Origin: Craspedostauros australis
Lineage: Eukaryota > Bacillariophyta > Bacillariophyceae > Mastogloiales > Achnanthaceae
Length of the DNA stretch: 64,000 nucleotides
Assembly (NCBI GenBank): GCA_026770025.1
Contig: JAMXDE010000074.1
Coordinates: 62,001-126,000, forward strand
Direction: 5' to 3'
A program made the position numbers and the translations under genes. This document shows, piece after piece, positions 1 to 64,000 of this stretch (position 1 is the first letter of the stretch; every line of letters starts with the position of its first letter). Under the pieces are notes generated by a model, which was given only the letters and a program-made list of their open reading frames with translations, did no database searches and was not told the origin of the DNA.

Positions 1-1049
1 TTCGACAGCGCTTGTGGAGTTTTGTTGTGTTTCTCCATTGTCGTGTTGTTGTGTTGTGTTTGGTGTTCTCAAACAGTTTTTGCTGTTGGGGGCCATGGAG
101 ATTAATCACAATTCTACCAAATGCGCCCATCAATGAGAACACTTTGCGAGTCCCGAATTGCACCTCCATTCCACAACGACACAGCGAAGGCACAAAATCC
201 TCCTCACAAAATGGACAACGGAAACATTGCGCATCTGCGACGAGCTGCTGTTGATTCTCTGCTGCTTGTAGTCATAGCTTACACAGAATGTAGAATGACT
301 GTGACCTTCCCACAAAGGAAAGAGTGGATGGTACAAGGCACCTTGTGACCATCCTCCTGTGTTGTCCATGCCGTTCTGTGGTGCGCTGCGCCGTGCTGCG
401 CGTCAATGACTGGTGATGCGCTGTGCTGTGCTGTGCTGTGCTGTGCTGTGCTGTGCTGTGCTGTTCTCCTTGTGTGCCTGATGTGCGTCATGACCAGCCA
501 ATCTCGTACAATCAGCTTGCAACCTTTATTGACACACAGCTAGTATTCACCATGAGTTCCCTTGTTGTTAGACCATGTGTGCTGAATCAATCCAATCGTT
601 GTTCGAGTTTTGAGTCCTTTGTGTCAATCACGCTTCGATTCGAAAGATCCAAGAAAACTACTCGATAGAATTCGGAAAATGTGATGCGGGTTTCAGACCC
701 AAGACAGAATTAGGAAGATGATCCAAGAGGATCAAAGAGACTCTATTATACCTCCAAACATGTGTCATAGCACATGTTTGGACACAGATACACGAATTAG
801 CAGGAGTAACCAGAAGTTTGGCATGGTTACAACACGATGGACAATGGTGAATAGCACCATTAGTGGAGCCAAGAAGTAGAAAACAGGAAGATGATGAGCT
901 TTTATTGATGAGCTCATAATCTCAACAAACTTAACTTTGTAAACCATCACTTCAAACAAGCACACACAATAACACAGTTCTATCAACCTTCACCCACATT
1001 GGACGTAGTTGTATCATCCTGCAATCACTGTCCTCTGCACCTCACAAGC
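1..1049. other. Intergenic DNA with a microsatellite and a hairpin
   Basis: No convincing gene is visible. A GCTGT pentanucleotide array runs at about 419-465. A perfect 11-bp inverted repeat (CCAAACATGTG, 754-764, and its complement at 771-781, 6-base loop) lies about 270 bases before the next start codon. It could be a hairpin or a dimer-binding site, but nothing else supports a function. Confidence 0.5.
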
Positions 1050-3596
1050 ATGTTGCGTGCTGGGGATTGTGTGAAGGTGGCACCTCACACTGACTCAAAT
1101 GACAAGATCCGTGACCTGGGCGTATGCCATGTTGAGTTTGCAATGAAGCAGACCACGGACGGCGCTACAATCAAACGCGATGAGCCTCTTGCACCAGGAG
1201 AGGTGGCAATGGTCATGGTGACCCCAGTGATGGGGCAGCGCCGAATGTACATCGTTCGTGAGGATCTGTGCGCACCACACAGCCTTGCTACCTTCGCACG
1301 GACTCCAAATGCTGGTGGCCTTGCTAAGCCTTCCCTCCTTTCTCCCCAGCATCACTCCGTCGCTACTACACGTGTCAACAACAAGGCTAAGCCCACCACA
1401 CCATCCCCAACTACCACAGAATCGCAAGAAGCCAACATCGCTGCTTTTCTCGAGGTCTCGCGGCGTCAGAAAGCAACAGCAATCGCCCAGCTCACAAAGC
1501 AGATGAAGAAAGGCGCGAAAACAAAAGGATGGTTGCGAAAGGATGGAGGGCATAGTATTGCTAAGCCTGGTAATCCTAGCAAACGCCTTGACAAAGAAGA
1601 CAATCGGAACTACATTGTTCTCTATTTCAATTTGGGTGGGATTCCAGCACATGCAGAGTTGATCGCCCATGCATGGGGTATCGACCGCACCACAGTGAGA
1701 CGCAACATTGTGAAATTCCAAACAGAGACGCTCGAATGCAAGAAGCGAAGCGACACAGGCAGCAGCATCTTCACCTGCCCCACCAAACAACAACAGTACT
1801 TCACGCAGCGTACAGCCTTTGCGAAACAACTACGTCTTCAACATCCAGACCAACAGTTCAAGAACAACAAAATCGCTTCTGCCTATGCCTCTGCTTCGCC
1901 TCAAGAGCTGGCATCCGCAAAAGCACTGGCTGATATGTGGTTGGAGCGTGGTCCCTTCCTGCAATTTGAGCTCCAGGATGTGTTGCGACGGTGCAATGGC
2001 GCAATCTCGTGGGACGCAATTGCTTGGAAACTGGCAGGCAGCGGAAACCCGCAAATCGTTGGTCCGAAGTGTATTTGCAACTTTGTCATGGGATTGGAAG
2101 GCAGCGAGTACCGTTCTACAAGAATACTCCCTATGATCAATGGCACCACTACAGCAAAGCGCGACATCTGGGCCAAGGACTTCTGTGTGTTCTGGGAATC
2201 AGCGAAGCTGTTCGAGAATACGCAAGTTGTCCTTGTCCACATGGACGAAAAGTGGTTCTACTCTATTGTCGCTCGCAAGCATCTCAAACATGTGCCCCAG
2301 ATGGGAGTTAAGCCTGTTGACCATGCTGTGCACCACAAGTGCCACATTGACAAGACCATGGTAATTGCATCAACAGCATTTGCCCCAACAGACAACAGCT
2401 TTGAGCGAGGAGGAAAGGCGTATCAGGTGAACTTCGAGCGTGTTGGGCGCAATGCTCCAGCGCAAAAGACTACGTACAAGCGAACTTGGGTCTCCCCAAC
2501 GGAGTACAAGCACCTTCCTGATCCCGAGAAAATCTCTCGTGTGAAGGGTAAACTGTACTTCCAAGCGCTGGAGATCACAGGCAGCAAGGAATCAGTTGGT
2601 GCGCCTGATAAGCCCAAGCCGAAGTATAGCCTCAAGAAATTCTTCCGCGAAAAAGAAATCCCCGCACTGGATTCGCTCGCCAACAAAATCAAGGCCGAAA
2701 CGGGCAAGAACGTGGTGATTCGGTACCAGATGGATGGCGCGGGGCCACACAGAGACACGGAACTACTTAGATTCATCAACGAGGAGTTCGACAGTCGCGG
2801 ATGGCACTTACGACTGCAACCACCAAATTCTCCCATCACGAATGTGAAAGACGATGCGATATTCCCAGCGATGTCGAAACATGTGTCAGCATATCAAGGT
2901 GAACACCATGGAAGCCGATTGCTTACCACTGAGGCATTGTGGAAGGCCTGTGGAACCTGTTGGGAGCAATTTGGGCTGGACAAGGTGGCTAGCGCGTATG
3001 TTCACCACCATCAGATTGCCTACGCAATTTGTGCTGCGAAAGGAGGTGACGAATTTGTGACGGAGAACAAGGGACTGCACATGAACGTGCGGAAACAAAC
3101 GTCCACTGAATTCGACAAAGAGGGCAACGAGATTGGCGTTACCGTGTCTCACATGGACTTCACGTTGGAAAAGGATGACGCATCCAACACGACCACCAAG
3201 AAACCAACTGCAACAGGCAACAAAGGCAAATCAGCTGGCTTCAAATACGCCAAGCCCGACATCAAAGGTATGTACAATGATGCGCTCAAGGTGATGGCTG
3301 TCAGTGGACTGCAGTGCCTGAAAACGAACCTGCCAACAACCAGCAGCCTCATTCCGTTGCTGGAGAAGCAAATTGTTGAGACCATCAAGTGCAACAAGGA
3401 GACTGAACAACAGAATAAAGGCAAGAAGAGAAAGAAGCAACCCAGCAAGAGCAAAGCCGACATCATTGAGCCTCGCAACAGCAACAGCAAAGCCGAAGCA
3501 GCACCCACCATGAACACATTCGAAGTGGCCTGTCTGGCTGGCAAGGCCGAGCATCACAGCAAAGCAGAGGAGGATACCAACACAGCAGAGATGTAG
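1050..3596 (+). CDS. Tc1/mariner (IS630-type) transposase, large variant
   Basis: This is an 848-residue protein read from the first ATG; the frame is open from 912 but has no earlier ATG. Residue numbers are omitted because the motifs are clear. A helix-turn-helix-like stretch (AHAWGIDRTTVRRNIVKF) is followed by the MDEKWFY motif typical of plant-type mariner transposases, then QMDGAGPH and NSPITNVKDDAIFPAMS. These supply the three acidic positions of a DDD catalytic triad, with 38-39 residues between the second and third. The C-terminus is lysine-rich. It is much longer than ordinary mariner transposases (about 350-450 residues), with an N-terminal extension and an insertion between the first two aspartates. 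I found no flanking terminal inverted repeats by eye, so it is either an old immobile copy that kept its frame, a domesticated gene, or an element whose ends I missed. Family assignment is firm; activity is unknown. Confidence 0.85.
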   Translation: MLRAGDCVKVAPHTDSNDKIRDLGVCHVEFAMKQTTDGATIKRDEPLAPGEVAMVMVTPVMGQRRMYIVREDLCAPHSLATFARTPNAGGLAKPSLLSPQHHSVATTRVNNKAKPTTPSPTTTESQEANIAAFLEVSRRQKATAIAQLTKQMKKGAKTKGWLRKDGGHSIAKPGNPSKRLDKEDNRNYIVLYFNLGGIPAHAELIAHAWGIDRTTVRRNIVKFQTETLECKKRSDTGSSIFTCPTKQQQYFTQRTAFAKQLRLQHPDQQFKNNKIASAYASASPQELASAKALADMWLERGPFLQFELQDVLRRCNGAISWDAIAWKLAGSGNPQIVGPKCICNFVMGLEGSEYRSTRILPMINGTTTAKRDIWAKDFCVFWESAKLFENTQVVLVHMDEKWFYSIVARKHLKHVPQMGVKPVDHAVHHKCHIDKTMVIASTAFAPTDNSFERGGKAYQVNFERVGRNAPAQKTTYKRTWVSPTEYKHLPDPEKISRVKGKLYFQALEITGSKESVGAPDKPKPKYSLKKFFREKEIPALDSLANKIKAETGKNVVIRYQMDGAGPHRDTELLRFINEEFDSRGWHLRLQPPNSPITNVKDDAIFPAMSKHVSAYQGEHHGSRLLTTEALWKACGTCWEQFGLDKVASAYVHHHQIAYAICAAKGGDEFVTENKGLHMNVRKQTSTEFDKEGNEIGVTVSHMDFTLEKDDASNTTTKKPTATGNKGKSAGFKYAKPDIKGMYNDALKVMAVSGLQCLKTNLPTTSSLIPLLEKQIVETIKCNKETEQQNKGKKRKKQPSKSKADIIEPRNSNSKAEAAPTMNTFEVACLAGKAEHHSKAEEDTNTAEM

Positions 3597-4418
3597 CTGC
3601 AAATCGAAGTAGTAGTATTATATGTTTTAGACACACCTGTGATTGGAGTGCCTATGTGCGCATCGTCTGCTTGATGGCATGGAGGATTGTGGTGTGTGGT
3701 GTGTGTTTTGTGATGTGATGTGTGGTGTATGATGTTTGTTTTGTGTTTTGTGATGAGTGATGAGTGATGTGAATTGTGTGACGCGGACCGTTATTTTTGT
3801 GTCGTGAATGGTGCGCGCATTGTGGAGCCATCGCGTTGTGGAGCCATCGCGTTGTGGAGCCATCGCGTTGTGGAGCCATCACGTTGTGGAGCCATCACGT
3901 TGTGTCGTGCCGCTCTGGTCGGAAAAATTCCAGCCGAACCACACAGAAAATACGCTCCAAGGCCCCAACTGCGTCGATCGGGGCGCCAACACAATCGGTG
4001 TGTGTTGCACAAACCAATCGAATGGCAAAGGCTCCTCTTTGTTGTCACCGCACTTGTACATCTGTACCACATCATGCCATGCCAGTACTCCACTTCCTTT
4101 TCATCACACATGTGCAATCCTCGCGATCTTTGCTGCCGTCAAGTCCACGCGTCTGTACTCGTCACTGGAGCACCAACGATGCATCCTCTGATCATTCATC
4201 TCTGCTCGTGCCCTGCCGACGACACTGCCACTAGCACGATTGTCATGTATTGTTGGAGCAGAGTAGAGTAGAGTAGAGCAGATCGCAACGAATCCACACC
4301 ATACAATGCTCGTATGCTATACTATGCTGTGTTGTGATGCACTAGTGCAGCTCCTATCATACAATACATACGACTATGCATTGTGCCCATTGTATTCACT
4401 ATGCCCTATGTGTGTTAT
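3597..4418. other. Intergenic region with tandem repeats
   Basis: No gene is seen. GT-rich low-complexity sequence occupies about 3688-3780, the 16-bp array described separately lies at 3821-3900, and short GAGTA repeats occur at about 4259-4280. Confidence 0.5.
3821..3900. repeat. 16-bp tandem repeat, five exact-length copies
   Basis: Five head-to-tail copies of TGTGGAGCCATCGCGT occur without indels. The last two carry the same single change (CACGT instead of CGCGT). The regularity indicates recent slippage or unequal exchange. Confidence 0.95.
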
Positions 4419-6091
4419 CTATCTATTCCACCACATTTCGGAGGCATCCAAATCCCAAACGCTGGTGATCTTCTTCATGCAAATCTTGCTGTCGCACTTG
4501 GCATTGTACACAGCCTGACGGCTGGGCGGCAACCTGCTGACATTGACCTCGTCAAATCCGCATTCGATGAACCATTCCATCGTCTGCGTGCTGAGAACGA
4601 AGACGCAGGATGCCCCCTCCTGCAGACACAGACGTTCCAGGTAGCCAAGCATGGCATCGCCATATCCTCGCACGCGGTAGTTGCGATCCACAACGAGGCA
4701 AGCGATCTTGGCGAACCCATTCTCGAACATCTTGAGCTGCCCCCACACCACGACGAGGTCATTGCGCGTGTAGACGTGGTATGAGGATAACATTTTTCTA
4801 GCACGGCCTTTGGCCGATCCACCAGCCTTCCCATCTGGATGAGCGGCGTGATGAGCTCATGGATGGTGCTGACTTCCTTGACCTTGGCCTGGCGGATGCC
4901 GTTGTAGACGTTACGGGAGAGCATGGTGCTGCTGCCATCTCGCGTGTACAGCTCCTGCAGCAATGCCCCGTGCCGCGGCGAGATGAAGTGCGCACGTCGG
5001 ACGCCCTGCTCGAGTGCATGCATGGCCCATCCGATCTTGATGAGTTTGTTGCGCTTGGCGCTTTCCTGAGGACAGCTCTCGCCCAAGGTGACAAGACCGC
5101 GCTTGTGGATGTCGACAGTGCGGTGTCGAAGCAGGTTGTGGGCGTCCTTGACATGCAGATGATGGATCTGCTTGCCATGGACGTTGTGCCACAGCTGCAT
5201 GTCGCCTTCTGTGAAGAAGATGATCTTGCTGGCATCCATGGCACCCGTGACCGTCGCTGCCAAACTTTCCGAATTGACATTGAAGACTTCGCCACTGGGG
5301 CTGACGCCCAATGTTGTGAGCAGGACAATATCACAGGAGTTGTGAACCTGGCGGATCTTCTCCACCTCCACACGACACACGAAACCTGTGAATTTGTAAT
5401 CAACGCCATCCAGGATGCCCATTGGCTGGGCTGTGTAGAAGTTCCCAGAAACCACGTTTTCATCACTGCTGTAGCTGTGATCATTGGGGTTGCTGAATGG
5501 ATTCATTGTGTGTGGAGTGTCCATGCGGTTGCCCATTCTGCCCAGAGCTTCATTCCTGTATCCATTCTGACTCGTTCTTCCAAAGCTCTGCTGTTGCTGT
5601 GACTGCTGTTGATAGGATCCATTTGGCAAGGACTGTGAATACTGCTGCTGCTGGTAGTTGCCATTGCCATTCGATGGATAGTCCGAATCAAACTGTGTCG
5701 TCTGATTTGGCGTGTGCGAGTCGTTGGCACCCTGCATGCGCAAAGATCGTGCCAGTTGACGTTCGATCTCATAGCAGATAAATCCTGCCACCTCCTTGAC
5801 CACATGCAGCGCATCACGGTCTGTGACCGTCACGCCATGATGTCGATCCTGCCCTGCGATACGTTGCTGCAGCTGGTTGCGGCATCCCGCGACGATGACG
5901 ATCTTGATGCCCAGCAACCACGACAATGCGATGTCGTTCATGAGGTCCCGCAGGAAGTTGGTGTCCTGACCCTCCATGAGATTGCCCGGAATGTGGAAGA
6001 CGACCAGGGTGTTGCAATGGTTGGCGATATAGTTGGCGGAACCGCGGAACATGTTGACGAAGGTGGATTCTCTGATGCTGTTGGCATCCAT
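4419..6091 (-). CDS. NAGS: N-acetylglutamate synthase, with a -1 base frame break
   Basis: This enzyme transfers an acetyl group from acetyl-CoA to glutamate, the first step of arginine synthesis. The N-terminal part is an amino-acid-kinase fold (FVNMFRGSANYI, HIPGNLM, GIKIVIVAGCRNQLQQRI), interrupted by a glutamine-rich insert. Near the C-terminus is a GNAT acetyltransferase domain (IACLVVDRNYRVRGYG, WFIECGFDEV, RQAVYNAKCDSKICMKKI), which matches NAGS of bacteria and plants. The kinase and GNAT parts are in different frames. They join at a run of five A on the coding strand (T5 at 4793-4797), where one more A would give an uninterrupted LEKMLSSYHVYTRND reading. The N-terminus is uncertain: the frame is open up to 6328 without an ATG, and the first in-frame ATG (6091) lies nine residues before the conserved region. 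A leader encoded in an upstream exon is possible. Function is sure; intactness is not. Confidence 0.9.
4793..4797 (-). other. Frame break in a homopolymer inside NAGS
   Basis: The coding strand reads CTAGAAAAATGTTATCC. With five A the kinase frame runs into unrelated residues; with six A it enters the GNAT domain. The cause may be a sequencing error, an allele-specific mutation, or slippage on the A run during transcription or translation. Confidence 0.85.
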
Positions 6092-7410
6092 GTCCTCTGG
6101 GAGTTCACCGCGATTCGCTGCATTGGGATCCAGCTTGCTGCGGTTGACAGTATTGATGTCATTTGGATCGATGGTGAGGAAGGATGTGTCTTTGCATTTG
6201 GGATCGCCAACGTCAACGCCAATGTCAACATCAGCGGTTACAGCTTGTGCTGTTGCTGTTTCGTTTGTCAATGCCCTTCGTCGAATTCTGAGGCCATTGG
6301 ATTTTGTTGGTTTCCATCGTGAGATCGGTCAATGCAGGCTGCTGTTGGCTGTCATGGCCTGGCACATTCTGTTGTTGCTTCACACGGTCATCACGTTGTC
6401 TTGTGGAGGAAGAGTCACACCATGTCTCTTCCTCTGTTGTGACTCGTTTTTCATGACGTGGAATCCGTTCCCTGTGACGTAGAAGACGGATCAGCGAGAG
6501 CAAACACGAAATAGCTCTAAATATCCAATCGCCGATTCTCCCAAAAGCGAGCAAACCAGTGGCAACAAGGGGCCAAAACTCCACAACTAGTGTTATCGTG
6601 AGTGCATCAACTGCGATCTGGACCTCGTATAACAGTCCAGTTGGGGCACATCCATTCGATTTCGCCCGCCAAGGCTGCGCCATTGAGCGCCGAATGGATA
6701 TGTTGTGGTATACGACCAAGCACCCCTGTTCTGTTCGTTGTTGACAAAACCGCTGTGGAGTTTCTGATAACGAAATGTCAACGAGTCGACAGGATACGAA
6801 ATAAATTAAATTATTATATTCACTCAACTCCTTATGACATCATCGGAAAATCACATACTATGTCCGTTCGCTGTACGATGGATTGTTGCTCCAGCCATTC
6901 GTTAATCAGGAAACGAGTTAATAGGTCCAATGAGTCCAGTGTGTTCACGGATACTCATGAGTCAAATTGTCGAACGAGAACGCGGTTCTGGAAAGATACT
7001 TCCGCAGGTGAGGCGGAGTGAACAAGGAACAAAGACGATGACACCTTCCACGCTCACACCCACGCCCACGAACATGCGACAGATCAGTGAATCAGAACAG
7101 ACAGAACAGAACAAGAGAATTGTGGAGGGGTGGGTTGCGACGATGCGAACGAATGAAGGAAGATCTGTGCTGAGGAATTGACTCCAACTTTGTTCTGTTC
7201 TGGTCTGCTTCCACACGGCCGCTTGACGATCGAGATCTCATGGTTCACACATCCACACATCCACACATCCACACATCCACACATCCACACATCCACACAT
7301 CTCCCCATTGTCATCCCCATTCATCCATCCACACATCTCAGTTGTGCTTCACCGCAACAACAATAGACCAAATCTGCACCCATCAACGTCAAGAACGAAC
7401 GACTTCGATC
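6092..7410. other. Intergenic region, possible NAGS leader, 8-bp repeats
   Basis: The NAGS frame continues open upstream to 6328. Another minus-strand frame (to 6231) contains an ATG at about 6318 and could supply a leader by splicing or by a second frame change, but I cannot show this. The remainder up to 7245 shows nothing. The array at 7246-7301 is listed separately. Confidence 0.4.
7246..7301. repeat. 8-bp tandem repeat (CACACATC), seven copies
   Basis: Seven perfect copies of CACACATC lie about 110 bases upstream of the ATG of the secreted-protein gene, with looser copies around 7321-7340. It probably lies in that gene's promoter or 5' UTR. Confidence 0.95.
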
Positions 7411-8442
7411 ATGATCACTTCTCGCATCCTCCTTTGCCCGTGGCATGCCCTTATCTTGATTGCGTTGCCACTTCTCTCCACCGGAGTGGAAGCAGCAGAT
7501 CATGAGACGTTGCGACAAGCATTCGCCTCTCCCACCACACAAGACATTGATCCAGCCGGATTCGGCAGCGCTGCTGCGGCGGCCGCTGCTTACCACGATG
7601 TCGTCTCCTCGCGCGGCAAAGCGATGGACACATGGAAATCCAATCACGTCCGCAAGCCAATGAAGGAAGACGGCGTGTCCTTCTTCACCATGGACTGGCT
7701 CTACACCATCGAAGTTCCGTGCGACGACGACGTGGCTCACAGCGGGCCATGCATCGGCAAGTACGCTGGTGCAGTGCAGGCCTTCATCAACGTTGTCAGC
7801 GCCGAGCTTGATACGTACGCGAAGGCCCACGGTCTGGGGTTGGGATACACGGAGTTTCAGGCCGGCGTTTGCAACGAGCGCGACGACAAGTCGGCAGCGT
7901 TGGAGACAAGCGAGACACGCCGTCTAGAATGGGACGACGTGGAGACGTTCTGCTGGCTGCAGGCCGGGCGCATGCGCTTGACTTCGCAAGCCAACGATCT
8001 TAGCCCCGATGACGTTGCGAAGCACACCAAGGCGCTGACTTCCATCCTGAAGGACACCATCGCGGCGGTGTCGTCCGCGGTCGATTGGATCGAAGCCATC
8101 TTTCAGGCCACTGGCAACGTGGGCATCTTCAATATGCTGCTCAAGATGGAGACCGACGCGGTATTGCTGGATGGCACATCGCCCGCGCTTGCTTTGCGCA
8201 ACGCGGTCGTGCAGCACTTCGAGTCGGTATACGCGCCGCAGTACATCTTTCCGCTCGAGATTGGAGACTTTCAGTGCAACGACAGCGGCGGCTGTAAGGG
8301 ACACGTCCAGCTGGAGTTGATCGCCTTCGACTTTGAGTCCGATTCCAAGATGCTGGACGAGCTGCGCATGGCCGTGCATCTGTTCGAGAAGGAGCATGAC
8401 GGCGTGAAGTTGCAATGGTTGCAGTATCCCATGACTTTCTAA
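7411..8442 (+). CDS. Secreted or lumenal protein of unknown function
   Basis: The protein has 343 residues. The ATG at 7411 was chosen because it begins a classic signal peptide: MITSR, a hydrophobic core (about residues 6-24), and a plausible cleavage site after GVEA at about residue 28. Longer readings from upstream only translate the CACACATC repeat. The mature part is acidic. It has an alanine run (SAAAAAAAYHDV), paired cysteines (PCDDDVAHSGPC; DFQCNDSGGC) that suggest disulfides, and helical segments such as LKDTIAAVSSAVDWIEAIF. No ER-retention signal is seen at the C-terminus (YPMTF). I do not recognise the family. Codon use and the even, uninterrupted frame support a real gene. Confidence 0.75.
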   Translation: MITSRILLCPWHALILIALPLLSTGVEAADHETLRQAFASPTTQDIDPAGFGSAAAAAAAYHDVVSSRGKAMDTWKSNHVRKPMKEDGVSFFTMDWLYTIEVPCDDDVAHSGPCIGKYAGAVQAFINVVSAELDTYAKAHGLGLGYTEFQAGVCNERDDKSAALETSETRRLEWDDVETFCWLQAGRMRLTSQANDLSPDDVAKHTKALTSILKDTIAAVSSAVDWIEAIFQATGNVGIFNMLLKMETDAVLLDGTSPALALRNAVVQHFESVYAPQYIFPLEIGDFQCNDSGGCKGHVQLELIAFDFESDSKMLDELRMAVHLFEKEHDGVKLQWLQYPMTF

Positions 8443-9105
8443 TGCAGCAAGGCGTACCCCCTCCTCGTACTCTTGCAGAGTAGTCGTACGTATAGACTCT
8501 CCGATACGGTCACAGAACAGTACTACAAGCAACATACACACTACGACGAGTAAAGCGCCCTATGAGTACGACAGACACTAATACATCACGACCACCAAGC
8601 AAACAAGTGGCGAATCCCCCCTTGGAATACGCACCATACTTGCACTCATCATCTCGTCGCAGCCGGCGCCGCCTGCTCTTCTCCGGAGCTGCACGTTCTC
8701 GCCATTGAGCACGGCATTCGCCCACAACATGAGACAGAACCGAGGAATGTCTCTCTCCAAACCCGTACGAAGAATTACGATCAGTGCCCACGAGTATGTA
8801 CGGCGATGGTAAGTGGAATACACATTATCCATGCTGTGCTCGTGTTGCAGGGGTATAAAAATCCTAACGGAGAGCAAAAGAAGGTGCATCTGCATCTGAT
8901 GCTTCCTCCGAATACTCGCAGTATCCACGATTAGCTGTTTGGGAGTCTCTCTTGCTCTGCTCTAGCTTGCGCCGCAGTGTACCTATGCAGAGCCACGTGC
9001 AAAAGATATTCAATGGCACTGCGAATGGTACGTATTGTTGTGTAATTAAGGTTTTATACGTAAACTGCGATGCTGTACGAATAACTGTATCCCGCGATGC
9101 CTTGT
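8443..9105. other. Intergenic region between convergent genes
   Basis: This is the shared 3' flank of the secreted-protein gene and the DUF6824 gene, which converge. Several short frames exist on the minus strand, but none has recognisable features. Confidence 0.4.
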
Positions 9106-10398
9106 TCAAAATAGCGTGCTCTGCGCGATGCGATCGGCCGCCAGCAGCTCCAGCACCAACCGCCGTCGCTCCATGGCACGTTCCTGCTCGCTGCCCAGAT
9201 CGTGCAGCCAGTTCAAGCGCGACGATGACGCCATCGGGAGGGACTGCCGCTGCGGCACGGCCGTGAGGTGTTCGTTGAGGATGTTGGCACGCGTGTTGTG
9301 GAGGTTGGGCAGCGACGTCGGATGCTGCAGGCCGAGAGCCGGCGATACGTGCGAGACGGACCGCGATCGTGTCGACGGGAGTCCCAAGCCCAGTGGTCGC
9401 AGGGTGGGTGTTGGCAACGAGGACATGCGCTGCTGCTGCTGCTGTGACAGCCGATTCTGGATCATCATGCTGACGAGGCTCTTGTGCTGGCTGCTCGTGG
9501 TGCAGGTGGTGTTGGTGTGGGCCAGTTCGTGGGTTGCGTTGCTGGCCATCATGGCGGCCGATGCGAGCGACTGGCGCTTCATGCCGAGCTGCCGCACCAA
9601 CGAGGAGAGATGGGAGGGGATCGCGGAAGAAGGCGAAGCCGTGGCAGCGCTGAGGGTCTTGCCCAGCGGCATGCCGGAGGGCAGAGACAGGGAAGCCTCC
9701 GCCGTGAAGGGACGGTGCAGAGACGGATGCATGGGAGACATCGCCTTGCTGAGGGGAGACGCGCTGAGGGGAGACGAGAGGCCGCGGAAGCCTGCGATGG
9801 AAGAGAGGGGGGTGGACACGGTGCGGTCGACAGCGAGGCTGCGTCCCGTGGGAGTGGCGCAAGGGTTGGTCGCACGTTCGGGCTCCAGATTGTGGGCGCC
9901 GGAGTGGTCATCGTGATGCACCGCCTGCTGCTGCTGATGCTGCTTGGCACCGCGGATCATGTGGCGGATGGCCTGCTTGGTCTTCTGGATGAGGGTGTGC
10001 TGCTGCGTGATGACGGCGTAGACCGCATTCTCGCGGTGGCCCATCTCGCTGGGCAGCCCGGCGTCCTTGGACGAGGGGGACTTGGCCACGATGGCGGCCG
10101 CCTTGAGGACCCTGTCGCGGTCGTCCATGACGTACAGATGGGGCTTGTCCTGCACGGTCTGCATCTCATCGCGCTCCAGCCTTCGCAGGAAGCGACCGTC
10201 GCGGTCGTGCACCAGCTTGATGATGCAGGCGGCGATCTTCGTCTTGGCGCCTCTCACCGTGGTTCTGGTGTAGTCCTCAGCCCTGTCCTTGATGAACGAT
10301 CTGTAGATCACGTTGCCGGGATGGTCGTTGGGTCCGGCTCCTCGTCCCAGCAGCACATCGCTGTGTCGCACGTTGCTTACCAAGCTCGCTGTTTTCAT
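9106..10398 (-). CDS. DUF6824-domain protein, likely nuclear regulator
   Basis: The protein has 430 residues from an ATG at 10398. Residues about 13-75 carry the diatom-type domain that begins DVLLGRGAGPNDHPGN, continues with a basic segment (YRSFIKDRAEDYTRTTVR, then AKTKIAACIIKLV) and ends with GRFLRRL. Families with this domain are greatly expanded in diatoms and are usually regarded as candidate DNA-binding or regulatory proteins; their biochemical role is not established. The rest is low-complexity: serine, glutamine and histidine-rich segments (HQQQQAVHHDDH, SQQQQQRM) and a short helical C-terminal tail (EQERAMERRRLVLELLAADRI). This gene is the best taxonomic pointer in the window. Its start is preceded by a very AT-rich stretch (about 10402-10432) that may be part of the promoter. 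Confidence 0.85.
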   Translation of the reverse strand: MKTASLVSNVRHSDVLLGRGAGPNDHPGNVIYRSFIKDRAEDYTRTTVRGAKTKIAACIIKLVHDRDGRFLRRLERDEMQTVQDKPHLYVMDDRDRVLKAAAIVAKSPSSKDAGLPSEMGHRENAVYAVITQQHTLIQKTKQAIRHMIRGAKQHQQQQAVHHDDHSGAHNLEPERATNPCATPTGRSLAVDRTVSTPLSSIAGFRGLSSPLSASPLSKAMSPMHPSLHRPFTAEASLSLPSGMPLGKTLSAATASPSSAIPSHLSSLVRQLGMKRQSLASAAMMASNATHELAHTNTTCTTSSQHKSLVSMMIQNRLSQQQQQRMSSLPTPTLRPLGLGLPSTRSRSVSHVSPALGLQHPTSLPNLHNTRANILNEHLTAVPQRQSLPMASSSRLNWLHDLGSEQERAMERRRLVLELLAADRIAQSTLF

Positions 10399-13300
10399 CT
10401 TGTTATTATATTATATAATATGATATGATATGACAGTAGTATGTATACCCGTCGTGTGGAATGATGTGATGTATTCTCTTCTATTGGTTTGTTCTGTGTT
10501 GCTGTTGTTGCTGTTGCTGTTGCTGTTGTTGTTGCTGCCTTGATTTGTTGAGGATTGCTGAACTATGAGAAGAAAGAGAAAAGAATGGAGAAGTTATGGC
10601 CCCTGTTGGTGTCAAGTGTACGCGGTCGCAGCGATCGCAGTAGTTATTCCTGTAAATGCGCCGTTTGTACTGGTGGTGTCTTTCGGCTTCAGACCAACAC
10701 GCCACAGTGTGCCAGAATGCGCGTGTTTGTACCTGTAATGAAGGTATCCGCTTCGTTATTCTGTTCGCAGTGTGCGTTCCGGATTCGCTACCGTTGTCGC
10801 GTCAGCTTCGTAAAGCGTGATAGTAAGTGTTACGGCACTCGGCCTCCGTGTGTGGACCTTGAATTCGGGCCTGCTTCCCTTTTGCAAACGACGGTGTCAC
10901 GTTTTCGTATCGCGTGAGCTTACGTGCGAGTGCAGTATTGATGATGTCGTCTCGCTTCACCCCCGAGCTCAGCTTCACCGAGGGCTCACTGTGCAGTTCT
11001 CCACTCCGTCTCGTGCTAGCGTTGCTTGACAATGTGCGTTTGTATGGGCGTTGGCGTGGTTGGGATGTATGGTATGGCAACATACGGTCTATAATACTCG
11101 ACGCTCGAGCAACGCTGCCAACTTCTTTTGATCCTCTCTTTCACTCTGTGTGGAACTGATCCTGATTCCGTCACCACGTGCACTTTGTGACCTCGGCCGC
11201 GTCAAAGTGCGAAACCGCAAGACCCCACACAACCCAAAGCAAGGGGGTGGAACAGAGCGAGAGCGAAGTGGACAAGTGCCCTTCTCAGTACGGGGCGACC
11301 TCGAGCCGCTCCGTTTGAGCGACAACACAGTTCGTCATGTCCAATGTCCCTCTCGCTCTCGAGGTCACAACTAGTGATGGTTCAGCCGCCCTTGACCTTA
11401 AACGTACGTCCCCTGCCATCGAAGTCCAAGGACGATACTCTCAGCTCGACACCCCACTCTCCTCGAGTCCGCTGTTTTTTTTTTGCAGATTGCAGCCACA
11501 TGCACTCAGAATAGATGCGCTGCGAACGAGTACAAAGAAAGTGAGGCGTCAAAGGTCCAGAATAGAGGACTTTCGCAGAAGGAACGGAGTTCACCAGCCA
11601 ATACAAAGGGGGAAAGGTTGCGCAACAAGAAGCCAAGTCCCTCATTCTGAACTTCGCAAAACGTGAGGATGTGCCGGTACAAAGCATCCAAGATTGCTAA
11701 AATACGACCTGCGTTGCCATTTGCGCTTCGGTCTGTTCTTCGCTCAGCCCTTCTGCTCCGTACTCTCGTGCAAGCTCCGGTATGCCATTGCGGATGGTTC
11801 GTGCTCTACCGACACTCACCTCTCCTCCTTGCTATCGGCCACGCACTCAGAACAGCACTACTGTGCTCTGCCCTTGTTTGTGGAATCTGCAACCGGGGAC
11901 AACAGAACCACCCAACAAAGGCACAACCAGCATTGCGCCGCGCTGTTTGTGCCATGTCATTGTCACACCGGGTTTGATGCGTAAGAGAAGAGCAGGGCTT
12001 TTCGCTTTTAGTGATGCATTGTGGTTCCAGAAGCCATCACAGCGGCTATGTGTTGATAGATGCGCGTGTCTGGTTGCGAGGAGGGGTGATGTGGGAGAGC
12101 ACATGGGTCTTAATTGAAAAAAGGACAGCAGATGGTGACTTCAGGGGCAGAATGGATCACCAATCGAGCGTACAACGTGTTCCATCATCTCCGTCGCCCA
12201 TTCACGAGACGAACGGCGATCGATTTAGAGGAAGTTATCGCTCAAAGTGCCCGCCTCATGAAGGTCATTCCCGTTGTGGACCACCACAGGAACAAAGTCC
12301 TCGACTGTCCGCGTGCTCCACAAGCGAGGCATGTAGAACAGAACCAGCCAAAAACAACATCAACAGCGACAGCTGCAACAAAAAAAGCCACGTTCGCACT
12401 CTTTGCACAGCGAAACCGCCAAGGACGCAAATGACGATCACCCTGCCAACGTGGAGAAGGTTCGTATTCCCGCTTCCCACAGTCGTCAAAGAAGCGCGCG
12501 AGCTTTTCGCAATTCCAGTCAATGTTTTGTGCTTTGTGACCACCGAAAAACGAGGTCATTACATGTCAAACCCAGTTTGAGTGAATGACCTCGACCTGGA
12601 TGGAGAATTACAATGTCCGAAAACCAGGTCGAGAGAAGGGGTCACACCGCACAGCGAAGAATGGGGCCGGCCTTTGATCACCTGAACAGGCGCAAAACGC
12701 TTTGATCCTCGCGCTTTGCCTCGTGCGCTTCTATCACAACCCCGCAGCGTCGCGCCGACAGGGACTCGCGCGGCGCGCGCTCCTCTGCATCACAAAGACA
12801 GCGCCAACACGGGGTCACGTCCACCAGCAACCATCACTCTCGTTTGCCTGGTCGCCATCACCATCCCATGGCTGTCATTTTCTGAAATGGGAGGTCATCA
12901 CAGGAGCGTTCTGGATCGACAAAGCCTTTCCCCACCGAACGACCACATCGCCTCCCCTGCGAACACAGTGGATCTCTCTCTCTCCCTCTCACTTTCTCTT
13001 GACGATCTGTTTTCTCACTTTCTCGCTTCCACTCTTGCGTGTAGATCGTCCTTATCGCTCTCCATCCCTCAACTATCCTCGTGATACTCCGCCGTGTTAT
13101 TCCACCATCGTGGTATTCCGCGACCGTGTGGCTGTGCCGTCGACGTGATGTTGTTGTCGCCCACTTTCCAGCCGCAATTGAAACCACCAACCAAACCTCC
13201 ACCACTTCAAAGACCACCATGACTCTGCTCGAATAATACCATGTTCCGCCCTCCTCGCACTACGATGTATACTATTCTGTAGTACGATGGAAGACTACAG

Positions 13301-15009
13301 GCGCTACTCATTTGGACGAGCTACTCTCCTCCATTGGGGCAGTGTTCCATTGTTCGCCACCAATACTAAGAGGAAATAGAATAGCAATGAAGAGCCAACA
13401 AGCACCAAACAACCGCGCGGATGACGACCACGGAAAACAGAAACCATTCTGCGCAAGCTGCAACGTGCGTACTCTCCGCTCCAAGAGAGGTGCGAAGGCC
13501 ACTTCCGCCCCGGCAATCCTGCCGCTCCTTTGTGTGATGCCTCTGGACGAGTACAGTACCACTGCAGAGCGCACACTCACCATCGAGGTCATCACCATGG
13601 CAAGGGAGGACATACACGCAGAGTATCAATTGTTCGCACCAATGGCGTGGCATGAAATTGCGTTCTCTTGGGCCTCTGACCTTCACTGACGTTTCGTGTC
13701 CCATCTCGTTTCTCGTTCACTCGCTCACTCACTCACTCACTCGCTCTGCTGCGAAGAGAAAACGCAGACGAAGCCATCAATCGCGTGCGGTATGATGTAA
13801 CCACGCAGGAGGGACTACAGAGTCAGCTCCGCTCTACTTTGGTCGGACGCTCTTCCACTACAGCTCCATCTGCATGTCCATTCTTACTCGCAGTGTGCAT
13901 GTATGAGGAGGAATGTGAGCGCTTCCAGACGCAATGACAACTGCTTTGCAAGGGCGCGAATGGGCCTCTGTGTTCCATTCGGAATGGCGGTGATGACGGC
14001 ATCCACGATCACCCCACTCCCCTTGTCAGTGTGGCAACACTACGAACGCGTCTGCTACTTCCATGGTATGATTCCACTATTCTATTACACCATTCGTAGT
14101 TGCAAGGTATTCCAGGGCGTCAAGTGACTGCATCTCTCCTCTCGAGGTCGTAGTCGTATTGATTCCTGTCTGTCTCTCTCTGCTCTGCGATCCATCCACT
14201 CGACCACACAACCGTGCGCATGGGTGCCGGTACCGGTGACATCATCATCCAGGATCACCTCTCGATCTCGTTTGCTTCGCTTGCACCTCCCTGTTTCTCG
14301 GATGCGCATGCCCAGACGAATACTCTCTGCGTCATGGTCGTATCAGCACGTTCGTACCAACATGTTCATGGCGTCACTTCACAAGACTTTTGCTCCCTCT
14401 TTGTCATCCTACAGGTTGGACGAGTGCGAATACGTTCCACAGCCAACAACTTCACGAACACCTACATCCAAACGTGCGTGCTCTGTCTGGTTTGTCGAAC
14501 ACTCACCACGCCAGAGAAGTCAAATGCTCTTGCCTATTCGCGGGGCGCCACTCTGGGAGCGCGTATTCGTTCGACCTAGTCGCACGAGTAGGACCACGAG
14601 TGCGATCGTCTTTCTCGCCCTCCAGCCATGGCTCTGTCGCCCCATCAAGACACAGAGCAGAGTCCTTTGATGTCTTACAAAGATCATCACCACCCTGACG
14701 CCTGATCCACCCACCAACCTTTCACAACAAGTAGCGTGCAATTGCGCGCGAATAAGCTTGACCAGAGAGAATGATGAGAATACTCGTCCGGGTGCGCTTG
14801 AGATGGAATTCTCTCTAGAGTAGCTCGTGCGTAGACGAAACGAAGCATTGCCTCTTTGTGACGTCCGAATTTATCTGTACTCACACGAGCTGCGTCCCAG
14901 CTATCTGGTGCCACACCCGTACCGGTGCCATACCCGCACGGACATGACGCAACAGGAAAAATGTACTCGCACCGACCGACCTCTTTTGGTCGGCATCTGG
15001 TACCTACCA
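10399..15009. other. 4.6 kb without a convincing gene
   Basis: CTG/TTG trinucleotide repeats lie at about 10498-10539. From 11100 to 12600 several short plus-strand frames look protein-like but are broken by stops, and a strong 3' splice-site-like sequence (CTG, a T run, GCAG) ends at about 11489. This could be a decayed gene or an unannotated spliced gene. A 10-bp inverted repeat (CTCGACCTGG, 12590-12599, partner 12624-12633) could form a hairpin. I see nothing specific from 12700 to 15009. Confidence 0.4.
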
Positions 15010-16446
15010 CTAGCGACGGCTGTTCCCACGGCGGCGAGAGTTAGCGGTAGGACGAGCGTGAACAGGAGGAGCAGGGTTGCCGGTGGAAGTAGAGCTGACA
15101 TGGAATCCTGAGACTGGGCCTTCATTCGTTGGACCTGGGTTGCGGCGTTGCAGCTTGTAGAGGATTGGGACTTGCCGACTATCATCCTCAAGGACGGCGT
15201 GTGCATCCTTGTCGGTGCTCGGTTCGTAGTCGTAGTACACCACCCGTTCGATGCCTTGCATCGAGGCAAGCTTGTACCGCCCACCGAGGTTCGTCTCCTC
15301 GATGGTGTGACACGCTTTTTCGAAGTCAAGCGTGTCGCCAACCTTGGTGAAATTCGACCTGCCATTCCGTATGTAGTATCCGTTGGCGTCGTCGTGATCG
15401 GCCAGGATGACGACTAGGCAATCATGAGTCGGGCCGAATGTTGCGTTGGAGCCAAACCCGAACATTCTGTGAGCCGCCGCGGGTCCGCCTCCACTTCCCA
15501 CGCTTTTGCACAGCGCCGTGTACAATTGCTCCATGGAAAAGAGCTTGCCTGGTTCGATGGCTGCCAGCTGTTCGCCTGTCAGCCCTCTCAAATCGATCTT
15601 CTTGGCGAGCTTCATCCCCGCGCTGAGCCGACTTTCGCTCTCCGTCTCTTGTGTTGTGCTCTCATCCTCACCCTTGTCGCCCTCGTCTCCGCCTGGGGAT
15701 GCCGCAGCCTCCTGGTCGCCCGGATCGTGGTCCACCCACATCTGGAGAGCTGAAATGAGCACTGTAGGCTCCACCTCAAAGTCGAAGATCTTGGCGACGC
15801 TTTGGTGACTGCAGACAGTCAGACCACCGCAGGCCTTTTGAAATCCAGTGGGCATCAGGACGTTGTTGGCGTCGCATTCGATGATGCAGCGGCCAGCATC
15901 CCACAGCGGCCCGCCGTCTTCTCCCAACCACATGGCCTCGTCCAGGATTGTGCATGTGGTGGCTGGCTGATCTTTCATCATCAAGTCGCACAGCTCGATG
16001 GTGATGTGATCGCGCAGACGGCGCAGCTGGAAAAAGTTGGCGGCTTGACGCAGGTTCACGAGATCCTTGGCCTCCGTCGCCGTGATGACAGAGGAGTCAT
16101 CCGAATATATCTCATCGAGCTTGATCTCGTCGCAGTAGCAGAAGTGCACCACGATCTTGAGGATGTTGGTGGCGAAATCGAGCTGGACGAATTGCGCAGA
16201 CCTCTCCGCAAAATTACCAAAGAACATGCGCTCGAAGACGGGGCTGCGCGCGGCAAGGATGATGCGCGAAGCCGGCACGCTGCCGCCATTGGTCGAGCGG
16301 AGCTGGACATCCTGGAAAGCTTCATTCTCTTCTATCGCCTTGATGTGGGAAATGATGCCATGTTTGCCTGCGGGGTTTGTGGTGATCTTTCTGTCGCTTT
16401 TCTTGTTGGTGGTGGTGGTTTCGGCTGTTGGGAACGAGAACGCCAT
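15010..16446 (-). CDS. BTB/POZ-domain protein
   Basis: The protein has 478 residues from the ATG at 16446. A longer open frame upstream is only poly-Leu/poly-Ser translated from repeats. Residues about 38-125 form a BTB fold (EAFQDVQLRSTNGGSVPASRI is split here only by its loop; RSPVFERMFFGNFAE; IVVHFCYCDEI). An all-helical BACK-like segment follows. After an acidic, Ser/Thr-rich linker comes a C-terminal part with a leucine-rich helix (GLTGEQLAAIEPGKLFSMEQLY), here read in sections, and an NGYYIRNGRSNF-type segment that I only tentatively see as a small beta domain. BTB proteins dimerise and often act as substrate adaptors of CUL3 ubiquitin ligases; that role is inferred from family. The C-terminal tail is Pro, Arg and Ser-rich. 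Confidence 0.85.
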   Translation of the reverse strand: MAFSFPTAETTTTNKKSDRKITTNPAGKHGIISHIKAIEENEAFQDVQLRSTNGGSVPASRIILAARSPVFERMFFGNFAERSAQFVQLDFATNILKIVVHFCYCDEIKLDEIYSDDSSVITATEAKDLVNLRQAANFFQLRRLRDHITIELCDLMMKDQPATTCTILDEAMWLGEDGGPLWDAGRCIIECDANNVLMPTGFQKACGGLTVCSHQSVAKIFDFEVEPTVLISALQMWVDHDPGDQEAAASPGGDEGDKGEDESTTQETESESRLSAGMKLAKKIDLRGLTGEQLAAIEPGKLFSMEQLYTALCKSVGSGGGPAAAHRMFGFGSNATFGPTHDCLVVILADHDDANGYYIRNGRSNFTKVGDTLDFEKACHTIEETNLGGRYKLASMQGIERVVYYDYEPSTDKDAHAVLEDDSRQVPILYKLQRRNPGPTNEGPVSGFHVSSTSTGNPAPPVHARPTANSRRRGNSRR

Positions 16447-16511
16447 CTTTGGTCGCACTACTCGCAACGGTGATTCTGTGGTGGGTGATGGGTGGTGTTT
16501 CGATCTCTGCG

Positions 16512-16546
<35 letters not shown>

Positions 16547-17346
16547 AAAGAGAAAAGGCACAGATGCAGTTGAAAGAGGAGCAACAACAGCAACAGCAAC
16601 AACAACAACGGCAACAGATGGTGAGAGGGAGCAAGCAACGGAGGCGATGAAGGTGCGTGCAAATGTGAAATGGAAGAAGACAGTGGACGAGTCTCTCCAG
16701 CCACTCTTGTCCACTCCGCTCTTCTCCGCTCACTCGACCAACACTGTCCTGTGCTGCTTTGCACTCACTCATGGAGCAGACACAGCACTTACTCCAGTAC
16801 CAACTCCGCCACTCTGTCCCTGTGGATGTGGATGCGGATGTGGATGTGGATGTGGATGTTGGATGTGGATGTGAATGTGAGAATAGGTTGACAGACAACG
16901 AGAGAAGCATGAGCCTGCTTTTGGCGGAAGCACAAGACATCTCCCCTTCTTCCTGATGGCAACAGAAATTCGTGTCGATCTCTCTTCCGAGTGTCCGTTA
17001 TTCGCAGCAAACACGCAGTGTTCAAAATTCAATAGTAATCGATTGAGTCGGACACAACAGAGTGGTTGGCGCGAACGCAAAAATTGGCGCCAAAGAACCA
17101 ATTTTGTGTGTGTAGTTGATTGGTTTTAGTCGTGTTTATGGATTCCGATTCTTCCATGACAGGAAGACTTGCGATCCGCATTGACGTGCTGCGATCACTC
17201 TCCTCTGCGACCATCACAACCTTCCGCCGCGGTTCTTGCCGTGTCGCCCACACGGCCCACACGACCCGCACATGCATACCGTACCGTACCATAGCTTGTA
17301 CCAACCCATACGATCACTATCAAGCACATCATGGGCATCAAGCGCA
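16447..17346. other. Intergenic region rich in microsatellites
   Basis: A (GAC)10 tract lies at 16514-16543, CAA/CAG-type repeats at about 16582-16614 and GGATGT hexamers at about 16823-16877. The first two lie in the probable 5' UTR or promoter of the BTB gene. An E2F-like TTGGCGCCAA occurs near 17087. No gene is seen. Confidence 0.5.
16823..16877. repeat. GGATGT-type hexanucleotide array
   Basis: About nine slightly variable hexamers (GGATGT, GGATGC, GAATGT) occur in a row, a plain short tandem repeat. Confidence 0.9.
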
Positions 17347-18672
17347 TCAAGCGCAGTCCACCTCGATAATCTTCTGGACAAAGGCGAAGACTCCATCCTG
17401 GAGCTTCTGATCGTTCAGATACTCCCCGTTGCGTACATTGGATTGGATCGCCAAGCCCGCATTGGATGCCCGTTCACCGGCGCCGCCCACCAAAGCACCG
17501 GATGGAAACGGCCAACTGTCCACGGGATCGGATGCCTTGCCATTTGTGTCAGCATGATCTTCACTACCAGCAGCTACAGCTGGCTTGGTGTTCACATCGC
17601 CGTGCTGCATCGCGTTGACGAACCTCCGCATGCTGTTGGACATCTCGATTCCGATGCCCCTGCTGACCAGGGCGGAAAAATAGTGCCATGACAACGCACA
17701 CATAATATGTTCGCCCAGGGTGAACGTTGGGGCGTTGGAGGCCTTCAGCGACTCGCGCGTCAGACCCGGCGCGATGAGCGTGAAGAAGTGCTGCGGATAC
17801 TTCCTGGGCAACGCTGCCACGTACAGCGCCACGATGCCATGCAGGTGGCAATACAGCAACTTCCACGTCGTGTTGCTCTGAACGTTTGCGTCGATATCCG
17901 CGCGGGGTCTTTCGGATGCTTCATCATCATGATCGGACCGGCTGCCCACCAACCACTGCTCGAAGTACGATGTGGGATGATCGGACGGACGCAGTGAGGG
18001 TGGCGGAAAACCGGCCTTTTCGAATCCGCGGGCCACCTCCGATCCAGCAATGGCGAATCGGCAGCATGGCGATAGGATCGAGGGCGTTTCACCACTGCCA
18101 CCAGATTCGGCATTTCTCAGCAGTTCGGAGACCAACACGGATAATCCCAGCATCTTCCACTCCGCCATCTGCAGCATGCCGGTCGTCGGCGATTTCTGCC
18201 ACGGTGCCTGCACACCTGCGGCATGGAAGTTAAGAAAGACGCCGTCGATCGTGCGGTGAATGGAAGCTTCACTGCCGGCATCCATCAACTCCCTCGCTGT
18301 AGCGACTGCCCTGCTTGCAGCTTGCTTGCACTGGTCCACCGTCTTGCCCATGAACAGGAATGGGATGGCATGCAACGTTGCTCCGTAGTGCTTGCCTTTG
18401 AGCTCCGCCCCAAGGTGCTCTTTCAATGAGGCTTCCACAGACGTCGCCGTTGGCACAACCCCATTCTGGCTTTCATCATCACTGTTGTTGCTGTTGCTGC
18501 CGATGCTCTGTGAAATTGTGTACATCCAGATGACGTGCGTGACCTCCACCTCTTTCACCTCGCTCTCGCTCTTAGCATCGTTGCTATCGGTGGCAGACAA
18601 CTCCAAGAGCTGCCGGATGATCTCGTAGGTCATCAGGTTGCCAAACGGGCTGGCAACAAGGTACACGGGCAT
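17347..18672 (-). CDS. Divergent short-chain-dehydrogenase-like protein
   Basis: The protein has 441 residues from the ATG at 18672 (MPVYLVASPFGN). The overall order resembles an SDR Rossmann fold: a first strand and turn (VYLVASPFGNLMTYEIIRQL), a strand-turn in the NAG position (DGVFLNFHAAGV), a helix (EWKMLGLSVLVSELL), a strand like RFAIAGSEVARGF where SDRs have RIVNVSS, and LIAPGLTRESL where SDRs have a PG-T motif. The defining residues are missing: no TGxxxGxG at the first loop, and the YxxxK position reads YCHLH. It is therefore probably a pseudo-enzyme or a distant relative. The fold call is an inference from spacing and could be wrong; the gene itself looks real and uninterrupted. Confidence 0.6.
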   Translation of the reverse strand: MPVYLVASPFGNLMTYEIIRQLLELSATDSNDAKSESEVKEVEVTHVIWMYTISQSIGSNSNNSDDESQNGVVPTATSVEASLKEHLGAELKGKHYGATLHAIPFLFMGKTVDQCKQAASRAVATARELMDAGSEASIHRTIDGVFLNFHAAGVQAPWQKSPTTGMLQMAEWKMLGLSVLVSELLRNAESGGSGETPSILSPCCRFAIAGSEVARGFEKAGFPPPSLRPSDHPTSYFEQWLVGSRSDHDDEASERPRADIDANVQSNTTWKLLYCHLHGIVALYVAALPRKYPQHFFTLIAPGLTRESLKASNAPTFTLGEHIMCALSWHYFSALVSRGIGIEMSNSMRRFVNAMQHGDVNTKPAVAAGSEDHADTNGKASDPVDSWPFPSGALVGGAGERASNAGLAIQSNVRNGEYLNDQKLQDGVFAFVQKIIEVDCA

Positions 18673-19760
18673 GGTGGTTGGTTCTTTCGTCGGCTGCCTA
18701 TTGGTAGTCTTTGCTTTCGTTGGAGATGGCAATGTCTGGATCGATGCGATGGCGCGTCAAGTGCAACTGTCCGTCCGAATGCAGAGAGACTTGTGCACAT
18801 CCACAGTGAGTGAGCGGATGGGTGTTCGAGAAAATGTCCCAGCAGCAGCCGCCAAGATGTCTCCTGATCAATTATTGCCGCTGCCTCTGTCGCCTCTGTT
18901 CCTGTTGTTCCTGTTGTGTTCGACAACTTGTGCTGTTTTCGCTGCGACCTTTTGGCGCGGACCACGATGACGTTAGTCGCATTCTTGTGCTGTGTGCCAA
19001 CAAGGTTCGGTGAGAAAAGCCTTGGTTGCCGGAGAAGAGAAACAGAACGATGAATGCGAGGAATCGGGGATACAATAATGTGAAGATATGCGTAATTACC
19101 GCATATGAAAAAAAAGTCATTGGGAAGAACATGAATAAATTCCCGTTGATCACACTCGGACTACCTTGTAGCCCGTCCTACCCTGCATCACCGCTCCTGT
19201 TCTGCAATGCAGCCTGTCCCAGATGTGCACCAGAAAACAAGCGTGAATCAAGGATCTGACCACAAGGGATGAACCCGAACATGATCGAGACTACGGGTGC
19301 AACTGAAGCCTCATTGAGAGTACAACATGCAACACATTGGGTGTGCACCGCATGCCTCTGACAGACAAGAACACTTGATTGTCACCTGAGGGAGAGAGAG
19401 AGAGAGAGAAACACTCAGAAAGCGAATCGGAATACAAAGCAATGGTAGACAACAGAAACTAACCTCTGGTCACCCAAGAACACCAATGTGGAAGTGGCAA
19501 AGGTGGTCATGACCACCGGTGATGCGATGATTGTGTGAAGAAGAGACGGACAATCGATCTGAGAAGACTGAAGAATCAACGATGCTACAGGATCGATGAT
19601 GATGAAACCTGTGACAAAAGAATACATGGCTGCAGAATGAACTACACAAACGTAGAGAGAAAGCCACTGCTGGAATGCACAATGAAATGCTATGAAAGAG
19701 AAAGATGAAATGCACTTGCAAGTGTATGATGCCAGGGATGAAGAAGTAGGAGAAAGCAAC
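18673..19760. other. Intergenic region
   Basis: The probable promoter side of the SDR-like gene carries one E2F-like motif (TTTTGGCGCGG, near 18948). A GA microsatellite lies at about 19391-19409. No gene is recognisable. Confidence 0.4.
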
Positions 19761-20693
19761 TGTTGGAAATCTGGGGTACCCAGTCTCTAGTAGTAGTCTC
19801 TGGTTACCTATTCATGTTATTGCTTTGTTGGAACTGTGAGTACAACATCTCCATTTCTTTCAATTCCATTTGCCAAAAGCATACATCTGTTGGCAAGTTC
19901 CGGTCATGGAAGCCTACGATCGTGGAAGACGATGTTGTTGATAGTCGGTCTGTTTGCTATTTCAATAGTTGAGCACTCCAATCCTCTTGGTGTCTCCGTT
20001 GTCTTGCCTGATGCTCTCGGCGCGTTTGTCTATCTCGTAGATTGGATGGTCCGACTATGAGTGAGTACGTGAGATGCTCTCACTGTTCTTCGTATTCTCT
20101 CTCTCTCTTGCAATATCATGTACTCGTGCTACACCATACTCCATGTTCGATGCATGCTCCGCATTTGACACTCTGTTCATTCACTGCTGGTTCCTACTCC
20201 ATGAGTACTTACCATTTGAAGTTCATCTCCCGTATCCATGATCTTGATGCCCTTTGGTCATTTGGATCTTTGCCTCCTGCTCTGACTTGGAGACAGATGT
20301 CGACGTGGTGACACGATGACATCCTGTTGACATCAGTAGGCGTCCTTCTGCTCTCCAGATGTCACGTTCCATTGGTGATGCAGTAGTCTGTCAGATGATA
20401 TCGTCATCTGAGGTTTAGTTGGGAAGTACCTCGAGATTCTCTCGGTACCATTGATGGATGGACGGACGATATTTCCAATTCTCTCAGAAATCGTTGATTG
20501 CAAATTTCCTCCTGAAATTCTGCTCATTTTCGTGTGTTCCATTTCTGTTGTAATTCTGACGAATCACATCATACTATCGACACGAATGTAGTTATACCGT
20601 CCAAGTGCGTATGAGAGAATAACGGGTGAACGATGTGTCGAGATGTACATGTGAGCATATGTCGAGATGTACGTGTATATGTGCATCTCGACA
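19761..20693 (-). repeat. LTR of a Copia-type element (LTR block 1)
   Basis: The block begins TGTTGGAAATC on the plus strand and ends CTCGACA, so on the minus (element) strand it runs TGTCGAG to CCAACA, with proper TG and CA ends. It is bounded on the inside by a polypurine tract (AGGAAGGG on the minus strand, 20694-20701). Length is 933 bp. It is the 3' LTR for the RNase H fragment to its right. Confidence 0.75.
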
Positions 20694-20701
20694 CCCTTCC
20701 T
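20694..20701 (-). promoter_or_regulatory. Polypurine tract
   Basis: AGGAAGGG on the minus strand lies directly before the TG start of LTR block 1, the usual primer site for plus-strand DNA synthesis in LTR elements. Confidence 0.65.
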
Positions 20702-20713
20702 GTGTGCATTTGG

Positions 20714-21314
20714 TCACTCGAATGTTCTCGATGTGTCAAGGTACGACTTCTCATGTTCTCGTTGTAAGTCGGCCTTGATGTTCTTGGTGAATCCGTCGCT
20801 TGTGTTCTGCTCGGATTTGATGAAAATGATTTCGATGGTTTTGTTGATTACCATGGTCCTCACGTAGTGATGGCGCACGTCGATGTGCCGCGATCGTTGG
20901 GATGTTGATGGGTTCTTGGCGATGAAGATTGCTCCGATGTTGTCCACACCGACCTTGATCGGTGTCTTCACTGGAACGCCCACGCTCTCGAGTAGCTGCA
21001 CGACGAAGAAGATTTCCTTTGCCGCTTCGGAAAGGGCAAAATATTCTGCTTTGGATGAGCTGAGTGTGACGGCCTTCTGTGCCTTGGATCGCCAAAGGAT
21101 TGGTACCTTGCACAGGTATAGGATGAACCCTCCTACGCTGATTCTCGTGTTCTTGTCTCCTGCATATTCGCTATTGCAGAAGAGCTCCATGTCCCAGCCG
21201 TCATCGTCTGGACGTGCTGGATGGATCTTCAGTCCATAGTCCTTTGTATCGATCACATACTTGATGATCCGATACATCTCCGTCATTGCGGCCTTGGTGG
21301 GCCCGATCAATACC
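20714..21314 (-). pseudogene. Copia pol fragment: RNase H
   Basis: About 200 residues cover the end of a Copia pol: the connection segment (MYRIIKYVIDTKDYGLKI) and RNase H with its acidic residues in GWDMELFCNSEYAGD (the first Asp replaced by Asn or Ser), SSSKAEYFAL and VGVDNIGAIFIAKNP, then the usual HIDVRHHYVR and TSDGFTKNI. The frame is open but starts abruptly where LTR block 2 begins, so the upstream RT is gone. It belongs with LTR block 1. Confidence 0.85.
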
Positions 21315-22142
21315 TGTTGGAAATCCGGGGTGGTGATGATAGTAGAAAGCTAGTCGTTTGTTAGAATCTACTTCTCTGAACTGTGAGCTCTTCATTGCTC
21401 TCAATTTCAAAGTCCAATCTCCTCCTGAGATCTCCATGGGTCCCTCTGTTGGTCTAGCAGGCATCCATCTTGCATTCATCACAAATTCATCATGGACATG
21501 CATGCACCACCGAGTACCCCATATCCGTACACACAAGCACGTTGTCCTCCACTTGATAGTTTCGTTGCCTTAGACATCGTCGAGTCGTAGGCATCACACA
21601 GGTTGGTCCATTCAACCAGATCACGGTCTCCCATTCGTCACGGGAACACCCTGGATGAGGTCTCTCTCAGCTCCTCATCATCACACATCTCCGATCATCT
21701 CCGACCATCTCCGATGCTTCTCTGATCGCTTCTCCGATCACTTCACCGATCACTTCACTGGCTTCTTGGAAGTTTGTCATCACTGGTTCGTTCACAGGCC
21801 ATCTCACACTTCGTGACATCGGCCTTCCTCCAGTACTCTTTTTCATTGGTTGCGACATGGGGGCTGTAGTCGCCTGTATCGTGATGTTGGTCACGATTCC
21901 AACATCCCTGCCCCCTGCGACATTCTCGTGTGATTGGCATTCCTGCATTGGAGCCATGAACGCCAAAGTACGGTTCGCATTCGGCACGTGCCCTTCTCCA
22001 TCACAAAACACGTGCAGCTCACATTTTTCTGTCACAAAGATCCAAGGTTGGGGGTTGCGGTAATGTATAATATCATGACATTCGACTCCTTACTCTCGAG
22101 AGGTGCGGCAATTCGGTGTTTCAGAACACCCGATTCCTGACA
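21315..22142 (-). repeat. LTR-like block 2
   Basis: The block starts TGTTGGAAATCC and ends GATTCCTGACA on the plus strand; these ends are near-inverted copies of each other, as expected of LTR termini. It shares a region around GAACTGTGAGCTC with the other two blocks but is otherwise diverged. It abuts the RNase H fragment on one side and cuts into the protease frame on the other, with no target duplication, so it marks a rearrangement junction. Confidence 0.6.
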
Positions 22143-23285
22143 GTCGGCCACGCGCACGTTGGTCATCCCCTCGTCGTTGTTGGTCAGGTGGGACGAGGCA
22201 CCTGAGTCACCCAACCAAGCGTTTGCCTCATGGCGGTCTGGGGCGAGCGTGATGCGGCGTTCTTCGACGCCATCGATGTTGCCGAGCACCATCGCCATGT
22301 CTGGTTGGGGGTTTCTCTCGCTGTAGAGAGGGAGTTCAGGGAACTCTTCGTAGTTGCGGACTCCATGCTGGCCGGGGTGGTACTTCCACATGACTTGGAG
22401 CACACCATGCGAGGCCAGGCTTCCGATGAGTCCATGGTGGATGGCTGGCAACTGCTCTCTCTTCAGCCTTTCGTTGATGAACGGCATGTGCTTCATCACG
22501 TTGAATGGTGTCATCATGCCGATCTCGCACAGCAGGAAGTAGAGGGTGCGAGCGTCCATGCATGTGTGTCTGTCCCTTGAGCTGTACTCCTTCACTGTGT
22601 CAAGGCATAGCAGGGCAAGCTTGGAGCGCATGCTGTCTGCTGGCATGGCGTTGCTCAACAAGTATCGCACGGCGAGTGCGAGTGACTCCTCTTTGGCAAG
22701 CATCGCGCGGCAACGATCACGTTCTTCATGAGTCGTCGGCTTTGCCACGTCCACTCCATCTGGTAGATCAATGAGAAATGGCATGGCAGGGCAGTCAACA
22801 CAGTAGGAGTAGATGTGTCCTTGCTTGAAGCATAGTGGGCACGACGCCCATCCTTGGAACATGGCGCGCCCTGCTGCTTCGATTGACTCCTCAATGGGAG
22901 ACTTGTTGGTGGAGAGCGAGAAGACTGGCTCTCTGCAGATGCCTTCCGCTCCGATGACAATTGCCACTTTGTCGGTGGTCTCCTCTTCCGTGCTGACGAG
23001 GTCTTCGTCGTAGATGACGTCCTCGAGGAACCTGTCATCGTCAGTTGTCTCGTTGTCGGACGGGAAGAGTTCGCGGTTGATGCGCTCAGCTGCGACGGGT
23101 GGAGGTCCGTAGTGACCATACACCCCTGGGTGATGGGTCACCAGCTCTTCCGCCGTCCATCCAGTGCCTTGGTTTGGCGCTTCGCCGCCTTGATCGGTCA
23201 TCTCTTCGTCGGTGGTCGTGAGGGCGAGGTCGTCGGTGGTCGACCTTCGGGAGGCGTCATGGCATCGTCGGTGCTCATGTTTTTC
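22032..23285 (-). pseudogene. Copia pol fragment: protease region
   Basis: This frame is reached from gag by a -1 shift. It contains a third CCHC knuckle (CPLCFKQGHIYSYC), an acidic region and the aspartic protease motif WLGDSGASSHLTN. It ends where LTR block 2 starts: the last 37 residues are translated LTR. Integrase and reverse transcriptase, which should follow, are absent, so this copy cannot move by itself. Confidence 0.85.
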
Positions 23286-24631
23286 TTGATGTTCGCGATT
23301 TCTTGGGTGGTCACGAGTCTTGGGTTGGTCACATTTTTGACCTCTGTTGAATCGATTTCGAACTCGTTGGTGAGGAAGCACATCATTTCCGTGCTATCCA
23401 TTGATCCATCGTCTTCGGGCAACCAAACTGGCTCCTCGGTCATGGCCAGACCAACGTTGTCGGCCTTCTCATTACTGGGCAACCACATTGCCTCATCTAC
23501 CTCAACAAAGGAATCGTAGTCCGCCACATTGCCTTTAGTGGGCAGCCACATGTGTTCTTCGACCATCACAAGGGCGACATCTGTTTCTTCCTCCATGCTG
23601 TCGACCACCACGTTTCCGGCCTCGGCTTCTCGCATCGCTGCTTTCAACTTGAAGCAGTCAAGGATCTTGTGCCCCTTCTTACCGCAGTACTTGCAGTTTC
23701 TGTTGAACTTGTTCTTGATGGTAGTATCACCTTTCTTGTTGTTCTTCTTCAAGGTCTTGCCGTTTTTGTTCTTCGGGGGAGAGCAGCAGTCCGCCTTCTT
23801 GTGCCTGTAGGCACCGCAGTTATGGCAGTAGCCCTTGAAGCCACCAGTGGCGGCAAGTTCCATTTCTTCCTTGTTCTTGCTTTCGCGCTTACTACCTCCT
23901 TGCTTGATGTGACATGCGTCGTAGGTTGCACTCACAGCTTCGTGGATGTCTTCGATAGACATCTGCTTCTCGATGTTCTCGAACTTGAGCTCGATGAGCT
24001 TCACGTCCATTTCGTAGTCCCTCCCGAGAGCGTTGAGCACAAGCATGTGGTACTGCTCCATATCCATGCTGACTTCCGCGTGCTTGAGGCGGTTACGGAG
24101 CACTTCCATCTCGGTGAGGAAGGTGTTCGGGTGTTCGCCTTTCTTCAATTGCATCCCGTTGAGTTGAGCCAACAACTTTGCCTTCATTGGCGCGGTACAT
24201 TGCTTGTAGATGCGCTCGAGAGCCTTCCATGCCTTGCAAGGGTCTCCTCCCTTGTAGACATTGCTCTTGCATCCTAACACAGCCATGAAGGCGACATTGC
24301 CTTTGTCAGTTTCATGGTTGATTGGCATGGTCAGTTCTTCAAACACGTACTTGGCCAGAGCCTTCTTGTACTCCGCCTTCTCCTCAGGGGACATGGCGGA
24401 TAACTTCAAGGCCTTGAGCTTCTTCTCTTCGCCGCCCACGATGGAGGCAAGAGGAGAGGGGTCAAAAGCCTTGGTCTTCACAGTCACCTCGTCCAAGTCC
24501 TTGAGATACAAGCCTCTGTAGCCTTTGCGGTTGGCACGGGCAAGGAACTTTGCACTCCAAGCTTTCCAACTGGATCGCTTGCCGTCGAACATGATCATGT
24601 AGCGATCAGTCTTACCTAGGAAGGACGTCAT
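23198..24631 (-). CDS. Copia Gag protein
   Basis: The protein has 477 residues from an ATG at 24631. It has the Copia-type capsid pattern: FDGKRSSWKAWSAKFLARA near the start, then KAWKALERIYKQCT, QLNGMQLKKGEHPNTFL and HMLVLNALGRDYEM. Two nucleocapsid zinc knuckles follow (CHNCGAYRHKKADC and CKYCGKKGHKILDC, both C-x2-C-x4-H-x4-C) in a lysine-rich setting, and then an acidic tail with repeated MWLP motifs. It packages the element RNA in virus-like particles. The frame is intact, although the pol behind it is deleted; Gag could be made in trans. Confidence 0.9.
   Translation of the reverse strand: MTSFLGKTDRYMIMFDGKRSSWKAWSAKFLARANRKGYRGLYLKDLDEVTVKTKAFDPSPLASIVGGEEKKLKALKLSAMSPEEKAEYKKALAKYVFEELTMPINHETDKGNVAFMAVLGCKSNVYKGGDPCKAWKALERIYKQCTAPMKAKLLAQLNGMQLKKGEHPNTFLTEMEVLRNRLKHAEVSMDMEQYHMLVLNALGRDYEMDVKLIELKFENIEKQMSIEDIHEAVSATYDACHIKQGGSKRESKNKEEMELAATGGFKGYCHNCGAYRHKKADCCSPPKNKNGKTLKKNNKKGDTTIKNKFNRNCKYCGKKGHKILDCFKLKAAMREAEAGNVVVDSMEEETDVALVMVEEHMWLPTKGNVADYDSFVEVDEAMWLPSNEKADNVGLAMTEEPVWLPEDDGSMDSTEMMCFLTNEFEIDSTEVKNVTNPRLVTTQEIANIKKNMSTDDAMTPPEGRPPTTSPSRPPTKR
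23279..23285 (-). promoter_or_regulatory. Candidate -1 frameshift site between gag and pol
   Basis: On the coding strand the Gag frame reads G AAA AAC, a near-canonical slippery heptamer, inside the gag/pol overlap. A -1 slip here leads directly into the protease frame (the next codons read CAT GAG CAC). It is one base off the classic A AAA AAC. Confidence 0.5.
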
Positions 24632-24710
24632 GGTAATGATGGTGAGAGTTGTTTGTTGCTGTGCTGGTGATGATGGAAACGTAGGATTTCAATCGTAACG
24701 TTTCGAAATG

Positions 24711-25429
24711 TGTTGGAAATCCGGGGTTAATGTTAGTAGGAACTAATTGGTTGTTAGATCGTACCGTTTTAGAACTGTGAGCTCAATCTCTTCATCTCTT
24801 TCAAATTTCATTTCATATTGAGCATCTTCTGCAGCTGCATCGCATCATACTGTTGCATTCATGTTGTCTTCATCATGCATCCTCGCTTGTATTCATCAAT
24901 CCTTTCTGCAGGCATCATCATCATGCATCTTCATCATGCATATCCACATCTACATTCATGCGGTACGATTACGCAGTCATGCACTTGACTTGTCACAGGT
25001 TTTGCCCTTGATCTCTTGACACCTGATTTTACGATTGGTGCCATGCTTGATGCCCTTTCTGAATTGTTCTAGTCCGTTAGTGGCACGTGTCTTATTCTCC
25101 AGATGGGGTGATCACCAATCTGTCGGTCATCGATCTTCCCCCTCATGACGTCGATGTTTGGATCGTCGCGATGTCATGTTTGATGTTGGGACATCCTGTT
25201 TTCCGATGTCGTGGCTTTTCTTGGTTCAACAGAGGACAGGCTGTTTTTCCTTGGTAAGACTGAGATCAGTCACGTGTGTCTTGACTCGCGAGTGTGATGA
25301 ATAGTATTCAAAGGTGTGATGAATAATATCCAAAGTTGTGACGAATAATATCCAAAGATGTGACGAATAATATTGAGAGGTGCGGCAATCATGGATATCT
25401 AGACAAAGTTGCACCCTCGATTCCTAACG
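24711..25429 (-). repeat. LTR block 3 (5' LTR of the gag-bearing remnant)
   Basis: It starts TGTTGGAAATCC and ends GATTCCTAACG on the plus strand; the terminal CA expected there has become CG. It lies 80 bases upstream of the gag start and carries four 22-bp direct repeats at 25292-25379. It shares terminal sequence and the GAACTGTGAGCTC segment with block 2. Confidence 0.65.
25292..25379. repeat. 22-bp tandem repeat, four copies
   Basis: Four units resembling GTGTGATGAATAATATCCAA plus AG lie in a row inside LTR block 3, with a few substitutions in each. Such arrays in the U3 end of an LTR often bind activators, but nothing here shows that. Confidence 0.9.
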
Positions 25430-25842
25430 TGCTTGCGCACATTTCAGTTTCACCATTCCTTTCTACATATGTACCAAGATGCCAAGCAGTCCTGAAACAG
25501 ACATCACACCAAAGTTGGAACACGAGTCGCCAAGCATGATCGGTGTGGGCGTAGAACAACGCAGGGCCAGGCTGGGCATGTGCATTTGTGTAGAACGCAC
25601 AAGAATGTATCAAGCATTTGTCGTGAGCTTCACACCCCATCCTCATGCGAAATACTCGTTGTCAACACCCTGCACGCAGAAGCGGAAATCCGCAGCAGGA
25701 ATGCCCACACCTACTCGTACATTGGCGTAAAGCACGCAGCGACGAAACTAATGCAGTAAAACACTAATCGCTATTGTAGCTCGTCGTAGTCTGCTGCAGC
25801 ACCAAATGGCTCATGCATCCTTCCATTCATGTTGACATCCGT
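25430..25842. other. Spacer between Copia remnants and ATPase gene 1
   Basis: This is the 3' flank of the ATPase gene. No feature is recognised. Confidence 0.4.
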
Positions 25843-28800
25843 TTACTCATGATCTGTTAGAATCGAGACATCCTCATCTTGGGACGTCTCATCCGTACCC
25901 TTATTGCGGGTGTAACTCGCTTCAACAGTGTGTGCCAGGCTTCTGGCTGTTGATTGCTTCCGTCCAACACTTCCCACCATCACGCTCGGAACGTCTGTGC
26001 CAAAGTGCAGCTGGAGACGGTCGGTGGTTGCTCGCAGATGCGGAGGGAGTGTCGCTTTGTCGGACAGCGGCTCCTGTATCTTGATGAGCCGGCCAACCTG
26101 CGCATGGTCGATATACCTCGAGTGTCTCTGCAGAAGATCATCGACCTTGGCTGTGGCTCCCCATCGGTGGTAGTACGTGCATGCTTGAGTCATGTACTTG
26201 GTGGCGTCGGCGTCCATCTTCACGATGATCAAGTAATTCGCAAAGCGTTCGCATGCAAGCCCAGCCTCGTGGACGTGGCCAACTTCGCTCGACACGAAGA
26301 TTGCATCCCGGAATGCCGCCTTGACTGCATCAATGCTGGTCTTGTCACTTTGCTTCGATGTTGCTGCGATGTATTCGGCCCTAATGATGAGATGTCTGTT
26401 CTTGTGGCATTCACCCCTTGTGGTCCAGGCTGATTTGCTGTTCTTGTAAGTGGTCTTGAGCAGTCGCTTGAACTTGGAACGCTTGGTGTCACGGTATAAC
26501 GAGGCAGCCATTAGGCCGACGTAAAGGAACCGAGCACTTTGATAATGGTATCCTGGATCGTCGGAAGCATCCTTGTTGAGGCGTTCAAAGAGTGGGAGCA
26601 TGGCATCAAACCTCTGGAAGTAGGTGGCCAGGAGGATTCTGGTCAAATACCCAGCAAGAAGGGCGAAGGCGGTCTCCAGCGTTTTGGTGACACCCTCACC
26701 AAAGTGGGCAACTTCATCCCAGTCTATCTTGCTTTTCCCAAGCAGGATCGCCGGGATGTTGCCGTGCTGCTTGAACCAGTTTATTTGCGATGACACTTTG
26801 AATAGTACCATCTGCTCAAACATCGACTTGTATGACTGTTCCATCTCTTGCACGGGATACCCCTCCCCTGAAGCGACCATGTTGCCGCATTGCCAGCAGA
26901 AGAAGGCAGTCTCGAAGTCGCCCTGCTGCATGCAGGCAGGATAGCCTTGATGGAATCTTTCGAGGATGGACGATGCCGGCTCGTGCCACCCAGATACATA
27001 TATGCCGTTGATCATGTCGACCCAGGCCTTGATGTAGGGGTCACGATTCTGTCGTATGATGGCATTCGCTATGCCAGCAAGGCGTACTGCCATGTCTTGA
27101 TTGCCTAGGCCCGCTTGTACTGCGCCGAAGCTGACGAAACCCAAGGCAGCCTCTGGACAAAGTCCGTGGTGGATCGCCATCCGTACTGTCTTCATCGATG
27201 ACATCATCCATTCCACCGCTTCTCCTCCGGTGAACGCACAGACCATGATCTGGAACATGAACTTGTTCATGACCTTCTTCTTGTTGTCGCGCAATTCTGG
27301 AAGTGCCAGGATCTGCTCGTCGGTGTGCTTCGCAAAGTACACCTTCAGCAAACACAGATCCCGAATCACGTGAAGCAAATATCCTCGCTTGGGGTACTTT
27401 CCGAGCAAGCGGATAGCTCTCCTGCTCAGCTGCATGCAGATATTTTGCTTGTCCTCCCTTGCGTATGCTGCTGCCATACAGGAGTATACCGGAAGCTTCT
27501 GCTCGATCGTTTCTGCCCTCTCCAAAACCTCTTGACCCAAACCATACCCGAGCTGGTAATGGCCCAGAGTGAGCTCTGCGTCAGCTCGGAGCTGATGTAG
27601 ACGAAGCGAAAGATCGTAATAATCTTCCCACGGGCTGCGGAGCCTGCGGAATGCATTGTGAGCCAGCTGCAAGTACACGGCGGCCGGTGCCATCGCTGCC
27701 ATCTTCAATGCCTGCTCTCCGACTTCCAAGTTGAGCTGAAGCGAGAATAGATGATCCTTGGTTGGTATGCAGTTGAGATGATCGGCGGCAACGAAGAGCA
27801 GGCTCGCATCGATGGTTGGGAGTGGCCGGACATCACCGTCGCTGCTGCTGCTTCTGGACGTGGATAAAGATGTCGGTGTTGTTGCAAGCGGAAGTTGGTT
27901 CTGTTCGCAGTACAACCTCCAGATGTGCAAGCCGATCCGATGTTTCAGCTTGCTTCTCGTTTCACCGAATGGGACGAGTCCCAATGCAGCCTGCTGGATG
28001 CGATCATGTGCGAAACGGAATGTCTTGCTCCCGACTGTGTTGGAGAGGAGACCTTCCAGCACCGCCTGTTCCAGCTGATCCAACAGTGGCATTGAATCTG
28101 CCCTAGATGTTGGGAGCGTCTCTGCTGCTCCTCCGCCACCATCGTGCTTGGTGTTGTCTGAGTCTGCAAAAACGAAACCGTCCATCGGAGGCTTCTGAGT
28201 GCTCTCTTCTCTCAGCACAGACTCCAGCAGATCGAAATCAAAGCTGAAGCGGATGTACGACGCGATGATCAGTGCTGTACGAAGCTCGGCGGGCTGGTTG
28301 TTGAGCTTCATCGCCATGAGCTGGACCACGTTGCCTGCAGATGCGAATGTTCGCGCCCGAAGCTGTTTGTCTCCATCTTGGGACATGCTCAGATCGTTGC
28401 TGCCGAGGGATGCATCATCAGGGATATGCCACTCCCATTGGAACGAGATGCGGCTGTACACGACGGCATTGCACCGCTCAAGCTCCTCCAGGAGCTGCAG
28501 CATGAAGAAGACGTTGCCTTCCGTCTTGGCGTAGATCTTGGATGTCAACGGTTGTAGCTCCTCCACTTCGCGGTCGAGAAGCTGCGACAGCCACAGTCCG
28601 ACATCATCCTGCGTCATGTTGGTGAGATGGATGTCGGTCCATATCGCGCTTGCGTCTTGTGCTCCTGGTGGTTTGGGCCAGGATTGGGGATGCTTGGGAG
28701 ACGCATGGTCTTCGGTGTGATGTTGAGAGCTATGCAGCTTGTCAAACATGCTGGCAAGTGGAGACAACGATTCCAGCTCCAAGGTTTGGTTGGTGTGTGG

Positions 28801-29937
28801 ATTTTCTTCCTGGCGGATGGCACCGATCAAGAGGAAGTTGCTGAGCTGCTTGTCTTGCAGCAAGGTGGCGAGAAGATCCAAGGCCACTTGGGAGCTCCAC
28901 TGCATGTCATCAAGGAACATGACGACCGGTCGCTTCCTTGTTGCGATGGCCTTGATGAATGTTCCGAACATGTACTGCAGCTTGTTCCATGCCTTGTCGC
29001 TGGAGGCCACCATCTGCTCCACGGCATCACTTTCGAGGTTGGAGCCTGTGCGTTGGTTTCCTCCTTGGATTTGATCTCTTGTCGATGATACTGCAGATGG
29101 TGGTGGCGCCGGCGATGTTCCTCCACCGGCCTTGTTTGCCTTCTTCTCACGCGGTCCATCATGTGAGGACTTGGTCTCCAGCAAGGATGCGATGGATGGT
29201 ACCATGGTTGCCATTGTTTGGACTTCGCCGTCCAGAGCATTGCGAATGATGTCGGTCATCCGTTGGCGTTCATCTTTGGGTCCGTTGATGACCTGTTGGC
29301 AAAAGTCGTTCAAGGTCTGAACGATGGCCGAGAATGGGTCCTTGGATCCTGTGCTTTCATCGTTCTTGCCCTGGATGAAGTATGCGCACTGCGTTGACTG
29401 TGCGTCGTTGAAGTCAGTGTTGGCGTCGACTGCTGAGTCGTCAGCATTATTGCCGTCGTCACTGGCAATGCCAAGAGACGCTGCAAACTGCTTGACGAGT
29501 CTGGATTTGCCAGTTCCGCTGAGTCCCCAAAGGAACACTGCGGGCAGTGTTGGGCCGGTGGATCGAATGCCAACGTCGCCATTTGCAGGTTGGATTGGAG
29601 CTGTTGCGGTCTCTTGAGAGACGTCATGACGATGAGTATCGTTGGCCATCGTCTCACCATCCTGATGCTTGCGTCTTTGGAGCGCTTGCCTTCCTCCCTT
29701 CCGATCGTTCTGGTTGGATCGTTCCACGATGCCATCGAATGCAGCCTTCAATTGGTCCAGCTCCTTTGATCGACCGAAGAACTGGGTGTTGCGAAAATCC
29801 AGCTTGGAGTGGATCTGCGCAGCTAACTCTGTCTCGTTGTATCCATCATCGTAAAAGTCGTTGCCGGACGTGAACGTGACCGCAGTCTGCGCCGTTGACG
29901 ACAGCCTTGTGTTGTTGCTTGAGATGGACCTCGCCAT
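25843..29937 (-). CDS. STAND/AAA_16 ATPase with helical repeats, paralog 1
   Basis: The protein has 1,364 residues from an ATG at 29937 without introns. After a short N-terminal region comes FFGRSKELDQLKAAF, the usual entry into AAA_16-type signal-transduction ATPases. Walker A is GLSGTGKSRLV (residues 138-148) and Walker B is RPVVMFLDDMQW (336-347). The LLIGAIRQEE and KIYAKTEGNVFFMLQLLEEL segments are also typical. The C-terminal 700 residues are alpha-helical TPR-like repeats ending in EAGLACERFANYL and YYHRWGATAKVDDLLQRH. This architecture resembles the PknK- and MalT-like sensor parts found fused to kinases or cyclases, but neither output domain is present here. It probably acts as a nucleotide-switched scaffold or sensor. 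It is a clear paralog of the gene at 43191-47117. Confidence 0.85.
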   Translation of the reverse strand: MARSISSNNTRLSSTAQTAVTFTSGNDFYDDGYNETELAAQIHSKLDFRNTQFFGRSKELDQLKAAFDGIVERSNQNDRKGGRQALQRRKHQDGETMANDTHRHDVSQETATAPIQPANGDVGIRSTGPTLPAVFLWGLSGTGKSRLVKQFAASLGIASDDGNNADDSAVDANTDFNDAQSTQCAYFIQGKNDESTGSKDPFSAIVQTLNDFCQQVINGPKDERQRMTDIIRNALDGEVQTMATMVPSIASLLETKSSHDGPREKKANKAGGGTSPAPPPSAVSSTRDQIQGGNQRTGSNLESDAVEQMVASSDKAWNKLQYMFGTFIKAIATRKRPVVMFLDDMQWSSQVALDLLATLLQDKQLSNFLLIGAIRQEENPHTNQTLELESLSPLASMFDKLHSSQHHTEDHASPKHPQSWPKPPGAQDASAIWTDIHLTNMTQDDVGLWLSQLLDREVEELQPLTSKIYAKTEGNVFFMLQLLEELERCNAVVYSRISFQWEWHIPDDASLGSNDLSMSQDGDKQLRARTFASAGNVVQLMAMKLNNQPAELRTALIIASYIRFSFDFDLLESVLREESTQKPPMDGFVFADSDNTKHDGGGGAAETLPTSRADSMPLLDQLEQAVLEGLLSNTVGSKTFRFAHDRIQQAALGLVPFGETRSKLKHRIGLHIWRLYCEQNQLPLATTPTSLSTSRSSSSDGDVRPLPTIDASLLFVAADHLNCIPTKDHLFSLQLNLEVGEQALKMAAMAPAAVYLQLAHNAFRRLRSPWEDYYDLSLRLHQLRADAELTLGHYQLGYGLGQEVLERAETIEQKLPVYSCMAAAYAREDKQNICMQLSRRAIRLLGKYPKRGYLLHVIRDLCLLKVYFAKHTDEQILALPELRDNKKKVMNKFMFQIMVCAFTGGEAVEWMMSSMKTVRMAIHHGLCPEAALGFVSFGAVQAGLGNQDMAVRLAGIANAIIRQNRDPYIKAWVDMINGIYVSGWHEPASSILERFHQGYPACMQQGDFETAFFCWQCGNMVASGEGYPVQEMEQSYKSMFEQMVLFKVSSQINWFKQHGNIPAILLGKSKIDWDEVAHFGEGVTKTLETAFALLAGYLTRILLATYFQRFDAMLPLFERLNKDASDDPGYHYQSARFLYVGLMAASLYRDTKRSKFKRLLKTTYKNSKSAWTTRGECHKNRHLIIRAEYIAATSKQSDKTSIDAVKAAFRDAIFVSSEVGHVHEAGLACERFANYLIIVKMDADATKYMTQACTYYHRWGATAKVDDLLQRHSRYIDHAQVGRLIKIQEPLSDKATLPPHLRATTDRLQLHFGTDVPSVMVGSVGRKQSTARSLAHTVEASYTRNKGTDETSQDEDVSILTDHE

Positions 29938-31238
29938 GGCCAGCAGGTTCGATGGAATAGTGCTTAGAGTATTATTCTAAACGAATAGTACTTTGGTACT
30001 CAACTCCACTCCACTTTGCTTTTGCTTGGCTTTGCTTCTATTCCACAACAATGGAGTATACTAATGCTTGCTTTTGAATTGTGTGTTATCTCCTCGTGTG
30101 TCACTTTTGGCGGCGGCGATGGGCTGACAGGGATGGCCTGCTGTTGTGATGTTGTTGCAATGGTGGAAAGGCAGTGGTGTCGGGTTTGTAGTGACGTTGT
30201 CAGGGTTTGTGAACCAAACAGAAGAGACGCTTCCCACGATGTCGCAGAGAGGCGTTTTTGTGAAGGACACCCAAATTGCAGTTCGTACTTGTGCGTTTGT
30301 ACCGTACGATCAAAGAGCATGCACTCGTCCTTCGTAACAGTACGACCAATTTCTCAGCGTTTTTACATTTCTATTCGCATGGGTGCGCTTTGTCGTGGTT
30401 GTTCTTCATGAATTCCTGTCTCGAAATCTTCGGCTGACCACGATGCTTGGTAGACAGATCGACACGTCGTGGCAATTGCGAGCAAAAAGGCCGAGCAATA
30501 ATTGTTCACGCGTATCAGGGACAAGCGTGAGCCCGCAGATCTTTGGAGGGAGCGGTGACATGAGTCTTGCAGCGGCGATGATAAGGTGAAACGTGCTCAC
30601 CCTGAAGATACTCAACCTCTGCCCAACTCGCCGTATCCAGACGTGTTGCGCACATACAGATCTCGCGTGCCAGCTTCAAGGTGCCGCTCCCGATTGATAT
30701 TCTCCATTTGCGATTGTGGGTGCGCAAGTTCCTCTGTTGGATCCAACGAACACGATTAGGTCGCTTGTGAGTTCAGAGCACGGATCGGCAGAAGGCAACA
30801 TCAGCATCTTTTGCAATGCGTCAGATCATCCACGCACCTAAAGAGGCCTGCCAACAACGACCAAACAGCATCCACGATCACAACATTCCACCATCCCACA
30901 CTGATGCGTGCGGATGTGGATCGATTTGCCAACCAGTAACTTTTGGATCTTGCGTGTACGACTACGGTCGCAGAGTTATGCGATCGTGCGCGCAATTCAG
31001 CAAAAGCAAACAAAGACTCCACACACCAGAGCAATAAAATAGAGTATTGTATTTTGCTCGTACACACTCTCCTCGATTATTCAGCCGACATCCATAGGTC
31101 GTCGTGTGTTGTGGCTTTCTCCTGTTGTTTGGTGGATCTTCCATGTAGGCCTCTCCATCGGGAGAAGGGGGAGAGAGCATCGTTGCTTGGCCTTTCACAA
31201 CATGTTCGGTCCGTCAAGTACCATCGAGGAGGTTCTTG
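29938..31238. other. Promoter-side intergenic DNA of ATPase gene 1
   Basis: About 1.3 kb of the original divergent intergenic region lies here. No gene is recognised; a TTTTGGCGG sequence lies near 30104. It ends at the target duplication of the Copia element. Confidence 0.4.
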
Positions 31239-31243
31239 GTTGT
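31239..31243. other. Target site duplication GTTGT (left)
   Basis: GTTGT directly precedes the left LTR and is repeated directly after the right LTR (40495-40499), as expected for integrase-mediated insertion. Confidence 0.85.
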
Positions 31244-31996
31244 AGTTGGATTTTCGTGTGCTGTTGTGACACGATCCGGAAGGGATGGCCTAGCTGACTG
31301 CCAGATTCAAGGAATCTGATGATGAAGTCAACGTGGGGCGACCGTCTGGGGATTAGTAGTTAGTGACAATGAAGTAGATTAGTGCTGTAGTGCTGATCTT
31401 AAGTTGTGCTATTGGTTATTTGAATAGTCTGCATTGTGAGTTGATCAGTTTGAGATGTAGGATGAAGAAACGATAGTCGGTCTGAATGGTGCGGCTCTGC
31501 ACTGACCTTCAGAGGTTCAGTGCTGAGGGCGGACGGGTCCTCTCTTTCTCTCTTTCTCCAGTATCTCATCGTAGTCGTTCTACGTTTGAGTACTAAGCCT
31601 TGACACCTTGATTGAGGTTTGGGATTGAGAACACAGGTTGTCAGGTTGCAGGAATTGATGTAAGATTCCCTGTGTGTGTTGAAGCAGGGAGGATCTCTTG
31701 GCTGTTGTCATGCAAGGTTGTCAGGTTGTTTAGCTGACAACGGAATTCAGGTTGGTTGCATTGCAATAGTTCAGGAGAGCACATAGTTCCCAGGGTATCT
31801 TGATCTCATTGACTTCGGATAGTGTTTGAGTCAGTGGTGATTCATGAATGAGTGTGGGAGAAGGAGGGAAAAGAGTGATTGTTCCGTATTTGTTGGTGGG
31901 AGGTTTCGCGCCAAAATTTCGCGCCAAAATAATTTCAAGGTGCGACAAGGAACACACTGAGTGAAAAGTAGTCCGTTCTTTAGATGAACTTCAACT
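31244..31996 (-). repeat. 3' LTR of the 9.25-kb Copia element
   Basis: The 753-bp LTR begins AGTTGGATTTT and ends GAACTTCAACT on the plus strand. Repeat matching plus the target duplication fix the ends at AG and CT rather than the usual TG and CA. It contains two tandem TTTCGCGCCAAA sites (31904-31915 and 31917-31928). Confidence 0.95.
31904..31928. promoter_or_regulatory. Tandem E2F/DP-type sites in the LTR
   Basis: Two perfect copies of TTTCGCGCCAAA, the textbook E2F/DP binding palindrome, lie one base apart, 69-93 bases into U3 on the element strand. The same pair occurs in the right LTR (40402-40426) and in the solo LTR (55808-55832). Confidence 0.7.
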
Positions 31997-32005
31997 CTCC
32001 CTTTC
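31997..32005 (-). promoter_or_regulatory. Polypurine tract of the Copia element
   Basis: GAAAGGGAG on the minus strand lies immediately before the 3' LTR. Confidence 0.8.
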
Positions 32006-32075
32006 AGTGTTGAGTCGCAGTGAGATCATGACATCGGTGAAAACTTCATCCGTAGTTGATGTTTGAATGCCTCTC

Positions 32076-35000
32076 TTACCATCCCATGATTTGGAATCGC
32101 AAGTATCGGAAGGTCTGGACGATTGATCCCTTGGTGAAGACATCGGCCAGCTGCTCGCCTGTCGGGATGTGTTGTACACAGATGAACCCAGCCTTGACCC
32201 AATACCAGAAGAAGTGCCACTTGGTAAGAAAGTGTTTGGTTCGAGCAGTGGGTTGGTGATTGGTGGCAAGTGAGATGCATGCTTTGTTGTCTTCGAAGAC
32301 AGTGCACTGAAGGTTTGTGTGCAAGGGCATGTCTGTGCCAGCGTTGTCGATGACCTGGCGGATGAGCTGTTGAATCGGAATGAGAGTGCGCATTGCGAGG
32401 GAAAGGGCAGCGTACTCAGCCTCCATTGTCGAGAGCGCGATCTCCGTTTGAAGCTTGGACTTCCAGATGAGCAGACATCCTCCTAGTTTGATGAGGTATC
32501 CGGTACGCGACTTGACCGCTGTGCGATCCTGGCCGGGCTCTTGTCTGTAGAGTCCTGCGAAGTCGGAGTCAACGAAGCACGTGAGGTCCAGTTGTCCAGT
32601 GGGGCGTATGATGGTGCCCTTGTCCTGCGTAGCCTTCAAGTATCGCATAATTCGCTTAATCGCTTTTGCGTGTGAGCGACGAGGGTCGCTTCCGAAGCAA
32701 GCGACTTGGGAGACAGTGAATGCGAGGTCTGGACGTGTGTTGGTAGTAAGGTAGAGTAGCATGCCCACCACGGAGCGGTAGTTCCAATTTTCATCCATGG
32801 GTGGCTCATGCTCGTTCCTGCCAAGTGCGGTTTGGGCCGCGGGTGTGTCAGCTCCGCCGCATTCCATCATGCCTGTTGCCGCGAGCACCTTTTGGATGAG
32901 CCCTGGCTGCCGCAAGTGGATGTAGTCGGCTTGTGGGTCACGGTTGACTTCGATGCCGAGGAACTCGTTGAAGCTTCCTTCCTGGGTGAGTTCGAATCCT
33001 CAGTTTCGCATGGAGCGGATGAAGTCGTCTGCGAATTTCTTGGTCTTGGATGCGATGCCGGCGTCATCGACGTAGAGGACTATCTTAATGCCTTCGCGGA
33101 TAAAGAGGCACTGCTCCTGATCACAGGCCGTGAATCCTTTGGCAAGGAGAGCTCGGATGAGGTGTTCGTACCACAGACGAGGGGCGATGGTGAGTCCGTA
33201 TAGATTCTTCCTGAGAACGAGGCAGGTGTTCGATCCCTTGCTTGACTTGAATCCTCGTGGTAGATGGAGAAACACCAGTTTGTGAATCTCTGCTTGGACG
33301 AAGGCGTTGGTGAAGTCGATGGATGTTGTGACCCATCCCAGGACGATGGACGTGATTAGGAAGATGCGAACGGAGGACCATGCCACGACTGGCGCATAAG
33401 TCAAAGAGTCTTCGAAGATGAGATCGCCGCGGCAGCACCATCGACCCTTGTACTTTTTGATTGTACCATCGGGGAGGCGCTTGCGGCGAAAGACCCACGT
33501 TCCTGGGTAGATCTTCTCTCCATACGGCACAGTGTCCTTGTCAACTTCCTCCCATGTACCCTTCTTGGTGAGATCTTGGATTTCTTTGTTCGCTGCTTGC
33601 ATCCATGCGTCTCTATTGTCATCGCGGATGGCCTCGTCGAAGGAGAGTGTGTCTGGGTCGGAGGTCGAAGCCTTGTACGCTGCTGTTCGCTCAGAGATGT
33701 CAAGGTCGGCGCCTGTAGCGAAGTAGCTCATGAGTTGCCAGTCAACATAAGCTGGGAAGTTGGTGGCATCTGGCTGTGGCTCGATGATGTTCACTGAGTA
33801 TGCGTGTTGTTCAATGTTGGCCCAATCCTTCTGTGGGATGCAGTTGTTAGTGTCGAGAATGTAGCTCGGGTCAACTGTTAGGGTGCTTTGGAGGATGGCT
33901 TGATAGTCAGTCTCGCGCGTGTTGGGTACGTGATGAACCGGCTCTGTGCCTCCTTCTTGCACTCCGAGGTTGAATTGCTGAACTTCGAACTTGCTGGGTT
34001 GCTGCCATGGTCCTGGGCGAATGGTGCTGGTGTGCTGTCGCAGGGACTCGAACGCCAGCCGGTAGTTGTGGCTCTGTCCGATTGCATTCCAGATGGAGAG
34101 GAACTTTGCCTTGAACATTGTTGCTCCGAGCCCGCATTCTGGAGGAGTGTGCCCTTCGTTCATTAGCGTTTCGAGGTCGTCGGATTTGGCTGGATCACGA
34201 AGAGAGCTTGCAGCGAAGTCGAGCGCATCGAAGTGTGGAGTCATGGTTCCTGTGAGCATGTATTTGCTCATAATCCCGAGGAACTTGCGCACAGCGTAGA
34301 CTGTCACTTCGTTCTGTTGTTCCTCGAAGAGGAATTCGCACTCGCGATCCTCCATGATGTGGAGCTCCATGTCCAGGAAGAAGTCTTCGTATAGATCTGT
34401 TACGTTGAATGGGGCGTCTTCCGTCATGTCCGTTGGTTCCGGTTGCCACCAATCAACCATGTTCGCTTGAAACTCCTCAGGCTCTATTCTTGGTAGATCG
34501 TTGACTGAAGCTTGTGGATTGAGAGTTTGGTAGCGTTGGCGCAGTTGGCGCAGTAAGTATAGTGAGTTGACTTTGAAATCGTGGAGGTAGATAGAGAGAG
34601 GATCACTGCCGTTACGTTGTAGAAATTCAATTGTGTTGAGGCAATCGATGACAGCTCGTGAGAATACGTGAATTGGATACGAATCTGGATGTATGTCAGA
34701 TGTGGCGTCGTCTGATTCAATTTCTTCTTCAGCAGCTGTCGCAACACAAAGGTGGTACTCATCACAATCGTCGTCTTCAAGCCACGCTGCCTTGCCTCCA
34801 AGACGTCCATAGGTGAATCGACGTGGTTCTTTGCGAATCCTGGTGCTTGGTTCTCGTTTGGGCGTGATCGTGGATGTTGGTGGAATTGGTGATGAGGTCG
34901 TGGTCTCTGGTACATTTGATGTTGGCATAGAGGACACGGGTTGAAGTGGTGATTGAGCTGACTGATCTTTCTTCAGCGGATCAGGGAGCTGGTCGGAAGG

Positions 35001-38000
35001 TTCCCATTGCGGTTCTTGTGAAGCGGGGCCCTCTTGGAGTTCCTCGCCTTCACTTGCTGCAGGGGGATAGCTGAAGTCTCCCTCTGTTGAAGACAGTGGT
35101 TGATTCACTCCCTCTGAAGCTGACATTGGAGGGGCGAGGTCATCATTGATGAAGCCTGCGTCTGTTTGCATCATTGGTTTCCGCTTTGGAGCAGGTTGTT
35201 CTGGTACCTCTGCGCCTTGATTGTCAGCGGATGGAAAGGGGATGTGAGGCGAAGTTGGAATGTTTGGTTCGATCGCATCGTTTCGCTTCAATCGACTATG
35301 GTCTATGAGGTCGGAGTTGAGAGTTTCTTCCTGTTCCATAGCCTCTACATCGTCGTCATCAAATGGATACTGAAAGGTTGTATCACCAAACATACGTGTC
35401 CACTCTTCTGATTGGTAGTTCGGCAGGTGTTTGGGATCAGTTGCTATAGTAGCGAACCATTCGTCGAACACTACATGGAATTGAGGTGTGATGGATCCTG
35501 TTCGTGGTGAGAGCACCAAGGGCACTGTCGAAGCGTGCTTTGTAGAGAGACCCACGTTGACGTATCGCTCTCCTCTTGGTTCCCATCGAGGCATCTTGCG
35601 TCCATCTGCGAGTGCTTTGTTGAGCACATATACAGGGCTGCCCCATACATGTAGATTGTGGAGCTGTTTGAGTGGAAGTTGGACACGAGAGAGAACATCG
35701 TATGGGGTTAGTCCTGTTGCTGGATTGGGCACACGGTTGTAAATGTAAGCTGCGTGTACCACTGCCATAGGCCATAGCTGTGCATCAAACATGTCAGGCC
35801 AATGAATACTTTGGTGCATCATCATTGTTCGGGCCATTGACACGATGGTGCGGATGCTTCGCTCTGCTATGCCGTTGTGATGGTGGGCTCCGACTCCGGC
35901 GAATCGATGGACTTGATGGAAGGCTTCGAGGTGTCGAGTGTACTCGGGTGAAGTAAAGGTGGTTGCGTTGTCTGATAGGTAAGAGCGCACGGGCACGCCG
36001 ACATCGCGACACATTAGCTCAAATCGTTCCTTGGCTTCTAGAGTAGCGTGTGTAGTCAGCGCTGCTACTGGTTCCACGTGAATGTAGCTTGATGCGTGGT
36101 CAACGAAGATAGCTCCGCCCTTATACATATCGATTGGGTCTCCTTTTCCTCTTCCTGTAAAGAGGCGGCCCGGTGTTCGTCCGACGAAGTGGTCTACTGA
36201 CACTTGTTGGCCTGGGAACAGGTGGTCGGTCCGCAACACACCTTGTTTGTCACGCACGACATGTTGAGTTATACCTGGCGAAGGGCGCCGGTGCAACTTT
36301 CCAAACTGGCATGCGGCACAAAGAGGGAGGTCGGTGACTTTGGCGGCTGCGGTGTGCATTTTTCGGGATGCTTCGGACCCTGTGAGAACACCTGAACGTA
36401 GAAGGAATTTCACTCTGTTGAAGGATAAGTGCCCGAGGCGGTAGTGCCAGCGGAGAAGCTCCTTTTGCGGTTGAGTGATGTTGACGTTGTGGTCTGAAAC
36501 GGTTGACACAATTGACGAGAGCGCTGTGGGTAGGTCGTGGATGTTGTCCGAGTTGTAGCCAACTGAAGTTGGTAGTTTCGTTGACTTCTTGTAGTTGGCG
36601 ACAACAGCGCTGCGACCCTCGTGCCCGTCCAATCCGCTCAATTTGCATGAAGAATTGTCAAAGACGATTGTTTCTCCAGGGTATTCTTCGAGAAGACTTG
36701 AAGTGCTGATGAGCTTCACTTTGGACAAGGGTACATAGAAGGCGGGCAATCGTAATTTGCGTGGGTTTCCACGCACATCGAGCACATGCCATTCTACCGT
36801 CCCCAACGCATTCACTTGGATTTTCTTGAGGAATCCACTCAGAAAGGTTGGTTTTGGTGGAAGACTTGGAGTAGTGCAGAAGTCGTCGAGGTCATTCGTG
36901 GCAGAGATAGAAGCTCCACTGTCCCACACCAATTCGAATGGAGCGTTGGGAGAGAGACAGTTTTCTGCCTTCTGTGGAGATGCAAAAGTGTGACGATTAG
37001 TAAAGAAGGAGGCGAGGCCTTGCAGAGAAAGAAGTGCAGGAGCGTCAGTATCACAGGGTTGAGTCTGACTTTTGCCGCAAGCCAAGTCAATGCCAAGCTT
37101 GGGGTAAATGTTCCAGAGATTTCGTGAGAGGGTTGATGTGCGACTTCGTGTACGTGTGATTGGATTTTGCGAATTGTTTTGTTTCGCGCCATATTTGGGG
37201 TACTCCATGGGTGTTTTGGGCTTATTCCAATGGTGACGTTTTTGGTTGCGCTTGCGAGTTTTGGTCCGAGCAGGGCGATGTTCTGATTGCGCGTTCCGTG
37301 GCGGACTAGCATTGAGAGCTCGCATTGGCACAGGATCAGTTGTCTTACTGTTCTCTGCCATCACGTCGTAGAGAGTGCGCTTCACTGGTTCATTGAAGTA
37401 GATGGGTCGGCGGATGTTGTTCTTGGACTTGGTTCGAGTTATTGTTTGAGTGGCGTCGACAGCTCTGTTGGGGCTGTGTCTTCGTGGCACGTTTGAGTGA
37501 AGGAGGAGCAGCGTGATGGCAATTATCATCCAGGTGTTAGTAGCCGTGACGTACCACCCGTGCTCGACTCCGAGAGTGTAGACTTGGAGGCTCACGAAAG
37601 AAAGGATTGATCCGATCACACAGCTGAGGTAGTTGAAGGAGGTGAAGAGGTTCCACACAAACGACCACCATTCCTTTTCGTCTTGGCTAGCGGTGGCTGT
37701 GAAGCAGGTCCAAGCGGCCATGTCGACGACGAGGTGGTCAGGCTTGGCGTTGTTATTGCCTTTACCTTTCGGTTTGAAGTTGTCTTGATGGCTCTCGGTG
37801 TTATGCGAAAGACGCCAACGACGACACTTTGCGCACCACATGAACGTCTTGTCGTAGACAAGCTTGCGCTGTGGTTCACCCGCTTTGGGTGGTGTGGATG
37901 CCCAACCTTGGTTCGGTTTTCGATTGCCGTTGTTGTTGTTGGGCTTCTTTGGTTGAGTCTTCTTCTTCGCGTTGTTCCTTCCGAAACCCTTGTGTTGCTC

Positions 38001-39263
38001 AAGGATGTTGGCCTTTGGATGCTTGGCTACGTTGTTGAAGTACGATTGCCTGGGGACGTTTCGGTCCTTGACGCGTCTAATGGCGTGCCAACGATCTCCT
38101 CGTACTTCGTTGTCGTACGAAGCCTGCGCTTTGTTGCAGATTGCCATCCAGGTGAGCTCCTTGGCTGCGAGCTTTGGAAGCGCTTCTTGGTACGTGAATA
38201 TGGGGAGACGCTTGAGGATTATCTCAAGATCATCCTTCATCACATAAAGGGGACGTCGGTATTGTTCACCGGAAAGGAACTTGCCGCCTGCCTGAAGGAA
38301 GGCGTCGAGGATGTTGCGGAGCAGATGGAGGTCAAAGCGACCAGCGTCATCAAGGCTCTTGCAGAGGGCGCGAAGCTTGACAGCCATGTCTCCGACGTTC
38401 TCACCAGCGAACTGAGAGCAGTCGACTTGACGGATGTCCTTGGCGATCTTGTCTTGCTCGTCAAACGAGTTGGCGGTGATGCTATTCATGAATTCGATGA
38501 AGAGGGTTAGGAAGTGGCTGTGATACTTCCTTTCGATTTGGTTCATGAGCTGATCTTCAAGAACTGGGTCAAGGCTGTCGAGGAAGAACGCGGCGGCTGC
38601 CCAGTTGTTTTGGACGTCGTAGTTGTCCCATTTTTCGTGGTACGCTTCGAAATGCCTCATTGAGTCTTCAAGGGTGAAGGAGGCAGGTGAGTCGAGGACA
38701 CATACCATTGTTGGGGTTGCAGCGTCATCGGCAATGTATGCCATGGTTAAGAGTCCCGTCTTGCTCATGTGGTTGTGTACCAGCCAAATGAATTGCTGGA
38801 TGTTGCCGCCTTTCTTGAACTTGTCGGTCAATCCAGTTTCGCGCTTGGCTTGGTTCGCAGAGTCGGCTCCGTTGTGGAGGATTCTTTGCTGCTGGGCGTG
38901 GGTCCATCTAGTTTGGGATCCTTCCTTGAGGCCAGTCCACTCCACGTTTGGTTCGCCTGCTGTCCAGGGTACCCAGTTGCGGCCTTGCTGGTTCATTCCA
39001 CCCATGATGGGAACGATTGGCTTGGTGGTGAGGTCTTCGTCGTCGTCGTCGTCGCTGTTGTCGTCCGGACGCTTGCCTCCTTTCGGCTTGGGGTCCGTGA
39101 TGGCGTCAGCTGCGGCTTGGGCGACGGCTGCTGCCATGTTCGCTGCTTCAGCGTTGGCTTCGGCTGTCAACGTTGCCTCTTGGAGACGGAGGTTTTCAGT
39201 CCGAATGGTCTCGAGCTGTGCTTGCAGCTCTTCCAACGTTGGGTTGGGTTCCCCTTCCGCCAT
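32076..39263 (-). CDS. Copia Gag-Pol polyprotein, one in-frame stop
   Basis: The first ATG is at 39263 (MAEGEPNPTLEELQ) and the reading is continuous to 32076 except for TGA at 33000-33002, about 2,395 residues. Order along the protein: a coiled-coil and Ala-rich start, capsid-like helices, a basic region with a CxxC-type zinc motif (WCAKCRRWRLSHNTESH), two hydrophobic spans (about 37497-37685), protease (VWDSGASISATND), the integrase HHCC domain (HYRLGHLSFNRV ... CAACQFGK), the integrase core (VDHF, SDNATTFTS, HHHNGIAERS), RT (KGRWCCRGDLIFED, SIDFTNAFVQAEI, LYVDD at 33063-33074) and RNase H (CFVDSDFAGLY, STMEAEYAAL, FEDNKACISLATN). Gag and pol share one frame, so no frameshift is needed. The TGA sits where copia proteins usually continue into GFELTQEG and could be a CGA-to-TGA transition. 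Confidence 0.95.
33000..33002 (-). other. Premature TGA in Copia pol
   Basis: The stop separates RT (ending SMRN) from the connection and RNase H segments (GFELTQEGSF onward), which continue in the same frame. It is the only visible lesion in the element. Confidence 0.9.
37497..37685 (-). other. Two hydrophobic spans inside Copia Gag-Pol
   Basis: Between the zinc motif and protease the polyprotein contains a segment around LSCVIGSILSFVSLQVYTL and another around TWMIIAITLLLLHS, separated by a polar turn (GVEHGWYVTATN). Both are long enough to span a membrane. This is unusual in a copia Gag-Pol. Confidence 0.65.
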
Positions 39264-39726
39264 GATGGGCGGTGTCAGGTCCTTGAGGGGCCTTCTGACT
39301 TCGAAGGGATCGATCTGTTCTGCGTTCTTCTGCTCTTGCTTCGACTTCACTTCGTTTTGAAGTTGTGCACTGAAGTACGATGCTGGCTTTAGAGAAGGCA
39401 GGCGCCTGGTCTGCAGGCGCGGTTGAGCTTGCTTGAGCAGAGGCTACTGCGGTCCGATGTTATGATCGGGTATCGTCAGTTTGGACTTTATAGTCCTCTC
39501 GAGATGCTCGGTTTTCGAGCTGTGGAGCTTAGTGTCCACTTTGGACCTGAGGGTCCGCTTGGTATTGCTCGGTTTGCGAGCCGTGGAGCTTGGTGTCCAC
39601 TCTGGACCGGAGGGTCCTTGCAGTTTGCTCGGTTTGCGAGCGTAGCCTTGGGGCTTGGTCTCAAAGAGACCTTGCGAGCGGTTGGCAGAGGAAGGTGCTC
39701 AGAAGAGTTGGTGAACGTTGGTGAAA

Positions 39727-39742
39727 CCACTCGCAGCTACCA
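39727..39742 (-). promoter_or_regulatory. Candidate primer binding site
   Basis: Read on the minus strand from the last base of the 5' LTR the sequence is TGGTAGCTGCGAGTGG. TGGTAGC is what a tRNA ending in GCTACCA (as initiator tRNA-Met does in many eukaryotes) would pair with; the bases beyond fit less well. Confidence 0.45.
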
Positions 39743-40494
39743 GTTGGATTTTTGTGTGCTGTTGTGACACGATCCGGAAGGGATGGCCTAGCTGACTGCC
39801 AGATTCAAGGAATCTGATGATGAAGTCAACGTGGGGCGACCGTCTGGGGATTAGTAGTTAGTGACAATGAAGTAGATTAGTGCTGTAGTGCTGATCTTAA
39901 GTTGTGCTATTGGTTATTTGAATAGTCTGCATTGTGAGTTGATCAGTTTGAGATGTAGGATGAAGAAACGATAGTCGGTCTGAATGGTGCGGCTCTGCAC
40001 TGACCTTCAGAGGTTCAGTGCTGAGGGCGGACGGGTCCTCTCTTTCTCTCTTTCTCCAGTATCTCATCGTAGTCGTTCTACGTTTGAGTACTAAGCCTTG
40101 ACACCTTGATTGAGGTTTGGGATTGAGAACACAGGTTGTCAGGCCGCAGGAATTGATGTAAGATTCCCTGTGTGTGTTGAAGCAGGGAGGATCTCTTGGC
40201 TGTTGTCATGCAAGGTTGTCAGGTTGTTTAGCTGACAACGGAATTCAGGTTGGTTGCATTGCAATAGTTCAGGAGAGCACATAGTTCCCAGGGTATCTTG
40301 ATCTCATTGACTTCGGATAGTGTTTGAGTCAGTGGTGATTCATGAATGAGTGTGGGAGAAGGAGGGAAAAGAGTGATTGTTCCGTATTTGTTGGTGGGAG
40401 GTTTCGCGCCAAAATTTCGCGCCAAAATAATTTCAAGGTGCGACAAGGAACACACTGAGTGAAAAGTAGTCCGTTCTTTAGATGAACTTCAACT
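39742..40494 (-). repeat. 5' LTR of the 9.25-kb Copia element
   Basis: Same length as the left LTR (753 bp). By eye they differ at one base 12 positions in (C/T) and at a TT/CC pair about 400 bases in. E2F-type sites lie at 40402-40413 and 40415-40426. It is followed by the GTTGT target duplication. Confidence 0.95.
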
Positions 40495-40499
40495 GTTGT
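40495..40499. other. Target site duplication GTTGT (right)
   Basis: Second copy of the 5-bp duplication flanking the Copia element. Confidence 0.85.
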
Positions 40500-40747
40500 C
40501 AACTGACGGTTTGGACTGGATTCCATGCTTGGAGAGCCAATCAGTGCAGTTTCTGCAGGAAAGGATGGTTTAGTTAGCTTTTTAGACTTGTTTGCAAGCA
40601 TGGAAACAGTTCTGTCAATAATGACACGTAAATTGGAGTTCGACAGTTTCCACCCACAACAGCGCTCATCGTAGTACCTGACTTGGCCCTTCAAGTTTTT
40701 TATCACTAGCCCATTTTCCTTCGCGAATTTCGACGACCACGAACAAG
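40500..40747. other. Original intergenic DNA between two insertions
   Basis: A stretch of about 250 bases of host sequence lies between the Copia element and the foldback element. A minus-strand frame here lacks an ATG and runs into the LTR, so I do not call a gene. Confidence 0.4.
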
Positions 40748-40755
40748 AACAAATC
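40748..40755. other. Target site duplication AACAAATC (left)
   Basis: The 8-bp sequence AACAAATC directly precedes the foldback element and recurs at 42787-42794, two bases beyond the end of the perfect right TIR. Confidence 0.75.
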
Positions 40756-42786
40756 GAGGAAATTCACTAACCAGGTCGTTTTGGAGGCCAAAGTCCACTA
40801 ACCAGGTCGTTTTGGTGCCCGACACGATGATTGGATGACTGAAATGGCCGGCGTGTCTCTGCGACAACATCGAAAATATTAGTTTAGCCGTGAAGTAAAC
40901 ACATCAACCGTGTCCCTGTCTAGTAGTGTAGAGTACTCCAGTTTTTGATGGTGTTGATGAATCCTGTTCTGCGGAATACGAAGAGAGGGTTAAACCAACT
41001 ATATTGCATACTGACATCGGTCATGGGCATGTACCTACCTTGGGACGGTCCAGATCCAGCTGCAACGAGTGATAAATCTCATATAGCCAGTTCTCATGAT
41101 ACCGTTCGGTCACTGTGTGTACTATGTTGGTCATATGTGCATGCAAAATGTCAAGCATACTTGATTGTAACGACTCCACCACTCCGAGAACACCTCAATG
41201 AGTACAGTCACGAAGTATGAGGTCTCCAGTCCATCTGGAAGGCATCCATATCTGAGAATCTAGATATCATGTAGTGTTGGTGACAGTACTATGAGCTACG
41301 CACCATAATGTACAGTAGATTGCCCAAATGTGCATATAAATGTCAATCACAATCTAATCCAACCCTGTGACCACTTCCAACACACTCCAAAGGATCTGGT
41401 GACGAAGTATGAGGTCTTAGATCCATCTGGAAGGCATCCATATCTTAGAATCTAGATTTCGAGTGGTGCTGTTAGTGACAGTACTACGAGCTACGCACCA
41501 TAGTGTACAGTAGATTGTCAAAATGTGCCTATAAATGTCAATCACAATGAAATCCAGCCTGGCGCGCACTTACAACACACTCCAAAGCGTCTGGTCACGA
41601 AGTATGAGGTGTCCAGTCCATCTGGAAGGTATTCAAATCGATGGATCTAGATTTTGTGTCGTGCTGTGGGTGGCAGTACTGTGAGCCACGCACCATACTG
41701 TACAGTAGATTGTCAAAATGTGCATATAGATGTCAATCACAATCAAATCCAACCCGGCGCGCACTTACAACACACCCCAAAGGATCTGGCCATGAAGTAT
41801 GAGGTCTCCAGTCCATCTGGAAGATAGTCAAATCTGAGAATCTAGAATTTGTGTGGTGCTGTGGGTGACAGTACTACGACCTACGCATCAGGCTGGACTG
41901 GCCTTCCACACGGATACCCTGCGAACGCATCCAAGCCCTCATACTTCGTGGCCAGATCCTTTGGAGTGTGTTGTAATTGGGTGCCAGGTTGAATTTGATT
42001 CCGGTCGACATTTTCTATGCACATTTTGACAATCTACTGTACGGTTCGATGCGTAGGTCATAGTACTGTCACCCACAGCACCACACAAAATCTAGATCCA
42101 TCGATTTGAACACCTTCCAGATGGACTGGAGACCTCATACTTCGTGGCCAGACGCTTTGGAGTGTGTTGTAAGTGAGCGACAGGTTGGATTTGATTGTGA
42201 TTGACATTTTCCATGCACATATGGGAAATCTACTGTACAGTATGGTGCATAGCTCGCAGTACTGTCACCCACAGCACCACTCGAAATCTAGATTCTCGGA
42301 TTTGACTACCTTCCAGACGGATCTAAGACCTCATACTTCGTGACCAGATCCTTTGGAGTGTGTTGGAAGTGGGCGCCGAGTTGGATTTGATTGTGATTGA
42401 CATTTTGTATGCACATATGACCAACTCATTACACACAGTGACCGAATGACAGCACATGAACTGACTAAATGAAATCTGAATCTCCTTGCAGTTGGATGTA
42501 GCTGTTCCAAGGTAGGTACATGCCAATGGCTGATGTTAGTATGCAATCGATATTAGCTGGTTTGACCCTCTGCTCAACAGGATTCATCGACAACATCATA
42601 AACTAGACTACTTTCCACTGTTCTGCAGTGAAATGTTTGTGTTGGCTTCGTGGCTAAATTATTAGTTTCGCCGTTGTCACAGGGACGCGCCGGCCAAAAT
42701 TCCGGCCATTGTGATTGGCCAATACCAAAACGACCTGGTTAGTGGACTTTGGCCTCCAAAACGACCTGGTTAGTGAATTTCCTCAA
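40756..42786. mobile_element. Foldback element, a 2.0-kb palindrome
   Basis: The ends are a perfect 61-bp inverted repeat (40756-40816 and 42724-42784). Each TIR itself contains CACTAACCAGGTCGTTTTGG twice, ten bases apart. Inward of this the two arms stay recognisably inverted copies for several hundred bases. The middle is filled by about 195-bp units: four in direct orientation (landmark GAAGTATGAGG at 41212, 41404, 41599, 41794), then three inverted ones (ending at 41947, 42143, 42339). The axis of symmetry is near 41,900. There is no coding capacity, so a transposase must come from elsewhere; the 8-bp duplication fits the hAT group. The transcript of such a palindrome would be a long double-stranded hairpin. 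Confidence 0.9.
41212..42340. repeat. About 195-bp repeat units, four direct then three inverted
   Basis: Each unit carries the same landmarks: GAAGTATGAGGT, TCCATCTGGAAGG, AATCTAGAT, GTACAGTAGATTG and CAATCACAATC. Copies differ by scattered substitutions, so they are older than the Copia LTRs are to each other. Confidence 0.9.
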
Positions 42787-42794
42787 AACAAATC

Positions 42795-43190
42795 AGCTTG
42801 TGTATCCGAAGGTCATTGCGATTGGTCATCACTAGCTTTGCGAACAAAGACCGAAGCCAAAACCAACTCAAACCATACCACAAACATAACCGATACGGTC
42901 ATTGTCAGTTCGTCCAATGGCAGGGGCTGTGATCTCAGCAAAACAAGTCACACAAAAAACAGTCCAACCGTGTTTTTGCGCATAAGCGTGAAGACATCAA
43001 CACCGCGAAAAGAACACGACACGACGGAAAGTCCTGCACTTTTTCGATACGGACGAAAAGGTGGCATGCCCGCTGCTGATGGGCATTGCCATCAACGAAG
43101 ATGACATCTGACGTATCCCACAACTCATCCTGTGATGTCTGCCAGTGTCCGAATTCTTCGCATTAACTTGTCATAATCCCAAAGCTTGTC
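42795..43190. other. Promoter-side DNA of ATPase gene 2
   Basis: This is the remaining original intergenic sequence before the ATG at 43191. No gene is seen; an overlapping short frame begins inside the foldback TIR and is rejected. Confidence 0.4.
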
Positions 43191-46100
43191 ATGGACGGCC
43201 ATCTCAACAACTCGACAACGACAATAACGACAAGCACAACATCCACACCAGCAATGAACGCAACAACGAAGGCAACCATGAAGGCAACAATGAACACAGC
43301 GACAGCGTCAACGACATCGACGCCAACGATCGCAACAGCGTCGGCCACGGCGCCGCACCTCTCGTTCGACAAGGTCGGTCTCGTCGGACGTGACAAGGAG
43401 ATCCGCATTCTGCGCAACGCCATCCAAAACCAATCTTGGACGGGGCGGAATGCACCATCTTCCGACGAAGAACCCGCAGTCAGCCATCACAAGAAGCAAT
43501 TCTCGACGACGAATCCAGGCGCCACCGATAACGCCGCCACCGACAGCTCCTCCACCAGCAGCGGTAGTGACAGCCGCAGCGACAGCCGCAGCGATTACGC
43601 AGAAACGAACTGCTCGTCCCCAGCACCATCTTTCATCCAACGCCAGATTCGATCATTGGTGCTGATCTCTGGCCAATCGGGAAGCGGCAAGTCGGCGCTC
43701 GTCCGCCATGTGCGCGACAGCCTCCTGCCTCCAACAGCATCCACCGACAACCAAGACGAAGCCAACCATGCCACCACAGAAGCTGTCACCACCAACAACA
43801 CCGATGCAAGCAAATGCTTCCGTGGCTTCTTCGCCGCCGGGAAATGCGAGCTGTCCACCAAGAAGGAAGGTGTTCCGTACGCTGGCATCCAATCAGCCAT
43901 GATGGAGCTGTGCGAGCAAGTGGTAAGCAGAGCTCAACCTGAGATGAAAGCGTCTACCGGCCACAAATCCGGCGCGCAGATCTCCGGAGCCAAACCACGG
44001 ACACTTGCATCGTTGGTATCGAAAGGACTGACGACCGCAGAGCTAGAGCTGCTCTCTCAAGTCATCCCAAACATCGACACCATCATGGCTCTGAGAACGT
44101 CCTACCCATCCGCTGGCGGCATCAATCTTGAGTCTGTCACATCATCGCCATCATCTCTACCTCATGCTTCCGATGCTCCCATCTCTATCTCCACGTTCAG
44201 TCGTGTGGCAGGAGCGGAATCTTCCATCAATTACAAGAACCACACACAACGAATCACGTACATGCTCCGGAGGTTCATGCAGATCCTCTGCAGCTACTGC
44301 CCCGTGGTGATGGTCATCGATGATCTGCAATGGGCCGATCGAGCATCATTGAGCCTCATTCAATCCTGGCTGATGGACAGCCGCAGTGCCTCACTCACCA
44401 TCATTGGTCTGTATCGCTCGAACATGCTCGATGTCAATCAGGGTCTCAAGGCGATGTTGATGTCATTGGAAGAGTCGAAGAGAGAGAGGTCCATCCGAAT
44501 CGTCAAGCTCTCTGTCGAGGACTTGAGCGTTGATGGGGTCGCCGAGTACCTGCAACGGCTTTTCTACGTGTCATCGCATCAGGAAGATGATGGTGATTAT
44601 CTTGAAGCCAAATCGTCGCTTGCACACTTTCTGCCGTTGGCTCAGGTCGTGCATGCCAAGACCGGAGGCAATATGTTCTTCATCCAGCAGTTCCTCGACT
44701 CTCTCGTGACGGATGGTTTCATCACCATCAATCCAACTCCAACTGCAACTGCAACAGCAACTCCATCAGCAACAACCATGGTGGCATCGGATGATACCGA
44801 TCACCAATCGCCATGGACCTGGGACATCAACGCAATCACATCCAACTCAACGACTTCCGGCGACAACATCATGGACCTCATGAAGACGAGACTTCGAAAG
44901 TCCGCATCCGAGCACTGGGTGCTGTCCATTGCGGCCTGTCTCGGGGCGACATTCTCTGCTTCGCACGTATGTGCAGTCATCGCAGGTCTCTTCATCCATT
45001 CCAGCCACTCCAAGTTCTTCCGCGAGGTTTTCCAAGTCACGAAGATGACGAAAGAGGCAGAGATCATGATCATGCTCAAGACGTTCTGTTCGGAAACGTT
45101 GATCGAGAAGGTCAAATCATCACGTACTCGTTCGAACCGCTCTGCATCAACCGATGAGAGCTCCCGGCGAATGTCCAACACGAACAAGACCGCCAACGCC
45201 AACGGCACAAACACAAGCACAAACACGAAGCGATCCAAGTCCCTCCAGTACTCCTTCATCCACGACAAGGTCCAAGAAGCCGCGCTGTCCATGATACCAA
45301 CCGATGACCAGCTCACAGAGCTCAAGTATCGTGTCGGTGAGATCTTGCTGTACGCACTGTCCGATGTTGAGCTCGGCGACAAGATCTTCATGATCGCCAA
45401 CCTCCTCAATACGAGGCCCGATCTCATGCCCAGCCATCGAAAGCTGGATCGCCGAATGAAGATCATCATGCTCAACCACAAGGCCGGCCAGCAGGCTGCC
45501 AACGCATCGGCCTTCCATCTGGCATCTTCGTACTTCACCATGGCAATCGACCTCCTCCCCGACAACCACTGGGAGATGCTGGCCGAGCAAAGCCTGGAGC
45601 TGTACTCATCGGCGGCAGAGAGTCATTTCGTTGCCACCAACTTCGCCACGGCACAATCGTACTGCGAGGCCATCATCAATCAGGACTACGACATAATGAG
45701 CAAAGTGCGTGCATACCACGTGCTGATCGACATCACCTCTGCCGGAATGCACGGTGCCGGTGGAGAGGGACCTGTGGATAGGTGTCTAGATCTACTGTCC
45801 CAGCTCGGCTGCACTCTTCCATCATCGAGCTTTGGCCAAGCGATCTACGTCCTTCGAGGCCTGATGACGGCGAAGAGCACCATCCGGCGGCTGGAGACAG
45901 AACTGGAACACAACCTTTCGTTATCGAAAGATGAAAACCAGGAGGCCATCATGAAGACATTGGACAAGCTCAGCAGGTTATCATACGCCAATGCACCTGA
46001 GTTGATTCCTCTGGTGGTAGTGAAGGCTTTGAGGTTGAGCTTGAAACTGGGAATCATGACGCATTCAGCATCCATGTTAACCTTCCAGGGTGTCCTCATT

Positions 46101-47117
46101 GCTTTCCTTCTCGAGGACATCGACTTGACCTACAAATGCGGACGCATGGCATTGAAGATCATGAAAGCATCGGATGATCGCAGTTTGGATGGAAAGATCG
46201 AGTTGAACTACTACGGGTGCCTGCATCATTGGAGACATCCGCTTGCGGAGAGCTTCGAGGGAGTCCTGGAGGCATCCAGATTGGGTATGTCGACTGGCGA
46301 TGTAGAATCAGCAGCTTGGTCATTGTACTGCTATATCTTGGTGGGCTTATGCATAGGGAAGCCACTTGCGTCCCTCGATAAAGATGCATCCATCCATTCG
46401 AATACCATCAGAGACTTCCAACAAACCGCACAATACGAAGCAAACTTGGTGGCATGGCAGAGTACCTTGAACCTTCGAGGCGCCTCCAATCACACCACGA
46501 AGCTCATCGGAGACGCTTTCGACGAGACCGAGCAGATGTTCGAGGAGGGCTATTCAATGACAGTCGCGCAGGATCGAGTGAAAGCAATACATAAGCTGTA
46601 CCTTGCGATGTACTTTGGAGAATATCAGCTTGGATCAGACATTGGGATCAGATCCTGCCTCAAGTGGCTCAAGGAGGCACCATCCAGTTGTAACCTTTAT
46701 GCAGCGCTATTCCAAAGTGCCCTTTGCTGCTTCTGCATGGCCCACGAAAACAACCCATCGCACTACACCAAGCACGCTCGCAAGTTCTTGAAGGTGCTGA
46801 AACGATGGCAGAAGAAAGGAAATCCTAACTGCGAGCACTACATCACGTTGCTGGAAGCGGAGGCGTCCTTTTTGAAGAAGAGAGACGAAAGAGCACCAAC
46901 GCAATACGAAGAGGCGATCCGGATGATGCGCGAGCGCAAGTATACTCACGACGAGGCGCTTGCGAATGAGAGGTACTCAGCGTTCCTAGCGAGCAGAGGT
47001 GAAAAAGAGGAAGCAAAAGCCCGCCTGCAGGAGTCCATCCGTCTGTACAAAGAGTGGGGCGCCAACAAGAAAGTTGATATGCTGGTGCAGAAGCATCACG
47101 TGCTCCAGTATCGATAG
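43191..47117 (+). CDS. STAND/AAA_16 ATPase with helical repeats, paralog 2
   Basis: The protein has 1,308 residues from an ATG at 43191. The first 58 residues are Thr/Ala/Asn-rich low complexity, then VGLVGRDKEIRILRNAI opens the ATPase module. Walker A is GQSGSGKSALV (161-171) and Walker B is PVVMVIDDLQWADR (371-384). TIIGLYRSN and VVHAKTGGNMFFIQQFLDSL match the corresponding segments of paralog 1. A Ser/Thr/Asn-rich loop interrupts the helical region (around SNTNKTANANGTNTSTNTKR). The C-terminal TPR-like repeats end in LYKEWGANKKVDMLVQKH, closely matching the end of paralog 1. No kinase, cyclase or DNA-binding domain is attached. A signalling role is inferred from the STAND architecture. Its 5' side faces paralog 1 and it is not interrupted by any transposon. 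Confidence 0.85.
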   Translation: MDGHLNNSTTTITTSTTSTPAMNATTKATMKATMNTATASTTSTPTIATASATAPHLSFDKVGLVGRDKEIRILRNAIQNQSWTGRNAPSSDEEPAVSHHKKQFSTTNPGATDNAATDSSSTSSGSDSRSDSRSDYAETNCSSPAPSFIQRQIRSLVLISGQSGSGKSALVRHVRDSLLPPTASTDNQDEANHATTEAVTTNNTDASKCFRGFFAAGKCELSTKKEGVPYAGIQSAMMELCEQVVSRAQPEMKASTGHKSGAQISGAKPRTLASLVSKGLTTAELELLSQVIPNIDTIMALRTSYPSAGGINLESVTSSPSSLPHASDAPISISTFSRVAGAESSINYKNHTQRITYMLRRFMQILCSYCPVVMVIDDLQWADRASLSLIQSWLMDSRSASLTIIGLYRSNMLDVNQGLKAMLMSLEESKRERSIRIVKLSVEDLSVDGVAEYLQRLFYVSSHQEDDGDYLEAKSSLAHFLPLAQVVHAKTGGNMFFIQQFLDSLVTDGFITINPTPTATATATPSATTMVASDDTDHQSPWTWDINAITSNSTTSGDNIMDLMKTRLRKSASEHWVLSIAACLGATFSASHVCAVIAGLFIHSSHSKFFREVFQVTKMTKEAEIMIMLKTFCSETLIEKVKSSRTRSNRSASTDESSRRMSNTNKTANANGTNTSTNTKRSKSLQYSFIHDKVQEAALSMIPTDDQLTELKYRVGEILLYALSDVELGDKIFMIANLLNTRPDLMPSHRKLDRRMKIIMLNHKAGQQAANASAFHLASSYFTMAIDLLPDNHWEMLAEQSLELYSSAAESHFVATNFATAQSYCEAIINQDYDIMSKVRAYHVLIDITSAGMHGAGGEGPVDRCLDLLSQLGCTLPSSSFGQAIYVLRGLMTAKSTIRRLETELEHNLSLSKDENQEAIMKTLDKLSRLSYANAPELIPLVVVKALRLSLKLGIMTHSASMLTFQGVLIAFLLEDIDLTYKCGRMALKIMKASDDRSLDGKIELNYYGCLHHWRHPLAESFEGVLEASRLGMSTGDVESAAWSLYCYILVGLCIGKPLASLDKDASIHSNTIRDFQQTAQYEANLVAWQSTLNLRGASNHTTKLIGDAFDETEQMFEEGYSMTVAQDRVKAIHKLYLAMYFGEYQLGSDIGIRSCLKWLKEAPSSCNLYAALFQSALCCFCMAHENNPSHYTKHARKFLKVLKRWQKKGNPNCEHYITLLEAEASFLKKRDERAPTQYEEAIRMMRERKYTHDEALANERYSAFLASRGEKEEAKARLQESIRLYKEWGANKKVDMLVQKHHVLQYR

Positions 47118-47400
47118 ATCATCGTTGAGTGTTCTCAAGAATAGCAGTCAGTGTGGATAACTTGCGTGCTCGAAGATCGTCCGGGGTACATGCCCAAATG
47201 CGTATCCAGTTCGTGGGCAAGAAGCGAATTGATTTGAAGAGTCAAGGACATATAATAGGATCTTTCTCTGTCTCTCTGCGCTGCATTGGGTACTTCGCGT
47301 CTCGCAATTTCTTGGTGATGCGCCCACGTCAATTCAAGGAGAGCAGTTGAAGTTCAATAAGGGACAGACTATCTCCTCCCCATGGTGTTTCTCGTGGATG
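47118..47400. other. 3' flank of ATPase gene 2
   Basis: A 12-bp match to the Copia LTR terminus (AGTTGAAGTTCA) occurs at 47346-47357, 60 bases before the start of the solo LTR. Otherwise nothing is recognised. Confidence 0.4.
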
Positions 47401-47405
47401 CCTGC
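47401..47405. other. Target site duplication CCTGC (left)
   Basis: CCTGC precedes the solo LTR and recurs at 56493-56497 after its far end, 9 kb away. Confidence 0.85.
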
Positions 47406-47427
47406 AGTTGAAGTTCATCTAAAGAAC

Positions 47428-47763
47428 CACTCGTGTCTCAACTAAGGAGGTATGACTGGAAGAGAATGAGACAGGTCACGGACGAACAAGTACTGATCTA
47501 GCCTCCTCTTGACATGCCCTGAAACCAGATTGAATTACACATCTGGATTCTGACACCAAGACGGATCCTGACGTGTTGCAGTGGCGAGGATTGCAAGCAG
47601 AGAGAAAGGATGCAAACAACAGAGACATCGCATCACTCTCACAACAGCAGCATCCATCACATCGAGCATCAAGCAAGCGCGCGGTTTCGTGGTTGATCAT
47701 CGAAAACCCGTCCTTCCTTGCTGTGAAAATTTTCCTTTCCGCCCGCCCGTCTCTCTTCCCGCC
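47428..47763 (+). other. 5' untranslated end of the DIRS-like element
   Basis: About 336 bases lie from the element boundary to the ORF1 ATG. The frame is open from 47581 but without an earlier ATG. No repeat shared with the right end was seen. Confidence 0.5.
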
Positions 47764-50076
47764 ATGACGGTCTTCGACTTCGGGTCCGTTCGCTCTGCCT
47801 CTCGCTCGTCTCCTTCAGGTGGTGGCGGTGGCTCTGCGGCCCCCACTGGTGCCCCTTTGGGTGCTCCTGCTGGTGGGTTGTTTCCGCCTTCTGCGGTGGC
47901 GTCTGTTACTGGGGGGGTTGGTGATGGCGATGCGGTGGTGTCGTTGTTGTGGGTTGAATCTGTGGGGTCCATCTGTGGTGGTATCATTGGGGGCTCAGAG
48001 GAGAAGGGCGCTGTGCGCTTCTGCACTCGCTCTCTCTGTCCAACGAAGAGCCATGTCGGGAACAAGGCTCCCCTGCGCGATGGGAGCTTCTACGTCCGCA
48101 CCATCAAGGCTGACCAGGCACGATTGGCGCCTTCCATCGACGCATCATGGTTGCCTGTGTCCATGACCAAGGAGGACCTGCTGTCTGAGCTCAAGGCTCC
48201 AGCAGTGTGGCGTGCCTTTCTCCGCGACCTCGCCACCTCACGCCTCCGTGTCGAGGCTGGCGAGGATGTACCGATCGTCTCAGTTGAAGATTTCGCGGCT
48301 GTTGAGGACTTGGCATCCCCTCGCCGCCTCGCTCTCCGCATCAGCCCACGCGCAGACGAGGTCTCCTCCATCAAGCTGCAAGAGCTGGACATCGTGGCAC
48401 CTCTGCCAGACGAGTACCGAGTCTCAGACGACACTGACCCTGCCATCGCTGGCGCTGTCGTTCTGATTGAGAACTGGGAACAGGTCCGCTCCAACTTCGC
48501 GCAGCTGGAGAAGATTGTTGCTGGCATCGAGAAAGGACAGGGCGCCGTTCGCAACGCGGTTGTGGATGACATCAGCGCCGTCATGGCCAGCCTGCAGCGT
48601 CTGCACACTCAAGATCAGCTCCTCAGCGCTCGCATGGGCGAGGGAGCCAGTGCTGACGAGACGCTCAGTGAGCAAATCCTCGGCATCCGATCTGCGGTGG
48701 AGATGACCCACCAGAAGGTGCTCGACTTTGAGCGCTCTGGTGCGGCCAGATTCGCGCATGAGTGGGCCACCCAGCTTCCCACTCTGCGCTCATCGCTCGA
48801 CGAGCTCTTCACTCATTACAGCAACTCGGTCAATGCCATCGTTGGTCGCCTGGATTCCCTGGAGTCCAAGCCATCCTTTTTGCCGGAGCGGTCCTCTCCT
48901 TCTCGTGGAGTCTCCTTTTCTCCCGTCGCTTCCGCCGCATCCATCGCAACCATGGTGGATGATGCCGTCAAGCGCCGCTTCCGCACATTCGAGCGCGACA
49001 TGGAGGCCAGGCTTTCTGCTTCCCGCTCGGTCCCAGGCATCTCCGCACCCAGCGGTGTTGGAACTGACCTTGCCGAGCGGCTGAACGAAGCAGAGCGTCG
49101 CGTGGAGCAAGCCCTTCGACTCCAATCCGACCATGCCTTCTCGACCGACAGCGACACCTTTGCATCGCTTGAGGACGTTCGCGCCTGGATGGACTCCAAC
49201 AATGTCAAGTCAGTGGGATTGTTCTGGGATATGTTCTCCCTGCTCGTGTCCATGAACTCCAAGGCCAACAAGAGCGGCAAGGACCGCGCCGATGAGGGCT
49301 ACTCTGCCAGTCGCATTGCCGCCACTGTTGCTGAGATTGACCTCGCCGCGTCCATGGGCCACATCCGTCCCGTCGCTCTCTTTGCAAAGAACGGTCGTGG
49401 AGAGCTCTCGCCACCTGAAGAAGGCCTGGCTGCTACTCCCAGCTGGAACAAATGGGCCAATGGCATGTCATCCTACCGTGGCATTGTCTCTTCGTCCTAC
49501 CGTGGGTACCTACAAGGCATCAACGGAAAGGTCCCATCCTGTGGCAACCCTGCCCAGGCGGCACTTGCTCGCTACCTTAGTGGGCGCGCTGAGATCCATT
49601 GGCATGGGCTCACCTCATTCATGCAGACCTTCTACCATGACTTCGTGTCGGCATCCAACTTTCAGGCCGCCTCGGCTTGGAACTTGGTCGGCCGATGCGT
49701 CTGCTCCGTCTTTGACGAGCTACATCTGGTCCGATCTGACTCCAGTTTGGTCGCTGGCGAGATGGCGAGCCTCGACAACAAGGCCAAGGTCCTGTGGTCC
49801 GTTCTCCGCTGTCATCGCATCATGGACTCGCTCCTGGAGGTCGAATTCCATGGGCATCCTGCACTTGCTCGGGCGCTGTCCATGTACCAGCTCTCTGAGC
49901 GTGTCGACAGGTCCGAGATGGAGAAGCTGCGCGATGAGCTCAAGCTTGTCAAGTCGCTGGCACAGGATGCCATGGACGAGGCTGAGCGCAGCGGCAAGAA
50001 GGCTGCTGAGGCCAAGCGGGCTGGAGCCAACGCGAAGAACGAGCTCAACCAACAGAAGAAGAAGAACAGTAACTGA
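47764..50076 (+). CDS. DIRS-like element ORF1, Gag-like protein
   Basis: The protein has 770 residues from the ATG at 47764 (MTVFDFGSVRSASR). The N-terminus is Gly/Ala/Pro-rich. A long helical middle contains coiled-coil-like stretches (around IVAGIEKGQGAVRNAVVDD and LNEAERRVEQALRLQSD). A more compact C-terminal half contains aromatic-rich segments (WNKWANGMSSYRG, IHWHGLTSFMQTFYHDFV). It ends in a lysine-rich helix (AEAKRAGANAKNELNQQKKK). No zinc knuckle is present. Position before RT and composition argue for a structural Gag; I do not recognise a named family. It ends in TGA and the same frame continues open into ORF2. Confidence 0.75.
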   Translation: MTVFDFGSVRSASRSSPSGGGGGSAAPTGAPLGAPAGGLFPPSAVASVTGGVGDGDAVVSLLWVESVGSICGGIIGGSEEKGAVRFCTRSLCPTKSHVGNKAPLRDGSFYVRTIKADQARLAPSIDASWLPVSMTKEDLLSELKAPAVWRAFLRDLATSRLRVEAGEDVPIVSVEDFAAVEDLASPRRLALRISPRADEVSSIKLQELDIVAPLPDEYRVSDDTDPAIAGAVVLIENWEQVRSNFAQLEKIVAGIEKGQGAVRNAVVDDISAVMASLQRLHTQDQLLSARMGEGASADETLSEQILGIRSAVEMTHQKVLDFERSGAARFAHEWATQLPTLRSSLDELFTHYSNSVNAIVGRLDSLESKPSFLPERSSPSRGVSFSPVASAASIATMVDDAVKRRFRTFERDMEARLSASRSVPGISAPSGVGTDLAERLNEAERRVEQALRLQSDHAFSTDSDTFASLEDVRAWMDSNNVKSVGLFWDMFSLLVSMNSKANKSGKDRADEGYSASRIAATVAEIDLAASMGHIRPVALFAKNGRGELSPPEEGLAATPSWNKWANGMSSYRGIVSSSYRGYLQGINGKVPSCGNPAQAALARYLSGRAEIHWHGLTSFMQTFYHDFVSASNFQAASAWNLVGRCVCSVFDELHLVRSDSSLVAGEMASLDNKAKVLWSVLRCHRIMDSLLEVEFHGHPALARALSMYQLSERVDRSEMEKLRDELKLVKSLAQDAMDEAERSGKKAAEAKRAGANAKNELNQQKKKNSN

Positions 50077-53000
50077 GACACGGCTCCTGAGTCGGCTGTT
50101 GCGGTGGATGGTGTGGATTCCAGACCATCCTTGCACGGCGTGACTCGGGGCACAGTTGGGCGCAGGTTGCGGCGGACTGATTGCTGTGCGGGCGTCGTTG
50201 CTTTGCGATGCCCGGCTTGGGTGTTCGATCTTGACTCGCTGGGGCTGTCTGTCGGCTTTATCGCCGGTTGGTCTGGCTCTGACGAGGATGGCGCGATCAT
50301 CCGGCAGCTGCTTCCATTGGTGGTGCTGCAACCAGCAGCACCATCTGTGGCGCAGCTCAACAGCGTTAATCTGCTACTAGCCGAGCATTCCATCACCAAA
50401 TCCCTCTTCTCTGCTGTTGATGCCAGTTCTCTCGTTGTGGTTGCTTCATTGCATCGCTCTCGCTGGCTTCCACCTGGTTGGTCGGCAAGGTCTTGGCGCG
50501 TGGAGCACTCACAGGTCGGTGGGGTCACCGATGCCGTAGGCTCTCCGACTATCTTCTGGCGATGCCCTTCGCCTCCGCAAGGCCCCCTACAGATTCATTC
50601 GGTTCCTCGCACTCTGCACTCGGTGCTGGACGACAAGCAGTCGTCTCAGCACTGGCATCCTCCTCCGCCCAGCCTCAATGTTGGACCTCTTCGCGTCGTC
50701 CGCGTGGACGCCGTGAAGGTGTATGGTAAACCTGTGCTGCATCCTGGTGGTCTCATCCCGATCGGCTGCCTTCGGTCGGCGTTTGTGATGGCGCCTTCCG
50801 TGTTCGGTCGTGGCAGGTGGTGTGCTCGCCCACTTCGGTCGTTCGAGCGTCTTCGTGCACTCGACTTCCCTGATACGGTTGCTCTCACCCTTCCTTCTGC
50901 TTCTGCTTCTGCGCTCCCGGGCAAATTGTTCTTCTCTGTTTTGTCCCAACTTTGCACATTCAACGAGGGGGGTACTTTTCTTTTCGATTCTTCTTCCTTT
51001 GCGACTGGCTGCCGTCCTGCCAGTTCGCCTCCATCTTCCGCCGGTCGCGGCTTGAGTCCGTCTGCAGCGGTATTCATTCCTGGATCCGCTGCAGCGGCAT
51101 CTTCCGCTCACCAGGTTACTACCAACTCTATGTCGCTACCATCTTCTGGCGACTCCATGCCTCTCACTTCATCGCTCCACACCATCAGCTCCGTCTCTCC
51201 TCCTGCCTCGTCACCTACCAACGGCAACTCGTCTTGTACTCCTGATTCCACAGATTCATCAGCAGCCAGTCACCCTCCCATCACGACATGGGTGGCTCCA
51301 TCAGAACTTCAGCGCAGCGTGCTGGAGGAGGCAGAATGGAACCGGCGCGCTCAGAAGGCTACCAAGTCCGACGACGCATCCATTCCCACTCACCTCTGGA
51401 TGGATCAGCTGGTCAAGGGGTCTGCAAATCAATGGGATATGGCGGATATGCAGAACCTGGAAGCCGGATGCAACGGCCTGAGGAGATGGATGTTGGGATG
51501 GTGGAGTCGGCGTGTCACCACCTCCTTCTGGAGATGTTACTGTCGGCATCACCCCTCCCTGCGTCGTGTCACCACCAAGGTTGTTGCTGTTTCAACTGAT
51601 GGCATCTACCGATGGAACCGGAAAGGCAGGGCAAGGTATGCAGCATGGCGAAGACAGAGGCGACAGTCCTCACCCGATATATTCGATGCTGCTTGCGATG
51701 CAATCGCTCGAGCGTGTCGCTCCACTTGGTGGAATTGGGACGACGGATCTCGCCCTCTGTTCTGGAGGTGGGCCAAGGAATATCAGACTATCATTCAAGA
51801 GGGTCTGCCGGTACACTTTCAATCGTCGCCGCCAAGCTACACTCAACTGCAACGCAACGCCAACGATCCCCACATTCGAGACATGATGGCAGCCAAGCTG
51901 TGCAAGGTCCGACAAAAGCGATACATCATCCCAGGCACTGTTCACTCCCTCACTTCGTTCTTCGGGGTACCGAAGGGAGAGACCGACATCCGCATGGTGT
52001 ATGATGCAACTGCAAGTGGCCTCAACGACGCTGTCTGGGTGCCTGGGTTCCCACTCCCGACTCTGGACACTCGCCTACGAGCTGTGGGCACCAACACCTT
52101 CATGGCTGACAACGACATCGGAGAGATGTTCCTGAATTTCATGCTTCATCCATGCCTGAAGCGGGTCTGCGGTGTCGACATCACACACTATCTGACTGAA
52201 GAGGACCCCAAGGCTGGTAACAAGCTTGTTTGGGAGCGATGGGACCGGGCAGCAATGGGCTTAAAGTCTTCGCCTTATCAAGCTGTCCAAGCCATGCTCT
52301 TCGCCGAAGAAGCTATCCTGGGGTCCCACACTGATCCGCTCAACGTGTTCCAATGGAGCCAAGTCCGGCTGAACCTCCCTGGATCGGTGAATTACAATCC
52401 ATCTCTTCCTTGGGTTTCGAAACTGGACACCAACGGCAACATTGCAGCAGATGCCTTCATCTACGTGGACGATGTCCGTCCTACTGGAGGCTCACAAGAC
52501 ATCTGCTGGCGGGCTACCAAGCGAGTGGGACACATGCTGGCCTACCTCGGTATTCAGGACGCGGCCAGAAAGCGTCGAGCTGCTACCAGGACCCCTGGTC
52601 CTTGGACTGGGGCAGTGGTGGTGGCACATGACTCAGGTGTGTACGCCACGGCAACACAAGAAAAATGGGACAAGGGCCGCGATCAGGTGGCCTCTGTCCT
52701 GGCAGATCTTGTGAAGAGTGACACCATCGAGCGAAAGAAGCTGGAACGCATACGAGGATTCCTGAACTACCTTTGTCAGACCTACAAGCCAATGACACCC
52801 TACCTGATCGGATTCCATCTCACCATAGATGGATGGAGAGAAGGAAGGGATGCAGACGGCTGGAGAATCCTCAGCTACATCAACCAGACAACATCAACAC
52901 ATGTCGCAACAGGTGATGCCACTCCTCCACCTGAGTACGTCAAGCCTGCTCCGCGTCTTGCTTCCGACCTTGAGGCTCTTCATCAGTTCTTCGCACCACC

Positions 53001-53994
53001 AGAGCCACCACTTCGTCTTATGCGACCTGGTCATTCCATTCGAGCCTGGTACGGTTTTGCAGATGCATCACAAGCCGGATTTGGCGCTTCCCTTCAGGTC
53101 GGCAATGAGATTGCCTTCCAGTACGGCGAATGGACCTCAGAAGAAAATGAAGCCAGCACATCAAACTGGCGTGAGCTCAAGAACTTGGTCGAAGCCTTGA
53201 AAGAATGGACTGCCAAGTTCAAGCTGGAAGGGAGCGAGGTGTTCCTCTTCACGGATAACTCCACAGCTGAGAGTGCGTTTTGGAAGGGAAATTCAACTTC
53301 CAAACGCTTGGCGGACCTGGTGCTCGAGATGAGACTGCTTGAAATGAGGTCAAACATGATCTTGCACGTCATACATGTCAGTGGAGATCGGATGATACTT
53401 CAAGGCACAGACGGATTGTCTCGGGCTGATCACAGCACCGGCGTTATGGCTGGACAGAGCATGCTGCAACACATCCCTCTCCACTTGCAGCCATCAGATC
53501 GAAGAGGCAATCATCTCAAGGACACCATGAGAACATGTATGGAGGGAATCGAATACGAATGGCTCACCCCTGAAGGATGGTACAGTACGGGCCAACGGCG
53601 AGGCAATTTTGTATGGGAATCTGCTCCTGCAGCTGCGGATGCGATGATCGATCAGATTGGCAAAGCTCGGCACAAGCGACCCCAGAACCTGCACGTGGTC
53701 TGCATACCCAGATTAATGACTGGTCGGTGGCGGAGGAAGCTGTTGCGGTTGAGTGACTTCTACTTCAAGGTTGAACGGTGTCATGAATGGCCTGCTCACC
53801 TGCTGGAGCCTTTGTTTGTCTTCATTTGTCTTCCTTATCTCTCTTGGAACCCCAGACTCGACGAACAACGCAAGTTATTGGAAGAACCAAATGAGGTTCT
53901 GCTGCAGCGAGGTGTGTGGGAAGCTGATCCAATCAGGTGCAGGCGTGTTCTGCGCGAACTTCTCCAGTCCGCGCGGGCCCTTTGCCCCCTGTAG
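50077..53994 (+). CDS. DIRS-like element ORF2: reverse transcriptase and RNase H
   Basis: This frame is the direct in-frame continuation of ORF1 after one TGA. Its first ATG is at 50788, about 230 codons in. The first 600 residues are Ser/Pro-rich and unrecognised. RT follows: DIRMVYDATASGLNDAVW, FMADNDIGEMFLNF, AAMGLKSSPYQAVQAMLFAEE and the catalytic AFIYVDDVRP (YVDD at 52462-52473). RNase H then shows WYGFADASQAGFGASL, NWRELKNLVEAL, LFTDNSTAESAFW and GTDGLSRAD. The C-terminal 150 residues contain HVVCIPRLMTGRWRRKLLRL and HLLEPLFVFICLPYL, in the place where DIRS elements often carry an extra domain. It copies the element RNA into DNA in the infected lineage's own cells; there is no integrase. 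Confidence 0.9.
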   Translation, partial: DTAPESAVAVDGVDSRPSLHGVTRGTVGRRLRRTDCCAGVVALRCPAWVFDLDSLGLSVGFIAGWSGSDEDGAIIRQLLPLVVLQPAAPSVAQLNSVNLLLAEHSITKSLFSAVDASSLVVVASLHRSRWLPPGWSARSWRVEHSQVGGVTDAVGSPTIFWRCPSPPQGPLQIHSVPRTLHSVLDDKQSSQHWHPPPPSLNVGPLRVVRVDAVKVYGKPVLHPGGLIPIGCLRSAFVMAPSVFGRGRWCARPLRSFERLRALDFPDTVALTLPSASASALPGKLFFSVLSQLCTFNEGGTFLFDSSSFATGCRPASSPPSSAGRGLSPSAAVFIPGSAAAASSAHQVTTNSMSLPSSGDSMPLTSSLHTISSVSPPASSPTNGNSSCTPDSTDSSAASHPPITTWVAPSELQRSVLEEAEWNRRAQKATKSDDASIPTHLWMDQLVKGSANQWDMADMQNLEAGCNGLRRWMLGWWSRRVTTSFWRCYCRHHPSLRRVTTKVVAVSTDGIYRWNRKGRARYAAWRRQRRQSSPDIFDAACDAIARACRSTWWNWDDGSRPLFWRWAKEYQTIIQEGLPVHFQSSPPSYTQLQRNANDPHIRDMMAAKLCKVRQKRYIIPGTVHSLTSFFGVPKGETDIRMVYDATASGLNDAVWVPGFPLPTLDTRLRAVGTNTFMADNDIGEMFLNFMLHPCLKRVCGVDITHYLTEEDPKAGNKLVWERWDRAAMGLKSSPYQAVQAMLFAEEAILGSHTDPLNVFQWSQVRLNLPGSVNYNPSLPWVSKLDTNGNIAADAFIYVDDVRPTGGSQDICWRATKRVGHMLAYLGIQDAARKRRAATRTPGPWTGAVVVAHDSGVYATATQEKWDKGRDQVASVLADLVKSDTIERKKLERIRGFLNYLCQTYKPMTPYLIGFHLTIDGWREGRDADGWRILSYINQTTSTHVATGDATPPPEYVKPAPRLASDLEALHQFFAPPEPPLRLMRPGHSIRAWYGFADASQAGFGASLQVGNEIAFQYGEWTSEENEASTSNWRELKNLVEALKEWTAKFKLEGSEVFLFTDNSTAESAFWKGNSTSKRLADLVLEMRLLEMRSNMILHVIHVSGDRMILQGTDGLSRADHSTGVMAGQSMLQHIPLHLQPSDRRGNHLKDTMRTCMEGIEYEWLTPEGWYSTGQRRGNFVWESAPAAADAMIDQIGKARHKRPQNLHVVCIPRLMTGRWRRKLLRLSDFYFKVERCHEWPAHLLEPLFVFICLPYLSWNPRLDEQRKLLEEPNEVLLQRGVWEADPIRCRRVLRELLQSARALCPL

Positions 53995-55354
53995 GTCAGC
54001 TTGGTGCGGCTCGTGCTATGGCGAGATTGGAGACAAGAACTTTCCTGTCCAAACTGCCAACGACGATGACGGCATCGATCTCACTCCGGATATTGACAAG
54101 ACTCGCTTCCGAATAGCCCGAAACGGTGACCATCTTATGGTGCCGTTTCAGTGCGATCGCTGTCACTTCCGCAATATCATGCTCCGCGAGCCACTTAACC
54201 ACAGACAACAGGATCGAGAGATGCTTGTCTACATTCGACGAGCCAACCTCGACGCCTTTTGGAGCAGAGAACCATCCACTGTCGCGGCAAATCTTCGCGA
54301 AGCCCGACGCATGGAAGCTTTTGCGGATCGGTTGAACATCCCATCCATCAGCGCTCCAATGGGTCCCTTCCCGCTTCAAGACTCGTGTGGCATGGCTGGA
54401 GCAATGGCAGTACTCGACAGGTCCTTGGATACAGGTCGCTATGCGACCAATGTTCAATGGGAGACCTTTCGACGCACCAGGTCGGCCATCACCAATATTC
54501 ACCAAGCGGGTGTTGCTGGACTTGGAGAGTCTGTCATGGCATACGAGAGGTCCCGCATGTGGATGTCAAGTGTGCCATCGCATCAGTTCTGGTTCACTCG
54601 ATTCATGGAAGGCACCCACAGGAGAGTGGGGCAGATCCGCAAGCCAGCTCGTGCCTACACCATTGACGAGATCCATGGGCTGGAAGCTCTGTTGGAGCAA
54701 GAGTGGAGAATGGACAACAATCACTCCCGGCGCAAGAGAACCGCAGAAGTGGCTATGCTTACAATTGTGGCCTTCTGCACCGGGCTGAGGGGAGAGGAGA
54801 TGCTACAAATCGACCTTTTTGCTACCTCTTCGAGTCTCAAGCATCTTCAAGATGCGAAGCTTCCGCACGCACGGCTTGCCATCATCGGTCGCACCAAGGG
54901 CAACAGGCATGATGGAGCACGATTCGACGTTCCATGTGTGAAGACAACTTCAGGTACCGGATTACAACCTGGCAAATGGATCAAGCGAATGGTGCAACAA
55001 GTCGAAGGTGCGGGACTTCGTAATGGCAAGCTTTTGACAAGGAAACTGAATCCGCCAAGGCTCCTGGAGTTCCGGGACGACGTACATGTGGCGCTGGAGG
55101 CCTTGCAGGCCCAAGGCATAATCGATACAGAGGTGGATATCCGAGACAAATACGGTCTTGACCGCTCAGCTCGCAGAGGGTCCACTTCTCACGCGATCAA
55201 CATGCGTGTTCCAAGAGATATCATCATGGCAAACAACAGATGGCGAACCGAAGCCAACTCAGTCTCGGGAAACCCAAGACTGGACATGGTGGACACCTAC
55301 TCAGCACTGGAGTCACTGCTTCCTGCTGTGTTGGAGTACTCGAAGCAGATGTGA
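53783..55354 (+). CDS. DIRS-like element ORF3: tyrosine recombinase
   Basis: The first ATG is at 53783, inside ORF2 and in the +1 frame; overlap is about 210 bases. The N-terminal part has two CxxC pairs (CGSCY and CDRCH), a possible zinc ribbon, then a helical core-binding-like region (RRANLDAFWSREPSTVAANL). The catalytic domain shows FCTGLRGEEML (Arg at 54788-54790), RRGSTSHAINMRVP (His 55190-55192 and Arg 55205-55207), NNRWRTE (Trp 55241-55243) and VDTYSALESL (Tyr nucleophile candidate, 55298-55300). The enzyme inserts the circular DNA copy by strand exchange through a 3'-phosphotyrosine. The frame is intact to the stop at 55352-55354. Exact assignment of the middle catalytic residues is by motif order only. 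Confidence 0.85.
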   Translation: MNGLLTCWSLCLSSFVFLISLGTPDSTNNASYWKNQMRFCCSEVCGKLIQSGAGVFCANFSSPRGPFAPCRSAWCGSCYGEIGDKNFPVQTANDDDGIDLTPDIDKTRFRIARNGDHLMVPFQCDRCHFRNIMLREPLNHRQQDREMLVYIRRANLDAFWSREPSTVAANLREARRMEAFADRLNIPSISAPMGPFPLQDSCGMAGAMAVLDRSLDTGRYATNVQWETFRRTRSAITNIHQAGVAGLGESVMAYERSRMWMSSVPSHQFWFTRFMEGTHRRVGQIRKPARAYTIDEIHGLEALLEQEWRMDNNHSRRKRTAEVAMLTIVAFCTGLRGEEMLQIDLFATSSSLKHLQDAKLPHARLAIIGRTKGNRHDGARFDVPCVKTTSGTGLQPGKWIKRMVQQVEGAGLRNGKLLTRKLNPPRLLEFRDDVHVALEALQAQGIIDTEVDIRDKYGLDRSARRGSTSHAINMRVPRDIIMANNRWRTEANSVSGNPRLDMVDTYSALESLLPAVLEYSKQM

Positions 55355-55761
55355 TACATCTGCGGGGACGACGAGGGGGGAGAGAACAGGTCCATTGTGC
55401 CAGCACACACACTGCCACACTGGAGCTGATTCAAGCTAGGTGCCATCATCTTCGCTCACCCAATATTGACCATAAAAGGACAACCATGGGAACTTGACGC
55501 TGTCGTTCCAAATGGCTAATCCAGGAAAATATATGGGCACGTATCTGGAATCGAACTACATGTTCTTCCATGCGTTGCGAAGCTCTGCCTGCCACCAATG
55601 GCGTGAGGACTCGGTCGACTGATTGTCGGCCGGTCCACAACTACCCCCCACGTTAGCACTTCAATACAGTAGAGTAATAAGTATACTCCTACGTATTGAT
55701 GTACCACCGTGTGACAATGTGAAGGAAGCTGCACAGGTCGCAATGAACACACAGGATGACC
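55355..55761 (+). other. 3' end of the DIRS-like element
   Basis: About 400 non-coding bases. A short box resembling the TFIIIB-recruiting B box of tRNA genes occurs on the minus strand (GTTCGATTCC near 55545), but no tRNA fold is seen. Confidence 0.5.
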
Positions 55762-55807
55762 GGACTACTTTTCACTCAGTGTGTTCCTTGTCGCACCTTG
55801 AAATTAT

Positions 55808-55832
55808 TTTGGCGCGAAATTTTGGCGCGAAA
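55808..55832. promoter_or_regulatory. Tandem E2F/DP-type sites in the solo LTR
   Basis: TTTGGCGCGAAA occurs at 55808-55819 and 55821-55832, identical in spacing to the pair in the full-length element. Confidence 0.7.
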
Positions 55833-56492
55833 CCTCCCACCAACAAATACGGAACAATCACCCTTTTCCCTCCTTCTCCCACACTCATTCATGAATCACC
55901 ACTGACTCAAACACTATCCGAAGTCAATGGGATCAAGATACCCTGGGAACTATGTGCTCTCCTGAACTATTGTAATGCAGCCAACCTGAATTCCATTGTC
56001 AGCCAAACAACCTGACAACCTTGCATGACAACAGCCAAGAGATCCTCCCTGCTTCAACACACGCAGGGAATCTTACATCAATTCCTGCGGCCTGACAACC
56101 TGTGTTCTCAATCCCAAACCTCAATCAAGTTGTCAAGGCTTAGTACTCGAACGTAGAACGACTACGATGAGATACTGGAGAAAGAGAGAAAGAGAGGACC
56201 CGTCCGCCCTCAGCACTGAACCTCTGAAGGTCAGTGCAGAGCCGCACCATTCAGACCGACTATCGTTTCTTCATCCTACATCTCAAACTGATCAACTCAC
56301 AATGCAGACTATTCAAATAACCAATAGCACAACTTAAGATCAGCACTACAGCACTAATCTACTTCATTGTCACTAACTACTAATCCCCAGACGGTCGCCC
56401 CACGTTGACTTCACCATCAGATTCCCAGAATCTGGCAGTCAACTAGGCCATCCCTTCCGGATCGTGTCACAACAGCACACGAAAATCCAACT

Positions 56493-56497
56493 CCTGC
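56493..56497. other. Target site duplication CCTGC (right)
   Basis: Second copy of the 5-bp duplication of the solo LTR. Confidence 0.85.
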
Positions 56498-56760
56498 ATT
56501 TACCTTTTTGGCGCGAGACTCTTCGACTTCGTCGAACGCAACAGCCTCCTTTCTTTTTTCCTCCTCTTTCATTCACGAACCATCACTGACTCAATGTCGA
56601 GATCAATCCGAGCCCAGTCATTCTTGGAACTATGCTCTCCAGATCCAACTAACTGCAACTCGTCTCGATTTCCTCTTTGTCTATGACAACCACATTGTTG
56701 TCACGGTCACAGCATGGATATCCAACTTACTTCAACTCAAGTAAGGGAATCCAAAGGTGA
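56498..56760 (+). repeat. Old, diverged relative of the Copia LTR
   Basis: In the same order as in the 753-bp LTR one finds TTTTGGCGCGA, CTCCTCTTTCATTCACGAA, CCATCACTGACTCAA and TTGGAACTATG with CTCTCC, separated by diverged sequence. It keeps one of the two E2F-type sites in altered form. It is clearly older than the adjacent solo LTR. Confidence 0.6.
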
Positions 56761-56828
56761 ATTCCAACCACAGCCACTGTTGCATTCTCAGCTCTAATGA
56801 AGTGCTGAGCTGTTATCCTCTATGCTAC

Positions 56829-57670
56829 TGTCGAGATGTGCATATGTGTATGTGCATTGCTCACCCATTGTTCTCTTATACTCCATGCACAGAAGGTACA
56901 ACTACATTCGTGTCAATAGTGAACTGTGATTTGTCAAAATCACATCACGAAATTGAATACAGAAAAATAGGGAGAATTTCTGAAGGAAATTTGTAAATAA
57001 TGATTTCTGAGAGCATTAGGAATCCTGTCTGTCCATCAACCAACTGAAACGTATGGCATCGAGCAAGGCTCGATGCACTTCCCAACTACACCTCAAATGA
57101 TGATACTCTTGCCAGACCATCGCATCATCAGTGGAATATGAAATCTGAAGGACCATGGAAGGCAGCAGCTGACGTCAACAGGATGCCATCGTGTCACCAT
57201 GTTGACATCTGTCTCCACATCAGATCAAGAAGGCAAAGATTCGATGACCGAGAGACATCAAGATGGTGGATATACAAGGAGTTGAGACAAGATGCTGGCA
57301 ATTACTTTGCGGAGTAGTGGGCCAGTAGAGAACAAACTGACAGAGTATGTATCGAATATGGAGTACATATCAAGCACAGAATATCATGTGGTATGAACAG
57401 GCAATATTGAGAGAGAGAGAGAGAGAGAGAGAATACGATTCTGAGCAAGAGAGCATCTTGCATGCCGACTCGTAGTCAGGCTGACCAACAGAAGACACCA
57501 AGAGTATCGGACCAATAGCAGAGACTCCGAGAGCATCGGAATGCCAACGCAATGAAATAGCAAACAGAATTGTAACAACCATCACCTTCTTCAGCAATTG
57601 CAAGAGAATCTGTGAGCAGAACTTGCCAACACTGAAGCAGCATGAAGCAACGAAATCAGCCATGCCATTC
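56829..57670 (+). repeat. Diverged solo LTR related to LTR block 1, inverted
   Basis: It begins TGTCGAGATGTGCAT, the start of LTR block 1 on its coding strand, and follows it through landmarks such as CATTCGTGTCAATAGT, AACTACACCTCA, CAGGATGCCATCGTGTCACC, the GA run (57409-57433), ACCAAGAGTATCGGACC and AACTTGCCAACA. The right end is uncertain. No internal domain is attached, so it looks like an old solo LTR. Confidence 0.7.
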
Positions 57671-58185
57671 ACTTGAGCAACAGACAAAACGGAATTGGAT
57701 GCGGGCCTTTGGAAGACTGCCAGCCGAGATTGGACGAAGAAGCAACAAATTTGTGTCCCAGAATGCCATGGACTCTACGCAGTTACAAATGGTCACCAAC
57801 GAAAAAATTCCGAAATCACGCCCGTACGTCGTCCGTATGAAAAGGTCGATAAAGGGTCAAAAGAGGCATCGAGATGAACAGGGAAGCGGAGACCGTTTGC
57901 TGACAATGCACACATCAACAGAGAGCTCTCACTCTCCTCTTTCCAATGATGTGAAGATGTCGGGCAACGGCCGTCAACTCATCGGATGGTTGCTTGTGCC
58001 GTCGGCGATACGCCAATGGTTTCCAAAAAGTGCAAACAAAAAACGGAAGTTAGCCGATGGCCGCCAGAGTGCCGTACTATGGGCTGATGGCAGCGATGCA
58101 GATCGGCCACGATCGAGAATGACAATAACCATCGCTCCAAAATGTAGCCAGCAGGATGGATTCTACGACCTACTATAATTTAATA
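57671..58185. other. Host DNA between two insertions
   Basis: A plus-strand frame (57642-58178, 178 residues, Lys/Arg/Ser-rich) starts inside the LTR relative and has no recognisable domain; I do not call it a gene. The last bases (58180-58188) would supply the original stop codon of the minus-strand gene at 62.8-63.2 kb. Confidence 0.45.
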
Positions 58186-58190
58186 CCTGG
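58186..58190. other. Target site duplication CCTGG (left)
   Basis: CCTGG lies directly before the left TIR and again directly after the right TIR (62841-62845). Confidence 0.75.
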
Positions 58191-58282
58191 AACACCCAAC
58201 ATTTTGTCCGATTTTCACTTTTCTAGCTCGTGACTTACCTTAACGGGACTTAATACACGGCGTTGAGACAGAAAAGTGAATA

Positions 58283-59381
58283 GAGGCCTATCGCATTTCA
58301 CATTCACACCCCTGTGTTCATGTCACATGTGGCACTCACGTTCGGATTTCACATTGGTACTCGTGACTAGTTCGTGACCTACTCACAGAGACGACCAACA
58401 TGACTGAATCGGCTTCTCTTCTGTAGAATAGAGCTCTAGTTTAGACTGTTCTGATATGATTGCTCCTTGCATGTTATCGCATCACTTGTTGATACCAAAG
58501 GTTGATAGGATCATTAATGGGTGTGCTCTGAGTTGCACACAACGCACATCCCTCTTTTTTCTCTTATGAGCTTCGTGTTCTGAGAGTTTCGCTGCCATCT
58601 CTTCTGTCTCAACTTTGCTACTAACAGAGGTCCGGTAACATATGCGCAAGCACTTTGTCCCTGCTGATTCATAGCTTGTTCAAGGCTCTGTTGCCAATAT
58701 CGATGACAGAGACCTCTTGATCACTGTATCATGGAGATGGATCAGCAGTTTGTTGTCCAATAGAAGGTCTCCACGCAGTCTACACAGAACTATTGCGATT
58801 GCGCGTTGGGTTGGTTGGAGACCAACAACGACTTCCGATATGGCAGTCAGGATCTCCAAAAGATGCAAGATGCGCGTTGGTCGAAGTCCCTGGTCGTATC
58901 TGACTACACTAGTCCTCAGAGCATCAGGAACACGCCGCGGATGTTGTATCGGGTGAAATAGGATATGAGCAAAGATTCCTCAGCTGGATCATAAAGGGGG
59001 CCTTTTATATTTGCGCGCAGATATCATATGTGAAGCTTACAGGCATATTCGACATCGTAATTGCTCTCTATCGCTCCATGCACCCCTCATTCGGAATGCT
59101 AGTTTAATCATCACTAGCATCTCAAGAAACTATCAAATGTACGACAAGGACGACTCAACATTTCTGCAAATGAAGAGAAATGATTGGCCATTGGTTTCGT
59201 TCCAACACGTGGAAGGTTGGCTTGCCGGGACTGCAATGTGAAACTCAATTGTGTTTTTGGCTCCTAAAACGCAATCAAGTTTCACTTTCCGAGGGGGAAG
59301 TTCGCATGTTGCCCCTCCAAAAATGTCATTATCAGGTTATTTTGTACCGTGGGACTCCCAATGTGAAATGCGATAGGCCTC
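58283..59381. mobile_element. Nested 1.1-kb TIR element
   Basis: Perfect 22-bp terminal inverted repeats starting GAGGCCTATCGCATTTCACA lie at 58283-58304 and 59360-59381, flanked by TA on both sides (58281-58282, 59382-59383). It interrupts the outer TIR arm: the right arm of the outer element is continuous at the corresponding place. The TA dinucleotide suggests a mariner-type MITE. No transposase is encoded. Confidence 0.75.
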
Positions 59382-59462
59382 TAATCAGCCGAAATCCCAA
59401 AAAGCATGCTTAGGGTTACGCTATTTACCTTCAACTGTGGTTCGTTCACGCCCAACAAGAGA

Positions 59463-59670
59463 GACCGGACAAAACCGGAGAAACTAGGTCAGACCGGACA
59501 GACCGGACAAAATGACCGGACAAAACGGACAGACCGGACAGAACGACCGGACAAACCGGACAGACCGGACAGACCGGACAAAACGACCGGACAAACCGGA
59601 CAAAATGACCGGACAGACCGGACAAAACGGCCGGACAGAATGGATAGACCGGACAAAATTAACGAACTTA
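59463..59670. repeat. CCGGACA tandem array, left arm
   Basis: Some 18 imperfect copies of GACCGGACA with or without an AAA spacer occur. It mirrors the array at 62505-62685. Confidence 0.9.
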
Positions 59671-60754
59671 ACGGACACTGTTTAACGGACAGTGGCCCAA
59701 ACCAGCACTGAAGGTTGGCGCCGCGACGCGCGATGGATCAAATGGGAGCAACATTGCGAGTGTCTGGGTTGAGCGTGGAGGACTACCTCCGGCAAGTATT
59801 TTTGGTTGATGCGATTAGTATGTGGAAAGTAGATAGCAAAAGCTGTGAAGAGTGATGCTGGTTCTTAATGTTTCGTACTCCATTCTGAGACACTTTGCTC
59901 AAGTTCAATACGCTCTACTCAATTGAGGGTTGCCGTGCTTGGTTTCAAGATAGAAAATAAGCTTGATTTGTCGCACTTCCTGGTAGATGTGTTCTTTGAA
60001 TTTGCGTTTTCCAAATTGCACATATATACTGGTCAGGTTTGCTGCAACTCTGATGGTGTCACCTTCGTTTGTTCAACTTCTAGGATGTCTTGTTGGAGGA
60101 GCATACTTGCAGTGGACATGTTGAGCACCAAGCCTCCACAAGAATTCATTGCTTCTCTTGGGTGTATGCATCTATCATGTTCCAATGAGGCCAATTCCAC
60201 CATGGGATGCAACTCTTTCTTGCCCAACTGTTTCCAATGATCGCGAAGGTGAGCTTCAAACTGGCTGAGCACAACATCAACAAACTCAGCCATGTGGAAG
60301 CAGCATGTGTCCCACACTTCTGCAGCAGATAACTCTTCTTCAGTCATTGGCAAGACACCATCTAGCAAGTCCTGTAGAATGATGAATTTTGCTTTGCTAG
60401 CCTTTCACTTGATACAACCCTCTCTTCTTGACATGGTGGGGATGTTTGGAGTATACTGTGGTGTTTGTGCTATGTCTTGACCACTCGTTTCTTGTTGATT
60501 CTGTGGAACAATGATGATTTCACTCAGGATTTGGCTTCTGTGCAATTCTTCGAGCTTGGCATGATGCCTGGCTGTCTGAGTTCCTGAGAGATGAAACGAG
60601 AGAGCTTGCCCCAAACATTCAAGAAGAACGAACTGTTGCGAAAATTCAAGCTTGTCCATCCACGGATGCAGGAGCAGCAAGAAGCATTCTTCGATTGGAC
60701 TGCTTGATGTGTTGTGCCAAGAATAGACAAAGAACAGACCAAGTTGCCAAGTAC

Positions 60755-61158
60755 CTGCAGCAAACATAGAAGACAATGACAAGACAGTGATACAACCAAA
60801 GTGAGGACAACAGAATGCAGAGAGAGGAAGCTCACAAATCAAACTTCATTCGTTCTTGCTCTTTGCTTGTCATGATGACAGTGCCTGCTTCGAGGTATGC
60901 AGCCACAGGAACAGCATCATCAAGGTCTTGGACTTCTCTCACTATGGTGATCCACAACCATGATCCATCTATCCCACTCGTGCTGCAAAATTCCACAACA
61001 CTTTGGCTATGACACGACTTGCACTCCACATACTCTGATGTCTTCCTTGCATTGGATGACAATGATTGGAGTCCTGTGGAAAATGCCCTCAAGAATGAAT
61101 ATTTCTGACACAGACTTTCTATGTTGAAACTTCTTTTTTCTTGACTCAATGCTTGCAC
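60755..61158 (-). pseudogene. Possible spliced gene remnant inside the TIR element
   Basis: A minus-strand frame (61158 down to about 60836) reads CSTSGIDGSWLWITIVREVQ and KEQERMKFDL. It is followed by a good intron candidate of 81 bases: donor GTGAGC at 60835 and acceptor TTTGCTGCAG ending at 60755, which would continue as YLATWSVLCLFLAQ. Further minus-strand frames lie at 60033-60368 and 60405-60650. I do not recognise the protein. It could be the element's own decayed transposase or captured host sequence. Confidence 0.3.
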
Positions 61159-62504
61159 ATTGCAACAGCATCAATCTCACAACCAAGAACACAGCAATGA
61201 TGTTGACAAATCCTCAAGTAGGGAAGATCAACCAAAATGCACCAAACATATTGGCAATTTCACACCTAATGGAGAGAATACCAATGACAACAAAGCCAGA
61301 AGCATTGCCACCACATCACATCAACAGAAGCCACACATACCCTCTGTACAAATGCTTGTTGTTTAACCATTGGGTGTCCTGGAACAAGGCTTTATGGCTG
61401 AACTGGTCTTTGCCCTTTGTTTCTTGACATGACAATGGATCAAAGAAATACCATGTTCCAATCTCACTATGCATCTTGGCCAGAAACTAATTCAGGTATT
61501 TGGGATGACATGCACACAATGACTACTTCCGCAGCAAAGATATCACAATATGACAACACTGGAAGAGGCTTCTGAATGTTCCTTGCAGTTCTATGCTTTC
61601 TATGGACCAATCCAAAGAATGCCAACACCCTTGATGCAGCATATGGGATATTTTGATAGTATTCAATATGGAATCATCTATGATGCTGGATCAAAATGAT
61701 TGCAGCAATGAAAGCTGACATGATTGTTTGGCCAAGCTCATTGAATGATCAAGAGGGAACAGCTTTCATTGCCACAGTTGACAGCACAGATTTTCATGTA
61801 TGGGAGTAGAAACACTCAACACTCAACACAGATCTGGCATGGGGCTCGAAGAAGTTCAACCACGGTGCTCTCAAATACGAGATCGCAATCACTGTGTGCC
61901 ACTCAAAGTGTGTTTGGATCCACGGGCTCCACCAAGGAGGTAAACATGACTTGACTATTTGTTGTGAAGGATTGTTGCATCAGATCACAGGCAAAAAAGT
62001 CATCATGCTTGATCGTGGGCACAGGACAAGTCGTATGAAAAAGAATATGATGTGAACACCAAATGAGCTCGATGGGCCAGAACTTGAAAACTTCAAGAGC
62101 AGAGCACGGTTGCATCATGAGACCTTCAATGAGAGACTGGGGTTCTTCAGCGTGCTGGAGATCACTTTTTGCATGGCACAGAAAAGCAGAAGCATGTGTT
62201 TGAAGCCATTTGTGTCATTGTGCAATACCATCAGGATGATGGAGCAGAACTCTTCGAGATTTGATGTCATACCACAAAACATTAATAAGAACAACACACG
62301 TATTGCAATAGAACTGGGCATTTGCATTGGCATGATGCCATACTTCAGTGCAAAGCTGGCTTGTTGTCTTGTTTCGCTGATCTGTTCTTGTGGTTTGGGT
62401 TGGCTTGCGTCACTCCGTGCGAAGTAGTTTTGTCTGTTTCTTCACGATCCAAATGTCCGTTATATTCGATTAACCGTCCGTTAACTAGTTCGATAAATTA
62501 TTGA
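61159..62504. other. Centre of the TIR element without clear coding
   Basis: Short broken frames only. Nothing with a recognisable motif. Confidence 0.4.
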
Positions 62505-62685
62505 GTTTTGTCCGGTCTGTCCGGTTTGTCCGGTTTGTCCGGTCTGTCCGGTCTGTCCGGTCGTTTTGTCCGGTCTGTCCGGTTTGTCCGGTTTGTCCGG
62601 TCATTTTGTCCGGTCTGTCCGGTCGTTTTGTCCGGTCTGTCCGGTCTGACCTAGTTTCTCCGGTTTTGTCCGGTCTCTCTCGTGC
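62505..62685. repeat. CCGGACA tandem array, right arm (inverted)
   Basis: TGTCCGGTC units form the reverse-complement partner of the left array and would pair with it in a foldback structure. Confidence 0.9.
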
Positions 62686-62804
62686 CTGGACCAACGACAA
62701 TTGAATAGCAATAGCGTAACCCTATCTACGATTTTCAGGATTTCAGGCGATCCACTATTCTGTCTCAACGCAGTGTATTAAGTCCCGGTAAATTAGATCA
62801 CGAG

Positions 62805-63150
62805 CTAGAAAAGTGGAAATCGGACAAAATGTTGGGTGTTCCTGGCCGAAGCAGGAATCTGGATCTTGCCCCCGCTTCTCTTCGGCCTCCTCGAATGCTT
62901 TTCGTCGCAGTTCGCCTTTGTTGCCTTCGCTTGACAAAGTGTCGCCGACGACGATGATACAAGGAACGAGTTGGTTGTCGCTCCAACACCAGACCGCAAG
63001 ACTTCCAGGTTGTGACCGTTGTTGGAAAAGACTCGACGCATGACGATGACACAGCGATGACAGAAGTATTTACTATGGCAGTCGAGACACAAGACATCCC
63101 TGTCCTGGCAACAAATCGACAAACGGCGAGCTTCCAAAGCGGAAGAATAC
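62805..63150 (-). CDS. B-box-like zinc-cluster protein, last exon, 3' end replaced
   Basis: The minus-strand frame reads a cysteine cluster (ICCQDRDVLCLDCHSKYFCHRC, shown only as spacing C-x7-C-x2-C-x5-C-x2-C, then a histidine in NNGHNLE) that resembles the second half of a B-box or similar zinc finger, followed by a basic tail (EKHSRRPKRSGGKIQIPASAR). A splice acceptor candidate (GCGTTCAG) precedes it at 63151-63152; upstream exons were not identified. Before the transposon arrived the frame would have ended two residues after AR-Y at a TAA now at 58180-58182. Now it reads 12 codons into the TIR before a stop at 62805. The cysteine spacing is suggestive, not conclusive. Confidence 0.5.
62841..62845. 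other. Target site duplication CCTGG (right)
   Basis: Second copy flanking the 4.65-kb element. Confidence 0.75.
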
Positions 63151-64000
63151 CTGAACGCGGACACGCAAGGCAGATCCGATCTTGCAATGGTGTGGAACGA
63201 CCGCACCAACACAACATCCACCACGCCCACGCGTGTTCTGCACTCAATAGAGCACACGCAGAAGACAAATTCACTTCCAGATGGCTTTCGCGAATCAGAT
63301 CCGCAACCAACCCACCAACACGGTGCGCTTCGGAGGGTCGCTGCAACAACACGGAGCAAGGTGCTGCCATTCCACACATACGTCCACCCTTCCATCTATC
63401 TTCAAGGTACGATGGTGCCGCGTAATAAATACGAAAGGGTTTGCAAGCATACAGAATGCGGAATGGCGCTTTTTCACCCACTTACACCATGTCTGATCAT
63501 TCACGGGCTGGAAGCACCATCTGGCGCAGGACGACAAGAGATTGCATGCTGGAGCATGCATCTTGCATCCAGAGCCCAGAGAAAGTCACGGACGTATCTG
63601 TTGCGACAAGCAGATCCTGGCCACCAGTGCGCAAGTGCCGAGTTGATGGAATCGACAATGCTCGGATGATAATTCGTTGGGGTGTTGCTGATGGCGATCG
63701 GATCGAGGACACCTGAAATTATGGCCGCGCGGAGAAGGAGCACCTCCCCTTCTTGGTGTTCGGCACGTATCGATACATGTTTGTCGTGGCATTGGCATTG
63801 GCATTGGTGTGATGTCCTCGTTGCTGTGTCTGTTTGTGTGTTCCTTTGCGGATGTTGATGCGGTTGCCCGTTTCGTTCCCGATGATGTTCTTCCGTTTTT
63901 CATGTTCGGTTTTCTGTGAACTGTTTCGCCTTCCATTCCAAGTGTTGGTTTTTTCGTGTTCTTTGGTGAGGATATCTTTTGTCGCACTCTTCAATGCCGT
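63151..64000. other. Unassigned right end of the window
   Basis: Probably holds the upstream exons or promoter of the zinc-cluster gene. Several overlapping frames on both strands exist, with no recognisable domain. Confidence 0.35.

Follow-up and report, generated by a model that had tools for sequence, protein, structure and literature searches.

The current view of tyrosine recombinase (YR) elements is that a circular form joins its target through a short shared sequence without duplicating it, with DIRS1 using a 3-bp junction (PMC3266345), and the absence of target duplication is a known property of the YR retrotransposon order (PMC4157794, PMC3266345). The sites of these recombinases typically have 6-8 bp between inverted arms (PMC3212892). 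A methyltransferase is carried by PAT and DIRS elements and is not carried by Ngaro (PMC4157794, PMC3266345). VIPER-like elements are listed in the order Gag, YR, reverse transcriptase (RT)/RH, the short VIPER derivative SIRE has the structure A2-spacer-B2, and of the VIPER and TATE copies tabulated, not all had the repeats (PMC6681497). Muszewska and colleagues mention a single truncated Ngaro without repeats (PMC3783388); in the portions of the open literature that were searched, no report was found of a YR retrotransposon lineage that has many copies yet lacks terminal repeats. A multi-copy lineage without the repeated ends that are thought to be needed for copying would constitute a natural experiment.

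Within the window (the whole 64,000-nucleotide stretch that was analysed), a YR retrotransposon insert of 8,334 bp on the forward strand (47428-55761; a single unit A-internal-B, with ends set by comparison of copies) interrupts a solo LTR, whose first 22 bp lie at 47406-47427 (the last base, 47427, being the target C) and whose other 731 bp lie at 55762-56492, both on the forward strand and delimited by LTR comparison. The original prediction that these 22 + 731 bases exactly rebuild a 753-bp LTR with CCTGC on both sides was confirmed to the base. The rebuilt sequence aligned without gaps to both LTRs of a full-length Copia element in the same window (31244-40494), and the two copies of the 5-bp Copia target duplication, CCTGC, were located at 47401-47405 (left) and 56493-56497 (right; neither assigned a strand). 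The LTRs of the full-length element (31244-31996 and 39742-40494, both on the reverse strand) are uninterrupted copies of the target, equivalent to empty sites, and differ from the solo LTR by 15 and 14 substitutions, respectively; between the two of them, 3 of 753 positions differ. The full-length neighbor is flanked by its own 5-bp duplication (ACAAC) and was typed as Copia by its Pfam domains (RVT_2, 3.5e-25; gag_pre-integrs, 1.2e-09). The solo LTR belongs to Ty1/Copia, since the full-length neighbor has LTRs of this sequence around a Copia-type pol and both carry a 5-bp target site duplication (TSD); for a Copia solo LTR of 753 bp with a 5-bp TSD, the insertion is the sole unusual feature. 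Interruption of a solo LTR by another element is, in our judgment, ordinary. A clear order of events had also been proposed, and the Copia insertion is indeed the oldest of them; however, formation of the solo LTR and insertion of the YR element may have occurred in either order, because entry of the YR element into the 5′ LTR followed by LTR crossover within the right-hand 731 bp would yield an identical product.

All features of the insert lie on the forward strand. The 5′ untranslated region (47428-47763), equivalent to repeat A of a relative described below (L051), opens with a left terminal 25 bp (CACTCGTGTCTCAACTAAGGAGGTA; 47428-47452) that is identical in L051 and is likely a recombinase site. 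It is followed by ORF1 (47764-50076), of 770 aa from its ATG to a TGA and in the position of a gag gene; by ORF2 (50077-53994), an open frame of 1305 aa in the same frame as ORF1, with RT and RNase H motifs; and by ORF3 (53753-55354), an open frame of 533 aa with YR motifs, which overlaps ORF2 in a different frame. The 3′ untranslated region (55355-55761), equivalent to repeat B of L051, closes with a right terminal 10 bp (CAGGATGACC; 55752-55761) common to both elements. We take GLKSSP and YVDD in ORF2 to be RT motifs, DAS and TDNSTAE to be those of RNase H, and TGLRGEE, RSARRGS, NNRW and VDTYSA in ORF3 to be those of the YR, whose box would then have Arg at the usual His of H-x-x-R. A second lineage shares the RT, RNase H and YR motifs, at 47%, 39% and 35% identity, respectively, and the YR box motifs are conserved in three lineages within reach of the alignment, with the L072 piece ending before the Tyr. 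Profile searches of Pfam and PDB gave no match of such kind for the RT or the YR, so these names rest on the motifs, the absence of target duplication and the architecture of the relative. No Pfam match to a methyltransferase was found in ORF2, in which Pfam misses the RT too, and a single-sequence structure model of the YR catalytic part was unusable (pLDDT 31). There was no known Rfam RNA in 47300-56600 (E up to 1), and no relatives of the RT were found among viral contigs. Terminal, split or inverted repeats were absent from the window copy beyond chance-level matches: the 15- to 25-mers at its ends are single, with no other direct or inverted copy when 15-mers were allowed 3 mismatches. 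The inverted terminal repeats and internal complementary region of DIRS1-type elements were looked for and not found. Of the earlier label “DIRS-like,” the assignment to YR-type retroelements stands, but no DIRS1 inverted repeats were found in the insert and its nearest relative has split direct repeats.

That relative, L051 (C2:3710944-3720081), matches the window element at about 73% identity in the two longest aligned stretches (4,489 and 1,928 columns) and is laid out as A1 (from 291), B1 (8319-8709), A2 (8710-9023), 14 bp and B2 (9038-9428), with repeats that are 100% identical. The window element starts at the equivalent of the A1 start and stops at the equivalent of the B1 end. A separate A-14bp-B copy without the coding part (C2:590079-590796) matches the A2-14bp-B2 segment of L051 at 100% identity, and an incomplete one of the L051 lineage (C6:2288063-2288687) is 92% identical over 616 of 719 bp; on C63, a third L051-type left end continues into internal sequence, and the search found no right end for it. 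These A-14bp-B copies resemble both SIRE, the A2-B2 derivative of VIPER (PMC6681497), and the AB repeats that occur alone in the Ngaros of Cafeteria (PMC8547959). In a third family (C4:264628; 29%), a B repeat of 337 bp recurs at a distance of 729 bp. Since L051 and this family carry them, split direct repeats work in this genome.

The window belongs to an assembly of 75 Mb in 90 contigs, which was searched for copies of the insert; copy numbers are lower bounds. When up to 3 mismatches were allowed, the 25-mer at the left terminus had at least 17 matches and its backward control had 0. Judged by their similarity in the left 473 bp, 12 of these 17 left ends belong to the window lineage (86-99% identical to the window copy over this span) and 5 to the L051 lineage. 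C41:107565-107988 (85%, from base 3) was left out of the count, as its end is absent from the 25-mer matches. In the right-end search, 6 of 21 rows were not counted, two being upstream halves of the C11 and C15 copies and four being members of the L051 lineage. This left 15 right ends to be read, which include fragments and diverged members and represent 12 independent sites, as C34, C11 and C22 share flanks and so do C1 and C15. Nine left ends pair by position with a right end (C72, which is the window copy, and C6, C5, C4, C35, C19, C34, C11 and C22), and these amount to seven independent complete insertions because C34, C11 and C22 share both flanks. The copies on C19, C34, C11 and C22 exceed the unit in length, presumably through later insertions, and for the left ends at C5:330231, C19:542055 and C41:202180 the search gave no right end. 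The sequence ..GATGACC closes 14 of the 15 right ends, and diverged members also end at B (C6:722944, C1 and C15, with right ends 91-93% identical in B). B does not precede any of the 12 window-lineage left ends, so there is no A2 among them, and of the 15 window-lineage right ends read, not one runs on into A. The assembly contains a single exact B|A junction, which lies in L051; seven other B|A matches, with 2-3 mismatches, do not exceed the backward control (10), and none coincides with a left end from the 25-mer search. The split direct repeats A1-B1-A2-B2 by which Ngaro and PAT are recognized were therefore absent from the window copy and from the 12 left and 15 right ends.

A C stands both at target base 47427 and at the end of the insert (55761), which allows the junction to slide by 1 bp; the sequence gained is exactly CACTCG..GATGACC, following a C. 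The zero target duplication claimed for the 8,334-bp insert held, with no net change to the target in the solo LTR. Other insertions, in which duplications might have appeared, agreed. Joined flanks of the C6, C5, C4, C35, C19 and C34 copies were searched in the genome and 40 of 290 candidates were scored; all 40 run through the junction (C5, 22; C35, 13; C34, 5), and no match was found for C6, C4 or C19 among those scored. In nine of nine fetched empty sites (three each for C5, C35 and C34), no base was gained or lost at the junction, and there was no target duplication at any of these three further sites. The lack of a TSD that characterizes YR retrotransposons was thus observed at four sites with empty counterparts, the LTR included, and the paralogous empty sites provide base-exact maps for four insertions.

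The left end CACTCGTGTC.. follows a C in all 14 independent left flanks (ten of the window lineage, four of the L051 lineage), and a few copies have 1-2 changes in the terminal 25 bp. There was a weak bias toward A at −3 (9/14; P about 0.001 before correction for positions examined), and G at +1 (6/13) was not significant (P about 0.1). On the right flank of L051, the +1 base is C. A shared target motif GAAC|GGAC, as had been suggested, is rejected, since the C at −1 alone is constant in the left flanks. Neither does integration without staggered cuts, which the original prediction had read from the missing duplication, follow from these data: recombination at a shared base leaves no TSD either. 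Because the insert ends in C, crossover could lie on either side of one shared base, and the same duplication-free result would be expected whatever the cut stagger. A precise junction is what recombination between circle and target predicts and says nothing on cut stagger; with a C at the end of all 14 left flanks, a shared base at which recombination takes place is more likely than unstaggered cuts.

Four full copies (C72, C6, C5 and C35) differ by 0.54-1.76%, and their alignment is hierarchical, with 25 sites joining C6 and C5 against 4 conflicting sites. The ratio dN/dS was 0.16-0.45 in all pairs except C6-C5 (gapped and stop codons left out); in C6-C5, the youngest pair, it was 0.5 in ORF1 and 0.65 in ORF2, and dS was 0 in ORF3. 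Frames are broken in two of the four aligned copies (ORF1 shifted in C5; ORF1 shifted and two stops in ORF2 in C35). A stop-free full-length YR frame is found at seven places (C72, C5, C4, C19, C6, C35 and C22), YR matches with stops at C11, C34, C2:2898180 and C6:720936, and fragments at C15 and C1. Judging from sequence comparison, the hierarchy among the four copies together with the dN/dS values speaks for recent copying of the lineage under selection, although one evolving master would give the same picture.

A second lineage, at C25:435928 and C4:1705513, has a YR 33-34% identical to that of the window element, and its 3′ region also occurs at C5:589198 and C11:1257301 (93% and 82% DNA identity). 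All four copies end at ..GGTACC, each next to a different flank, and the 1.1-1.8 kb fetched beyond these 4 right ends yielded no repeat of the 3′ region. The left end of the C25 copy was not found (C25:427900-433200 against C4:1697500-1702800 gave only matches of 27-56 columns) and the C4 copy (C4:1705513) is shortened on its 5′ side, so the absence of repeats in this lineage is read from right ends.

We consider it somewhat probable (roughly 0.57) that 47428-55761 is a young YR retrotransposon whose lineage, in the copies found, consists of the single unit A-(gag, RT/RNase H, YR)-B without A2-B2. The integrating form would be a double-stranded one-unit circle with the B|A junction GATGACC|CACTCG, which the YR would recombine with the target C at a site probably comprising the conserved left 25 bp and about 10 bp of the right end. 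The repeat-less state would be inherited by the lineage rather than caused by later damage to each copy. Regeneration of the ends is the least certain step; transcription and reverse transcription through the B|A junction of the circle seem likeliest, and the circle itself would supply the terminal redundancy that A2-B2 gives other elements. Several observations count against this main reading: independent complete insertion sites are few (seven), three of the 12 left ends lack a right end in the search, L051 and C4:264628 show that split direct repeats work in this genome, several copies have broken frames, stops or are fragments, the youngest pair has higher dN/dS, and RT and YR are named from motifs. 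Its main rival, possible but in our view unlikely, is that one or a few repeat-bearing A1-internal-B1-A2-B2 copies drive the lineage, while single-unit circles, often arising by reverse transcription or by YR resolution of the circle, insert as dead ends, the master having been lost or left unassembled. A repeat-bearing form does exist in L051, at about 73% identity, as does the reciprocal product A-14bp-B (C2:590079-590796, and incomplete at C6:2288063-2288687), and a single evolving master also explains the hierarchy and dN/dS. Repeats are given for 7 of 15 analysed T. cruzi Dm28c VIPER copies (PMC6681497), compared to 0 of 12 left ends in the window lineage, where neither the left ends nor the B|A junctions place any of the 12 in a repeat-bearing copy. 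The pattern recurs in the second lineage, in 4 of 4 copies, and in diverged members of the first; with both lineages lacking repeats, the master would have to be missing twice.

Loss in place, by which copies inserted with A2-B2 later lost them through B1-B2 recombination in the way that LTR-LTR recombination yields a solo LTR, is improbable. L051 offers the substrate (its B1 and B2, direct repeats of about 391 bp with identical sequence, lie 719 bp from each other), and recombination of 5′ and 3′ repeats has been invoked for the solo AB repeats of Cafeteria (PMC8547959), but the loss must have been complete in every copy read, including the closest pair (0.54%), while L051 kept its repeats. 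More improbable still is a DIRS-like element whose recombinase makes unstaggered cuts. The four sites without target duplication agree with it, yet matching-core recombination leaves no duplication either (PMC3266345, PMC3212892), and this would probably hold for any stagger of the cuts; the invariant C at −1 (14/14) points to a shared core base, and DIRS1 inverted repeats were not found in the element. Least credible of all is an assembly artefact in which A2-B2 collapsed in every copy: the analysis was made on assembled sequence, but tandems were kept at L051 (719-bp) and at C4:264628 (729-bp), and 75 Mb in 90 contigs suggests long reads.

Beyond the single-unit reading favored here lies a bolder proposal, more doubtful than a lost master, that the lineage gave up terminal repeats and became Crypton-like with an RT, the circle, with its B|A junction, acting both as the transcription template that supplies terminal redundancy and as the integrating form. 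If this were true, split direct repeats would be composites rather than a requirement, each arising from the insertion of an A-B mini-circle behind the C that ends an integrated unit; the after-C target rule is obeyed in L051 (..GATGACC|CACTCG..).

In VIPER-like elements the YR precedes the RT, whereas the YR motifs of the window element lie in its last ORF. Cryptons are not known to have an RT, whereas ORF2 shows RT/RNase H motifs. Cryptons are repeat-poor YR elements thought to move as a circle (PMC3212892), and the unit described here likewise inserts without duplication; fungal Cryptons have direct end repeats of 4-6 bp, compared to 1 bp (the C) in this element. DIRS1-like elements are also YR retrotransposons that recombine at short identity and leave no duplication (PMC3266345), but they share 3 target bases rather than 1, and their inverted terminal repeats and internal complementary region were not found in the window element. 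Ngaro and PAT elements have split direct repeats, in contrast to the window lineage, which has none at any end read and whose RT and YR escape Pfam. The order gag-RT/RNase H-YR of Ngaro is nonetheless the same as in the window element (PMC8547959), and Ngaro, too, inserts without target duplication.

In the tyrosine recombinase (YR) retrotransposon inserted in the solo LTR, a single TGA (window 50074-50076) divides ORF1 from ORF2 and the frame is identical on both sides; expression of ORF2 would need either read-through or re-initiation.

Short elements consisting of the 5' and 3' end regions of a YR unit (A and B) separated by 14 bp, without the coding part, were located at two positions in the genome assembly. 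The element at C2:590079-590796 matches, at 100% identity, the 3' repeats found in L051, the relative with split direct repeats that is ∼73% identical to the window element in its long aligned stretches. The one at C6:2288063-2288687 is incomplete. The spacer of the L051 repeats, CCGCCCGCCC, is similar to the window element's 5' region rather than to what follows A1 in L051 itself. Distant YR relatives that share 30-31% identity and contain internal stops lie on contigs C56, C86, C32 and C76, all within the first 26 kb of the contig, and on three of these four they are paired, ∼17-18 kb apart; these copies near contig starts possibly represent subterminal arrays.

The neighboring full-length Copia element carries, within window 32076-39443, open frames of 2147 and 307 aa with one in-frame stop between them, and its two LTRs agree at all but 3 of their 753 positions. 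Adjoining it, ∼195-bp tandem repeats form a large inverted arrangement (window 40756-42784), and directly upstream of the solo LTR is a 1316-aa open frame with an AAA_16 ATPase domain (window 43167-47117). An inverted pair, 80% identical and composed of short repeats rich in GACCGGACA, occupies window 59391-59676 and 62476-62744.

The tyrosine recombinase box is usually H-x-x-R, with His at its first position. In contrast, the putative recombinase of the window element (window 53753-55354) has Arg at that position, a replacement kept across three lineages (RSARRG/RSFRRG) when window ORF3 was aligned with L051 and the further YR lineage L072.
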